The notes beneath the pieces were generated by a model that worked only from the letters and a program-made list of their open reading frames with translations, was not told where the DNA came from and ran no database searches. A program made the translations under genes and the position numbers. A stretch of 64,000 nucleotides of DNA, from positions 31,523,958-31,587,957 of the forward strand of contig NC_089722.1 in assembly GCF_035083965.1 (NCBI RefSeq). The letters run 5' to 3'. Origin of the DNA: Branchiostoma lanceolatum (lineage: Eukaryota > Chordata > Leptocardii > Amphioxiformes > Branchiostomatidae). Below, one piece after another: positions 1 to 64,000 of this stretch; the first letter of the stretch is position 1, and each line of letters opens with the position of its first letter.

Positions 1-1150
1 GCCTTTTCACTGCTCACTCTAGCTATCTCTTCATCTTGGCTCTCCGGATATGTTGTAACTTGTAGTGCATTGGCAATATCAATGCTGCCAGACAAGTCGT
101 TTCGAATTTAGTTGATAGGAACTGAGAGTCCAACGAATGTGAAACAAGAAACCCTACTGTTTCAAGTGGAAGACATTTCTGTTCCGTGTTCACCCCGTCC
201 AAGTCTGCACGTGTCTTCCAGCTGAGGTTCCAGAACTTTAGGTAGCACACAGCACAACGCCCATGGTAGGAGTTTTGTGGTAACTCAGAACGCGAAGAGG
301 ACAATTTGGGAGCCTCACAGGCCACACACACCGCCAACTAAACCACGCTAGTGGCCTGCAACTAGTAAAACCCCCCAGCATGCCATGGCTTTTATGCCGT
401 CAATTATGTGCCTCGGGGGATAGGGGAAAGGGGGTCGAGAGGGGATGGTTTCCAATCAGACATTATTGCGGTGTGAGTTTGACCTTGTGGCATCATACAG
501 ACTACTATAACTGGAAATCGAGTGGCCGAATGGGTAGACTGATCTGTCAGTCTAAACTATCGAACCGAAATCGAGACGTTCTTGATTCACATTCCTGACA
601 GTTCATTTTCGACTTACACAGTTTCCCTTTCTCCACCCAAGGAGGTTTTATAAAACCTCCTTGCTCCACCCAGGGAAGCTTCCATCGCATTCTGTGACCA
701 TTTGTGTGCCCAGCCGCCATGCCCCTTGGCCTTCATGCAACAGGCGTCATATTTTCGTAGGACGGCCCGGGGGTCATGTGCGTTGTTGAAAAAGACGAGA
801 AGGCAGCTTTTCAGAAAGTCAAAGGATGAATTATAGACAAAGGATTATGCAACTGTCATTCTGGCAAGTTGCACACGGCTAAACTCCAAGCAGAAGTTAT
901 CTCAACCAAGAGGTTAAACTTCCTTGTCCCAGCCAACTGTGCTAGGCCCCAGATGCTGTCACAGCGGGGCGCTCGTGCGACGGAAGGGATCATCAGCCAT
1001 TATAGACAGGGGGACAAACCAAAAATGATGGGCTTATGATTTGACGTATCTAATAGCAAAATACATGTATAACGTTTATAGTAGGTCATTGCCTATTATG
1101 CAATAGTTGTTAGGAGTGTCGATCAATGTACTACATTAGGATCCTATTAG
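1..1150. other. Non-coding stretch, no recognised gene
   Basis: I see no gene I can defend here. A 104-codon minus-strand open frame (337-23) has two Cys-x2-Cys pairs but matches no family I recognise and has no clear splice sites, so it may be chance. The only structured item is the 24-bp palindrome at 639-662. Confidence 0.4.
639..662. repeat. Perfect 24-bp palindrome (AAGGAGG arms)
   Basis: A self-complementary sequence with arms AAGGAGGTTTTA and its complement and no spacer. It would extrude as a hairpin in single-stranded DNA or RNA. A related but imperfect dyad with arms CAAGGACATT lies at 389-412 past 32 kb (32389-32412). Function unknown. Confidence 0.7.
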
Positions 1151-1154
1151 CTTT

Positions 1155-2520
1155 TCCGACAACGCTTTACCCTAAATTCGAAGGGCCGGCTACGCATTAC
1201 GCTAAATCAAGGTAGCCTCTCTACGCTCTACGATAAACTCTGAAATTCTGAAGTTTCCCAATGCATTATGGAGGACTCAAAAACCTAGCGGCTGAACCAA
1301 GGCGTCAAAGTTGGTAATGTATAATGTTTGGAGGTGACAATAACATACTTAGTAGTCTTGAATTATAACGGCCAGCTCCCTATATAAGTGATGCCGGAAC
1401 ATAGCCTGGACTCCTGTACGTTTTGTGTGTGTGTGTAGATTACACTGTATCATATGCCACAACCGAAAGCCGAAGGCGGGCGATTTATAAGGGGGATGGT
1501 CCCCGTAAAATTTTCAAAATCTAACCCTCTGAAATGGCAGTTCCTATATTTTGACGATTCTTTGACGATTTAAAAGTAAGAATCGAAGGCTGTCGATAAC
1601 AGCGCTGACAAGTTCACTCAGACAAGGGAGAATGCATTAATCATTCTTTTAGGCCACCTCTGAGTGTGTTGCTGCAGCGGCCTACGGATTTGCTACATGA
1701 GAGAAACTAACATTTCATTTGATCATAAAAATAACGTTACTACATCCTACATGTACCTGGCAAAACAGAAAAGGGCCGTATACCATACGGCGCATGGTCT
1801 AAAGTCGTTCTCGTATGTGGGATCATGTGGTAGCGCAGAAAATGCGTTTAGTGGAGAGCAGGATGGTGGAGTTATGTTCCCGCCAAGAAAAGCCTCGTAA
1901 GGCCAGATAGTGCCTTGCAGGTCTTAGGTCTATGGCCATCTGTGCATGCAGGATGTTCAATCTGTGCACCGATGAGACAATGTAACCAGGAAGTGCGGCG
2001 GATACCCGTCTTGCAAGTCGGGTACCGGTATCTGTAAAAACGCACACAGTGTACAATTTATCAACTACGTTTTACGCTAAATTCCAGGTAGCTACGCCTT
2101 ATGCAGAATTATAGTGACAAATAACGTTCTGCGCAAAATACACCGATTATGCTCTACGTTGAATTGGAGGGGTCGGTAACGCTCTACGTAAAATCAATAT
2201 GGCTGATTCTTCGCCGAGAAGGTTATGCATACGGTAGCGTTTGTATGTGTGTGTGTGTTTGTGTGTAAATGACCAGCATAACTCAAATAGGATTGGATAG
2301 ATTGTCTTGATATTTGGTATGTTGCATAATTGATGATAAATGTTAGCATAAACTTCTTTGTTAAGCTCATACTTTGGACAACTTCTGTTATTTGGGTGAA
2401 TACGATCAACTGGTATGATATATAATTGATGAGAAACACTCCTAATATGTCAGTCATAAAGGTTAAAATCATTTGGCGAAGGTATGAGGTCGTGGAACTC
2501 TAGTTACGCTCTACGTAAAA
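1155..2520. repeat. Degenerate TACGCT-TACG-TAAAT repeats
   Basis: Loose copies of a motif near CTACGCTCTACGNTAAAT recur at about 1162, 1191, 1219, 2066, 2150, 2177 and 2503. Copies differ at several positions and spacing is irregular, so this is an old array or a repeat broken up by the element at 2215-2480 rather than a clean tandem array. No coding frame accompanies it. Confidence 0.4.
2215..2480 (-). mobile_element. Fragment of a dispersed AT-rich repeat family
   Basis: Read on the opposite strand, this matches the first ~220 bp of the longer copy at 33187-34440: both contain a block resembling ATGAGCTTAACAAAGAAG followed by wording like TTATCATCAATTATGCAAAT. A (GT)n tract sits at its left side. 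The family has no visible coding capacity and is probably a non-autonomous DNA element or other dispersed repeat. Confidence 0.55.
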
Positions 2521-3780
2521 GGACATGCAGGCCCCCATGTACGGTCCTGATCAGTGTGACAGTGATATCGATCCAGTTTAGCAAAGTTAAGAGATATTCT
2601 TCCACTGATCGTGACAATGAAGACAGATGCTATGTTAATGAGGTTTTTGATTGTACCGCCCCGGGGTCATGGGGGTTTTCGACGATCTTCGACAAGCACA
2701 ACGAACGCTGGACCACGGTTTACCGTCCCGTCCTGGAGCCCCCGTCACAAATTAGCCTCCATCTGGCAATATTCTCCCTATAGCCGGGTTAGTCAAGCAG
2801 AGACTTGTCACAAATCAAGTACGGCCGAAGTCCCTTCGATTACGCGAGCTTCTGGTGACTTTTAGCAGCTCGGCCGACGTTCGCGGGTAAGCTAAGATTC
2901 AGCGATACCTCTGCGACTAGGGGTATTTCTTACAAAACCGGTATTTTTTATGGACCGATCAAAATAAAACGGTCAGGAAACAAGTGCTTTTCAAAAAACT
3001 GGCGTTTTGTCTACGTTTATGAGTGTGGATTGTCTTTTTCCTTTTCTTGAAGTAAAATCTGCCAGAGAAAGTCACTCAAGGGCTGTTGAGTCTATAAGAA
3101 AAATTGTCATTTTGGGAAAGGAGTACTGTTTTAATAGAGAAAGGCAGATTGGGGAAAGCAATTTTGAAGTTACGTCACTTAACTTAAGTGCTTTTGAAAA
3201 AGCTGGCCTTGGCCTACAACTTGTACTTATTTGTAAAATGTACAATAGGCTCATTATAAAAGCTATCAATGTAATTATGTACATAGCACGCAATAAAACA
3301 TACAATTTGAAAAGCACCATTGAATCATCAGCACTATGGTAATTAAGTGAAATAGAAGTTCATAACAGCTAAGGTTCTATCTAAAATGACTACCAAATGT
3401 CAAACAAGTGTTTAAACCAATTAACAGCTACCTCATCCCTATTTATCCCTGGTTTCCGCATTTGCAACATTTCTTCCTTATTTTCCTGGATAATTTTGCT
3501 AAAATTCATGAAAATTCCCATATTTTTGTGCCGAGCGGCGTCACTTTCCACGTCCGTGTTGTCTGAATGAAGTCGATACTGAACAATGGAGAATTTGCTA
3601 CTGTAACAAAGGATCGCTGTTTTGCAAACAACATCAAGAGCCCCTGTTTACATCGGGAATAAAAGTTTAGTGGCGAGTGTTTTGCAAGAATCATCTTACC
3701 GCGCATAGGAGCCGCTGCACGGTATTTTCCATTACTAGAAACAGAAAAATTCGAATGCCGGGTTTGGAATCTATGAAGTC
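2521..3780. other. Non-coding stretch
   Basis: Several 60-110 codon open frames occur on both strands but overlap one another, lack family motifs and lack paired splice sites. I support no gene here. Confidence 0.35.
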
Positions 3781-3794
3781 CTGTTCATAAGACA

Positions 3795-3940
3795 AAGGCT
3801 TTGTATATATTAAATGAATATCTAAAAATAACAAAAATAAAATATTTATTTATTTATTAATAAAAAATGATATTCATGAATATGATATTGATAGATCAAT
3901 ATAATATTAATATATATTTTTTATATTTAATATCTAAAAA
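3795..3940. repeat. AT-rich low-complexity tract
   Basis: Runs of TATT/TTAA words with almost no G or C, ending in a run of A that becomes the oligo-T end of the tRNA-like sequence on the minus strand. Confidence 0.6.
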
Positions 3941-4016
3941 AAAACATGCACGGACTCGATCCCGGATCCGAAGTACTACGACGTTACCAGTTGAGCTCAG
4001 TTGCAGTGTGTACCAT
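3937..4016 (-). ncRNA. tRNA-like / tRNA-derived SINE-like sequence
   Basis: On the minus strand an A-box-like GAGCTCAACTGG is followed ~35 bases later by a B-box-like GGATCGAGTCC, the two internal RNA polymerase III promoter blocks, and then by a run of about nine T, the usual Pol III stop. The T-stem is poorly paired and I cannot fold a clean cloverleaf, so this is more likely a tRNA pseudogene or the head of a SINE than a working tRNA. No isotype is assigned. Confidence 0.4.
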
Positions 4017-4047
4017 GCGTCAGTGTACATAATGCTTTACGTGGACG

Positions 4048-4600
4048 TGCTATGGCCTTGATCTTTTGGTGGCAGATGTGATGTAAGGAAGAAGTGCTGT
4101 AGGTTTGGCCCCTAGCAACTTGCTCTGGAACTGCAGCGGCATTTTTGTCAAAATCTTCCAAGGAAAATGACTGAACAAAGAAATGACTGATTTCCGTCTT
4201 ATCATCTCAATGAAAAATGGAGATATAGTTTTGGGTGTGTCTGTGTGTGTGTCTGTCTGTTTGTCTGTTTGTGTTTCCGGACTACTCTAGTCAGAATAAC
4301 TCAAGAGCCTCTTGATGGATTACGATGACATTTGGTATGTGTTGGGAAGCCGAAATTCAGGGTCGATTTTGAGCTCCCTGGTATGTGACCTTAGTACTGC
4401 AGCAGAACTTCAGTTTTTGTATCTTTTGACCTTGACGTGCTATGGTCTTGATTTTTGGGTGGCAGATAGGTTGTGATGTAATAAAGAAGTGGTGTCGGTC
4501 TGGGCTCCCTAGCAGCTCGCTCTGGAACTGCAGTGGCGTTATTGTGAAAATCTTCTAAGGGGAATAACTGAACAAGTGAACAATGGATTTCCATGATATT
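4048..4600. repeat. Twice-repeated dispersed repeat with (GT)n core
   Basis: Two diverged direct copies (about 4048-4185 and 4436-4590) share blocks such as GTGCTATGGNCTTGATTTTT, GGTGGCAGAT and CTGGAACTGCAG. Between them lies a (GTGTCT)n stretch followed by a line resembling the outer end of the element at 33.2-34.4 kb. No coding capacity seen. Confidence 0.55.
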
Positions 4601-4909
4601 TGGTATGCAGGTAGCTTAGACAGAGATGTATACAATGAAGTGCAAATTATGCTATCATAGAGGTTAGCCTTTTGAGTGTGAGGCACTAGGACACGCCAAC
4701 CAAACCAGATATTTATCCATATTTCGATACTTTCCCAACCAGCCTGGGCGATTCTCTTGTGGAGAGTATCTTAGAATGCATTGTCTTGGCCCAAATACCT
4801 TAGGCAGACTGTCGTGATTGTAGTGGTACTACACGTGAAACACTAGACTAAGTGCTGTGTCGCCATGTATGCTTTGCGGAGTCTGGCAGAACTGCAGGTA
4901 GCAGGGTGG

Positions 4910-5266
4910 CCCAAATACAGTATACCGTACTAAGATATTGTAGTGGGATTAATACATTGTACTGGGGTGAAATACAGTGTACTGGGTCTATACAGTGAAA
5001 TACATTGTACTGGGGTGAAATATATTGTACTGGGTCTAATACATCGCTTTAGGACACTGTATTTCGCTAATACATTGTATTTGGGTGAAATACGTTGTAT
5101 TTGGCGAAATACAGTGTACCTGGCGAAACACGCTGTATTTCGCTAATACATTGTATTTGGATGAAATACGTTGTATTTGGCGAAATACAGTGTATTTACG
5201 AAATACAGTATATTTGGCTTCCAAATACAGTGTATTTCGCCCAAATACAATGTATTTCGCTTTTGA
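4910..5266 (+). repeat. ~20-bp minisatellite, GTATTTGGNGAAATACA type
   Basis: Roughly sixteen imperfect units of about 20 bp, with GTACTGGGGTGAAATACAT-like units at the left grading into GTATTTGGCGAAATACA-like units at the right. Each unit carries a small dyad (AAATACA facing TGTATTT). The array runs directly into the truncated ABC-transporter exon. Confidence 0.85.
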
Positions 5267-5518
5267 CTGGTATGAACCGCCATATGGTGTCAACCTGCTG
5301 GAACACTTCTATGAGACCATGTCAGGCCAGGTGCTGATAGATGGTCACCCCATCAAGGCGTATGATCACAAGTTTCTACACCGTGTGGTAAGTTCTCTTT
5401 TTATACTTGCTGATTCGGTCTCTTTTTAGTACGAGGGGCTATTGTCCAAGTTCAACAATACTTTTGAGCCGAAGCTCACTTATCCGGCATTAAAAAGCTA
5501 TCACCGTTGATGTTTTAG

Positions 5519-5815
5519 GTGTATTTGGTTGGACAAGAGCCGGTTCTGTTTGCCCGCTCCATCAAGGACAACATCTCCTATGGCCTGGACAACTGCAGCT
5601 TGGCGGAGGTGCAGCACGTTGCTAGGCAGGCCAACGCCCATCAGTTCATCATGGAGCTGCCTGAGGGGTACGAGACAGGGACTGGGGAGAAGGGGATGCA
5701 GCTGTCTGGGGGGCAGAAGCAGAGGGTGGCGATCGCCCGGGCGCTGATCAGGAGACCAGCGGTGCTGCTACTGGACGAGGCCACCAGCGCTTTAGATGAC
5801 GAGAGCGAACAAATG
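5519..5815 (+). CDS. ABC ATPase exon: Q-loop, LSGGQ, Walker B
   Basis: A 99-codon exon bounded by AG (5517-5518) and a GTGCGC donor at 5816. It holds the Q-loop Gln, the ABC signature LSGGQ and the DEATSALD Walker B/D-loop, all with expected residues, so this part is under little visible decay. Confidence 0.85.
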
Positions 5816-6221
5816 GTGCGCATGAGGAGTTAAAATAATGTAAACGTACAGATTTGTGCAATAAACTCAAAAGAGAGGACTTCTATTTCTGACGCAAATC
5901 AGAAACGAAAAAAAAAAGACGAACGATATTAGTGGCTACCATGTCCTTTCCTCTGCAGATCCAACAGACTACCCAAAAGTAAGGAACCAATTCTGAAAAA
6001 AAAAACATTAAGAAAGACTACTGTATAATAGTATCTACATTGTCTTCTACAATACAAACCTGAAATGTGCATTTTTCATGAGCTCCTCATGTTGGGTACA
6101 GCCCTATGGTTCTAGAGTATAAGACTACATTCTCATACAACTACGTTAGGGTTAGCATTAGATGATGTCGTAATATAGGGGTGTTGGACTTTAGGGTGTA
6201 ACCTTTCATGTGTTCTACCAG

Positions 6222-6476
6222 GTTCAGCAAGCGATCAACAACCTCGACAGACACACGGTCATCGTCGTCGCCCACCGCCTGAGCACCGTGGAGAAGGCTG
6301 ACCGCATCATCGTCATCGACAAGGGGCGCGTGGTGGAGCAGGGACGGCACAAGGAGCTGATGCAGCGGGACGGAACCTACGCCGACATGGTGCGGCGGCA
6401 GCTACTAGGGCTGGACACGTCTGACGACACAGAAGCTGACGATGATTTAAGAGAGTGGGTCCTCAACTGCGGATAG
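6222..6476 (+). CDS. ABC ATPase final exon with H-loop
   Basis: 84 codons plus TAG stop after acceptor CCAG (6220-6221). It begins [20 protein letters not shown], the switch-His region, and ends in an acidic tail (DDTEADDDL) before the stop. It joins in phase 0 to the 5519-5815 exon. Confidence 0.8.
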
Positions 6477-6935
6477 TTCGTCCAGTGATGATGACGACAC
6501 GGATCCCCATCATTTAATATATTTATGACGTAGTAAACATTTATAGTTACAATTCAAGAATATTTTGCGACGTGTAACCATGGACTGACTATGATAACCG
6601 TATATTGAAATGATGTTATATCGTCGACTTATACCTTTATATGCTGAATATGATTACGGAATACTGATTGTAACGTTATCTTTGTAAAACCATTTTTGTT
6701 ATATTTTCCGATGATATGTTAAAAGGACCCCTGACCTCCTCCCTTGAAGTCTTGAAAATCGGTCTCGGCCGAATGAGTGTATATTATATACTTTCAAGGT
6801 TACATAAAGGTTGAAAAAATACTGACAAAAATGGCATTGTCCATAACAAGTGATAACGTTGTCACCTAGATCTTTTTTTCTTTGTTTTTGAAGGCGTAGG
6901 TTTTTCAACTATCTTCATCCATGTTGAACAACGAA
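6477..6935. other. 3' flank of the ABC gene
   Basis: AT-rich non-coding sequence after the ABC stop codon, presumably 3' UTR and intergenic. No clear AATAAA close to the stop and no other gene seen. Confidence 0.4.
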
Positions 6936-6939
6936 TATG

Positions 6940-7440
6940 AAATAATAGCATACTATACAGCTACTTGCGCCAAAAAAGCAGTTACTCAAACAACTGGATA
7001 TGATTTTGGAAACGGTCAGACGTTTCAAGTAACATCCACTACTTTTCGTCAGTGACTGTGAGCAAGTCGAACAGCAGGTTTATAACCACGAACTTCATGA
7101 ATTGATATGCAAATAAAGAGAAGACAAATTTTTAGATAGTCCAATAGAAAGCAAATTAGACAACTCAAGACAAGGTTGAAGTAAAAGGGGACAATAGCTT
7201 CTATTGTTTTAATATAGGAGCTAAAGCTGGTTTGCCCCCAAGGCCATGTCCCAAGTGCCAGACAGTTCCACCCTTAGCCCTCCTTTCCTGTTGAGGGTTG
7301 GATTGTATATCCTCTCATATATTGCCTCCTTCACTCCACGTTCGAACCAGCGGGGTTCGCGGTCAAGGATATCAGTGGATTCGAGATTGAACAAGTGCCC
7401 CTGGTTGTGTTTTAGGTGGTGGAAAATGAGTAACTGTTTT
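6940..7440 (-). mobile_element. Penelope-like element, 3' fragment
   Basis: On the minus strand from about 7425 to 7230 an open stretch reads HLKHNQGHLFNLESTDILD, then REPRWFERGVKEAIY and NPTLNRKGG. This wording is typical of the C-terminal GIY-YIG endonuclease part of Penelope-like retroelements. Downstream on the same strand lies a hammerhead-like sequence (7005-7060), a feature this family is known to carry. The reverse transcriptase part is missing, so this is a short fossil fragment. Confidence 0.6.
7005..7060 (-). ncRNA. Hammerhead ribozyme-like sequence
   Basis: The minus strand shows the conserved core in order: CTGACGA, a 5-bp helix II (AAGTA with TACTT around an 8-base loop), then GAAAC followed by GTC. 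The bases before CTGACGA (GTCA) pair with those after the GTC cleavage site (TGAC) as helix I. Helix III would be only the self-complementary ACGT, the short form described for Penelope-like elements, which is thought to work as a dimer. One extra A follows CTGACGA. Activity is inferred, not shown. Confidence 0.6.
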
Positions 7441-8630
7441 TTTGGCGTATCTTATTACCTGGATGTCTAATCTTCATCGACGTATACAGCTACTTGTGCA
7501 CCGTCCCTATACCTAAATATAATGCCAAGAAAATGCTTTGCGTTTCATGAGTTATTTTCAAGAAATACATCCGACGCCTAAAGTATAAACTCACACTAGT
7601 CACAGGAGATCGGAGCGATGGTGGCCAAGCATTGTTCAATGTTTGTCTTTTACCAAAGATGCAAATATTTTGCAATTTCAAATTAAGTCATTGACTATGG
7701 TGAATCTTCGAATTGACTCTAGTTTGACAAACTTTCTCATCTCATCATGAACACTAGCCTGATCCCAGTCTCCAGGGGTCGGCTTAGGGGCGTTTTACCG
7801 GGCCCAGTCTGCTTATGGTTGAGTCGTTTCTGTCAGCCCTTCACTTACTTTGTTCGCAGCCTTTCCTACTTAAGCTGCCATAGACAATATCGCCGCCGCC
7901 TTATAGCTAGGGGGCGAAGTAATTTAATCCAAGGCCGTTAACCCACACCACGAGTGGGCTAAGGTGTCTGGGCGGGCGGGCATCACTCCCAGCGCCGTAT
8001 AGAGATATCGGAGAGCCCCCGATGGTATGGTTTCCAGGCTACAAGAACACCTTTTCTTCTTCATTTTTCTGCCATGCAGTGTTCTGGGTCAATTTAAAAG
8101 CAGCCACCCAATTATTCTGTGACAATACCCTATTTTCTATTAATCACCTTTCTGTTTTTTTCATCGACAGCAAAATATTGTCACTCAGTCCCTTCACGGA
8201 CGTGGAGTGTACCACCAAAAGTGGACAATTCCTCGGTCGTGGCAGTTAACAACAATCTAGGTTTTTTTTAACTCGAAGTTTAGAATATTTGCTGTTGTAT
8301 GCGTAACAAAGCATGAGCGTTACAGATAAACACGTTGCTTTGTAGCCCATCCCACCTCTTAATAAGGCAGTCCGAGTAAAGTGGATGTTCCTGTTCTGAC
8401 TTTAGTGATATGAAGAGCGTAACCTTTGACCCTGCCTACGTTTGTAAGCTCTCTGGGTGAATGAAACCGGCCCAACAAGATAAACAACTCCGCGTTTTGG
8501 AACTGGGTCAGACGACTCAGTGGTTTACAAAGCAAGGAATAGAAACCCAGGTAAGATAAGAAGAACGTTATTGCACAACAACCGTGATGTACAGTGAATG
8601 GCGACATAGCACAACTAGAATGAGTATTGA
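7441..8630. other. Non-coding stretch between retroelement fragments
   Basis: No gene supported. Open frames here are short and without motifs. Parts may be untranslated remains of the neighbouring retroelements, but I cannot show it. Confidence 0.3.
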
Positions 8631-8639
8631 TACTTGACC

Positions 8640-10310
8640 CAGTGAATCATCTTGTTGTTGTCGGAAACTATGTTGGTTGTCATTGACAATTTTTGAGTCT
8701 TAAAGTGCTGCATCAAAGAGCTGACAACTATATGTTCCAAGATTTTACAACCAATACATGTAAGCGAAACCGGCCTATAGTTGGCGGGATTGTACTGTTC
8801 GCCCTTCTTGAAAATTGGAGTAACATACGCAGTCCTCCAGTCATCTGGGACAACACCAGACGCCAGTGATGACTGAAAGATGACGGTTAACGCAGGTGCC
8901 AGCTCCACCGCAAGTTCCCGTAGTAATTTGGGATTCATGCCGTTTGGACCCGGTGCCTTATGCGGGATGAGCTTCTTCAATAACTCTGTGACTCCCTCGC
9001 GTGTGATGTTAATGGAATTTATTTCAGGTATGGTTTTGGTGGACATACCTGACTTGTTCACAAAGTCCTCATGTGTGTATTGCTTCCCATCTCCGAAGAC
9101 CGATTGGAAGTGATTGTTCAGGAACACCGCCCTGTTCCTGGGGGTCAGTTGTGAGCCGACCGTCTTTCATAAGCGGAACGATGCCGACATGACTGGAACG
9201 CTTGTTTTTTATAACCGCCCAGAACTTCTTGTTTCCTGCTTTATAGACAGTTGCCTCTTCGATGAAAATAGAATTAAGATAGTTCCAATAACTATGTCTT
9301 ATCAGTCGTTGAAGCAAACCCTTAACCTCTTCTCTCAGACCGAGTTCGCCGGTTTTCTTCATCAGACGGTATTTTTTATTTCTCCTGCGAATGAGCCTGC
9401 GAATGCTCGGAGTGATCCACGGTTGACTGGGCTTAGGTCTTGACGTCTTAAGTGGAACAAATTTCTTAATGGCTGTCAAAGAGCATCTTTGAAGACGTGC
9501 CAAAGTTCTTCCGTTGAGCTGTTATTGCACTAGTCCTGAACTTCTGCACTAAGTGTCTTAGCTGCTTCCCTCAAGCCATCCCAGTCTGCCCTGGCATAGA
9601 GAGGGATCTAGCGTTGTGGTTGTTTCTGCCTTCTGGCACTTGTGTTAATCTCACAGTATGGGATACAATGATCGGAGCGGCCTGGGATAACTTCCACCCG
9701 GGGTACCATGTCCGGGAGATTTGTAAGGAATAAATCCAACGTGTTGCGAATTGGTTGTTTAACCAGTTGTTCCCACCCGTTATCATACAATAAACTCGAA
9801 GAAAGTTTTGGTGAATGTGAGGATACGGTGACCTTGGTTTCAGGGTGGTTGTAGACCAGTCCCAGCCTGGAAGGTTGAAATCACCTCCTATGAGTAAGGC
9901 TGCATTCTGTAGTCGGGATGCTCTCTGAAGCGATGTACCGAGTCGTACCGGGCTAGGTTCATCTCCGACGTCAGGTCTGTAGAAGGCAGCCACGTATACA
10001 GGCCGCCTGCCTCTCAGTTTGACACGTACCCAGAGGAGCTCGCATCCATCCACTTCCAGCTCCGGGGCTGTGAAGCTGTCAAGATTACTGCGGACGGCAA
10101 CTAAACTTGACTCCTCCACCGCGACCGCTCCTGTCTCTCCTATGTACCCTAAACATGTCTGGAAAATTTTCTGCGGTTGCAATAGTTGGGTCTAGCCATG
10201 TCTCTGGTTCTATATAAATATCGGGTTTCAGGCTTTCCAAGAGATATGGTAGTTCTGCTCGTTTTGAACTAGCAGATTGGAAATTAATATTCAATAGCCG
10301 TAGTGGTCTT
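8640..10310 (-). mobile_element. CR1/L2-like LINE, endonuclease and partial RT
   Basis: Read on the minus strand from about 10300. The endonuclease part begins NINFQSASSKRAELPYLLES with PDIYIEPETWLDP and continues into LLIGGDFNLPGWDW. It is followed by a linker and the first RT blocks: INITREGVTELLKKL, PHKAPGPNGMNPKLL, WRTAYVTPIFKKG and [13 protein letters not shown] stops before the catalytic FADD block, so the 3' half is missing. Several frame breaks split the coding region. A dead, 3'-truncated copy of the same broad clade as the LINE at 54.7-60.3 kb but a different family. Confidence 0.8.
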
Positions 10311-10476
10311 TCTAACCACTTGTCTTGCTGACTGCTTGTTGGAGTAGATGCATGCTGGGGTTTGAACTATACCCCGATAGAAATGCACTGATTACCCACA
10401 TAATGTAGCATTAAGAGTGGTACCATCATATCTCGAATTTGGGTCCGCTGATGACTCACGTTAGAGATAACGTTAA

Positions 10477-11137
10477 AGCTGCACTATGTAACATTTTGGC
10501 GCAAAAATTGAAAAATTTTTTGTGAACAAATCTTAATACAAATGACATGGACAACCACTTTTCAGCATATTTCCATCATTAATTCGTCTATTTCTGGCAT
10601 GTCTGGTGTTTTTAACTATACAAAAACAAGCTGCAAAAGTCTGTGACACCACCCCAACCTGGTGTAAACAACAACATCCTGCACACTGGCAGGACCCCTG
10701 GGTAGGCTAACTACTTAGCAACACTTCAGTGGATCTAGATAACAGCTGATGTTATGAAGATCATCTTCTTCAAAAACACTCTTTTTTTTTTGAATGAGGA
10801 TAAAATATATCAGCCAAGTTTATAGGGAACTGATACAGCGGATTTTCCCCGTTCAAAACTGCTAGAACTCTGGTAAGGAGGTTTGGCAGAAACTGTGGTG
10901 ACTGTAATCAGGCACCCAACTGGGCAGTTGCCTGATAAGCCATGTGTGGCCACAATGCCCCAACTGCCAACTGGCTTTGAAAGTTCAGTTTTAAACATGT
11001 TTGTATGGTGAAATGATGTTGAAACATTCCTTCCTGAATACTGGTATGTCATTCTACAATGTTTATTCAACATACTATGTAAAGAAATGGTAGAAAAACT
11101 GACTTTCTGTATTGACCAAATCTTACATAGTGCAAAT
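10477..11137. mobile_element. 661-bp TTAA-flanked non-autonomous DNA element
   Basis: Bounded by TTAA (10473-10476 and 11138-11141). Inside are inverted ends near AGCTGCACTATGTAACATTT; the right end reads in reverse as ATTTGCACTATGTAAGATTT. No transposase frame. TTAA target duplications are used by piggyBac and Kolobok elements; I cannot choose between them. Confidence 0.65.
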
Positions 11138-11141
11138 TTAA

Positions 11142-11605
11142 CGTCACCTGTTCACCTGTTTGTGTCTTTCTTTTGAAATATGGTATTAACCTTTCATTTT
11201 GACTGTGGGCCATTCTTCGTCGTTGCATGCACCAACAGCTTTGTTTGCTGGTCAGTTTGTAAAACAGAATCACTGAAGAATTTAAAAAAATGAATTCATT
11301 GCAACATTAGGTAATGCAAATAGGTATGTACCTTAACCTGTCAAGTACGCAACCTAGGACAGAACCTGCCCAACCAATGAGGACACTCTGAAATGCTAAA
11401 AACGTCACCTGCGACAAAAAAAAAACATGTTGGTTAAATGTTTACAATACATGGGGGGTGGCTGAAACAACAACATGAACAGTATAGAAATAAAAAGTGC
11501 TCCAGCTTGGGTCTCAGGTGCTGTGTGTGCCTAAGCCGTCACCTTTATAGAAGCCCCCTCTTATACTTCGTGTCAGGAAACCTAAAGTACTGTATACTTT
11601 TGCAG
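11142..11605. other. Non-coding stretch
   Basis: No gene, RNA or structured repeat recognised between the TTAA element and the LINE tail. Confidence 0.35.
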
Positions 11606-12022
11606 TAATGGAATGGAGATCTTTATTGCACATTTCTGCCACACTTGGCTAAGTACAGGTCACAACAAAACAAAATAACAAGTACACTTAACGGTTAAAA
11701 AATGATATGACTCTCTTTAGACAAATTCTACTTCTCCTCCGTCGCTGTTCGGTTATAGTAGATATAAAAGAACAGACATGATTTTTCTAGGGAGGTTTGT
11801 CTAGCCGCATTAGGAATATGGATTTTTGTACAGTACTTAAATGTACGGAAGTACGGAAATAGGTTTTGTACAAGCTTACACTGTTTATTTCTTTCTTGGG
11901 TATACATGTATAATCTACATTCTACCACAAAATGACATTCGTCTTCCGTCAGTATTCTATTCAAAGTACAATGTTTACTTTATCGTTGTTCTAGAGGAGT
12001 GCGGGTATGTCTTCCCGTTTCT
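11606..12022 (-). mobile_element. 5'-truncated LINE tail
   Basis: Minus-strand 3' end of a LINE. It shares its 3' end (reverse of GATCTTTATTGCACATTTCT) and the coding end EDECHFVVEC with the copy at 24.25-25.91 kb. Only about 415 bp remain, so no domain survives beyond the Cys/His-rich C-terminal motif. Confidence 0.7.
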
Positions 12023-12379
12023 ATGAGTCGATGTGGTGGGACCACTTGAGGTCCTGTGATAATATGATCCCCAGGTGTGGGTGTCGACCTCAAGCGGATC
12101 TGTGAACAATTGCGTAGATGTCAACTGAGGTGACTTTCGTGATTTGTGAACATGTAGAATACAACATTTCTTAACATTAAATGTTAATGGTCTTTGTCAC
12201 CGTTAGATCTGCTTGGAGATTAGGTAGAACGGTATCTTTGCTGGGTGAAACAAAGAGAGCAAAGCGTTATGCTGCGATCTGTGATTTGACACAAGTCTGT
12301 ATCAGGTGTATGACCTCTCACCTTTGACTACCGCCATTTTGTTGTGCGTCATCGTCTTCGGTATTCATCCTCCTCCCGA

Positions 12380-12450
12380 GACTCCTCCAAAATGTCGGGA
12401 TTTTGCGGAAATCCAAAAGTCATAGAGACCGCTATCACCTAGTCCTACAG
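12380..12450 (+). other. Probable 5' non-coding exon of the zinc-finger gene
   Basis: A stretch ending CCTACAG/GTAAGA is a strong splice donor (GT at 12451). A matching acceptor TTTTCTCAG lies at 13435, just before ATGGCG. Joining the two gives a short leader exon, a ~985-bp intron and the start codon region of the zinc-finger gene. The exon's 5' limit is not visible. Confidence 0.4.
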
Positions 12451-12577
12451 GTAAGAGCTATTTTTATCGTTAATGTTTTCTGGTAGGTGCTTGTTCTGTC
12501 GTGAATTGCAATAAGAAGTAAATTTGCGATCGCAAATTGATGGGGAGGGGGGCTATGAGCTGTAATGCATGGGATGT

Positions 12578-13109
12578 AGCCGTGGCGACTAACGAAGGGA
12601 GTTTTTGCTTGATATTACATATACTTTCCCTTCTTAGTCGTGGGGCACGCCAGAAATTCACTTCTACTCTAGCGACGCCGGCCTTTTAACTTGCACGCCG
12701 GGCCCGATTCTTGTTCTCCCTGAACTCCCAACGCCCTTAGGTACCTGCGCCGCCAGTCATGTGCGTTCACTCACATGACTGGATTTGACCAATCAGACTG
12801 TACAAGCGATGACGTCACTCTCTTTGCATTTTTGAACGAAAAATGGCGGCCCCGATGCTGTTTTCCATTGACTTCTGCCGCATCAACCCCCATTTTGGAT
12901 TAACTTGTGGTTTCCGGCGTTGCTAAAGTGCCCGGCGGCGCAGGTAAGGGCGTTGGGAGTTCAGGGAGAACAAGAATCGGGCCCGGCGTGCAAGTTAAAA
13001 GGCCGGCGTCGCTAGAGTAGAAGTGAATTTCTGGCGTGCCCCACGACTAAGAAGGGAAAGTATATGTAATATCAAGCAAAAACTCCCTTCGTTAGTCGCC
13101 ACGGCTAAC
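12578..13109. repeat. Inverted repeat with ~180-bp arms and promoter-like loop
   Basis: Arms at about 12578-12757 and 12928-13109 are reverse complements with only small differences, including 4 extra bases (GGTA) in the left arm. The loop of ~170 bp is GC-richer. It sits inside the putative first intron of the zinc-finger gene. No target-site duplication is obvious, so a MITE, a foldback or an in situ inverted duplication are all possible. Confidence 0.8.
12754..12860 (+). promoter_or_regulatory. Promoter-like core: CCAAT, CRE, YY1-type motifs
   Basis: The loop of the inverted repeat begins with a perfect 10-bp dyad (CAGTCATGTG facing CACATGACTG, 8-base loop; 12754-12781). It continues with GACCAATCAG (CCAAT box), GATGACGTCACT (full CRE palindrome) and AAAATGGCGGCC (YY1-type). 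This combination is typical of CpG-type promoters. Promoter activity is inferred from motifs only. Confidence 0.45.
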
Positions 13110-13566
13110 ATCTACCCTTTGTCGGTTTGTACCTTCAATATACCGTTAGAAATGGTGCACAAATCACGAGCTATGTTGTTGTATCCTTAGGGAAATATTC
13201 GAGTTCTCAGATAAGCCCGAGTACGAATGTGCAGGGTTAAAGGTCAAGACCCCTCACCAGGCTTGTAAACAGTTGTCGTAGTAGTCGCCTCGACCATTGT
13301 CTTAATTTGCATAACGACGCCCATGCGGGTTTTGTTTACGTCTCAGGGGCCTTCACCTTTGACCTTTCTCTTCATCATTATCATATCGGGCGACTTTCTC
13401 TGACTATGTTTTTTTCTCATTATATATTTTCTCAGAGATGGCGGGGTAATATGTGGACCTACTCCTGTTAAAAAGCCTTCAGACTGCGAACGAGACGCAT
13501 ATCAAAGAGGAGACGGGATACACTGGATGGCAACAGGATAAAGAAGAGAACCAGATCCCAGAGAAC

Positions 13567-14041
13567 ATTTCTTAGATCCAAAAGAACATTTCTTAGTAGA
13601 GCGATTTCACTGTGGAACTCTCTTCCTGGTAACATCACTCACCGTCAGCTCCTTCAAAAACAAACTCTGCACATCACTCGGCAACAAATACTCTGTAAAT
13701 ATTGACTGAAATATTTGATATATGTATTGTATAACCCAAGTAACCTAGTACGTACTGTAAACCTAAGTTTTGGCTTTGAGTTGTCAACGATTTTATGTAT
13801 AGTTTAGTCTCGTGCATTTCTGCCATAGGCGCTCAGTTTTGTGCTGTTTTTTTAAAGTTTGTTTCTTCTATGTTTTTAGCTTGACGTTTTTATGTATCTG
13901 TTTGGCGTGCTTTGTGAACATTTGTAATGAACTCTGTGAACGTTTGTAATGAATACTGTTCCCAGGGCTAACCCTTTGTTATAGCATTTGGCTAGTTGGG
14001 TAGCCCTGGCTGTACTTTTTACAGTCGAATAAATCAAATCA
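13567..14041 (+). mobile_element. 5'-truncated CR1-like LINE in zinc-finger gene
   Basis: A 475-bp LINE tail. It opens with the C-terminal coding wording FLSRAISLWNSLPGNITHRQ and ends in a (AATCAAATAA)-type tail, TCGAATAAATCAAATCAA. It is flanked by AGAGAAC at 13560-13566 and 14042-14048. Severe 5' truncation is normal for LINE insertion. It lies in the coding orientation of the host gene. Confidence 0.8.
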
Positions 14042-14412
14042 AGAGAACGTGCTGCGCTGGGAAATGCACGGTGGGGATCAGGAAACCTTCGACGCATTCG
14101 GCGCAACCCTACCAACCGGACATCCTTGGAACGAGACTTGTAACAGTAGGGAGCAGACACCAGACATGGACCGACAGCAAGACAAGGAAAGGGACGTTTC
14201 CAACAATGGACCGTGCGGTGTAAGCACAAAAGTTTCCAGCTGTGAACCCTCTACTGCAGAACTGTGTGCTGGACATATTTGGAAGGCAATTGGCCATTCT
14301 GGGAAGGAGATGGGCCATCCTGGGAAGAAGAGTGTCAGGGTGCCCCAGACAACAGATAGGGGCTTGCAGCAGGAATCCAGCACTGGAGAGAAACCCTACA
14401 AGTGTGACCAGT

Positions 14413-17347
14413 CGGCTATTTCACAATCAGGTGTACCCCTTTTTTTCCCAACATGTTACCAGTGGATAGCAAAGTCTACATAACATATGACTGTTTCAGA
14501 CTATCATTTCCTGACAACTTGTGCAAGAAGGAATGCAAGGAAAAAAAAAATTTCAAAATTGATTAATATTTAAGAAAAATATTGACCGCAACGTGACCTA
14601 AAATTGGTCGATTTTAAGCGTTACCAGGGACCATTCATTTTTACTAATACTTTGCATTAGACTTAAAAGCACATTTTGTACTTGCAAATTAAAAACCACT
14701 TGCTTTCTACATGCAGTTATATGTCTACTTGTGATATTTCACTTTTATTGGATGATTCTATGCCATTTTTTTGCTCCAACAGGGCTATTTTCCACTTTTA
14801 CCCACGTGTTACCAATTTTCTGTCTAGTTTTAAATGAATATTTCTGAACCTGTAACACTTAATAATATTCTTGTATAGCTGTTGATTTGGCTTTTAAAAT
14901 CAATGTATGATATGTACGAAGGTACAGAAGTAGAATGGAATCGCTCGCTCCATTTTATGACGTACAGTTGGAGATCAAAGTCCAGGAAGCCATTTTCCGA
15001 AAAAATCTGTAGCGTCCGTACCCCCCCTTGATTTCAATACTAGGAAAGTCCTGCAGGCTAATGATACTGATGGTTAGGAGGCCTCTACTGGCACATACTA
15101 AAACACCATTTAAACCATTGCTGTCATAAAGGCTTTGTCTGATATAGCACCATGAACATCAAAATGTAGCGTCCGTACCCCCTGTAGCGTCCGTACCCCC
15201 TACCTGTAGCATCCGTACCCCCATTTAAAGTTTTGAGCAAAATACTGCCAAAATTGCTATCTAAACAGTACAAATCTGAGCTAATACATTAATGACAGTT
15301 GAAACAGATATAGAATGTTAAAATTTTCAGTAAATTTGTGACTTTGTGATGAATTTTAGATGTGTTTTTGCCTATTTTTGGGACAAATCTGTATACGTTT
15401 GGTACACGGTAACACCCCTCCCAAACACTGTAAATGGTTACTTCCAAACCAGCTAAATGTCTTTGAGATGAAAGATGATACCCTCCAAGAAATTTAGATG
15501 TCCCAGAATACTCACACCATGTGCCCTGATCCCAATTCAGTTGGTGCAGTGGTTAATAAGGGAGGGGGGGGGGGGGAATACGGTAGCAGCGGAGGCTAGA
15601 CCCCAGGATGAGAGTCAGCTCAAAATAAGGATATTGAACAAAAGAGATAAAGCCATTGTGTGAGCCATCAAAAATTCAGTTTATCAGAAAGAGCACACTG
15701 TAAGAAACAATATGGTTTTTGTTTGAAGCAAATTTGATGTTGTATGGCTGAGAAATTGGCAATTTAAGATTTTGGGCCTTTGATTCCCTACAAGATTCGC
15801 TAAGTAAGCAATTTTGTCATTTTTCATATATCTCAAGAACAGAACATCAGACAACCACCAATTGACCTGTGTAAGGCTTTATTGTGAACATATTGAAACA
15901 TACTTATTAGACAACTCAGGCTGATAAGCAGGAGAAAAGACATGCATCATTTACATGGCTGGGGTGATTGAATTTGAAGAACAGGTCTGGAGGAAGAAGC
16001 TCAATTGTCCTTCATGAAAAAAAATTAAGTATACATTTGGCCAGAAAACAAGAACACCTCAGGAGAACCAACAGAAAACATCCTCTGAGCAGTGGGCTTT
16101 CCTCTCCTGAACAACTTCAGAGAGCAAGTCTGATTCTCTGAAGAAGACATTGAAAAATTAAAGAACATTTCAGTCAAGAGCTTGAAACAACACCAACAAG
16201 TTCAAGTAATTCATTCAGTGTTAAAGGACACAGTTTGTATTCTCTCTTTTTAATTCAATTGATTAGTATGGATAAACTATGTTGGTTAGTATAATAGGAT
16301 CCTTTTTATTATCTTTGTATCAATTAGCAGATGTAAACGTACAAGACTTTCAGAGATACATGATGTACGTATGTAGCGTCCGTACCCCCTACATTATTGT
16401 CCCTTTTCCTGGAGTAAACTGCGAAATTTGCATTTAACAAGATCAAATGAAATGTTGTTTTGTTTCCTTGTGATACTTTGACGATATGAAAAGTGTTGTT
16501 TCAGTCTTGTGTGCAATCTAAGCTTGTTTGATAGGTAAGACTCACCCTTCCAACACCTTGTTCTGAAGCGCTAAAGATCCATACTTTTCTAGTAATGGAA
16601 TTTGGAAGAAATCTTTAATCAAACTATCCTGCTCATCCTTTTCTTTGTTGAAATACTGTGACAGCATTTGTGAATGCTTTAAAGAACAGCCATAAGCAAA
16701 TAATCATTGTTTTAATCATTGTTTTAAACAGTTCAGACAAATTGATAAAGCACCAATGTATGAAGTCTGTTGTGTAGCGTCCGTACCCCCTTGCCCACGT
16801 GTGCATTTATAGTAATTAGAAATGTTTGCAAGGCATGCTATAATCATTACTGCTGGAGTTTCATGTAGGATCATCTATTGGATGAAATAGTGCCAAATTT
16901 TAGCTGCTGAAGTGCCTGGGTGAAGAATAATACTATTTGACCTTATTTTTACAGATAAACAATAGAATAGCGTTTAAAATTATTTTGCAATAAATGACCA
17001 GAAAATGCCTACACATGGATATACTGCAACTTATTGTGGTTTTCTAGGGTAGGAAATGGTAGTTATTGAAGATGATAAGGATTAGCAACCATTTGTCATT
17101 CCTTATTTGAATCAACAGTATGTTACTGTCCAAGTAGTTTTAAAGTTGTAGCGTCCGTACCCCCCCAATGGTCCATCCATAGAAAACCCTGCAACGAACT
17201 TATAAAAGCTTGTTGTGCGGAGATCCTTTAGGATAGTATGCCCAAAGCATGTACCTTTGAACTGGCAACAACAAATTTAAAATATAATGAAGTTGAATTT
17301 TGGCCCCCAGTGGCAAGGTTGGGGTACACCTGATTGTGAAATAGCCG
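14413..17347. mobile_element. 2.9-kb DNA element with 27-bp perfect TIRs
   Basis: The ends are exact inverted repeats of 27 bp beginning CGGCTATTTCACAATCAGGT (14413-14439 and 17321-17347). They are flanked by AGT on both sides and cut cleanly into a zinc-finger codon run, so the empty site can be read from the sequence. The interior is AT-rich and has no long open frame, so it is non-autonomous. It holds seven direct copies of an 18-bp motif. The 3-bp target duplication leaves the superfamily open. The left TIR contains CAG/GTGTAC, which resembles a splice donor. Confidence 0.85.
15008..17164 (+). repeat. Seven dispersed copies of TGTAGCGTCCGTACCCCC
   Basis: Copies start at 15008, 15165, 15183, 15205 (one base changed: AGCATCC), 16372, 16773 and 17147, all in the same orientation. 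Three stand nearly back to back; the others are spread over 2 kb of unrelated AT-rich sequence. The GTACCCC end of the motif is shared with the inner edge of the TIRs, which suggests protein-binding sites belonging to the element. Confidence 0.9.
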
Positions 17348-18426
17348 AGTGTGACTATTCTGCTGCACGGAAATTCAATTTAGATCAACATCGTACAAAA
17401 CACACCGGTGAGAAACCATACATTTGTGAGGAGTGTGGGTACAGGACAGCTCGTAAGCCTGTTTTATCCCGACACATGAGAACACATACAGGAGAGAAAC
17501 CCTACAAGTGTGACCAGTGTGACTATTCTGCTGCACAGAAATCCACTTTCGACCAACATCTAGCAAAACACACTGGTGAGAAACCCTACATTTGTGGGGA
17601 GTGTGAGTTCAGGACAACTAAAAAGTCCCATCTATCCCGACACATGAACACCCATACAGGAGAAAAGCCTTACAAATGTGACCGGTGCGACTATTCTGCT
17701 GCAAACAAACAGTCTTTGGAGATGCATCTAATGACGCACAGAGGTGTAAAGCCATACATGTGCGGGGAATGTGATTACGGGACAGCTCAAAGATCTAAGT
17801 TAGCTATACATATGAGAACCCATACAGGAGAAAAACCCTACAAGTGTAACCAGTGTGACTATTCTGCAGCAGAGAAATCCACTTTGGACAGACACCAATC
17901 AAAACACACCGGTGAGAAACCCTTTATGTGCGGGGAGTGTGGGTACAGGGCAACACAAAGGTATGCCATATCCCAACATATGAGAATCCACACAGGAGAA
18001 AAACCCTACAAATGTGACCAGTGTGGCTATTCTGCATCAGTGAAATCTAATTTAATCCATCATGTAGCAATACACACTGGTGAGAAAACGTACATGTGTG
18101 ATGAGTGTGGGTACAGAACTGCTCGAAAGTTTGACCTATCCCAACATATGAGAACCCATACAGGAGAACGACCCTACAAGTGTGACCAGTGTGACTATTC
18201 TGCAGTAAGTAAGTCTAATTTGAACGATCATCTAGCTAAACACACTGGTGGAAAACCATACATGTGTGGGGAGTGTGGGCTCAGGACATCTCGAAAGTGT
18301 GACTTATCCCGACATATGAGAACCCACACAGGAGACAAACCTTATAACTGTCATCTCTGTAACTACTCTGCAGCTAGGAAAGATCACCTGTCTCTACATA
18401 TGAAAACACATACTAAAGAAACTTGA
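17287..18426 (+). CDS. C2H2 zinc-finger open frame, twelve whole fingers
   Basis: A 379-codon open frame. Residues 1-21 (MKLNFGPQWQG...) come from the inserted element, so this ATG is not the ancestral start. The rest is a split finger followed by twelve complete C-x2-C-x12-H-x3-H fingers joined by TGEKPY linkers. Fingers alternate between a KCDQCDYSAA type and a MCGECGYRTA type, so the repeat unit is a 56-residue (168-bp) pair. One linker is RGVKPY, one GEKTY and one GGKPY. The last finger ends HMKTHTKET at the stop. All zinc ligands in the twelve whole fingers are present. The family acts as nuclear DNA-binding proteins; the target is unknown. Confidence 0.85.
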   Translation: MKLNFGPQWQGWGTPDCEIAECDYSAARKFNLDQHRTKHTGEKPYICEECGYRTARKPVLSRHMRTHTGEKPYKCDQCDYSAAQKSTFDQHLAKHTGEKPYICGECEFRTTKKSHLSRHMNTHTGEKPYKCDRCDYSAANKQSLEMHLMTHRGVKPYMCGECDYGTAQRSKLAIHMRTHTGEKPYKCNQCDYSAAEKSTLDRHQSKHTGEKPFMCGECGYRATQRYAISQHMRIHTGEKPYKCDQCGYSASVKSNLIHHVAIHTGEKTYMCDECGYRTARKFDLSQHMRTHTGERPYKCDQCDYSAVSKSNLNDHLAKHTGGKPYMCGECGLRTSRKCDLSRHMRTHTGDKPYNCHLCNYSAARKDHLSLHMKTHTKET

Positions 18427-18483
18427 CTGTACAAGTGTGACAAATGTTCTGCATACAACTTTGTCCTCTCGAACCGTTGAACA
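18427..18483 (+). pseudogene. Finger remnant after the stop codon
   Basis: Directly after the TGA stop, the same frame reads LYKCDKCSAYNFVLSNR, which still resembles the start of another finger (YKCDQCDYSAA). It is cut by the element that begins near 18484. This implies that the ancestral gene had more fingers. Confidence 0.5.
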
Positions 18484-18685
18484 GGGGTATCTACTCGTAA
18501 GCATTCGCACGGATTTTATGAGAATTTTATTTGGAACGCACGAATACTATGCGAAAACGCACGAATCTTATGAAAAACGCACGAATCACTATGTGAATAC
18601 ACACGAATTTTATGTACAGCTGCATGCAAAATTATTCACCCCCCTTCACATTTTGGACATTTCAGCAAAATGAGGAACAATACAA

Positions 18686-19026
18686 GTGTTCTCGCCAGAA
18701 TTTTTTCACAGCATAGGGGTCAGGTACAGAAGGCCAACTTTACGCGGCGCCAGCTACAAAGAAATTACCAGAGTAGGAAAATTTTTGAATTCATAACCCA
18801 ATGAGACACTATTTCCTGCATTTTGAGGGATAAATTTTGTGAAGTAAAGCTTTTCCTCTGTTACAGCCTCATTCTAAAGCTAAATATGAACTTTTTATAA
18901 GATTTATGAAGGGTCACAATGTTCTTTCCAGAAAGAAACACCCCTATGCTGGTTGAAACACAGCATAGGGGGTCCAAATCACAGCATAGGGGGCCCCTAT
19001 GCTGAAAAGGCCTGGCGAGAACACTG
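18686..19026. mobile_element. ~340-bp hAT-like insert in the Tc1-like arm
   Basis: The left arm of the Tc1-like element is interrupted by a segment with inverted ends GTGTTCTCGCCAG and CTGGCGAGAACAC. The right Tc1 arm lacks it, which gives the empty site. TACAA is repeated at the borders, but edges are uncertain by 1-3 bp. CAGTG-type ends suggest the hAT group; a clear 8-bp duplication is not visible. It contains repeated AGCATAGGGG words and no frame. Confidence 0.6.
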
Positions 19027-19222
19027 TACAACTGCAGAATATTATTAAATCATATAAGTGGTAAACAGATAGTTTATTGCAATCTAATACCAGGGCAAAA
19101 GTCAAGATTTATTTAATCGTTCATCCAAAATTGCAACTTTCACAGAAAAAGCAGGTTGCAAAATTATTCACCCCCCAAGAGGGTCTGTCCTACGTACTTC
19201 GTGCAGCACCCCTAACTTGGGT

Positions 19223-20020
19223 CTAACCTGCAATTACCTGGTGCAAACGGGAACAATAGCCTGTCACAAGCTTCTGGCAACTCTCTAAATGAATTGTGGC
19301 CCATTTCTCGCTGGCAATGGTCTCCAGCTCAGCAATGTTCTGAGGTCCACGTGCCACAACAGCTTTCTTCAGATCCCACCAGAAATTCTCAAATGGGTTT
19401 ACGTCTGGAGGCTGTAATGGCCACTCAAGAACCTTCCAGCCCTTTTCTCTAACCTGGCTTGAAGCCTTTTTGGATTTTGATGTGTGTTTTGGGTCATCGT
19501 CTTGCTGGAAAGTCCAATGACGCCCCAGTTTCAACCTTTTGATAACAGACTCAGTGACATTCTTGGCCAGAATAGACTAGTATTGTTTGAATCCGTGATG
19601 CCTTCATCATGGAGGATATCCCCAGTGCCATTAGAAGCCATACACCCACACCGCACCCCAGACCCATCACCATGTTTCACGATAAGCAGGGTGTTCTTCT
19701 CCGCGTACGAATTCATTGAGACACATATCTCTGACCCAGAGGACTGAAAAGGTAAAGCTTTGTTTCATCAGTCCATAGGACAGTGTCCCAATACTCTTGT
19801 GGCCTTAACAGGTTTGTTTGAGCATACTGCAGGCTTCATTGCTTGTGGCATGGCTTCTGCAATGGTGTGGGTCTTGGGGTCCTGGCATTGAGCCCTTCAG
19901 CATGCAGTGTGTGGCATACTGTGTCCTCTAAAACATCAGTTCCTCCTTCAGCCAAATTGTTTTTCAGGTCCTTTGCAGTAAGATTAGGGTCCTTGACCGG
20001 GAATCTTACCCTGGCTACTG
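19223..20020 (-). pseudogene. Tc1-like transposase, decayed
   Basis: Minus strand. From the centre outward one reads LTAKDLKNNLAEGG, CHTLHAEGLNARTPRP, QEYWDTVLWTDETKL (first catalytic Asp region), KHGDGSGVRCGC, then an open 103-codon stretch with FQQDDDPKHTSKSKK (second Asp) and PDVNPFENFWWDLKK (third acidic residue). It is broken by stops and frame shifts in the middle part, and the DNA-binding N-terminus is missing. Confidence 0.75.
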
Positions 20021-20061
20021 AAATTCTGACCTAGAATGTCACCGAGTCTATTATCAAGAGG

Positions 20062-20373
20062 TTGAAACTGGGGCATCATTGGACTTTCCAGCAAGACGAT
20101 GACCCAAAACACACATCAAAATCCAAAAAGGCTTCAAGCCAGGTTAGAGAAAAGGGCTGGAAGGTTCTTGAGTGGCCATTACAGCCTCCAGACGTAAACC
20201 CAATTGAGAATTTCTGGTGGGATCTGAAGAAAGCTGTTGTGGCACGTGGACCTCAGAACATTGCTGAGCTGGAGACCATTGCCGGCGAGAAATGGGCCAC
20301 AATTCATCTAGAGAGTAGCCAGAAGCTTGTGACAGACTATCGTTCCCGTTTGCACCAGGTAATTGCAGGTTAG
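20062..20373 (+). pseudogene. Second, inverted transposase C-terminus
   Basis: A 103-codon + strand frame nearly identical to the minus-strand one at 19534-19223: FQQDDDPKHTSK, PLQPPDVNPIENFW, AELETIAGEKWATIH. It keeps the family's NPIENFW where the other arm has NPFENFW. It contains the second and third catalytic blocks only, so it cannot make a working transposase alone. Confidence 0.8.
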
Positions 20374-21088
20374 ACCCAAGTTAGGGGTGCTGCACGAAGT
20401 ACGTAGGACAGACCCTCTTGGGGGGTGAATAATTTTGCAACCTGCTTTTTCTGTGAAAGTTGCAATTTTGGATGAACGATGAAATAAATCTTGACTTTTG
20501 CCATGGTATCAGATTGCAATAAACTATCTGTTTACCACTTATATGATTTAATAATATTCTGCAGTTGTATTGTTCCTCATTTTGCCAAAATGTCCAAAAT
20601 GTGAAGGGGGGTGAATAATTTTGCATGCAGCTGTAATACACAGTCTTTTTATCCAAACCGGCCAGCCGCTGCGCGGATCACGTGACAAAGCGGGATTTTC
20701 AAGATGGCGTCGTCGAGATGCGGCGACCGAAAAACGATGTGACACGCCGAAATGGAGCAAAATAATAGCTCACAGGCAATTTAATATGTCCTAGGGACGG
20801 CATGCACCGGTTCAATGCTTTAGAATCAAAATATCGTGGGTAGAAACACTTTGAAACATCCCGCCCCCCAACGCCGGTTTGCATAAAAAGACTACGTGTA
20901 CGTGTTTCCATAAAATTCGTCCGTTTTCCATAAAATTCGTGCGTATTCACATAAGGTTCGTGCGTATCCCATAGTGTGCGTGCGTTTCATGACACATAAG
21001 GTTCGTGCGTATTCACATAGTGATTCGTGCGTTACTCATAAAATTCGTACGAATCTCATAACATTCGTGCGAATGCTTAGGCACCCCT

Positions 21089-21244
21089 ATTAAAAGCGAT
21101 AAGGATGGAGATTGGAGATGTCTCCAGGAGTGATCATAGGCATAATCTGTATGTGGGTCCGATAACTACTCTGCAGTTAAGAAATCTACATTAGAGGCAA
21201 ACATATCCAGGTTGGCTGTGAGGATTCTGTTAGATGTGCGAAAG
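21089..21244 (+). pseudogene. Downstream zinc-finger remnant
   Basis: Between the right end of one element and the left end of the giant palindrome, the + strand reads NYSAVKKSTLEANISRL (about 21166-21216). This is recognisable as the CDYSAVSKSxLxxH half of a finger of the upstream gene. It shows that the ancestral finger array extended at least this far before the 2.6-kb insertion. Confidence 0.5.
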
Positions 21245-21251
21245 AAGGGCT
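21245..21251 (+). repeat. Left target-site duplication AAGGGCT
   Basis: Seven bases identical to those immediately outside the right end, directly adjoining the first base of the inverted terminus TATGGCATC. Confidence 0.75.
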
Positions 21252-21279
21252 TATGGCATCATTTCCGTGTCAAAATTAC

Positions 21280-21760
21280 GTACGTAAAAAACGTCACGTT
21301 TTGTCGTTTATACGTGACGTATTGGGGGTCAATACGTCACGTATGAAAGGCCTACGTCACGTATGCCGGAACGTACGGATACGTGACATACATATGGTTT
21401 TGCAATTTCCGTGTCAAAATTACCTGCATAAAAAAACGTACGATTTCTCGTCCAAACGTCACGTATAACAGGTCATACGTCACATAAGGCATATACGTCA
21501 CGTACTAAACGTGACATACATATGTCGTGGCAAAATATCGTATCTACGTAGACGTCACGTTTTGTGGTTATACGTTACGCACATAAATGGGTTATGTTAA
21601 CGTACCACGTTAACGTAACGTATGTACGCCCTTCAAGTTATTATAACAAACAACGTTAACATAACGTAGTCGTAGTTATCATAACGCATTACGTTAACGT
21701 AACATAGTCATTTACGTTATCATAACGCAGAGCGCTAACGTAACGTACACTAGAGTGAAC
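21280..21760. repeat. Subterminal ACGTCACGT / GTTAACGTAACG array, left
   Basis: About 480 bp dense in ACGTCACGTAT-type words (outer half) and CGTTAACGTAACGTA-type words (inner half). Many are themselves palindromic (ACGT, GTTAAC). The same block lies reversed at 31010-31495. A 9-bp difference separates the arms near 21530 and 31243. Confidence 0.8.
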
Positions 21761-22108
21761 CTTTATAATAGGCGTGTTCTGTTTACGTCATTGGTTTATG
21801 TTGTGTATAACGTCTACGATAGACGCGTTCTGGTGACGTCATCAGTTTATGTTATGTACAACGTGTATGATAGACTTGTTCTTGTGACGTCATCAGTCTA
21901 TGTTTTGTAAAAGCCGCAGCACACAATGTATTAGTGTGGGTACAAAGTAGTACGGACACAATTTTTGATGCCTGGCTAGAATATCCTTTGTGAGCATTAG
22001 CCAGATTTAAACTGTGCCGTGGGATATACTGTCTGAATTGATGAATTGAATTGTGAACCATTCTGTTCGTGTATATTCGAAAGTGCGTCATACTACGCGT
22101 CAACCCGT

Positions 22109-22711
22109 TCATTGAGTGAACTCAACAGATAGGCGATGCTCTTGTCGACTGTCCGCATCAAATCGTCGTCCAAATGCCCGAAGGTCGCGTACAGTCTTCC
22201 TATCCTCTGCCTCGTATTCGCTCAGACTTGACCACAAGCCCTTTGCGAAATCCTTCGAGCGGCTCTTGAAATGTAAATCCTCCAGGGAACGGGGAACTTT
22301 CTCGTCCCGGCGCAGAGAATCGTAGTGGACCTCGGAGCGTGCACGTCCGACCCGACACTTGCCAACGCCATGAGGTCCCTTGTGTCCCTTCACGGGTAGA
22401 GAACAAGCACGACTGTGAGCACTTGGAACCTGCCATGATCCTAGCGCGATGCCGGAAGCGGTGACCTTGAAGGACGAAGACGAACACGAGCTGGAAAAAC
22501 TTGAAATTTTACAGAGAATGGACCGCTGTGGCCGGCACGCGCCCTGTGATCGCCGAGTTACTGTCGGCGGAAGTGGTCTGAGCGGAGATGCAAAGGGGGG
22601 GGGGGGGGGGCACGTGCTCAGGACCCGTATGTCGGGGGCGGAGCTTGACCACAGAGACGCCAGACTACGCGTCAACCGTTCCATGGTGATCAGCCATTGG
22701 TTGGAAATCAA
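22109..22711 (-). CDS. Unknown ~200-codon frame, left arm
   Basis: Minus strand, reading toward the left end of the element. The middle reads CSLPVKGHKGPHGVGKC, a Cys/Gly-His/Pro/Cys motif seen near the N-terminus of assorted transposable-element proteins. It is followed by a charged region (FKSRSKDFAKGLWSSLSEYE, then DRKTVRDLRAFGRRF). I recognise no enzyme domain. The likely true start is unclear. It differs from the right-arm copy by a G-rich insertion of ~27 bp near 22590. Confidence 0.45.
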   Translation of the reverse strand: MISNQWLITMERLTRSLASLWSSSAPDIRVLSTCPPPPPFASPLRPLPPTVTRRSQGACRPQRSILCKISSFSSSCSSSSFKVTASGIALGSWQVPSAHSRACSLPVKGHKGPHGVGKCRVGRARSEVHYDSLRRDEKVPRSLEDLHFKSRSKDFAKGLWSSLSEYEAEDRKTVRDLRAFGRRFDADSRQEHRLSVEFTQ

Positions 22712-23384
22712 GGTGGTCGTGAGCTCGCTGCTTGTGTGGATTACCGCCCAGCGGGCCGGGTGACAGTTTACAGTTCACCATACTTTCTGTAAAGACGCAT
22801 TGCATTATCAGAATATGAATTTACATGAATGTTATAGCCGACTTGATGGATAAAATATGGGGAAGTATAGTAGAGCATTTGTCATCGATTGTGTAACTAT
22901 TGTGACATTCGTCCCATTCTCATCCATTTGAAACCTGAAATTGTTGTCTGGCCTTGTTTGGATCTGAAATGTTTAGATTTATGTGGGTTAGGATATGGAG
23001 GGATCACTATGTACTTCTGTGGAATACTGCCATACGGAAATAATGTTTTGGTCTGTCTATTACAATGTAAAAGCAGTGATGGGCGATGGTTTTAATCCCA
23101 TATATGACCGCGGCTACAAGTACCCGCGAGAACTAACAGACACAATAGCTGCCCGTATACATCGATTGTACTCGAAGATTCCCTCTCATTAACTTTCCAA
23201 GCCCCTTTGTGTCGATTTTGTAGACACTCTGGCAGATCACACAACAAGGTGGTCTTTATACAACCATCAGAGAATCACACCTTTTTGTCTCCAATTGGCT
23301 TATCACAATACAAACTAATGCACCTGGTAGGGAGAGCGGCAAAAAAAAAACCCGGGACATTTGATATAAAGGTCACTATCTTCT

Positions 23385-23790
23385 ACTCTCCGAGCAGAGG
23401 TTAGTGGGGCAGATCGTCACCGTTTTATCATATGCCCCGTAATTTTAGTTTGGATGGGGCTAGCAGACAAAAAACGGGGCATATATTATGATAAAACGGT
23501 GACGAGCTGCCCCACAAACCTCTGCTTGGAGAGTAGTAAGGGACAATTAGAGAAGCCCGCGGCCGTCGCTCAGAAAAAAATGATCTTTCATTGCCTCCAT
23601 TGCAGACTCCGTCCGGCCAAGGAGGTCGGTGAGGTTGTTTACTTTCAAGTTAAAGCTTTACTATTACATTTTGTTGTTATTGCTGGCCTTCTCAGTCTTC
23701 CCGGACAGCAATAAGAAGAAGAAAAATGTAATGGTAAAGCTTTAACTTAACAAAGAAAACAGCCGTAAGAGTCTGAAATGGAGGCTAGAT
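23385..23790. repeat. Two small hairpins inside the left arm
   Basis: First hairpin: about 23385-23540, with arms carrying CTCTCCGAGCAGAGGTT and GTCACCGTTTTATCAT facing their complements. Second: about 23590-23785, with arms around CTTTACNATTACATTTT facing the complement, framing a CCGGACAGCAATAA loop. Both are repeated in the right arm (28980-29420) and, more diverged, beside the centre (26480-26770). Confidence 0.7.
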
Positions 23791-23819
23791 CTTTCAACCA
23801 ATATCGATCTTCTAGGAGC

Positions 23820-24010
23820 TCTTCACATCTGCTTTGAAGCCCAAGCATCTGCTTGGATCACAAATATCTGATGGATCCCAAACATCTGCTTGGAGCCACT
23901 ACCATGTGCTTTTCTAGATAATTTTCCATTGCTCCCAAGCAGATCTATAGGTCCCAATATCTGCTTTGAGTCCCAACATCTGCTTTAAGCCTCTATTATC
24001 TGGTCGGAGC
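23820..24010 (-). repeat. CAAGCAGATGTTTGGGCTC minisatellite, left outer
   Basis: Imperfect ~20-bp units; in + orientation they read ATCTGCTTGGAGCC. Three more blocks occur at 26329-26450, 28035-28160 and 28800-28990, placed symmetrically about the palindrome centre. Confidence 0.7.
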
Positions 24011-24249
24011 TCCAAACACCCAATGGAGCAGAACGAGAAAGGCACAAGCCTCACTCAGAGTGCCAGCCCTTTTTAGCTTTCCACGTCCGCTTGCCACGAC
24101 CCGCTACCTGGCTGAAAAAAAGAGCTGACACTCAGCAAGCACTCAGGCTAGAAAGGCATATCTATATATAGAAAGCACATGTTAGTGGCTCCAAGTATAT
24201 GTTTGAGCTCCAAGCAGACCCTATCTCCATAGCCGACTTCCTTCATAAA

Positions 24250-25912
24250 TGAATGAATGAAGACCTTTATTGCACATTTCTGCCACACTTGGCTAAGTAC
24301 AGGTCACAACAAAATATAATACAAGTACAGTTAGCGGATACAAAAGAATATGACTATCATTAAATAAATTCTACTTCTCCTCACTTTTCGGTTATAGTGG
24401 ATATAAAAGAACAGACGTGTTTTTCAATGGGAGGTTTGTCTAGTCGCATAAGAAATATGAATTTTTGAACAGTACTTAAATGTGTGAAGTAGGGAAATAG
24501 GTTTTCTACAAGTTTATACAGTTCATTTCTTTCTTTGGTATATAATTAAAGGTTAATGACCCGCCCCGAGGTGTATATGGTGTCTTAACGCCTGGCCATG
24601 TGCTATAACCACCGAATAAAACCACCGAGTGAGCGAAGCGAACGAGGTGGTTTTATGAGGTGGTTATAGCACATGACCAGGCGTTATGACACCATATACA
24701 CCGAGGAAGAGGCGGGTCATTAACGTTATTATCATATAGCGTATCCAAACTGACGCATATAAGAGTAGACAATTTCTGTTTGACGCATAGATCCCTTATA
24801 CTATTAAGAATGCATTTCAGAATTAACATTTGTCCTTTATTAACAGAAGATGATGAAGAAAATGTACAACTGTTGCCTGATTTATTTATTTCAACCACAC
24901 AGGATAGGAGGGTCGGTTTCAGGTCAGTCAGAAAATGTTATCATTGAAGAATCTCCCTGCAACATGACCTCAGATAAACCTGAATAGAACACAGGTTCTT
25001 TGGCCAGCAGGAAATGGAACGCGCGGAACCTTAGATAGAACGTGGTTTCTTTGGCCAACAGCAAATGGAACACGCGGAACATTTTTGGGAATTTTAAATT
25101 TGTTTTCCCCTTTTCATGTATTCTAAGGAAATTTTTAGGAATTCTAAGACAATAAAGATTTTTTTAACAAGGTTAAGAAAAAGATTCATCAAATAGATAC
25201 CACCTCTACAAAATGCAACGGTTATAAAGATTTTTAAACAAGGTTAAGAAAAAGATTCATCAAAAAGATACCCCCTCTACAAAATGGAACGGTTGTGTTC
25301 TGACATGACGTCAATAAGTGGTGTGTTATGGCGTGATAACAGACCACTTATTGTGGGCAATGGTGGCTTCTGATTGGTCGACGCCATCTACCTATGTGAT
25401 AATACACATTCTACCACAAAATGACATTCGTCTTCTACTCTATTCAAAGTACAATGTTTACATAATCGTTGTTCTAGAGGAGTGCGGGTATGTCTTCCCG
25501 TTTCAATATGTAGTTTGTGGCAGCTGATTCTTAGTCTTGTGAATGCATTCCTGACCCTCATATTTGAATAACTTAGATATTTTTCTTCATTATAAGTAGT
25601 TTTGAATAATCTATATGATCTTAACTTATATTTGGAAGCCCCACCTTTGTTGTCGTTATGTATTTCTTTCAGAAACGTTTGGAAGTAAATGTCTTTTATC
25701 CGTTGGCCAATGGAACTAACAATTTGTAACGTATTTGAATTATATGAAATTGGTAGGTGCCATAAGAAAGCAAACCCGCTCTCCTCTAAAGACTTACGTA
25801 TTCCTGTCGCCCAACATTTCACACCAGATTTGTCTAGATCTAACTGACAGCAGAAAGCATCTGCTTGAACAGGAATTTGAACTTTTGAATGAACCCCATA
25901 TTTCAGAGCCAT
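24250..25912 (-). mobile_element. LINE inserted in the left arm only
   Basis: Minus strand. The 3' end is an ATTCATTCATTCA tail at 24250-24262. The coding end runs from 25910 downward, with LRISCHKLHIETGRHTRTPLEQRLCKHC and EDECHFVVEC (a Cys/His C-terminal motif common in amphioxus LINEs). The right arm at ~28568 gives the empty site; CATA is repeated at both borders. The element is 5'-truncated and carries a nested insertion (24550-25404). Its presence in one arm shows that the palindrome existed before it. Confidence 0.75.
24550..25404. mobile_element. ~855-bp insert nested in the LINE, with hairpin
   Basis: The related LINE tail at 11.6-12.0 kb is continuous where this one is split, so this segment is an insertion (ATAAT repeated at the borders). 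It begins with a ~155-bp hairpin (24555-24715). The hairpin arms contain GGTGTATATGGTGTC and CTATAACCACC, and its loop contains GAGTGAGCGAAGCGAACGAG. The remainder includes two diverged copies of an AAAGATTTTT-AACAAGGTTAAGAAAA block. No coding frame. Confidence 0.6.
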
Positions 25913-26328
25913 ACAGCTGACTCTATTTGGCCAATTTCTACTATTTCCCCAGCGACCCGCAGAGACTGATAGAGAAACTTTTATTGTGAGACCATTTACA
26001 AGGCTCAACCATAAAACCTCCTTGGCTCAACCAAGGCGCGAACCTCCCACTGGGACGTGCGCGGGTGACTGGGTTTGTGCCAGAAATCGGTCATAAAAAG
26101 ATTAGTAACCCGGACATTCGTACGGCTGTTAACATTACCACGCGCGAGGAGGGGAGGCGACAATACAAAAGGTCACTATTGAATAGAAATATTCCGCCCT
26201 GTCTGAGTTATCGCACATCTTATAATTAGGTTGCAAAACATACTTCTTCTTCCAGTTTGATACGGTCTTCGCAACATATAGATCTGCTTGGAGATTATGG
26301 CACATCTATGATCTAGAAAAGAACATAT

Positions 26329-26450
26329 TCCAAGCAGATGTTTGGGCTCCAAGCAGATGTTTGGGCTCCAAGCAGATGTTTGGGATCCAAGCAGATAGTT
26401 GGGATCAAAGCAGATGTTTGGGATCCAAGCAGATGCAGAGAGCTCCAAGG
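26329..26450 (+). repeat. AAGCAGATGTTTGGGCTCC minisatellite, left inner
   Basis: Five to six near-perfect units of ~20 bp. Much more regular than the outer block, and mirrored at 28035-28160. Confidence 0.8.
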
Positions 26451-27069
26451 AGATCGATATTGGGTGAAAGATTTAGCCTCCATTGAAGACTCCTTCCGGC
26501 TATTTTCTTTTTCAAGTTTTACTATTACATTTTTCTTGTTGCTGTCCGGGATTAGGACCGGAAGGCCAACAATAAGAAAAAAAATGTAATGATAAAGCTA
26601 TAACCTGACAAAGAAAACAGCCGGAAGGAGTCTGCAATGGAGGCTATGAAAGTTACGGCCGGGCTTCTCTTAGCATACTTCTCTGCAAACATAGGCTGGT
26701 GGAGAGTTTGTGACCTTTTTATCAAATGCCCCGTTTTTTTGCCCGCTCTCCCCACCAGGTGCAAGTTTGTGATATTTACTGGAGACAAAGAGGTGTGGCT
26801 CTCTGATGTTTTATGACAGGAAGATTGTAAAAAGACCGCCATGTGTGGTCTGTCAGAGTGTCTAGCCGATCGATGGAAATATGTGCGCAAACAGTCATAC
26901 CTTTATGATCAAGTGGATTCACTGGAAGTATGGTCCAACACTGCGCAGCTTTAAACCCCTAAGAAATGTATGGTGCTGACTATGTCTTATGAAGTGCCCA
27001 CCTCCCCCCTCCACCCATAACTCTCGGGGGCAAACCCCTTCTGATCCCTTCTGGCAGTGATCGCTGCTA

Positions 27070-27250
27070 AAGTGTTGGGAATCTGGTTTCAGTCTAATCT
27101 GAAATGGGACAAACAAGTCTGCGAGTTTACCAAGAAGGCCAACAAATTTATGTTTATGCTCCGGAGACTTAAGACGTTCGGTCTTTCGACGGCAGATTTG
27201 GTGTACTGCGGCTAGACCTATCCTGGAATACTGTGTACCCGTCTATTAGC
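27070..27250 (+). pseudogene. LINE reverse transcriptase remnant
   Basis: The + strand reads FQSNLKWDKQVCEFTKKANK then FMFMLRRLKTFGLS and, after a frame change, PILEYCVPVY. These are the thumb-side motifs downstream of the RT core in CR1/Jockey-like LINEs (LGV..DLKWD, LRRLK..GL, PxLEYxxPVW). Less than 200 bp survives. Confidence 0.65.
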
Positions 27251-27430
27251 CTCTACCAGTCTCTGCGGGTCGCTGGGAAAATAGTAGAAATTGGCCAAAT
27301 AGAGTCAATTGTATGAATGGAGTCCGCTATCATGGAGAGAGGGTCCAATAGGCCGTAGCCGACTCCCTTCATATAATTGACTCTATTTAATTTCTACTCT
27401 TTTCCCAGCGACCCGCAGAGGCTCGTAGAG
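27245..27430. repeat. ~180-bp inverted repeat in the spacer
   Basis: CTCTGCGGGTCGCTGGGAAA (about 27255) faces its complement at about 27405-27424, with ATAGAGTCAATT and CCGACTCCCTTCAT words inside. The same sequence, single-armed, occurs at about 25930 and 28520 in the two long arms. Confidence 0.65.
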
Positions 27431-28034
27431 CCTATTATAAAAGTACAGGGGAGTTGATACCGCCGCCCGTTACGAACAAAAACATTACCTCCGTGTGCCA
27501 GCATTTATAGATCAGCAGAGATTGTACTCGTATACAAAACTCCCTACCCTGGGAGACCAGGCACTGTATATCATTCCACAGAGGTACATAGTGATCCCTC
27601 CATATCCTACATAAATCTATATATTCCAGATCCAAACAAGGCCAGACAATAATTTTAGGTTCCAAATAAATGAGAATGGGACGAACTTGCATCTGGTGGG
27701 GAGAGCGGGCCAAAAAACGGGGCATTTGATAAAAGATCATAAAAAGGTCACAATCTCCCCCACAAACTTTTGCTTGGAGATTAGTAAGAGACAGTCAAAG
27801 AAGCCCGGCCGTCACTCAGAAAAAATATATTTCATAGCCTTCATTGCAGACTCCTTCCGGCTGTTTTCTTTTTCATGTTATAGCTTTATCATTACATTTT
27901 TTTTCTTATTGTTGGCATTCCGGTCCTAATCCCGGACAGCAACAAGAAAAATGTAATAGTAAAACTTGAAAAAGAAAATAGCCGGAAGGAGTCTTCAATG
28001 GAGGCTAAATCTTTCACCCAATATCGATCTCCTT

Positions 28035-28160
28035 GGAGCTCTCTGCATCTGCTTGGATCCCAAACATCTGCTTTGATCCCAACTATCTGCTTGGATCCCA
28101 AACATCTGCTTGGAGCCCAAACATCTGCTTGGAGCCCAAACATCTGCTTGGAATATGTTC
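28035..28160 (-). repeat. AAGCAGATGTTTGGGCTCC minisatellite, right inner
   Basis: Exact mirror of the 26329-26450 array within the opposite arm. Confidence 0.8.
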
Positions 28161-28799
28161 TTTTCTAGATCATAGATGTGCCATAATCTCCAAGCAGATC
28201 TATATGTTGCGAAGACCGTATCAAACTGGAAGAAGAAGTATGTTTTGCAACCTAATTATAAGATGTGCGATAACTCAAACAGGGCGGAATATTTCTATTC
28301 AATAGTGACCTTTTGTATTGTCGCCTCCCCTCCTCGCGCGTGGTAATGTTAACAGCCGTACGAATGTCCGGGTTACTAATCTTTTTATGACCGATTTCTG
28401 GCACAAACGCAGTCACCCGCGCACGTCCCAGTGGGAGGTTCGCGCCTTGGTTGAGCCAAGGAGGTTTTATGGTTGAGCCTTGTAAATGGTCTCACAATAA
28501 AAGTTTCTCTATCAGTCTCTGCGGGTCGCTGGGAAAATAGTAGAAATTGGCCAAATGAGTCAGCTGTATGAAGGGGGTCGGCTATGGAGATAGGGTCTGC
28601 TTGGAGCTCAAACATATACTTGGAGCCACTAACATGTGCTTTCTATATATAGATATGCCTCCTTGCTGAGTGTCAGCTCTTTTTTTCAGCCAGGTAGCGG
28701 GTCGTGGCGAGCGGACGTGGAAAGCTAAAAAGGGCTGGCACTCTGAGTGAGGCTTGTGCCTTTCTCGTTCTGCTCCATTGGGTGTTTGGAGCTCCGACC

Positions 28800-28990
28800 A
28801 GATAATAGAGGCTTAAAGCAGATGTTGGGACTCAAAGCAGATATTGGGACCTATAGATCTGCTTGGGAGCAATGGAAAATTATCTAGAAAAGCACATGGT
28901 AGTGGCTCCAAGCAGATGTTTGGGATCCATCAGATATTTGTGATCCAAGCAGATGCTTGGGCTTCAAAGCAGATGTGAAGAGCTCCTAGA
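28800..28990 (+). repeat. AAGCAGATGTT minisatellite, right outer
   Basis: Mirror of the 23820-24010 block, with the same degenerate units. Confidence 0.7.
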
Positions 28991-30087
28991 AGATCGATAT
29001 TGGTTGAAAGATCTAGCCTCCATTTCAGACTCTTACGGCTGTTTTCTTTGTTAAGTTAAAGCTTTACCATTACATTTTTCTTCTTCTTATTGCTGTCCGG
29101 GAAGACCGAGAAGGCCAGCAATAACAAAAAAATGTAATAGTAAAGCTTTAACTTGAAAGTAAACAACCTCACCAACCTCCTTGGCCGGACGGAGTCTGCA
29201 ATGGAGGCAATGAAAGATCTTTTTTTTTCTGAGCGACGGCCGCGGGCTTCTCTAATTGTCCCTTACTACTCTCCAAGCAGAGGTTTGTGGGCAGCTCGTC
29301 ACCGTTTTATCATAATATATGCCCCGTTTTTTGTCCGCTAGCCCCATCCAAACTAAAATTACGGGGCATATGATTAAACGGTGACGATCTGCCCCACTAA
29401 CCTCTGCTCGGAGAGTAGAAGATAGTGACCTTTATATCAAATGTCCCGGTTTTTTTTTGCCACTCTCCCTACCAGGTGCATTAGTTTGTATTGTGATAAG
29501 CCAATTGGAGACAAAAAGGTGTGATTCTCTGATGGTTGTATAAAGACCACCTTGTTGTGTGATCTGCCAGAGTGTCTACAAAATCGACACAAAGGGGCTT
29601 GGAAAGTTCATGAGAGGGAATCTTCGAGTACAATCGATGTGTACGGGCAGCTATTGTGTCTGTTAGTTCTCGCGGGTACTTGTAGCCGCGGTCATATATG
29701 GGATTAAAACCATCGCCCATCACTGCTTTTACATTGTAATAGACAGACCAAAACATTATTTCCGTATGGCAGTATTCCACAGAAGTACATAGTGATCCCT
29801 CCATATCCTAACCCACATAAATCTAAACATTTCAGATCCAAACAAGGCCAGACAACAATTTCAGGTTTCAAATGGATGAGAATGGGACGAATGTCACAAT
29901 AGTTACACAATCGATGACAAATGCTCTACTATACTTCCCCATATTTTATCCATCAAGTCGGCTATAACATTCATGTAAATTCATATTCTGATAATGCAAT
30001 GCGTCTTTACAGAAAGTATGGTGAACTGTAAACTGTCACCCGGCCCGCTGGGCGGTAATCCACACAAGCAGCGAGCTCACGACCACC

Positions 30088-30663
30088 TTGATTTCCAACC
30101 AATGGCTGATCACCATGGAAGGGTTGACGCGTAGTCTGGCGTCTCCGTGGTCAAGCTCCGCCCCCGACATACGGGTCCTGAGCACTCCGCTCAGACCACT
30201 TCCGCCGACAGTCACTCGGCGATCACAGGGCGCGTGCCGGCCACAGCGGTCCGTTCTCTCTAAAATTTCAAGTTTTTCCAGCTCGTGTTCGTCTTCGTCC
30301 TTCAAGGTCACCGCTTCCGGCATCGCGCTAGGATCATGGCAGGTTCCAAGTGCTCACAGTCGTGCTTGTTCTCTACCCGTGAAGGGACACAAGGGACCTC
30401 ATGGCGTTGGCAAGTGTCGGGTCGGACGTGCACGCTCCGAGGTCCACTACGATTCTCTGCGCCGGGACGAGAAAGTTCCCCGTTCCCTGGAGGATTTACA
30501 TTTCAAGAGCCGCTCGAAGGATTTCGCAAAGGGCTTGTGGTCAAGTCTGAGCGAATACGAGGCAGAGGATAGGAAGACTGTACGCGACCTTCGGGCATTT
30601 GGACGACGATTTGATGCGGACAGTCGACAAGAGCATCGCCTATCTGTTGAGTTCACTCAATGA
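30088..30663 (+). CDS. Unknown ~190-codon frame, right arm
   Basis: Mirror copy of the left-arm frame, with the same Cys-containing GHKGPHGVGKC motif and charged tail ending EHRLSVEFTQ. It lacks the G-rich insertion. Preservation of an open frame in both arms may reflect recent origin of the palindrome or gene conversion rather than selection. Confidence 0.45.
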   Translation: MISNQWLITMEGLTRSLASPWSSSAPDIRVLSTPLRPLPPTVTRRSQGACRPQRSVLSKISSFSSSCSSSSFKVTASGIALGSWQVPSAHSRACSLPVKGHKGPHGVGKCRVGRARSEVHYDSLRRDEKVPRSLEDLHFKSRSKDFAKGLWSSLSEYEAEDRKTVRDLRAFGRRFDADSRQEHRLSVEFTQ

Positions 30664-31009
30664 ACGGGTTGACGCGTAGTATGGCGCACTTTCGAATATA
30701 CACGAACAGAATGGTTCACAATTCAATTCATCAATTCAGACAGTATATCCCACGGCACAGTTTAAATCTGGCTAATGCTCACATAGGATATTCTAGCCAG
30801 GCATCAAAAATTGTGTCCGTACTACTTTGTACCCACACTAATACATTGTGTGCTGCGGCTTTTACAAAACATAGACTGATGACGTCACAAGAACAAGTCT
30901 ATCATACACGTTGTACATAACATAAACTGATGACGTCACCAGAACGCGTCTATCGTAGACGTTATACACAACATAAACCAATGACGTAAACAGAACACGC
31001 CTATCATAA

Positions 31010-31495
31010 AGGTTCACTCTAGTGTACGTTACGTTAGCGCTCTGCGTTATGATAACGTAAATGACTATGTTACGTTAACGTAATGCGTTATGATAACTAC
31101 GACTACGTTATGTTAACGTTGTTTGTTATAATAACTTGAAGGGACTACATTCGTTACGTTAACGTGGTACGTTAACATAACTCATTTATGTGCGTAACGT
31201 ATAACCACAAAACGTGACGTCTACGTAGATACGATATTTTGATCTAAAAATGCCACGACATATGTATGTCACGTTTAGTACGTGACGTATATGCCTTATG
31301 TGACGTATGACCTGTTATACGTGACGTTTGGACGAGAAATCGTATGTAGGTAATTTTGACACGGAAATTGCAAAACCATATGTATGTCACGTATCCGTAC
31401 GTTCCGGCATAAGTGACGTAGGCCTTTCATACGTGACGTATTGACCCCCAATATGTCACGTATAAACGCCAAAACGTGACGTTTTTTACGTACGT
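31010..31495. repeat. Subterminal ACGTCACGT / GTTAACGTAACG array, right
   Basis: Mirror copy of the left subterminal block, with a few single-base differences and one 9-bp indel. Clusters of one short palindromic word at both ends of a mobile element are often binding sites for its mobilising protein. Confidence 0.8.
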
Positions 31496-31521
31496 AATTT
31501 TGACACGGAAATGATGCCATA

Positions 31522-31528
31522 AAGGGCT
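31522..31528 (+). repeat. Right target-site duplication AAGGGCT
   Basis: Directly adjoins the last base of the right terminus (GATGCCATA) and is identical to the left copy. Confidence 0.75.
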
Positions 31529-33186
31529 CTTGTAATGAAGCCTAAAGTAATCATACCTATTACTTTATAGATTTAGGTTTTGTGGTTAAGTTATGTATTG
31601 TACATATGTAATAGGAATAGATGTGTTGATTTTACCTATATCAAAATTGTGTTTTGACATTCATTGTAGAAAGGAGGTCTATAGATAGTTTTGTTTAAAT
31701 TCTTATTAACATCAGTATATTTACCTGTTAGTATAAATCTATTCTAAATAATATGTGACCACAAGAAGCAATTATGTTTAGTACTTATGTATTTAGTAGT
31801 GTAGACAACAGTATTCTCAGTGTATAGATATCAAAGTAACCTCTTGAAAACTTTGTATGTGTTTGGTAAAGATCTTTCATACGAAATGAGTGTAAGAGCT
31901 ATTCCAAGATTACCGGGTTGTAGTTTCCATAAACCGAATGTGTAGTCCTGAATGCCGTAGGTATTAGCACCATATGTGATTATAATGGCATTCTTGTTGC
32001 AATTGTTTCGAATGCTTTGGTTACATATTTGTCCCCTCTTTTATTTCTGTTACCCCATTTAACATTTTGTCAACATAAAATAAAAGTCGAAGTACAGGGC
32101 TTTTTTTGTGGGGGGGGAGATATACAGTACTAAAATTCCGTCAAAGAGCACCATTTTTAGAACGCTGGTCCCTAGCTATCCAAAATATCGAAGAAAAAAA
32201 GGTTTATGCATAGGATCACTTAGTTAGTTCAATTTTCCGTACTGAAAGTGGAATAATGTGAATCTTGAAAAGTCCTTCCACGTGCAGCACTGTGGTACAC
32301 ACTAATATTGGCTAGAGGTAAGCAAAGCCAATGATTTGGTGTTGATTTACATCGTCTGATAATTCATTTTTATTAATCTATCTTTATCCAAGGACATTTT
32401 ATAATGTCCTTGCTTTATCTAATTCTTGCTTGTGTTAGTAGTGTTATATGTATATATATACATATATATATGAGGTAAAAAAACAATTGTGAAGTAATTA
32501 TGGCAAAGATATCGATTTGTAAAAAGCCATGCAAAATATATGTTGACTTTGACCATTGTTTACAGACGGACTCATAATTTGTTGCAGCAGTGTTTCGAAG
32601 TGAGGTATCCAAACAATCCTGCTCATATCAATGAGAGTGTTCACAATATTTTTGCATGTTGCAACATCTTGCACTATGAAGTAATCAAAAGTTTTGCCTG
32701 ATGATGACTTGCATCCAAACTAACGTTTCACCTGTTGGTATCTTTTTAAATATGATTATTTTGACTAATACTAACGATAAGTCCTTCCAATATCTTCGCA
32801 TAAAGCCCAAGTAGCTTCGTTAAAAACTGACCTGAATCAACACATATTGTGCAATAAATGTAGTAATTTTGTGATTAATTTATGTTGACAAATAGTCAAA
32901 ACATGATTTCATAGAAGGTATCACGACAAAAATTATAAAAGGTTTATCTACGAACTTCTTAAAAAACCAATAGCCTTCCAACAGAATAGCTCTTGACAAA
33001 ACGACGACTTTTCCTGTTATTTATTGTTTTTATACAATGTACAGAAACTCGTATTAATTTAATGTGCGTAACTTTGGAATTCTTTGGCTTTGTGAGCAAA
33101 ACTTTACAAGTTGACAAGTAACAAAATAAAAAGAAAGTGATAACCTAATACAATGTAAAGCTAACCTCAGAAACAAACGCATCAAA
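31529..33186. other. AT-rich non-coding stretch right of the palindrome
   Basis: No gene recognised. It contains CATAAAATAAAAGTC at ~32080, a possible polyadenylation signal that might be the displaced 3' UTR of the zinc-finger gene (speculative). It also contains a TATATA dyad at ~32450 and the imperfect CAAGGACATT dyad at 32389-32412. Confidence 0.35.
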
Positions 33187-34440
33187 TGTACAACAAGAGT
33201 TCTACGACCTCATACCTTCGTCAAATGATTTTGACCTTTATGACTGACGTATTAGGAGTGTTTTTCATCAATCATCAATCATACCAGTTGACCCTCTTCA
33301 CCCAAATAACATAAGTTGTCCAAACCTCCTTGTTATGACTATGAGCTTAACAAAGAAGGTTATACTAACATTTATCATCAATTATGCAAATAAGCTCCCT
33401 CCTTATTAGCATAATTTGATTCCATGGTGTTCACATTCACACAACTTCCTAGTGCCACAAGTATGAAATTGCCGTCATTTACTAGTATGGAATTATAGTA
33501 GTTTCTCATTGATTATGCTAATTAGGCCAACATTTGCATATTTCCTATCTATCAACATTCCTCTCTTCCTTAGTTACAAATGTCACATATTTGAATAGTC
33601 ATATCATGGAACACAGCAGATTTTTAAAATTGCCTCATTAATCATGTGAGTTAGAATTTGATTTGCATAATTATCATCCAATCATACAAAGCATCACGTA
33701 AGCTATCTACATACCAAAAATCATGACCATCCATCAAGACCATCTCGAGTTATAGTTTTTCTCATTAATTATGTCAATGAGGTTCTCATTTGCAAAGCTG
33801 ATATCTATTAATATTTCTCTCTTCCTCAGTTACATATGTCACATGTTTGAGAGTCCTATCTTTTGATGGATGTATAAACTTTCCTCATTAATCATGCAAA
33901 TTAGATACTGATTTGCATAATAAGTATCTAATTATGTACATCAGCACTCAAGCTATGTACTTACAAAAATTTATGACCATCCACCAAGCCCTTCTTGAGT
34001 AATTCCCTTTCAAAGTCTGAAGCAAAACCTGCCCCTGCTATAGCCAACCCATACGTCTGCTTGGAGACTACCTTACCAATGCCAACAGCTGGCTGACAGC
34101 CAATTTGTGTAACTGACGTTTCCTGCCTCCAATATGACCCCTCAGGACCCTTGCCCCTATCCATGACGCCTTAAATTGGAATAACACAGCCAACACTACA
34201 CATACTTCAGCATACAATGTAACACATTTTTACACTTTTCTCGTTAATTATGCAAAACACTTCGCCCAAAATCTAATCATCTTGAGATGTCCCACATACA
34301 CACCGACACACCAACTACGACAACAAACCATCCAGGCGTTCTCGACTTATTCTGTTCACTAACAGACACACAGACAAGCACCATCGAATAACCTTGTCGA
34401 CGAAACCATTTCGTCGACGAAGGTAATTACATAATGGTAA
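33187..34440 (+). mobile_element. Dispersed AT-rich repeat, longest copy
   Basis: Begins ACAAGAGTTCTACGACCTCA and ends near CGTCGACGAAGGTAATTA. The interior repeats variants of CTCATTAATTATGCAAAT and TTGCATAATTATCATC about every 150 bp. The right end has ACACACAGACAAGCACC-type wording like that at 4.25 kb. A fragment occurs inverted at 2215-2480. No convincing frame; a 67-codon minus frame at 34164-33961 is not recognised. Confidence 0.5.
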
Positions 34441-34828
34441 AAGTTCCATAGAGTATGGTGTCTTAGTATGGATGCCATCCATCCTAGCTACTTTACTGGG
34501 GCTAATACTCCCTCACTGACTAGTTAACTATAGGATGGTACCCAACCTTATGGTATCTGATATAAAGACTGTAATTACTGCAGTTAGACTTTAAGGCACA
34601 TGGCGTTAGTTCAGTTCCAGATAAAAAGATGCCCCTTAAGTTATTACCTACAATAAAAAGATGGAAGCGTTTCTGTACAGTTTCTACTATAGTTTGAATG
34701 TCAGTACAAAATCCATCCCATTGTGGAGGCATTCAGCAAAAGACACGAGCTAAATAAAATGTCGTTAAACAGTCCTGACTTGTATTCTGCACAATAAACA
34801 TTGAAAGACATAACAATATAATGTGTTT

Positions 34829-35708
34829 TTATGCCTCCTTAAGATATGGTAAGTATATACGTGCCACGGGGCAATGCGAAGCATATCCTACATAACTCTT
34901 ATCAGGCAGGGTGGCCTTAATATCTCTCCAGGCATCAGCTGACCTGTAATACACATATACGAGACATATTTCTTCATTCTGGTCATCATTACAGACTAAA
35001 TACATGTGCAGCTGGTTTTCCAGTACGAAAAGACTGGGCAGAACCTCAATATCAAGGTTTTCTGGGTTTGACCAGCCTTGCAGTTTCTGCCAGTGGTCTG
35101 ACTCTGTGTCATACACCATGGTTTGACTGAAGTTAAAATCTGTGCAGAAAATCTTTGTTCCCATAGCAACGGCGGTGCAGACTTCAAAATAGAGTTGAGA
35201 TGATAGGCTCCGCTCGCACCAACGGTCCTGTATTGGGTCGTAGAGATGGACCTCCGTGCTTGTGAGGAAACAGAGGTGTGAACCGCAGGATAAGGCTACA
35301 CTGTAAGATATACTGCTGTCAAGTTGCAGCTGTGAACACTCCTGCCACTGGTCCGTGTGCCAGTTGTACTTTCTCATCTGCAGCAATGGTCTGTTATCAT
35401 CTGGATCAAAAGCCATGTAGTACAAAATCTGATCAACTTCAAAAAGGTAGTGTTCCTCAAAGTAATTCTGATCATATTCGGGTCCCTTAGGTATTGGGGA
35501 TATGTCTGCATGTTCCCACACATTCCTTGCATGGTTGTACTTAAACAGGGACAACTGATTCTTCTTCTCTAATTCATTAGTTAGCAGGATGTAAATGCTG
35601 TTATCATTGGTGACTGTCATGGCTGAGAAAGGAGGAAGGTCTTCAGGGTCATAATTGCAGCTGATGTACTTTCCTTTCAGAGGATTCATAAGGAAGAGGT
35701 CATTGGAA
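34829..35708 (-). CDS. KLHL copy 1 exon 5, Kelch propeller
   Basis: A single 880-bp exon encodes the whole propeller from NDLFLMNPLKGKYISCNYD to the stop. Kelch-type blade ends are visible (LFKYNHARNVWEHAD, MRKYNWHTDQWQECS, LYDPIQDRWCERS, VYDTESDHWQKLQGW, VYYRSADAWRDI). It is ~50% similar to the corresponding exons of copies 2 and 3 by eye. Confidence 0.85.
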
Positions 35709-38700
35709 CTGAAGAGGGTAAAAAACATTGTAAGCTGTGAATAAAACTGTAAATTCATACATTTTCTTCAATCACAACATGCAATGTTATCATCTATGAA
35801 ATCTTAATTTTGTAGCCCCTTGAGACATAAGCTCCAGGCTAAGTTGCAAATAGAGTACATTTACATAACTGTGGGAATGTGTGTGCACGGATTGTTTGCG
35901 ACTTACAAAGTCAAATCAGTCAACTCCTGAATCAATCAAATGTTTACTCTAGCGCCTGTATAGAATTCTGACCACACCTTTATATGCAAGCATCAAGCTG
36001 TTTGGTAGTTCTGTTCCGAAATAGCACATCAAGAAACCACGATGGTCAAAAACCGGTCCAAAAATTCCCACTTGTAGGACATGAATATTGATGATTTGAA
36101 AATGCCAATCACGCTTATCACCACTGGCAACTGTCCGTGATTGGTTGACGTCTTTACAGGCGGACCGCAGCAATGTTTACCTTTCTATATCCCCCCTGTT
36201 GCTTTTTTTCCGCGAACCGTCCTATTCATATGCGTACCTTCAGTCAGTCTCAATTGTTCTTACATAACACATTTTAACAATACCAAGTGTGGGCATGATT
36301 ATTTCCAGCATACTTTCGTTCATCTAGTGGTCATAATTCCCATGTACAAGTAATCCTAAGCTGGCGCGTGGCTGACAAAATCGGAGGGTTTGTAGTTTTG
36401 AAGGCCAAGCCGCAAAATAATGATTAAAGATGGCGCCAGCGGGAACAGACTACTCTAATATGGGTCGAAGTTTAGCTGTAAGCATGATTGTTTTCTTTAT
36501 AAAATTGTAGAATATGCCCACGTATTTGCTGTTACAGGATTTTTTTTAATGAATGTATCATAATTTGAAAACATTTGACTTCATAACGAACCAAAACTGA
36601 GGCGTGTGTGTTTCTTTCCAACAAACTGGTTGCCCATCCTAAGAATGAAATATCCCAAGCGGGAGTTTGAATATTTGTAAAAACTGTACCAAGCCACTTT
36701 TCGGCCAGAAACTTTTCACAGACAACGGTCAGCAAGGCAAAATAATTCTAAAGACTTGTCACGGTGGTCAAATTCGTGCTCAGAAACTCCCAGGTCCAGC
36801 CGAATTCGAACGCTGTTCCACGATGTTCGAAATGACGTAATCGAATCCGAATGCGCGTTCGATTCGGGGTCACCTGCGGTCATTGGAAGTTCATACTGTA
36901 AATCTGCGCGGCCGGGCCCCTTTCCCCGCTACAGGAAAAAAAACTACGTTTGTCGCAAATATTACCTGTTTTCTGGAGAGTAAATCTTTGCTGGCACTTT
37001 GTTGTGGACATCTAACATGTAACGAAGCAACTGGCGTCATTTTTTGTGACATTGAATATTAGAAGGATTGTTTACGGCGGTGTTAATTACCCCCTCCCCC
37101 TATCCGTGCGACATAAAATGCGTTCAAACATCGTAAAGGTACGGCTCCAAGAAACATCCACCTTACCTCATTAACGATTCAAAATAACCGTAACGGTTTT
37201 CCCGAGGTTTGTGTTTTTGGGATTTTTGAAAAATGTCCTTGATTTTGAATTATGGGTGATTGAATGCGAAAAATGTCAAAAATGCCATTTTTTTCACAGA
37301 TTTGTCGATATTCACAATACTTAGAATAAAAAATTTAAAAATCCCAAAAACACAAAGTTTTGTTTTGTTCCTGGTCGATGAAAAATATGAAGATAAGAGA
37401 TATTCATTGACATTTAAAGCCAGGCCTTTGCGATGTGTGCCTGAAAAAACGGTCTCCTTAAAACCTGCAAATAATCGTGTTTGGGAGCAAAATATAGAAA
37501 AATTAGCCATTCAGCGCAAATCGACGACATTCAAAGTTTGCAAAATCGCTAATTTCGTTTTATTTTTATAAAATTTTCCCGTCCCTACTATTTTGTTTAT
37601 TTATGAATGTTTTGCCGTTAGCCAAAACGTTGCCCCGGGTAACCCGATACCTTGTCGAACGCACGTAGCAACCGGTAAGAATACCCTAGTGACAGACCAC
37701 CGTGTGTCGAATATCTTGTACAGGGACTGAACACATTGAATTCAAGGCAAGAGAGACCATTCAAAACCCCACGATGTTTACTTGTTTTCGCTGAAAATTT
37801 TTCATCAGAAATAACAAGAGTATTACTTACTTGCTTCCATAGTGACAGTCTCAAGTCAAGTACACATGGAAAAAAATTCTGGGCTCCATCACAAGAAGAG
37901 CACAGATCAGGAAACATAACGTTTAACTAAAAATCAGAAACGAAATTTTGATTTTAGTGTGATGCAAAATGTAATGGTCTTGATGGAACCCAAGCTTATA
38001 ATTTGTCTGTACATGTAGGTTACTAATTAAATTGTTTTTAGCCTTGTCCAGTACCTTCCAAGAATTACTGGTGTACGGGGAAAATATGCTCGCCATCGTG
38101 TTTGAACTGAAATAATTGACCGCTGTTTGAAAATATTCCCGTTCAAAAATGGTCGCCAGCCATTTCTTTTGTTCTTCCTGAGCTTGGCTTGGAATCAAGA
38201 CACCCGTGAAGTAAAATCAAAACGCTAATATGTTCAGACACAGCTTGGAAGGATTTTTCCATCGGTGCTCAATTTGTCGACCTAGCTTTCTTTCAAGTAA
38301 AGATAATCACGAGCTGGCGTTTATACTTTTCCGAAAAGGTTCTTTGTAACAAATTGCCGACGCCTGAACTTAGCTGAAGTTGTTGACAAGGGATACGTCA
38401 TTTTGTCCCAGCATGGGTAAACAAGAAACACAGACACCTTTATTTTCAGAACATACATGTTACCACGCAAAACATTATTTGATATCTGTTCCTTTCATTA
38501 AGATATTCTTCTGTAATGAATAACTTGACATGATATGTTGTTAAATGTAGAGTTCAAACACACAGCCCTCAAGATTCCCACCTACATTACAATAGACTGT
38601 CCCAATAACTCGATATGACGCCGCCGCCATATTGGATGCCCGGCCGCCCAAAAATCCAAACCAAGCAGACCGATTTTTTTCATGATTTCCCGCCAGTTAT

Positions 38701-40268
38701 CAATAGAAAGAAACATCGTCATACCCTCGTCATCGGCAACATTTGGGTCGTTTAGAACGGTCGCAAATCAAGTTTGTCACGGTCGCGATAGGTAAACTGT
38801 GACGACTCGAACAAGACGCTAACATTCTTGTGCTAGCGGGAGAAAATTGGGATCGAAAAAGAAACGGTCATCTTGAGCCAAGGGGTGTCTTGTAGACCCG
38901 GTCGTTAATCAATACTATGTTTGACTGTATGAATAATTTGTGTTCGGGTTAACAGTCTCACAATGATACCTGCAGGCCTTGTAAGAGAACAACGAATGCG
39001 AAATAAAGAAATGCCTAGGAATGTAGGATAGAAACACAAGCTCAGCAAGTATATGATATAATTTCAACATCCGGAATCGTTACCCAAGGAAATGAAATCA
39101 CTCAAAGATACGAGGAAAATAGGGTCGCCCAGAACTTAGGCTTTAACTTTCGGGACCAGAACACAGGGTACACACGCTGAGCGATCGCAGAATTCACAAG
39201 TTGAAAATCGCGCTCAAAGCGCAGGTAACAAAGGCGCAATTTGCATGAAAGCGTGCTCGCAGACAATGGGGCGCTAATAAGGCTCTGTGATCCAGGCCGA
39301 CAGAACTCATTATAACTCAACATCATGTTGTAGTACCGCGTGGAAACTACAACATAAGGGTAAACCTCATATCGTGTCCAATATCTTCAAAAATGCATGG
39401 TAGCTTTTAACAAAAATGACACCGATCGAAAGAACAACATATAGCCGCCATGTTGTCTCATTTGCATGCCATCCATAATCGGCTATCTGGAACTGTGGGA
39501 GAAAACGTACCAGAAAATTGTCAAAATGAGTTAAAAATGCAAAGACATCAAACATAGTCGGTTTAGACCTAATTTAAGGACCTACATTGTATTAATCAAG
39601 GCTTTAACCGATGATTGATATATATTTCTAAGAACATTACCTTGCTTTAAGGTCAAAGTTTATTGACCGGAGGTGACTCTTTAACTTAGCTTAAACGCCC
39701 AGGGACGCGGTAAATTTTCAATTGTCATTTCCTACCTTCTAAACATTTGTAAAGCTGATAAATCGTATTTGCGACTGCTTCTTTTTGTTTTATACTGTAA
39801 CCATCGAATCGGGCATTAAACTTGGATGTTTTTTACATCATATCTATGATCTTTTATGCACTGCCGTGTAGGCTCTGTGACCCAGCGGGTGGGTGGAGTA
39901 CTAAACAATGGGCCCTGAGAACAAACAGCTAGCGTTTAGACCATCGTGAACAGGTATGATACTACAATCGTGCAGAAATCAAAATTTTATCATGAAGCCG
40001 CATTGACATAACTGCATGATCTTTTTTTATTGTAATGATTATTTTATACTGTTTTATCGTACATCGTCACTAATGTATATTGTAATGACTATTGTAGTCT
40101 ATTGATTAAGGCTTATGTATTAAATTAAATTATGTTTTGTAGGTCAAGTTGTTGTATTCGTATGAATTTTGATGGGTCAGCTGTTACCAGAAGAGCTGCC
40201 TTGGTTGACCCAGTGTAATGCCTTTTGGAAGTAATAATAAATACAAATACAAAGAAGTATCTACTGAC
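35709..40268. other. 4.6-kb intron 4 of KLHL copy 1
   Basis: AT-rich, with no recognised gene on either strand. CpG-rich spots with AAGATGGCGCC (36428) and GCCGCCGCCATATTGG (38622) resemble promoter YY1-type motifs but no adjoining coding exon was found. Copy 2 has only a ~560-bp intron at this position. Confidence 0.45.
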
Positions 40269-40484
40269 CCCAGGCGCGAGTTGGACAGCAGGGCCATTTC
40301 CGTGGTCATCCCAAGCCTCGGCTTCAGGTTGGAGTTCCCTTTCTGTACGACATTCCTGATGACCTCAGAATTCCAAGGATCCTCCCTGACCAGGGGGTGT
40401 TCCAAGATGGCTGCTAAGTCGCCTGCAGCTGAGGTCAGCAGGTTGAAGCGGATGTGAGGGAGGATGCTGGGTAGGTGGTGCAGT
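40269..40484 (-). CDS. KLHL copy 1 exon 4, end of BACK
   Basis: Reads [39 protein letters not shown] and LKPRLGMTTEMALLSNSRLG. Acceptor CTACAG, donor GTCAGT. Its last codons differ from copy 2 (ALLFGDR), so the donor has shifted by nine bases while keeping phase 2. Confidence 0.7.
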
Positions 40485-40662
40485 CTGTAGGGTACAGAGT
40501 AGGAGTGTATTTAAATAATTCCCTCGTAACACATGATCATGAGCTTGTAAATAAGATGGAATCCTTCTAAATGCATCAATATGACAATAACAGACAAAAT
40601 CTGAGCCTTAACAATAGCTCTTGGCTACATATCATTTGAACTAAAAGAACACTGACACCCAC

Positions 40663-40802
40663 CTGTCCTCCCTGCTGTGCTGCACCCATCTCACCACAGC
40701 TTCCCATACTGTTGTCTCCTCTTTAACCTCCAGCTCATCGTGGCTGATGATCTCAGTCAGCTGGTTCAAACTCAGGCTGCAGAAATCCTCGCTGGAGGCA
40801 AC
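40663..40802 (-). CDS. KLHL copy 1 exon 3, BACK domain
   Basis: 140 bp, same length as in copy 2. Reads [20 protein letters not shown] and [20 protein letters not shown], the core BACK helices that position Cullin-3. Borders TTTAG/ and /GTGGGT. Confidence 0.8.
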
Positions 40803-41161
40803 CTAAACAGGCACACAGTACATGTTCCAGGATATTGCAGATGTTTCTTAATCTTGTTCTGGTTCTATTACACCGAAGGACCCTTCTCACCTACATGCAT
40901 CCATTGCACACAGAAAAGACAACAAAACCGTAGCTTAATTAAACCTTTTGAACACAATTTTCAAAATATCTTTTTTAAAATACTCATTGTCCTCCTGGAT
41001 CATTTTACTGCACATAACTCAATGCAAACTTCATTTCCTATGCACTTATTAACTTATACAAAATGGCTGTAGTTCATTGATGTCAATTGCATAATGTGCA
41101 ATATAAATACAATTTGAGTTTGCTATTTGGAATAATTGTTTTGCCCATCATGAGGACAAAC

Positions 41162-41428
41162 CTCAGCAAAGTTTCTACATATCCACTGCAGACAGGTTTT
41201 TTGGACATTGTCCAGGGAGAAGACATCAGCAAACTGGTACAGGTCCACACAGGTAGAGCGCTCCACGTTCATGGCCATGTAGCTGATGCAGGTGTCTCTC
41301 ACATACTAGTAGTTCAGTTGGAGGAGGTCGGCTGCCTGGTACAGGGGCTGCACTCTGTCCAGGGACACATGGAGGGTTCCAGAATAGATGTAATTCAGGA
41401 TCTCCCCAAATATGCCTGCATCCAAACC
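41162..41428 (-). pseudogene. KLHL copy 1 exon 2, BTB end, with stop
   Basis: Reads [36 protein letters not shown], then TAG, then VRDTCISYMAMNVERSTCVD and ending LQWICRNFAE. It is 267 bp against 261 bp in copy 2; the extra 6 bp hold the stop. Borders are TACAG/ and /GTTTGT. Confidence 0.75.
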
Positions 41429-41818
41429 CTGTACAAGAACACAATGTAACTATGTTCAAACTTTTACCATATATAAAAGGTATTAATGATTGTGAACAGG
41501 GAAATATATCAATTAGATTTAGTTATGATAAACTTCACATACTATTCTACCAGTTTTATTCTCTCTACTATTAACACATTTCATGTGTCTCTTATAACTG
41601 CAAAATTATCGTTTTACTTTTAGTAAAGAATTTGCTCAATTTTGTGAACCCCTCATCACTGAAAGGATATCGGTAAGGGGGAGGGGGGCCGCATGTAAGG
41701 GACAAACATACAGGAAATCTTTTACAATAGTACTGTGTTCGACATGTTTTATATGGTACGTAGAATCTTCACAAGTGCTGTTTCTCTTTATTGTAACCAC
41801 ACGTCACGCCAAGCCTAC

Positions 41819-42094
41819 CTGTAAAACGACCATCTTCTGCCGACTTTCCGCCATGTCACTTGTAAACATGGCCCTGAAGTAGGGACTGGCCGCGGACAGA
41901 ACAAGCCGATGGCAGGGAAATCGCCGGTCCTCCACTTCAAGGACGACATCCTGCAGTACCCCAGCCTTCTGTAAGTCATCCAGGGTTCCAAGAAACCCGT
42001 GCAGATAGCTCTCGTCTTTGTAGGAACGAGTACGCGCTGCGCTGACGTGGGGTTCGTGTGTTACGCGCCGAAATGAGTCCTTCGAACCCTCCAT
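41819..42094 (-). CDS. KLHL copy 1 exon 1, BTB N-terminal half
   Basis: Encodes [39 protein letters not shown] and [14 protein letters not shown], the first strands and helices of a BTB domain. Donor CAG/GTAGGC. An upstream in-frame ATG at 42214 exists and may be the real start. Confidence 0.8.
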
Positions 42095-42590
42095 ACAATC
42101 AGTCGTAGTACAGTCACGATACGTTGAATCAGGCTGGTTTATGTGTCCCTGTGATCTCAACACGTCTGACAACCTCGTGTAGGTCAGTTGAGAATTCAAA
42201 AAGTATTTGAACACGAAATTTGTTCCTTCAAAGTTGACCTTCTAAGTACTCATTTTGGCGAGGTTTTACGGTCTGCATGGGGGTTTCCAGACGACCGATG
42301 TATATCATGATCCAGTCTACTTCCGGGTCAAAGGAAGCACCCAAAGCCAAACAAACAGAACACCAAGCACATTCAGCCGAGTGATCGCCGATATTGTACC
42401 TTCAGTTTTGAGATCCGTATGTGAATTTTGTATATGTCAACAAAGGTTAACTCATTACCAAAATGAAACCTACTTCAAATCGAGTCATTCTAATCGCGAA
42501 ACTAATGTTAACTAACACTATAAGGAAAGTTTGGCCGAAATAAATATGAAGCGTAGAACTCACTAGAAGCATATATAAACATATAAAAGA
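42095..42590. promoter_or_regulatory. 5' flank of KLHL copy 1
   Basis: Probable 5' UTR and promoter side of copy 1. The part 42060-42190 is repeated in inverted orientation at 50385-50487. No TATA box stands out. Confidence 0.35.
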
Positions 42591-45230
42591 TTTACCATTA
42601 TGTATTTTGACCAGAATCCTTGAGATAAAGGACTTTGAGTGAGTTTTTGACCCCCATTCTTTTGTATTCTCCCTCTAATAGCGTTACATGTTATTCAAAA
42701 CTTATAATCCAGATCACCAAATCATTGTCCTTGACACTTGATGGATCATCATAGACATAGGTAGCAATTGAGGTATCCCAAGGGCGTGTAATTCTGTCCT
42801 TCCAGTAATATGAGTGTGCCCTAATCGTAAGTGTGTGTCACTCTGGGACGGTAACAACCATGTGTAGCCTTGATAAAGTAGAAAATGAATCGTGTACTGT
42901 GCCTTCTATGATGACCTAAGGGTGTGTCATTTTAATGACACAAGAGAAACTCAGCTATACCAATTGTGTCTCATTCCAATGACATCGGAAGAAACTAAGC
43001 TATACTAAGGGAGTGTCATTCCAATGACATATTGGGAAACTAAGCTGTGCCATAGGTGTGTCATTCCAATAATGTAGGCAAAAAAATCAGATACTAGTAT
43101 ACCACGGGTGCGTCATTCCAATGACATAGGCAAAAACTCAGCTATACCAAGGGCGTGTCATTCCAATGACATAGGGGAAGTCCGGCTATACCAAGGGTGT
43201 GTCATTCCAATGACTTAGGGGCATATCCAGTTATACCAAGGTTCTTTCATTCCAATGACATATGGGGAAATCTCAGCTGTGTCATGGGTGCGTCATTCCA
43301 ATGATAAGGCAAAGACTCCGATGGTGTGTCATTCCGATGACATCGGGGGTAATCCAGCTATACTAAGGATGTGTTATTCCGATGACAAGGGGAAACTCAG
43401 CTATACCAAGGGTGTGTCATTCTCATGGCATAGGGGGAAATCCAGCTAACCAAGGATGTGTCATTGCAATGACATAGGTGAAAACTCAGCTATAACAAGG
43501 GAATGTCATTCCAATGACATAGGGAAGAACTCAGCTTTGCTAAGGGTGTGTCATTCCAATGACTTAGGGGGAAAATCGGCTGTGCCAAGGGTGTGCTTTC
43601 CAATGACATAGGTGAAAACTCAGCTATAACAAGGGAATGACATTCCAATGACATAGGGAAGAACTCAGCTTTGCCAAGGGTGTGTCATTCCAATGACTTA
43701 GGGGGAAACTTAGCTATACCAAGGGTGTGTCATTCTCATGACATAGGGGGAAATCCAGCTAACCAAGGGTCTGTCATTCTCATGACATAGGGGGAAACTC
43801 AGCTGTGCCAAGGGTGCGTCATTCCAATGACATAGGCAAGAACTTAGCTTTGCCAGGGGTGTGTCATTCCAATGACATAGGGGGAAACTCAGCTGTGCCA
43901 AGGGTGAACTTTCCAAAGACATATGTGGAAACTCGGCTATAACAAGCAAAAGTGTGTGTCGTTCCAATGACATAGGCGGAAATCCAGCTATAACAAGGGT
44001 GTGTTCTTCCAAGGGTGTATCAGGAGTCTATGCTGCAATCTAAGAGATTAAACGGCTAGTATTACTACAGGTACCGTTGCGCTGCTTAAGTATATAGGGA
44101 CTTCACCTGTCGTCATTTTGCGACGCCGCTCAAAGGCAGAAACATAATACAAATCTCGTTTGTGTCACGACACAGAGAATGACATACTCTCATGAAAGCT
44201 TGGTCTTCACCTGTCATTAGTATTGGACTGACACGACCTGAGGAATGACAAACCCTTGATATAGCTGAGTTTTCCCCTATGTCATTGGAATGACACACCC
44301 TTGGTATAGCTGAGTTTCTCCCTATGTCGATGGAATGACTTGCTTACTTGCTTGCTTATGTCGAGACTGGACGGTCTCGAGTCGTGATGGCAGTCCATGT
44401 GGTTCTATCCCTCATCGCTTGGAGCAGACTATCAACTTCAAGGCCAGTGTCTTTCTTCAGGGTGTCAATGTATGTTGCTGCGGGTCTTCCAGGCCTCCTT
44501 TTCCCATGCCTGGGAGTCCAGAGAACCAGGTCAGCCACTTCTTCTTTGCTTCTGAGGCAGTGTCCAGCGAACTTTAACCTCCTTGTCCTGATCTTGTCAG
44601 ACAGTTTTGGTAGTCCAGCATACAGGTCCTTGTTGGTAATGTGTTGTGACCAGTGGATGTTTAGTGCTGATCTCATGAGCCTTGTGTAGCATCCATCCAG
44701 CTGCTTTTCTAGCTTGGAAGTGATTGTCCACGCCTCACATCCATACAAGAGGACTGCTTCAACCGTCGAGAGGAAAAGCCTCACTTTCAGCTTGCGAGAG
44801 AGGTTTGATCTCCAAACCTACTTCAGCTTGTTACAAGCCTGCCAGGCTGCTGCTTTTCTTGCTGCTATGTCCTTTTCTGTGCTTTCCATCCTAGATCCCA
44901 GGTACTTAAAGTCCTTTACCTCCTCCAAGGCAGTACCATCGCTTGTCTTGAGATGGAATGACACACCCTTGGTATTGTTGATTTTCCACGTATGTCATTA
45001 GAATGACCACTTCATGATTTCTCCGTATGCAATTGGAATGACAAAGCACCCTTCTGATAGCTCAGTTTCCCCCTATATTATTGGAATGACACACCCTTGG
45101 TATAGTTGAGTTTCCCCCTATGTCTTTGAAATGACACACCCTTCTGATAGTTCAGTTTCTCCCGATGTCATAGAATTATGACACATCCTTGGTGTAGCTT
45201 CATTTCCCAATGCGTTAATAAGAGTCTTAC
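42590..45230. repeat. Strand-switching ~45-bp minisatellite, module A
   Basis: Starts with a leader (ACCATTATGTATTTTGACCA... to TGTCCTTGACAC). It then has about 24 imperfect + units near GGTGTGTCATTCCAATGACA plus TAGGGGGAAACTCAGCTATA (42900-44010). A ~230-bp unique centre containing CTAAGAGATTAAACGG follows, then minus-oriented units (44245-44338 and 44946-45200). Every unit has the dyad TGTCATT-CC-AATGACA. An RTE-like LINE interrupts the minus part. Confidence 0.85.
44339..44945 (-). mobile_element. RTE-like LINE fragment inside the minisatellite
   Basis: Minus strand: EEVKDFKYLGSRME, VEAVLLYGCEAWTITSKLEK, RRLKFAGHCLRSKEE, RPGRPAATYIDTLKKDTGLE, the C-terminal end of the RT protein of RTE/BovB-like LINEs. 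The tail is a short TTGCTTAC-type repeat at 44339-44358. It is flanked by GATGGAATGAC on both sides, an 11-bp target duplication lying in a satellite unit. 5'-truncated; one stop codon within the coding part (LK*VW). Confidence 0.8.
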
Positions 45231-45519
45231 GACGCGAAATCTTCATGAAATTTAGTTTTTATTAAATGGTGTCTTTTTTGCCATAGTGAATTGTTCTTGC
45301 CGTTGCAAGTTGTGCTTTTTTTTGTGCCAGTGGGTGCTTGTTTGGTTCTCATATGTGGTTTTCTTGGAAACCAGTTCCCTACCAATGTCATTCTATAACC
45401 CTCAATGGTATGACCACCACCTGTCGTGCCCCTGGAGAAGTGACCCAGGTTTGCTACTAACGTGACGGGTGTGACCCAGTTTTGCTACTAACATGCCTAG
45501 AATGGAGGTATAGATTTTC

Positions 45520-47420
45520 TTCATTACTTCTGCAAATTCAGTCCCAATTTGCATAATTTGCACTTCAGTGTGTACGTCAATGTCCAACCTACCTGCGTAC
45601 CAAATAACATGAAAATCTGTTGTACCGTTTGTTGAGTTATTCTCCTTAGAAGATCTACCATTATGTATTTTGACCAGAATCGTTGAGAAACTTAACGTTA
45701 CATCTAATCTAAAACTTGTAATCCAGATCACCAAGTCATTGTCCTTGACACAACATTGGCAAAAACCAAGGCTGTGTCATTACAATGACATAGGAGAAAA
45801 CTCAGCTATACAAAGAGTTTGTCATTCCAATGACATAAGGGGAACTCGGCTATATCATTACAATGACATAGGGGAAAACTCAGCTATACAAAGGGTGTGT
45901 CATTTCAATGACATAGGGGAAATCCAGCTATGCCAAGGGTGTGTCATTCCAATGATATAGGCAAAGACTCAGCTATACCAAGGGTGTGTCATTGCAATGA
46001 CATAGGGAGAAACTTAGCTGTGCCATGTGTGTGCCACTCCGATGGTATAGGGGAAACTCGGCTATAGCAAGTGTGAGTCATTCCAATTATTTAGGGGGAA
46101 ACTCAGCAATACCAAATGTTTGTCATTCTGATGACATAGGCGAAACTCAGCTTTAACAAGTGTATGTCATCACAATGGCATAGGGGGAATCTGATCTATC
46201 ATCTGAACGTTGTGCAAGAAATCTATGCTTTTATCTAAGAGATTTAACGGTCACTACGGCCATTGAGGAAGCTGTATCTGAGGAGATGAGAAGGGCAGCT
46301 AACTGGTTTAGTATGGAGTAAGCAACTTCGAACGGATAGACTCCTTCACGTACATCGGCGTTACTCTTGACTCTACTGTGTGGAACTCATATCAAGAAGA
46401 TTACAAAGAAGCTCCTTGCTGGCCTTTAAGCATAATGCCGTGCCAAAGTGAAACCGTTTGTGCATGATATGCCCATACATGGACAATTGTATCACTGCTT
46501 GGTTGCCAACGCTGATTAATTGCAACATGACTAAATTGCCATAACTGAACAGGTTGCTATACCGAGCAGCAAGGATCATCATCGGCAGAACGCGTACCTA
46601 ACTGTTACCGATAGCCTGATAGTGGAGGCGGGTTTCGAGCCACTGAATGCACGTGGAAAGGAACACGCTAGTAACTATTTTAAGGCAATATGTTGAAGGC
46701 ACGAAAGTAGCTATAGCTATAGCCTGAAAAAGAGGACCAGAGACGTGAGTGCACATGTGTTCGCTGGTAAAGTAAATGAAATGAAAAATTCTAAAAACAT
46801 TCCTGCCTTATTGGAAAGAAACACCCTTGGAGCACACTATGTCTTTGGAATGACACACAGTTGGAACTTCTAAATTGCACCTTCTGTCATTGGAAAGCCC
46901 TTGGAACAGCTGAATTTAACCCTATGTCATTCAAACGACACATGAATACATGAATTTCACCATGTGTCATTGGAATAAAACACCCTCATCACACCTATAT
47001 TTCACCCTGTGTCATTCGACTGACACAGCCTTGGAATACCTTGTTTTCACCCTATATCATTGGAATGATATACCAATGGCACGGCTATGTTTCTCCCTAT
47101 GACATTGGAATGGCACACTCTTGTTATAGCTGTTTCCCGCCATTGGAATGACACATCCTTGGTTTAGCCGAGGTTCCTCTATGTTATTGAAATGACACAC
47201 CATTGGTATAGCTGGGTTTCCCCTATGTCATTGGAATGACACACCCTTGGTATAGCTGAGTTCCCCCCTATGTCAATGGAATGACACACCCTGAAAGCTG
47301 AGTTTCCAACTGTGTCATCTGTCATTGGAATGACACACACAGAGAAAATTAAGTGGTTTCAATGGTGTCATTCGAATCAACAGAGGTAAAAACAGTAGTC
47401 CCAAAGGTGTGTCATTTTAA
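45520..47420. repeat. Strand-switching minisatellite, module B
   Basis: A second copy of the same arrangement: leader (ACCATTATGTATTTTGACCA at ~45655 to TGTCCTTGACAC), about ten + units (45760-46190), a centre with CTAAGAGATTTAACGG, then about twelve minus units (46800-47370). Shared leader and centre words show that modules A and B are a tandem pair. The part before the leader (45520-45650) resembles other AT-rich dispersed repeats. Confidence 0.8.
46255..46720 (+). pseudogene. Strongly decayed LINE RT remnant
   Basis: Fragments in shifting frames resemble LINE protein ends: ITKKLLAG, CITAWLPTLI, and SLIVEAGFEPLNARGKEHA. Many frame breaks. Assignment rests on overall wording only. Confidence 0.3.
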
Positions 47421-50300
47421 TGGGTAGACACTGGGTAGAATTAAGATATCGAAAGAGAGTGTGCTGCCAATGCCAGTGGGAATCTGAGTCATCTTTTGCC
47501 CGCGATGACCGTAGCGCTAATATTGTTTCCATTGCAAACTTAAAACTACCGCGAACACTCCCTTTTCTCCCTACCTGTGAAATTAAATGCATTTAAAGTA
47601 TATCAGAATAATACAACATATGGATAGATTTATCATCTTCCTCACCTGATGAATGTCAATAACCAATTGGGCAATATCAGAGTCAACTTCAAATGTTTAA
47701 AGACCCTGGTATTTGAAACCTGTGTTGGCCAATAAAACGGCCAGAGCCAAATTCTACAATCCTGTGGAGCAACTCCTTTCTCCTCCTGCCACAGACAATT
47801 GTGCTTATATGAAGAATGCAATTCCATTTTGTACCTACTGTGAATTTGACAGTGAAAACAATATACATATGTGTGACTCAGATGTTTGTTTTACTGGTCG
47901 AGCATTTGACCATTTCCAGCATTCTTTATGCATGTTTATCAGTTATATTCACTCTCACTCACTCACTCACTCACTCACTCACTCACTCACTCACTCACTC
48001 ACTCACTCACTCAGGTCCTCTTGCTCTAATCTATACAAATATATTTCCTGTAATTTTAGATTATAGTCACGGACTTTTCTCAAAATTCAACTTTAGGCAC
48101 ATAGAAATAACACCAAATTCTTCTTACAAATACTTTTTTATTGCACAATGCTACTGTTACTGACTATTGCATAGACTATATTTTCTGCAAATATCTACTT
48201 CCTGCATAGTACAACTTACGGCACATAGGAAATTCTTCATCTTCTTTTCTACATGTACGTACAGGTAGGTTAAAAATGAAATAATTTCTTCATTACACAA
48301 AGGGAAAAGGTATTGTAGCCTTCTGCACAGAAGCTTGAGATGGAATCTACAATTTGTATCCAGTCTTCACCACTACACTAAAACTAAAAGATCTATACTA
48401 ATAATGATGAATCCATGTCTATTTCACAAAGTGATTGAGGAAGGTATTGGAATACAAACTGATGAGTTATGGTAAGAAAGGGACTTATGTAGGAACCTGC
48501 GTCACCGGACAAAGGAAGGATGCAAGCATTCTGCAAAATGTTTATATGGCCTTGCTGCACTCACTATATATTCTACATGAACCTACACTCTGTAAACAGT
48601 GTACTGTCAGGATTAGAAGATTCTGTGCACAGCAATCCTTGGAGGCACATAGTAGCTGGCATAGATATACAAATTGATCAAGTTCAGAAACCACACACAT
48701 GATCGAAACCTACACTCATCTTACTATGTACAAGGAAAATCACACGTCAGGTATGTACAGAGCTGGGTAATTTTCATTTAGTATCTAGCAGTAGTGAGAT
48801 AGAGTAGTATAACTAATAAGCAGCAAAAGGACAATCTAGTATTCTATACACATAATCAAATTCATGTTGTTTTCAAAGAAACGGCATCATCTACTGAGTT
48901 CAGCATAGATATGACAGTATTCAAAAATTGTGGCTTCCAATACAGACTGTTGGATCCGCATTTTCTCAAATACAGAGTCGCACTTTGCTATATGAGGAGT
49001 CTATCATTTTTACAACAGTTAATACAATTCTCTGCAAATACATAAATCGGGACATATCAAATCTATCTACAATGTAATAAAGCAACATGAGAGTAACATA
49101 TATCAGGTATGAAGACGTAAACATGCAATGAACGGTTGATAGGATTATCAATATCCAGCAGGGCTGGAAATCAACATACTAATATCTGTTTTCATTAATT
49201 TCAGAAAGAAGCATAGTCATAAAAAATTGATACATTTATGTATTCTGTTCAATTCTGTTGGTTGTTCAAGAAAATACATGCACAAGTATATGATGCACCC
49301 TTGTGTTACCCACACGAGACATCAACAGGCAGCTATGGTGACAGGGTATGTAGATGCATCAAGGACAGTGAAAAGGGCCTGAAATGCCCATTCTGAAAAT
49401 GTATTCAACAACAAAAATTTATTCAGATGGGCATTACAACAATTGCCAGTGTCTCCCTTCCCGAAGAATGTACATGTATTTGTATAAAGGTAAGTTACTA
49501 GTATTCAAATGAAAACCTTTGAATCAAAATTGTGCACGGACACACTAGTTGCAGGCTAAAAGTAGTAAAAATTATGTTTCTTCGCATGGATTAACTAACA
49601 AATAAAATATATACACACAGATTCTTACACAAAATTATGTTTTATATTAAAGTTATATGGTTAGTGAAGCATTCTCAAAAATAAAAACTACACCATGCAT
49701 ATCATCCATGTTAGTGTATTTACAAGTTCAGTGCCTCCTGACCATATAGAATTTAACCAACAATCACCCGAACTTACACATGGCATGGCTGGCTCTACCG
49801 AGAATATTTTATCGCCCCCCTCCCCTCCCCAACTAAGGAGCGTGACGTGTTTTTTTTTCTCCATAAATGCCGCAAACATAGCAACGAAAAGAATAACAGC
49901 ATATTATTACTCGTCCTAACACCCAACAGGTGTACATGTGTACGTAGAGATGGTATGATTCCCCATATGTATCGTATCGAAACTCTAACGTTCTAACTAA
50001 ACGTTCTAACGTTAACGTTACGTTACAGAAATGTTTACACTGTGAACAATGTCTACACAAACCTCTTGTCTTCTTGGACACGCAGCTGGCCAGAAAAAGC
50101 ATTACTGTCGTCCAAACAGTCCCACATATTTGTGCCAAGTATCCCCGCTAAACTGTCAAGTCGTTTCTATTATGAACCAGTGTGACCCGGAAACAGATGC
50201 GCCTCACCCTGTAACCGGGTGCCACGAAACCCCCATGTGGTGCGTATTTCAGCCAAAAAACAATGGCGGAGACCTCTGAAAATCTTAGTTATGGGCAGAC
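47421..50300. other. Intergenic, no recognised gene
   Basis: AT-rich with short unmatched open frames. It holds a (TCAC)n microsatellite at 47944-48013 and some poly-purine/pyrimidine tracts. Nothing coding is supported. Confidence 0.4.
47944..48013. repeat. (CTCA)n microsatellite
   Basis: About 17 units of a tetranucleotide (ACTC/CTCA), nearly perfect. A second such tract lies at 51024-51072. Confidence 0.95.
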
Positions 50301-50329
50301 TTTGACGTGGTAACCCGTCAATATAGTAG

Positions 50330-50740
50330 AAGTCTTAGTTATTTTGTGAACTACACGGGGTTCTCTGGGCCGTCATCGTTACGAGGACATATTATATGGC
50401 CTGATTCAACATATTGTGACTGTACTACGACTAATTGTATGGAGGGTTCGAAGGACTCATTTCGGCGCGTAACACGTGGTCTGCGGCGGCCATGTTGATG
50501 ACGAAACGTGACTCAGGGCTAAAGGTCAGATATACAAGCACTGATTACCCACATGATGTAACCGTAAGTTTATTACCTTCATGTCTCGAGATGCAAGGAT
50601 CATAAGATGTAAATAACAAATGCTAATATCGGAGCCTGGTGGGAAGTTACTGTTTTACATGCTATATTAACTTCAGTGCTGGTTTGAGGGTGAAAATATT
50701 CCGCACATGTTACAACAAGGTGGTTATAGGGATTGTAAAT
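50330..50740. pseudogene. Head-to-head relic of two KLHL 5' ends
   Basis: 50385-50487 on the + strand matches the sense 5' end of KLHL copy 1 (shared peptide wording DCTTTNCMEGSKDSFRRVT). From 50488 on, the minus strand begins GTCATCAACATGGCCGCC, like the start of copy 2 (ATCAACATGGCTGCCG), and 50500-50740 matches the flank upstream of copy 2 (60825-61040). The two 5' ends are fused at their start regions with no exon body left. Confidence 0.6.
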
Positions 50741-52045
50741 ACTTACGTACAATAAGGAGTTTTCACGATTTTCGGTATGTTGGCAACTCTTGGTCGGATG
50801 CGAATCTATAAAACGTTATCTAGTTAGAAATCAGATGTTGGGCCTGCTTTGGCTCGTATTGGAACTAACGTTAACTGACCTTATATCACATAAAGGAACT
50901 TTGTAAATATGATATCAAACCTATCATTTTACTTTATTTATACATTCAGTCTGGACGCTGTAAGTTTACATTTGGATACCTTGAATACGTAGGATGGGAT
51001 TATTGTTGTTTTCAGTATTACATTCACTCACTCACTCACTCACTCACTCACTCACTCACTCACTCACTCTCACCCTCACATCCTCAAAGTGGATTCTAGT
51101 TTCAGTAAAAGAAGACATCTCAACTACCTATGTATGCGTCACGGGCACAACGAAAATGACATCTTTGAATAGCAGTTGTGGAATAAACTACATCAAAACT
51201 CAAGAGTCAGACCACTTATTATAGTCTTTTTTTATTGATTGTTAAATATAGAGGTACGTTTGGCTGAATTAGAAGTACGTTCAAGAACTGGCAACAGGTT
51301 CACAAGTTTCTCTATCAGTCAACGTTCCGTAGACATTCACTTCGGATAACTCACAGAAAAGACAGTATCTTCATTTGTGAATTCCATGAATATTTATTTT
51401 TACATAAGATACTAAAAGCCAGGAATATGCATGCACGTGAGCTTGAAAATCTCATATCTGAAATGAACAAAATACCACAGAATATCAGTTAGACTTAAGT
51501 TAATGGTCTTGCTATCTAGTTCAAAACAAAGAGCATATACTAGAAACATAATAAATAACTAAGAATCAAAAGTAACTACTAATACTACACTGTACTATCT
51601 TACAATGCTAATATCTACAAGACAATTCCTCCTGATATAAGAGCAGCGGACCATGCATGGCATAGCCCTTGGCATATGCAATGGAAGCACACACATGTAC
51701 ATATACTCCTCCATACTGTCAGAGAAAAGGCTGTCTCTGCCAAGATTATGAATTCCCTTGCGTTTCTCAATAGAATTTCAACAGGGCAGGTAATATCTAT
51801 TTACATGATTCTGCCAGTTCACATACATGTATATCTACCACCCTGAAAATAAGTATTTAAGAACATTCGAAAGCTACTCCTGCTCCAAACGTTATCCTAC
51901 ATTCTCCATCTTTCACTACTTTATCTCAGATATTTTAGAAAACTAAAGTTTCTCTAAGTAAGAAGAAAGCCTTACAAAATGTACAAAACGCAGCAGATTT
52001 TTCAACTTGGAATGCTAGAAATCTTCGAGAGCTGCAGTGGTGACG
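50741..52045. other. Intergenic and 3' flank of KLHL copy 2
   Basis: No gene seen. It includes the (CACT)n tract at 51024-51072. CTTTTTTTATTG at ~51228 is, on the minus strand, a candidate AATAAA signal for copy 2. Confidence 0.35.
51024..51072. repeat. (CACT)n microsatellite
   Basis: About 12 near-perfect tetranucleotide units, ending with a CTCTCACCCTCAC irregular edge. Confidence 0.9.
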
Positions 52046-52934
52046 TTACACATCATGTGCGCCCTCTGGGTTTTCTGTACCATGTGTGTTGGCATGGCAG
52101 GTGTTCAGGTATGGCAGGTACATACGAGCCACGGGGAACATAGGAGCATACATATACCAACGCCCAGGCAGGACAGACAGCTCTCTCCAAACACCTTCAC
52201 ACCTTTCAAATACAAACACCTGCTGAACTTGTTTGATCCTGTCTGAACTCGAGAAAATCCAGCCATCTACCACTGCATGTAGCTTGCTTTGGAGTGCAAA
52301 GAGAGTGATGTTTTCAATTCCTTGATCTGTGTTCAGCCAACCTGGAAGTTCAAGCCAGGTGTCTTCCTCTGTGTTGTACACCAATGTGTTGTCGAAGAGG
52401 ATGTCAGTGCTGAAGATCTCTGTTCCAATGGCAACAGCGTTATACATTTTATCACTGTGGTCTGATGGGGTTTTCTTGCACCACTGGTCTGCCCTTGGGT
52501 TGTAACAATGTATGTCTGTCCGTGTGAAGAGAAAGATGTGCTGGTTGCATGACACTGCCACTTTGGGGTCAAACCTGTCATCGTTTTGAGGTGTCGAACA
52601 GTTGTGCCACTTGTTCGTGTGCTGGTTGTATTTCCTTAACACCACCGCCGACCAAGTAAAAGAGAGGTAAAAAAGATATCCATCGATTTCCATAAGGTTA
52701 TTAGGAAATAGTGTATCATTGCTCTGGTCTTCTGGAACCTTACGTACTGAAGACTTTCTATCCCATTTGTTCCCGACATGGTTGTATTTAAACAGGCCAA
52801 ACTTTGTGCGTGATATATCAGCAAGGACATAGATGTCATTGTCACTAGTAACTGTTCCTGTATATGGAGATATGTTGTAGTCACACCTGATGTACTTCCC
52901 TTCCCCAGAGTTCACCCAAAGCATCTCGCTTGTT
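52046..52934 (-). CDS. KLHL copy 2 exon 5, Kelch propeller
   Basis: Reads from [20 protein letters not shown] to the stop. Blade ends include [59 protein letters not shown] and [13 protein letters not shown]. No breaks. Confidence 0.85.
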
Positions 52935-55900
52935 CTGTAAAGGTAAAATGCATGTAGTAATTAGTTACGATAAATGTCCAACATCCCTCCTTGTATAGAA
53001 ACAGTGCCCATCATCTCCATTTCGATGTTATCAAATAGCGCACTGCATGCAGTAGGGGGGCTAGTCCACTGGCATTGGAATGAGTTCAACTCCTGTACTC
53101 TTTCTCAGAGCTGACTTCTAAGAAGAAAAAGTAGTAATTGCGGTATCGGACCTGGCCAGATTCAATGATCAGGCCAGCACAATTCGACTTTTTGGCCCTA
53201 GATGTAAGAATATAATTCTGAAGAAGAACATCAACGTGAAATCAGGACCAGAGGGAAAATTTTTCTTAGATATAAGATGAAATTACTTCAGTCTGCAGTT
53301 TTAAAGATTGAAAAAAAAAAAAAATCGTGGGAGAGACAGAGAATTTCTTTCATGTATCATTGTAAATTCATAAATAGGAGAAGTGACCTAAATTAATTTA
53401 TCAATGCAATGAAGGAAAATATACTAATTTATTGATACTGACACTGATACTAATTCATTAGGTAAAAGATTTATGCCTGTACTTTTTTGCACGCACCTGT
53501 CACCAAAAAGAAGGGCCATTTCCAGTGTGTCCATCCCGACCCTCCTCTTCTTGTTAACGTTTGCAGTCTCTTTAACCACGTTCCTGATGACAGATCTCCC
53601 AGGATCCTCCCTGACCAGGGGGTGATCTAAGATGGCCGCCATGTTGTACGAGGTCAGCAGGTTGAAGCGGATGTGAAGGAGGATGCTGGGTAGGTGGTGC
53701 AGTCTGTAGGGTACAGAGTAGGGGCAGGTTTAAGTTGGCCTAATGGCATCACATCAGGTTCGGAATGAAGTTAAGTTTGTGTTAAATCATCAATATGTCT
53801 CACAAGAATACGAATACCCACCTGTCCTCTCTGCTATGCAGCACCCATCTCACCACAGCCTCCCACACGGTTGTCTCCTCTTTAACATCCAGCTCATCGT
53901 GGCTGATAATCTCAGTCAGCTGATTCACACTCAGGCTGCAGAACTCAGCGCTGGAGGCAACCTGTGGAAGTCAAGAGTATGTACCAAGGTCCTGAATGTA
54001 TGCGTGTCTTAATCTTGTTTTCACATACAAGAAACTATACTTGTATATGACAAAAACAAATCAAAATTGGAAGTAAATGATCCGTATCTTTGTCTGTATA
54101 TCATTATTTGGTTTAACCACTTTTCAACGAAAGCAGGGTTCGAAATACCCAGTTGCCAAATTTATCCCAACTAAGCTCACAACGTAGTTTCGATGTGGTG
54201 ATTGTAGATGTCAGTAGCTCTCTGATATCTATCATAGTATGTGCGGTTTGAATACAGTATCAGCTTCCTATTTGGGACATCTGCCTTACGTATAACAAAG
54301 ACTAACCTCAGTAAAGTGCTTAGCAATATACTGAAGACAGACTCTGCTGACAATGTCTACAGAGAAGAGATCAGCAAACTTGTACAGGTCCACACAGGTG
54401 GAGCGGTCCACGTTCATGGCCATGTAGCTGCTGCAGGTGTCTCTCGCATAGTCCAGTTGGAGGAGGTCGGCTGCCTGGTACAGGGGCTGCACTTTGTCCA
54501 GGGACACATGGAGGATTCCCGAGTAGATGTAACTCAGAATCTCCCAAAACAAGTTTGCATCCAAACCCTACAAAAGAACACAACATATTCAATATTCAAT
54601 GTTTTACCATACTGTCATATAAGGCATCAAGGAATATGTGTATACTAGTAGCAGACAAATATATAGGTTAGAGGTCACGGCACGGGCGGCGGTGGTGGAT
54701 TTACGGTGCTCCGTAAATATGCATCAGTTTTTACATTTTTATTAGCTTAGCCTGCATCTTTTTCGGTATAATACCCTACATACACGTAGTTAACACAGTT
54801 GCACACTTATAGTCGACATTTTGGCTACTGCAACCAGTGTTTTTCGACGACACTCAGGGGTTAGTTTTCAGGCACAGCCATGCTGCGTCATGGCCGCCAT
54901 TTTGGGTTCGCACCCTTACTGTGTGCGGCGCTAATGCTCACACTATACAAACACTTTCTTGTACTAATCTAGACCAACAATATGCCAGCGACTGCAGTGG
55001 AAACACAGGTCACATAGTACAAGGAGGGCTCAATGTTCTCCTAGGCAGAGGTAAGATCATGCCACACTCCCCTAGTCTTCTAAGTCTAGGGATATCTACA
55101 CTCATCCAACCACTTAGAAGGCACAAAATCACCAGTTGCCATTCAGTTCAGGTTCCCTTGGGCTTCAAGGGCCCGGCGGGATTCATGATGGCTATCTTAA
55201 TGATGGCCGGGGACATACACAGTAATCCGGGGCCAGTTAGATATCCATGCGGGGAATGCGGACGCCCAGTCGCTTCTAACCATAGAGCGATGCAGTGCGA
55301 AGATTGTGACAATTGGATACACATCAAATGTAGCGGACTAAGCGACAAGATGTACAAACTCTACCAAAACTCATCATGCTCATGGATATGTAATTGTTGT
55401 GGCCTACCTAGCTTTACTTCTAGTCTGCTCGATGGGGAAGATCTCTCAGAGAAGGTAGAAGGATCCTACTATAGCCCTTTAATGGACAGGGACCAACCAT
55501 TAGACACCAATTCCCTCGATACAGAGGAGTTGTCACATGTCAACATGTGCTCACAATATTCACCCAATCCCACAGGTACCAGCTCCACATCCTGGTCCTC
55601 ACCTAACACCTCATCATCCTTCAACCCTACATCCACCTCCTCCCCCTGCATTACCCAGTCCCAAGGCAAAGGTAAGGGAACCTTACAACATTTACACATA
55701 TTATCCCTTAACTGTAGAAGTATCAAAGGTGAAGGTAAAAACGCTCTCTTCAGAGCCCTAGTAGCCACTGAAAACCCCGATGTTATATGTGGCAACGAGT
55801 CACACCTAGACAATGAATACACAAATTCCGAGATTTTCCCAGAAGGGTATGATATCTTTCGTAAAGACAGGAATAGTCAAGGGGGGGAGTCTTCATCGCA

Positions 55901-58900
55901 GTCAGGTCGGACCTGGTATCATCGCCCATTCAGGACTCCACAGAAGCGGAACTAGTCTGGGCTATGATACAGCAGACAGGTTACAGACCTCTCTGCGTGG
56001 GCTCAGTGTACAGACCCCCATCCTCAGGACTTGGATACCTGGATGAATTAGAAAAATCACTCAACAATATTTCAAACAGACCCTCACCACCTAACATAGC
56101 CCTGCTAGGGGACCTCAACTTCCCCGATATTTCATGGACTACAGATCCGCCCTCAGTGAACCCTATGCCTCAATACGGCATGGCTCCCAACATGAGATTT
56201 CTAAATATTATGCAAGAGGCAAACATTACACAAGTGGTTCATGCACCCACTAGAGGATGCAACATTCTAGACCTAGCCCTTATAAGTAACCCAGATCTGA
56301 CTGACCAGGTAAGCATCATCCCCGGCATAAGCGATCATGAAGCAGTCACACTATGTGTTAAAACACACATAAAACCAAAAGAAACCTCGAACAGTAAACC
56401 TTTACAGAAAGGTAGATAAAACTGCACTCTCCGAGAGAGAAAAAGCAATCAAGAAAAAGAAAAAAACTGTACAACAGGGCTAAAGAAACAATGTGCGAAA
56501 CCGATTGGGATAGATTCAAAAATCACCGCAAGGAAGTGAAACATAGGGTGAAGAAAGCTCATACACAATACATTAATGAAATTATGGAGGAATCTCTAGA
56601 AAATCCCAAGAAATTCTGGAGCTACATAAAGGCCAGGGAACAGACAGCCACTGGAATAGCACCCCTCACACATCAGAACAAACTAGTATCTGACAGCCAA
56701 ACAAAGGCCGAAGCCCTAAATAAGCAGTATGAATCTGTGTTCACAGAGGAAGACACAACCAACATTCCCGACCTAGGCCAAAGCCCACATAAAGATATGC
56801 CTCAAATAAATATCACCAGGGAGGGGATACAAAAGTTACTTGAAGGAATTAATCCATATAAAGCCTCTGGGCCAGACATGATCCCATGCAGAATCCTGAA
56901 AGACTATGCCTCGGAAATAAGTCCCATATTACACTTCATATTTAATCAGTCTTTGGAAATGGGCCATGTACCAACTGACTGGAAAAATGCTTATGTCCAT
57001 CCTATTTTCAAGAAAGGGGATAGAAGCGACCCAGCCAATTACCGTCCGGTCTCTTTAACAAGTGTCTTTCGCAAATTATTAGAACACATCATGTATTCGG
57101 CAGCAATGAAACACCTAGAAACGCACCACATCCTCCTGCCTACTCAACACGGATTCCGAGCTAAACATTCTTGTGAGTCACAGTTAATATGCACATTACA
57201 AGACCTCACTTCATGGTTCGATAAGGGATACCAGATTGATCTAGCCATATTAGATTTCTCCAAAGCCTTTGACAGCGTACCGCACATACGACTTTTGAAC
57301 AAACTAGAATACTACGGAATAAGGGGAGCAAACATAAAATGGATTACTAACTGGAAATGGAAATGGAAAGCTCCAGTCCCAGATATACCAAAAAAGCCCA
57401 GTCTGGATAGGGTTAACTGTAGAAGTATCAAAGGTGAAGGTAAAAACGCTCTCTTCAGAGCCCTAGTAGCCACTGAAAACCCCGATGTTATATGTGGCAA
57501 CGAGTCACACCTAGACAATGAATACACAAATTCCGAGATTTTCCCAGAAGGGTATGATATCTTTCGTAAAGACAGGAATAGTCAAGGGGGGGAGTCTTCA
57601 TCGCAGTCAGGTCGGACCTGGTATCATCGCCCATTCAGGACTCCACAGAAGCGGAACTAGTCTGGGCTATGATACAGCAGACAGGTTACAGACCTCTCTG
57701 CGTGGGCTCAGTGTACAGACCCCCATCCTCAGGACTTGGATACCTGGATGAACTAGAAAAATCACTCAACAATATTTCAAACAGACCCTCACCACCTAAC
57801 ATAGCCCTGCTAGGGGACCTCAACTTCCCCGATATTTCATGGACTACAGATCCGCCCTCAGTGAACCCTATGCCTCAATACGGCATGGCTCCCAACATGA
57901 GATTTCTAAATATTATGCAAGAGGCAAACATTACACAAGTGGTTCATGCACCCACTAGAGGATGCAACATTCTAGACCTAGCCCTTATAAGTAACCCAGA
58001 TCTGACTGACCAGGTAAGCATCATCCCCGGCATAAGCGATCATGAAGCAGTCACACTATGTGTTAAAACACACATAAAACCAAAAGAAACCTCGAACAGT
58101 AAACCTTTACAGAAAGGTAGATAAAACTGCACTCTCCGAGAGAGAAAAAGCAATCAAGAAAAAGAAAAAAACTGTACAACAGGGCTAAAGAAACAATGTG
58201 CGAAACCGATTGGGATAGATTCAAAAATCACCGCAAGGAAGTGAAACATAGGGTGAAGAAAGCTCATACACAATACATTAATGAAATTATGGAGGAATCT
58301 CTAGAAAATCCCAAGAAATTCTGGAGCTACATAAAGGCCAGGGAACAGACAGCCACTGGAATAGCACCCCTCACACATCAGAACAAACTAGTATCTGACA
58401 GCCAAACAAAGGCCGAAGCCCTAAATAAGCAGTATGAATCTGTGTTCACAGAGGAAGACACAACCAACATTCCCGACCTAGGCCAAAGCCCACATAAAGA
58501 TATGCCTCAAATAAATATCACCAGGGAGGGGATACAAAAGTTACTTGAAGGAATTAATCCACATAAAGCCTCTGGGCCAGACATGATCCCATGCAGAATC
58601 CTGAAAGACTATGCCTCGGAAATTAGTCCCATATTACACTTCATATTTAATCAGTCTTTGGAAATGGGCCATGTACCAACTGACTGGAAAAATGCTTATG
58701 TCCATCCTATTTTCAAGAAAGGGGATAGAAGCGACCCAGCCAATTACCGTCCGGTCTCTTTAACAAGTGTCTTTCGCAAATTATTAGAACACATCATGTA
58801 TTCGGCAGCAATGAAACACCTAGAAACGCACCACATCCTCCTGCCTACTCAACACGGATTCCGAGCTAAACATTCTTGTGAGTCACAGTTAATATGCACA

Positions 58901-60824
58901 TTACAAGACCTCACTTCATGGTTCGATAAGGGATACCAGATTGATCTAGCCATATTAGATTTCTCCAAAGCCTTTGACAGCGTACCGCACATACGACTTT
59001 TGAACAAACTAGAATACTACGGAATAAGGGGAGCAAACATAAAATGGATTACTAACTGGCTCACAAACAGACACCAACAGGTAATTGTTGATGGTGAAAT
59101 GTCGATGCCCACGAAGGTCAAGTCAGGTGTACGGCAAGGGACCGTACTGGGTCCCCTTCTATTTCTGTTATACATCAACGATATAGACAAGGGTATAACA
59201 TCACAGATCAGACTATTCGCAGATGACTGTCTCATATATCGCCCCGTTCATTCCGAACAAGATCAACAAAGCCTGCAAAGAGGCCTGGACACCCTGTGTG
59301 CCTGGTCAGACACATGGCAACTAAGGTTCAATGTCAAAAAGTGTTGTATTTTACATGTACACAAATCCAGAAGGTCCTCACACTACATGTATACAATGTT
59401 TGCAGAGCCCCTAGAGGTCAACAGTCAGCACCCTTACCTGGGGATCATACTCTCACAGGATCTCAAGTGGACAGCTCATATCAATTCCATCACCTCCAAA
59501 GAAAACAGCACACTAGGATTCTTGAAGCGCAATTTAAGGGGGGTCAACAGTCAGGTAAGAAGGAAAGCATACATTTCACTAGTAAGACCTAAACTAGAAT
59601 ATGCAGCCTCGGTTTGGGATCCCCAGAAACGCCACCACTCTCAAACAAGCATCCTACAAGAGAAACTAGAATCAGTGCAGCGCAGGGCAGTCAGGTGGGT
59701 ACACAATGACTACAGACGTAGCACCAGTGTAACTCAATTATTACACAAAACAGGTTGGCCATCACTCCAAGACGGTAGAAAATACTCACGTTTGGTGTTA
59801 TTTTACAAAGCTCTCCATAACCACATCGCCATACCCTTACATAACTACGCCACAAGGAACACCAACATCACCAGAGGACACCCATTACGGTATCAGACCC
59901 ACTCCCCCAAGACAGACATCTACAGATCCAGCTACATACCACGAACCATACAGGACTGAAACATATTACTTCCAAACATTGTCACATCCACAGCACTGGA
60001 CAGTTTTAAGACGGGTTTGGCCCACCACATGGGCCTACCCGCATCCGTGTAAATATTGAACTATGCTAAGCAGGCCAACCACTTTTACATTATTGTTTGA
60101 GCACTGTTCTGGTTGATTTCGCACAAACACTTTGCAATTTTTGATTCGTTTCTTTTTTTTATGCACCACCACCACGGCCCGCTTAGCTGTGCACCAACCC
60201 TCCCTGGACGAGATGCCCCACTGGGGTTGTCCAGTATGATTAAGATTAAGATTAAATAAATCAAATTCTATTTAGTGATGAAGGTCATGTTATTTCAATC
60301 TACATTCATTCTGTACATTTCATCTGCCTGTTATAACGTAAAAAAATTCTAATCAGAAAAAAGCTCATAATTTGTGGCCAGCAAGTTGACCTTTCACCCC
60401 AAATAACACCAAACAGATGTCAGTAAGTGGGGAGGGGGCATGCAAAGAACATTTTATATCATTACATAAGAATTCAACACAATTTTGTGGCTCTACACGT
60501 TCTAATGATACTTAGCATCCTCTAAAGTTCCCTGTTTCATTCTGTTCTAACCACACGTCACCCCTAACCTACCTGTAGAACAACCGTCTTCTGCCGACTT
60601 TCCGCCATGTCACTTGTAAACATGGCCCTGAAGTAGGGGCTGGCCGCGGACAGAACAAGCCGATGGCAGGGAAACCGCCGGCCCTCGACTTCAAGTACGA
60701 CATCCTGCAGTACCCCAGCCTTCTGTAAGTCGCCCACAGTTCCAAGAAACCCGTGCAGATAGCTCTCGTCTTGGTAGGAACGAGGACAAACTGCGCTGGC
60801 GTGGGGTTCGTCTACGGCAGCCAT
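52046..60824 (-). CDS. KLHL copy 2 (BTB-BACK-Kelch), intact
   Basis: Exons 60824-60573, 54567-54307, 53961-53822, 53703-53497 and 52934-52046, all AG/GT, phases 0, 0, 2, 2. They total 1749 bp, which is 582 codons plus stop, normal for KLHL proteins. Residues ~20-130 form the BTB, ~135-270 the BACK and ~290-580 the Kelch propeller. The family makes Cullin-3 ubiquitin ligase adaptors in the cytoplasm. ATG 60824 gives [10 protein letters not shown]; an in-frame ATG 21 bases upstream is possible. Intron 1 is 6.0 kb because of a LINE insertion in the opposite orientation. The substrate cannot be inferred, and one-to-one orthology with a named KLHL is not claimed. Confidence 0.85.
53497..53703 (-). 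CDS. KLHL copy 2 exon 4, end of BACK
   Basis: Reads [40 protein letters not shown] and [15 protein letters not shown]. Donor ACAG/GTGCGT. Confidence 0.8.
53822..53961 (-). CDS. KLHL copy 2 exon 3, BACK
   Basis: Reads [40 protein letters not shown] and ends LHSRED. Same 140-bp length and phase as copy 1. Confidence 0.85.
54307..54567 (-). CDS. KLHL copy 2 exon 2, BTB C-terminal half
   Basis: Reads [40 protein letters not shown] and ends KHFTE. Borders TGTAG/ and /GTTAGT. Open throughout, unlike copy 1. Confidence 0.85.
54837..55955 (+). pseudogene. LINE ORF: PHD finger plus endonuclease start
   Basis: 372 codons. Residues ~1-110 are probably untranslated leader read through by chance. [12 protein letters not shown] (about residue 120-133) resembles the DxExNPGP 2A-like motif, with His where Glu is usual. 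It is followed by a C4HC3 PHD-type finger, a Ser/Pro/Thr-rich linker, and the start of the endonuclease. A frame shift after the G-run at ~55880 cuts the endonuclease. Confidence 0.75.
55708..57354 (+). repeat. LINE internal duplication, first copy (1647 bp)
   Basis: Identical in length to 57413-59059 and differing at only a few bases seen by eye (for example near 56048, 56853 and 56919). It ends inside RT after KWITNW, before the FADD block. A 58-bp foreign filler (57355-57412), starting GGAAATGGAAATGG-like, joins it in frame to the second copy. Confidence 0.9.
57413..59059 (+). repeat. LINE internal duplication, second copy (1647 bp)
   Basis: Begins at the same base (TTAACTGTAGAAG) as the first copy and continues without a break into the rest of RT. 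Shared frame breaks show that the LINE was already inactive, or its source was, before duplication. Confidence 0.9.
58196..59959 (+). CDS. LINE reverse transcriptase, open frame
   Basis: 587 codons with all RT blocks: [90 protein letters not shown], catalytic [22 protein letters not shown] and the terminal [16 protein letters not shown] region. It would need the upstream endonuclease frame for mobility, and that is broken. Confidence 0.85.
   Translation: MCETDWDRFKNHRKEVKHRVKKAHTQYINEIMEESLENPKKFWSYIKAREQTATGIAPLTHQNKLVSDSQTKAEALNKQYESVFTEEDTTNIPDLGQSPHKDMPQINITREGIQKLLEGINPHKASGPDMIPCRILKDYASEISPILHFIFNQSLEMGHVPTDWKNAYVHPIFKKGDRSDPANYRPVSLTSVFRKLLEHIMYSAAMKHLETHHILLPTQHGFRAKHSCESQLICTLQDLTSWFDKGYQIDLAILDFSKAFDSVPHIRLLNKLEYYGIRGANIKWITNWLTNRHQQVIVDGEMSMPTKVKSGVRQGTVLGPLLFLLYINDIDKGITSQIRLFADDCLIYRPVHSEQDQQSLQRGLDTLCAWSDTWQLRFNVKKCCILHVHKSRRSSHYMYTMFAEPLEVNSQHPYLGIILSQDLKWTAHINSITSKENSTLGFLKRNLRGVNSQVRRKAYISLVRPKLEYAASVWDPQKRHHSQTSILQEKLESVQRRAVRWVHNDYRRSTSVTQLLHKTGWPSLQDGRKYSRLVLFYKALHNHIAIPLHNYATRNTNITRGHPLRYQTHSPKTDIYRSSYIPRTIQD
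60259..60572. other. Remainder of KLHL copy 2 intron 1
   Basis: Non-coding; no additional element recognised between the LINE tail and exon 1. Confidence 0.4.
60573..60824 (-). CDS. KLHL copy 2 exon 1, BTB N-terminal half
   Basis: Reads [53 protein letters not shown] and ends VVLQ at donor CAG/GTAGGT. Nearly identical to copy 1 after residue ~17. Confidence 0.85.
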
Positions 60825-61769
60825 GTTGATGACGTCGAATGACACCGTCGTTCAAAGGCTAGACAGACATACACTGATTATCCAGATAGTGTAGCAGTGA
60901 GCTTGCTACCTTTCCCCTCAGAGATAAGGATGCCTACTACAAGATGTAAACGAAGGATATCGGTATCTTTGCCGTTGGCAGGAAGGTTCTGTTTTACACA
61001 CTGTTAATTTCAGTGCAAATTCTGTGTTGAAAATATGTCCAACACGTTTCACTATGTTTTTGTATATTGGCGCGTCTTGGCCAGAGTGTCAATCTGTGGT
61101 ACATTATATAGTAGTGAAATGCTTGGCCTGCTGATGGACATAAGATGTAAATAACATATATTGACATCTGAACCGTTGAAAGGAAAGTTCTGCTTAACGT
61201 TAACTAAACTTGAGTCATAAAGGATATCAGGACACTTGGATGCAAATCACAATAGTCTATTTTAAAACTTTCTTTTTCTCAACATCTATCTATTTATCAT
61301 TAATGACTTTTTTTACTCATCTTCAATTGAGCTGAAGCCTAAATATAAACGGGTATGAAAATGTTTATTTCTAAACTGGTGTGTTATACATTTGCAAGTA
61401 GGTGTTTTATATCTTAACCTTTTATTAAAACATTTGTAATATATAACATATTTGAGCGATCTATAACTATATGTAAGGATAGTGATAACGAATAAGAGTA
61501 CACCAAACAGAAAACGAAAGGATCTGCAACGATCATACAGTTTATGACATATTATCAGGTTAGTCATGATAAGTAGCCTCTTCTCTGAGTTCTAAACATT
61601 AAGAAACGAGCATCATTTTGAATACACTGGTCAAAGTTTTACTGATGATACTGCAATATCTATTCCATTGTACCATTTAGCAAAAGCCAGGAACTAAACA
61701 GAATCGTTAGACATTCCAGCCCTACAGGTTTGTTTCGACTACTGCAGCAGCAGAAATCAGTGGACCATA
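60825..61769. promoter_or_regulatory. Intergenic: copy 2 promoter side and copy 3 3' flank
   Basis: 60825-61040 is conserved with 50500-50740, suggesting the duplicated promoter flank of copy 2. The rest is AT-rich 3' flank of copy 3. No TATA box or other exact motif is asserted. Confidence 0.4.
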
Positions 61770-62691
61770 CTACAGGTTTGATGTAATCATATCTTCACCA
61801 TATGCTTGAAGACATGGCATGTACATACGTGCTACAGAGCACATCGAACCAAACGCTGTACATCTGATAGTGCAGACAGGCAATGTAGCTCTCAAGTCTC
61901 GCCAAGCATCTGCAGACCTGTCATACGCTAATGCCAAATCGCCCACTTCCTCCTGTGTGCCAGTGTTACGTATCATAGCATGGTTATCAGGTCCTATCCA
62001 TAGATGCAGCTGGTTCTCCAGTACAAAGAGGTAGGGCTTATAAGAAATAAGGAGGTTTCTTGGGTTCGGCCAGCTTTGTAGTGTCTCCCAGCTGTCTGAC
62101 ACTGTGGCATACACCATGGTCTTGCTGAATGACATGTCTGTTCAAAATATTTCTGTTCCCATTGGAACGGCAGTGCAGAGGACAGGAATGGTTCTTGGTG
62201 GGGTCCTCTGTTCCCACTTGTCCTGAATCGGGTCGTAGCGATGCACGTCTGAGTTCATGAAGACATAGAGGTGTGGACTGCAGGGCACTACATGGCAGAA
62301 CTCTTCTGTATTGTCAAATTGCAGCTGCGCACACTCCCTCCACTCATCAGTGTGCCGGTTGTACCTTCTGGTCAACACTATATTACTGTTTGCTGTAACT
62401 TTCACCATGACCAGGAAGAAATGTCCATGAAGTTCGACAAAAAATTCTTCGACCTCCAAAGCATCTCTAACAAAGTTACATGCTGAGGACATTCCTGCAT
62501 GTTCCCATTCATTTCCTGCATGGTTGTACTCTAACACAGACAACTGATCGTCCGACTCTTTAGTCAGGACGTAAATAATGTTGTCACTGGTGACCGTCAT
62601 GTTTGTAATGTACTTGTCTTCAAAGTTGCTAGGCAAGCTGATCTTGATGTACTTCCCTTCCTTGGGGTTCATGCAAATGATCTCGTTGTCC
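61770..62691 (-). pseudogene. KLHL copy 3 Kelch exon with one stop
   Basis: A 922-bp exon, acceptor CTTCAG at 62692-62693, same phase as the other copies. Reads DNEIICMNPKEGKYIKISLP, LEYNHAGNEWEHAG, RYNRHTDEWRECAQ, RYDPIQDKWEQRT, then VPMGTEIF, TGA (62141-62139), then TDMSFSKTMVYATVSDSWET and AYDRSADAWRDLRA to a normal end. The paralogue has FCTD where this has F-stop-TD, so a single TGT/TGC to TGA change explains it. BTB and BACK exons would lie beyond the right edge. Confidence 0.8.
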
Positions 62692-64000
62692 CTGAAGAGG
62701 AAAAATACACTGTAAATTGTCAGTAAAACTGACTGTAAAGCCCTGTCAGCATATAAAAATTAGTGCATAAAGTGATGCTACACGTAAGGATAGCAAGAAT
62801 AGAGATACTGAAGTATGTGTCTGCTGTTGTCCTGGATTTTAAGAGAATTGTTATTAAGACCAACGCCATGTCTTCTTGTGCATTCGACACTGACAAAGTG
62901 TATGTTTTAGGACAAAAAAAATTTGAAAGGTTAAACATTCAACACAGAAATCCAACTGCAATTTGAAGAAAAAAAAATTCAAAAAAGCAGGTGTTCGCAC
63001 CATAATGATATAACGTTGGGTAACATAAATTCGGGATTTTTCCGATAATGGTTGACTGAAATCAATCTAGCAGAACAATAAACCATCCTTTTTTTCTATT
63101 ATTCTGTCAGTATCATGTACTATCTTTGCACTAATCATATATATGGTAGATTTTGTCTCTAGTCGTGCTGACACCATAATATTTCAACTTGAAACTATCG
63201 TCCGCCGCACGCACAATGACGGTGCTGTCGGACAGGGGGGCACATTAATTCGGGAGAGAAGATTCGTCTTGAATATCTTACCGCTAATCACATTTTATAC
63301 AGCAGCTATTCGTTCCATCCTTGGCTTGAGGAGAGTGCTATGGATATAGACGTGTCCAAGTAAAAAAAAAATACTGGAAAAAACGGCCGTACCGCACGCA
63401 TCAGGCCTTCGGGAACAACCCGTGTGTTGAGTCGGTAGAACGTCACTCAAAGTTCACCCCCACCGTCATGGAAATTTGTACATTATTCATCGGGGCGTTA
63501 GCTGGATGCCGTAGAAATGGTAATACTACTATGTCCATGTGTTTCTGCTTGTGCTAAGAGCAAACTTTGAGGAAAATATCGCCATCAGTCCACTATCACA
63601 CGCAACATTTGGACAAAAAAGTGTTCCTCGCAAACGTTTGTCGTCTGCCGAATAGCAGGATTCTGGGTAACGAATATGGCGGCGAGAAAATTCACCGTAG
63701 TGCCGTAGCCATTGGTTGTAGCAACAAAGAGGCGTTTTGATGATTAATCACACTTAGAGTCCTGTTGTAGGTTAGCAAAAGAGATTCTAATAAGCTGTAT
63801 TGTAAATAATTGTGTCTAGCAGGAAGCGGATGTGACATTTGTCTTATAAACCAGCGAACAACTATGTACATATAATTCTCCCACGAAGCCCTCAGACTGT
63901 GACAATAAGGGACGGAGAGTTTTTGACGTAGCCAACTTCTAATGCATGGTTATCGAAGCTTTTCAGACAGTGTTCTGAATGCGTTAGTCTGTCAAGTTTG
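62692..64000. other. Probable intron of KLHL copy 3, no gene seen
   Basis: No BACK or BTB exon of copy 3 was found before the edge. A 68-codon + frame at 63143 has no family motif. ATATGGCGGCGAG at ~63676 is a YY1-like word of unknown meaning. Confidence 0.4.

Follow-up and report, generated by a model that had tools for sequence, protein, structure and literature searches.

The 64-kb window analyzed here (the whole stretch of DNA under study) contains a 10,270-bp inverted-repeat unit (21252–31521) that is best explained as a non-autonomous foldback-type DNA transposon, a reading to which we assign a probability of roughly 0.8; this figure applies to the foldback-transposon core, and the history of multiple rounds of arm copying proposed below is held less firmly. 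The unit carries identical inverted sequence at both termini (TATGGCATCATTTCCGTGTCAAAATTACGT), such that positions 21252 and 31521 form inverted ends that both read TATGGCATCATTTCCGTGTC... (the ends are also given as TATGGCATC). On either flank lies an exact direct repeat of 7 bp, AAGGGCT, which represents the left (21245–21251) and right (31522–31528) copies of the target site duplication (TSD). The inverted ends at 21252/31521 with AAGGGCT outside both had already been described in a first-pass annotation of this DNA, and the sequence bears that description out. The inverted similarity breaks off no more than 1 bp from the two ends of the unit (21251/31522), and, when the direct repeat is widened by one base on each side (GAAGGGCTT versus AAAGGGCTC), 7 of the 9 positions match. 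Across the window, equal 7-mers flank 9 of 153,000 placements at spacings of 10,269–10,271, the real pair included, so that the AAGGGCT duplication is unlikely to have arisen by chance. Four terminus-like matches with up to three mismatches are present in the window, two of which are exact and correspond to the outer ends of the unit; the remaining two fall beyond its boundaries. No further copy of the unit was found within the 64-kb window and, because the unit is present here in a single copy, the case for its mobility rests on one TSD. The overall organization, with long inverted arms that contain internal repeats and a TSD around the unit, is that of a foldback element; the ends, the TSD and the arms thus support the earlier identification of a foldback element with a flanking target duplication.

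The left arm (21252–26645, plus strand) comprises 5,394 bp with an insert of ~1,667 bp and 3,727 bp without it, and the right arm (27836–31521, minus strand) comprises 3,686 bp. Aligning the two arms, a check that the first-pass annotation had outlined, yielded 37 mismatches at 3,665 aligned sites, that is, 99.0% identity. The mismatches consist of 19 transitions and 18 transversions and are distributed as 30 of 2,944 sites in the part outer to the insert and 7 of 721 in the part inner to it. This count leaves out positions 24249–25924, which include the insert and eight mismatches at 25917–25924 that result from misalignment at the insert edge, where, judged by eye, a 1-bp indel is hidden. 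The arms also differ by indels of 1, 1, 2, 10, 11, 13 and 27 bp, in addition to the 1,667-bp gap that corresponds to the left-only sequence. The original description of two near-identical arms of ~3.85 kb with 9-bp and ~27-bp differences accordingly holds with regard to the near-identity and the 27-bp indel, but the arm length is about 3.7 kb, and the 9-bp difference was not seen. Similarly, the arms are mirrored as expected of the 10.3-kb near-perfect palindrome that had been proposed, but the center (26646–27835) is asymmetric, and the arms contain nested, older inverted repeats.

The insert in the left arm (24249–25915, minus strand) ends in a (TGAA)n tail, and its open frame encodes a C-terminal Cys/His pattern which we take to be LINE-like; the designation of the insert as a LINE is based on these two features. 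Translated in three frames, the insert showed no match to Pfam, and a search with its open reading frame returned GlfB_C only, with an E-value of 0.18 and 11.7 bits, below the cut-off of 27. The tetranucleotide CATA can be read by eye at both insert junctions, and a fragment related to the insert is found at 11607–12021, from which the 851-bp stretch 24543–25393 of the insert is absent. As the first-pass annotation had stated for a LINE, this ~1.67-kb LINE-like sequence is confined to the left arm, and the corresponding site of the right arm is uninterrupted, for which reason its insertion most likely postdates the homogenization of the arms.

The outermost 499 bp on the left (21252–21750, plus strand) and on the right (31023–31521, minus strand) carry an array of ACGTCAC/ACGTGAC motifs. 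There are eight copies of ACGTCAC/GTGACGT on the left and seven on the right, and the left 499 bp also contain nine copies of ACGTGAC/GTCACGT. In shuffle statistics computed for the left end, none of 1,000 dinucleotide shuffles reached eight copies of the former motif (mean 0.45) and none of 1,000 reached nine copies of the latter. The CpG observed/expected ratio is 2.50 in the left terminal segment and 2.42 in the right one; the highest value among 1,055 overlapping windows placed elsewhere in the stretch is 1.55. An imperfect direct repeat of ~100 bp lies near the left end (21261–21363/21405–21504, 78%), and the arms also contain a 51-bp tandem repeat with 2.8 copies (21768–21909, plus strand; mirror at 30863–31008) as well as 38-bp tandem repeats. 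Multiple THAP binding sites have been demonstrated inside the long terminal inverted repeats (TIRs) of Galileo, according to the excerpted report (PMC3688188) and, by analogy, the array motifs described here might be bound by a transposase.

In accord with the first-pass annotation, the unit has no recognizable transposase: the six-frame translation of the right arm and the center (26651–31521, with X at stops) contains no Pfam family, and five open reading frames of the element have no Pfam match at a meaningful score. No Rfam match at the gathering score was found in 21000–31800, a search that a gene split by an insertion could escape, and the IMG/VR database yielded no related DNA or protein. 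Mobilization of the unit in trans, as previously suggested, fits the lack of a Pfam match in 26651–31521, and we infer rather than observe it. As to the further claim that the arms possess open frames of their own, one frame is common to both arms, encoding 221 amino acids on the left (22109–22774, minus strand) and 212 on the right (30025–30663, plus strand); it overlaps a GC-rich segment (57–58%; 22095–22760, minus strand; mirror at 30010–30680). This frame includes the sequence GHKGPHGVGKC, for which a zinc-finger reading is conceivable, but the evidence for a gene is weak. A length of 212 amino acids was attained in 20 of 1,000 dinucleotide shuffles of the GC-rich segment; when the two arms are compared, four of the five base differences within the shared frame change the encoded residue, and there is, in addition, the 27-bp indel, which is in frame; no match to a known family was found; the best PDB match has an E-value of 0.2; and the predicted structural model is unreliable (mean pLDDT 34.7). 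On these grounds, the interpretation of the 212/221-residue frame as a real gene is unsupported.

Each half of the unit holds an older, worn inverted repeat composed of modules (denoted here A, B and X) that are about 76–85% alike. In the left arm, the outer B and X occupy 23205–23911 (plus strand), with their mirror at 28890–29597. The inner X of the same half (26351–26645, minus strand) is related to the outer X as an older copy in inverted orientation, with 84.2% identity at aligned sites, and its counterpart in the right half (27835–28130, plus strand) is 98.6% identical to the left inner X and 84.5% identical to the right outer X. Over all pairs of X modules, identity at aligned sites is 99.1% between the outer copies, 98.6% between the inner copies and 83.8–84.9% between outer and inner copies; for the latter comparison in the right arm, BLAST, which counts gaps, gives 77.6% over 331 columns. 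The inverted relation of the halves that follows from these X-module identities rules out that two palindromic copies in direct repeat were fused in tandem. The B modules show 98.7% identity between the outer copies, 75.9–78.1% between inner and outer copies, and 80.6%, over only 139 sites, between the inner copies; with gaps counted by BLAST, the inner–outer pieces are at 70–78% and the inner pair at 75.7% over 136 columns. The diverged inner B copies (26651–26880 and 27655–27830) are located within the asymmetric center of ~1.2 kb (26646–27835), and their alignment is short, gapped and uneven, with 51 bp in it that are 96% alike. Together with such diverged modules, the center contains an imperfect palindrome (27234–27447, 76%) and a single A-type copy (27573–27685) that is 88% identical to 29774–29891 of the right arm. 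When the center is forced into an end-to-end alignment, the identity is 63% of 306 sites, a value that is not taken here as a measure.

The 99% identity of the arms drops abruptly at 26645/27836, and patchy inverted homology goes on inward from there. The combination of a sharp drop with inverted homology beyond it suggests that one arm was recently copied onto the other within an inverted structure of greater age, which would amount to at least two rounds. At the first stage, there would have been an older inverted unit of the form A-B-X...X'-B'-A', the modules of which are now about 76–88% alike. At a later stage, one arm would have been recopied from the other out to the terminus, by gap repair or by gene conversion, and this recopying would have reset the arm identity to 99.0%, with the LINE-like insert arriving afterwards. 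The arm pattern does not distinguish a recent re-duplication from gene conversion, and the presence of just one A-type copy in the center counts against the explanation. Moreover, given the quality of the inner B alignment, the sharp boundary at 26645/27836 could in part reflect a rearrangement at the unstable center of the palindrome, affecting the last few hundred bases.

An alternative that overlaps with this explanation, and differs from it only on how and when the arms arose, holds that the inserted element was a DNA transposon of the ordinary, short-TIR type and that the long arms emerged later, in situ, by one internal inverted duplication. The same TSD and the same ends would be expected in this case, the arm divergence is indeed about 1% on both sides of the insert, and TIR extension in place by repair copying has been proposed in the excerpted text of PMC3573991. 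However, the diverged inverted copies in the halves and in the center (about 76–85%) suggest an inverted structure that predates the 1% divergence, and two ages of inverted repeat would not stem from one single event, which makes this scenario possible but doubtful. An inverted duplication after insertion, which the first-pass annotation had also entertained, would hence be at most part of the story, the inverted structure being older than the 1% arm divergence.

We consider it improbable that the unit represents two adjacent copies of one transposon in opposite orientations that lost their inner ends. The A- and B-type modules in the center do appear as if the inner parts of two copies had met there, but a single TSD surrounds the whole, the center contains no terminus-like match, and the pairing of the halves at 99% would call for near-identical independent copies. 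Finally, highly heterozygous animals are prone to fold errors in assembly, which favors the possibility of a head-to-head join, in the assembly, of two haplotypes or of a single locus that was read twice. The left-only insert, taken by itself, could equally be a difference between haplotypes. Such an assembly fold is nevertheless very unlikely, because on each side the symmetry stops no more than 1 bp from the direct 7-bp repeat and the center is ~1.2 kb of non-identical sequence with no sharp fold. Moreover, if the host is amphioxus, probably Branchiostoma to judge from the likeness of C2H2 and kelch proteins, its haplotypes would differ by 3.2–4.2% according to the excerpted study (PMC12500494), versus 1.0% between the arms. 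The earlier case against a fold was reasonable, but the one-sided insert on which it drew is insufficient alone, and the non-identical center and the stop of the symmetry at the TSD are the stronger arguments.

If the unit is a foldback transposon, as we favor, a transposase from another element would bind the terminal array, pair the ends, and cut and paste the unit, and a 7-bp staggered cut at the target would generate the AAGGGCT duplication. In the excerpts of the papers considered here, the closest precedent comes from Drosophila willistoni, whose Galileo copy 112 (PMC4168063) is an element of 9,021 bp with TIRs of 4,246 and 4,680 bp that is devoid of the transposase segment, contains tandem repeats and another transposable element within its arms, and has identical TSDs on its flanks. 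Multi-kilobase arms with no transposase, which the first-pass annotation had called rare, accordingly have a close counterpart in the literature. According to the same excerpts, most Galileo copies in D. willistoni have 7-bp TSDs and three others have TSDs of 8 bp; the 7-bp TSD of the unit fits Galileo and the P superfamily (7 bp, 8 in some copies). In contrast, AAGGGCT has no position in common with the preferred Galileo target GTATTAC (PMC4168063), although one site proves little. Galileo has a THAP P-type transposase, whereas none was found here in 26651–31521, but copy 112, as described, is without this segment too. Galileo elements are also characterized by a conserved terminal sequence of ~40 bp, and the likeness to Galileo, as compared here, is one of anatomy and TSD length. 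For Galileo of D. mojavensis, the excerpted account (PMC3573991) proposes that an over-long repair tract copies one TIR onto the other, with TIR1-F1-F1-TIR2 as the outcome, and the unit fits the TIR-extension model presented there, whereby internal sequence is drawn into the inverted repeats. The longest D. mojavensis TIRs in these excerpts measure about 1.26 kb, compared with 3.7 kb plus a nested older inverted repeat in the unit described here.

Other known systems resemble the unit to a lesser extent, as far as the cited excerpts portray them. Tetris of D. virilis (PMC4079207) is, like the unit, a modular, apparently non-autonomous foldback with internal tandem repeats for which no transposase source was found; unlike the unit, it has TSDs of 8–10 bp, a suggested Mutator affiliation and tandem units of ~220 bp in its TIRs. 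The Tm1 Mutator/Foldback elements of root-knot nematodes (PMC3169594) share with Foldback, and with the unit, composite TIRs of variable length, but their TSDs are 9 bp, and members encode a putative Phantom-like transposase. A Mutator-type foldback of the Tm1 or Tetris kind is not indicated, as the exact repeat here is 7 bp rather than 8–10 bp. Dada elements have a TSD of 6–7 bp, lack terminal inverted repeats and insert in small-RNA genes (PMC3706591), and the long TIRs of the unit argue against membership in this group. The excerpts on MULEs with multiple TIRs (PMC3310237) offer no decisive parallel to the unit.

Among the matches listed, the open-licence literature contains no report of an amphioxus foldback, and the terminus sequence of the unit has no match in that literature. 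The foldback kind of element is already known, and it is the family that may be undescribed. As a tentative proposal, this would be an undescribed chordate foldback family in which the arms have grown, through repeated rounds of copying, into nested palindromes that differ in age; its mobility would depend on a transposase from some 7-bp-TSD group that reads the ACGTCAC/ACGTGAC array. Foldback elements can rearrange chromosomes and, to our knowledge, there is no settled account of how arms of such length develop. The unit appears to preserve inverted repeats of two different ages along with a recent copying boundary, which makes it a readable example of arm growth, and an amphioxus host, if true, would add a chordate to the organisms with multi-kilobase foldbacks.

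Within the left arm of the foldback-type element, the GC-rich segment (22095–22760, 58% GC) is flanked by a 14-bp direct repeat, ACTACGCGTCAACC, which was recognized by eye and is present in one copy on each side (22092–22105 and 22664–22677). Judging by this repeat, the segment looks as if it had been captured. The LINE-like insert that is found only in this arm (24249–25915) contains a stretch of 851 bp (24543–25393) that is missing from the related fragment located outside the element (11607–12021). Because this stretch includes an imperfect palindrome of ~200 bp (24539–24738), it is perhaps a MITE-like insertion nested within the insert.

Less than 1 kb to the left of the element, sequence comparison within the window revealed a second, smaller inverted pair, which consists of Tc1/mariner-type 3' parts in opposite orientations (19027–20569; 547 bp, 97.3% identity, with a spacer of 449 bp); DDE_3 was matched in the + copy, the one covered by the scan. 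Self-comparison of the window also detected a short palindromic unit with arms of ~180 bp (12573–13112, 97%), and a large region of diverged repeats, oriented both ways, with offsets close to multiples of 44 bp (42914–47320). It further showed a direct duplication (55708–59059) whose two copies of 1,647 bp are 99.8% identical and start 1.7 kb apart. In translation, the frame containing this duplication reads like a non-LTR retrotransposon.
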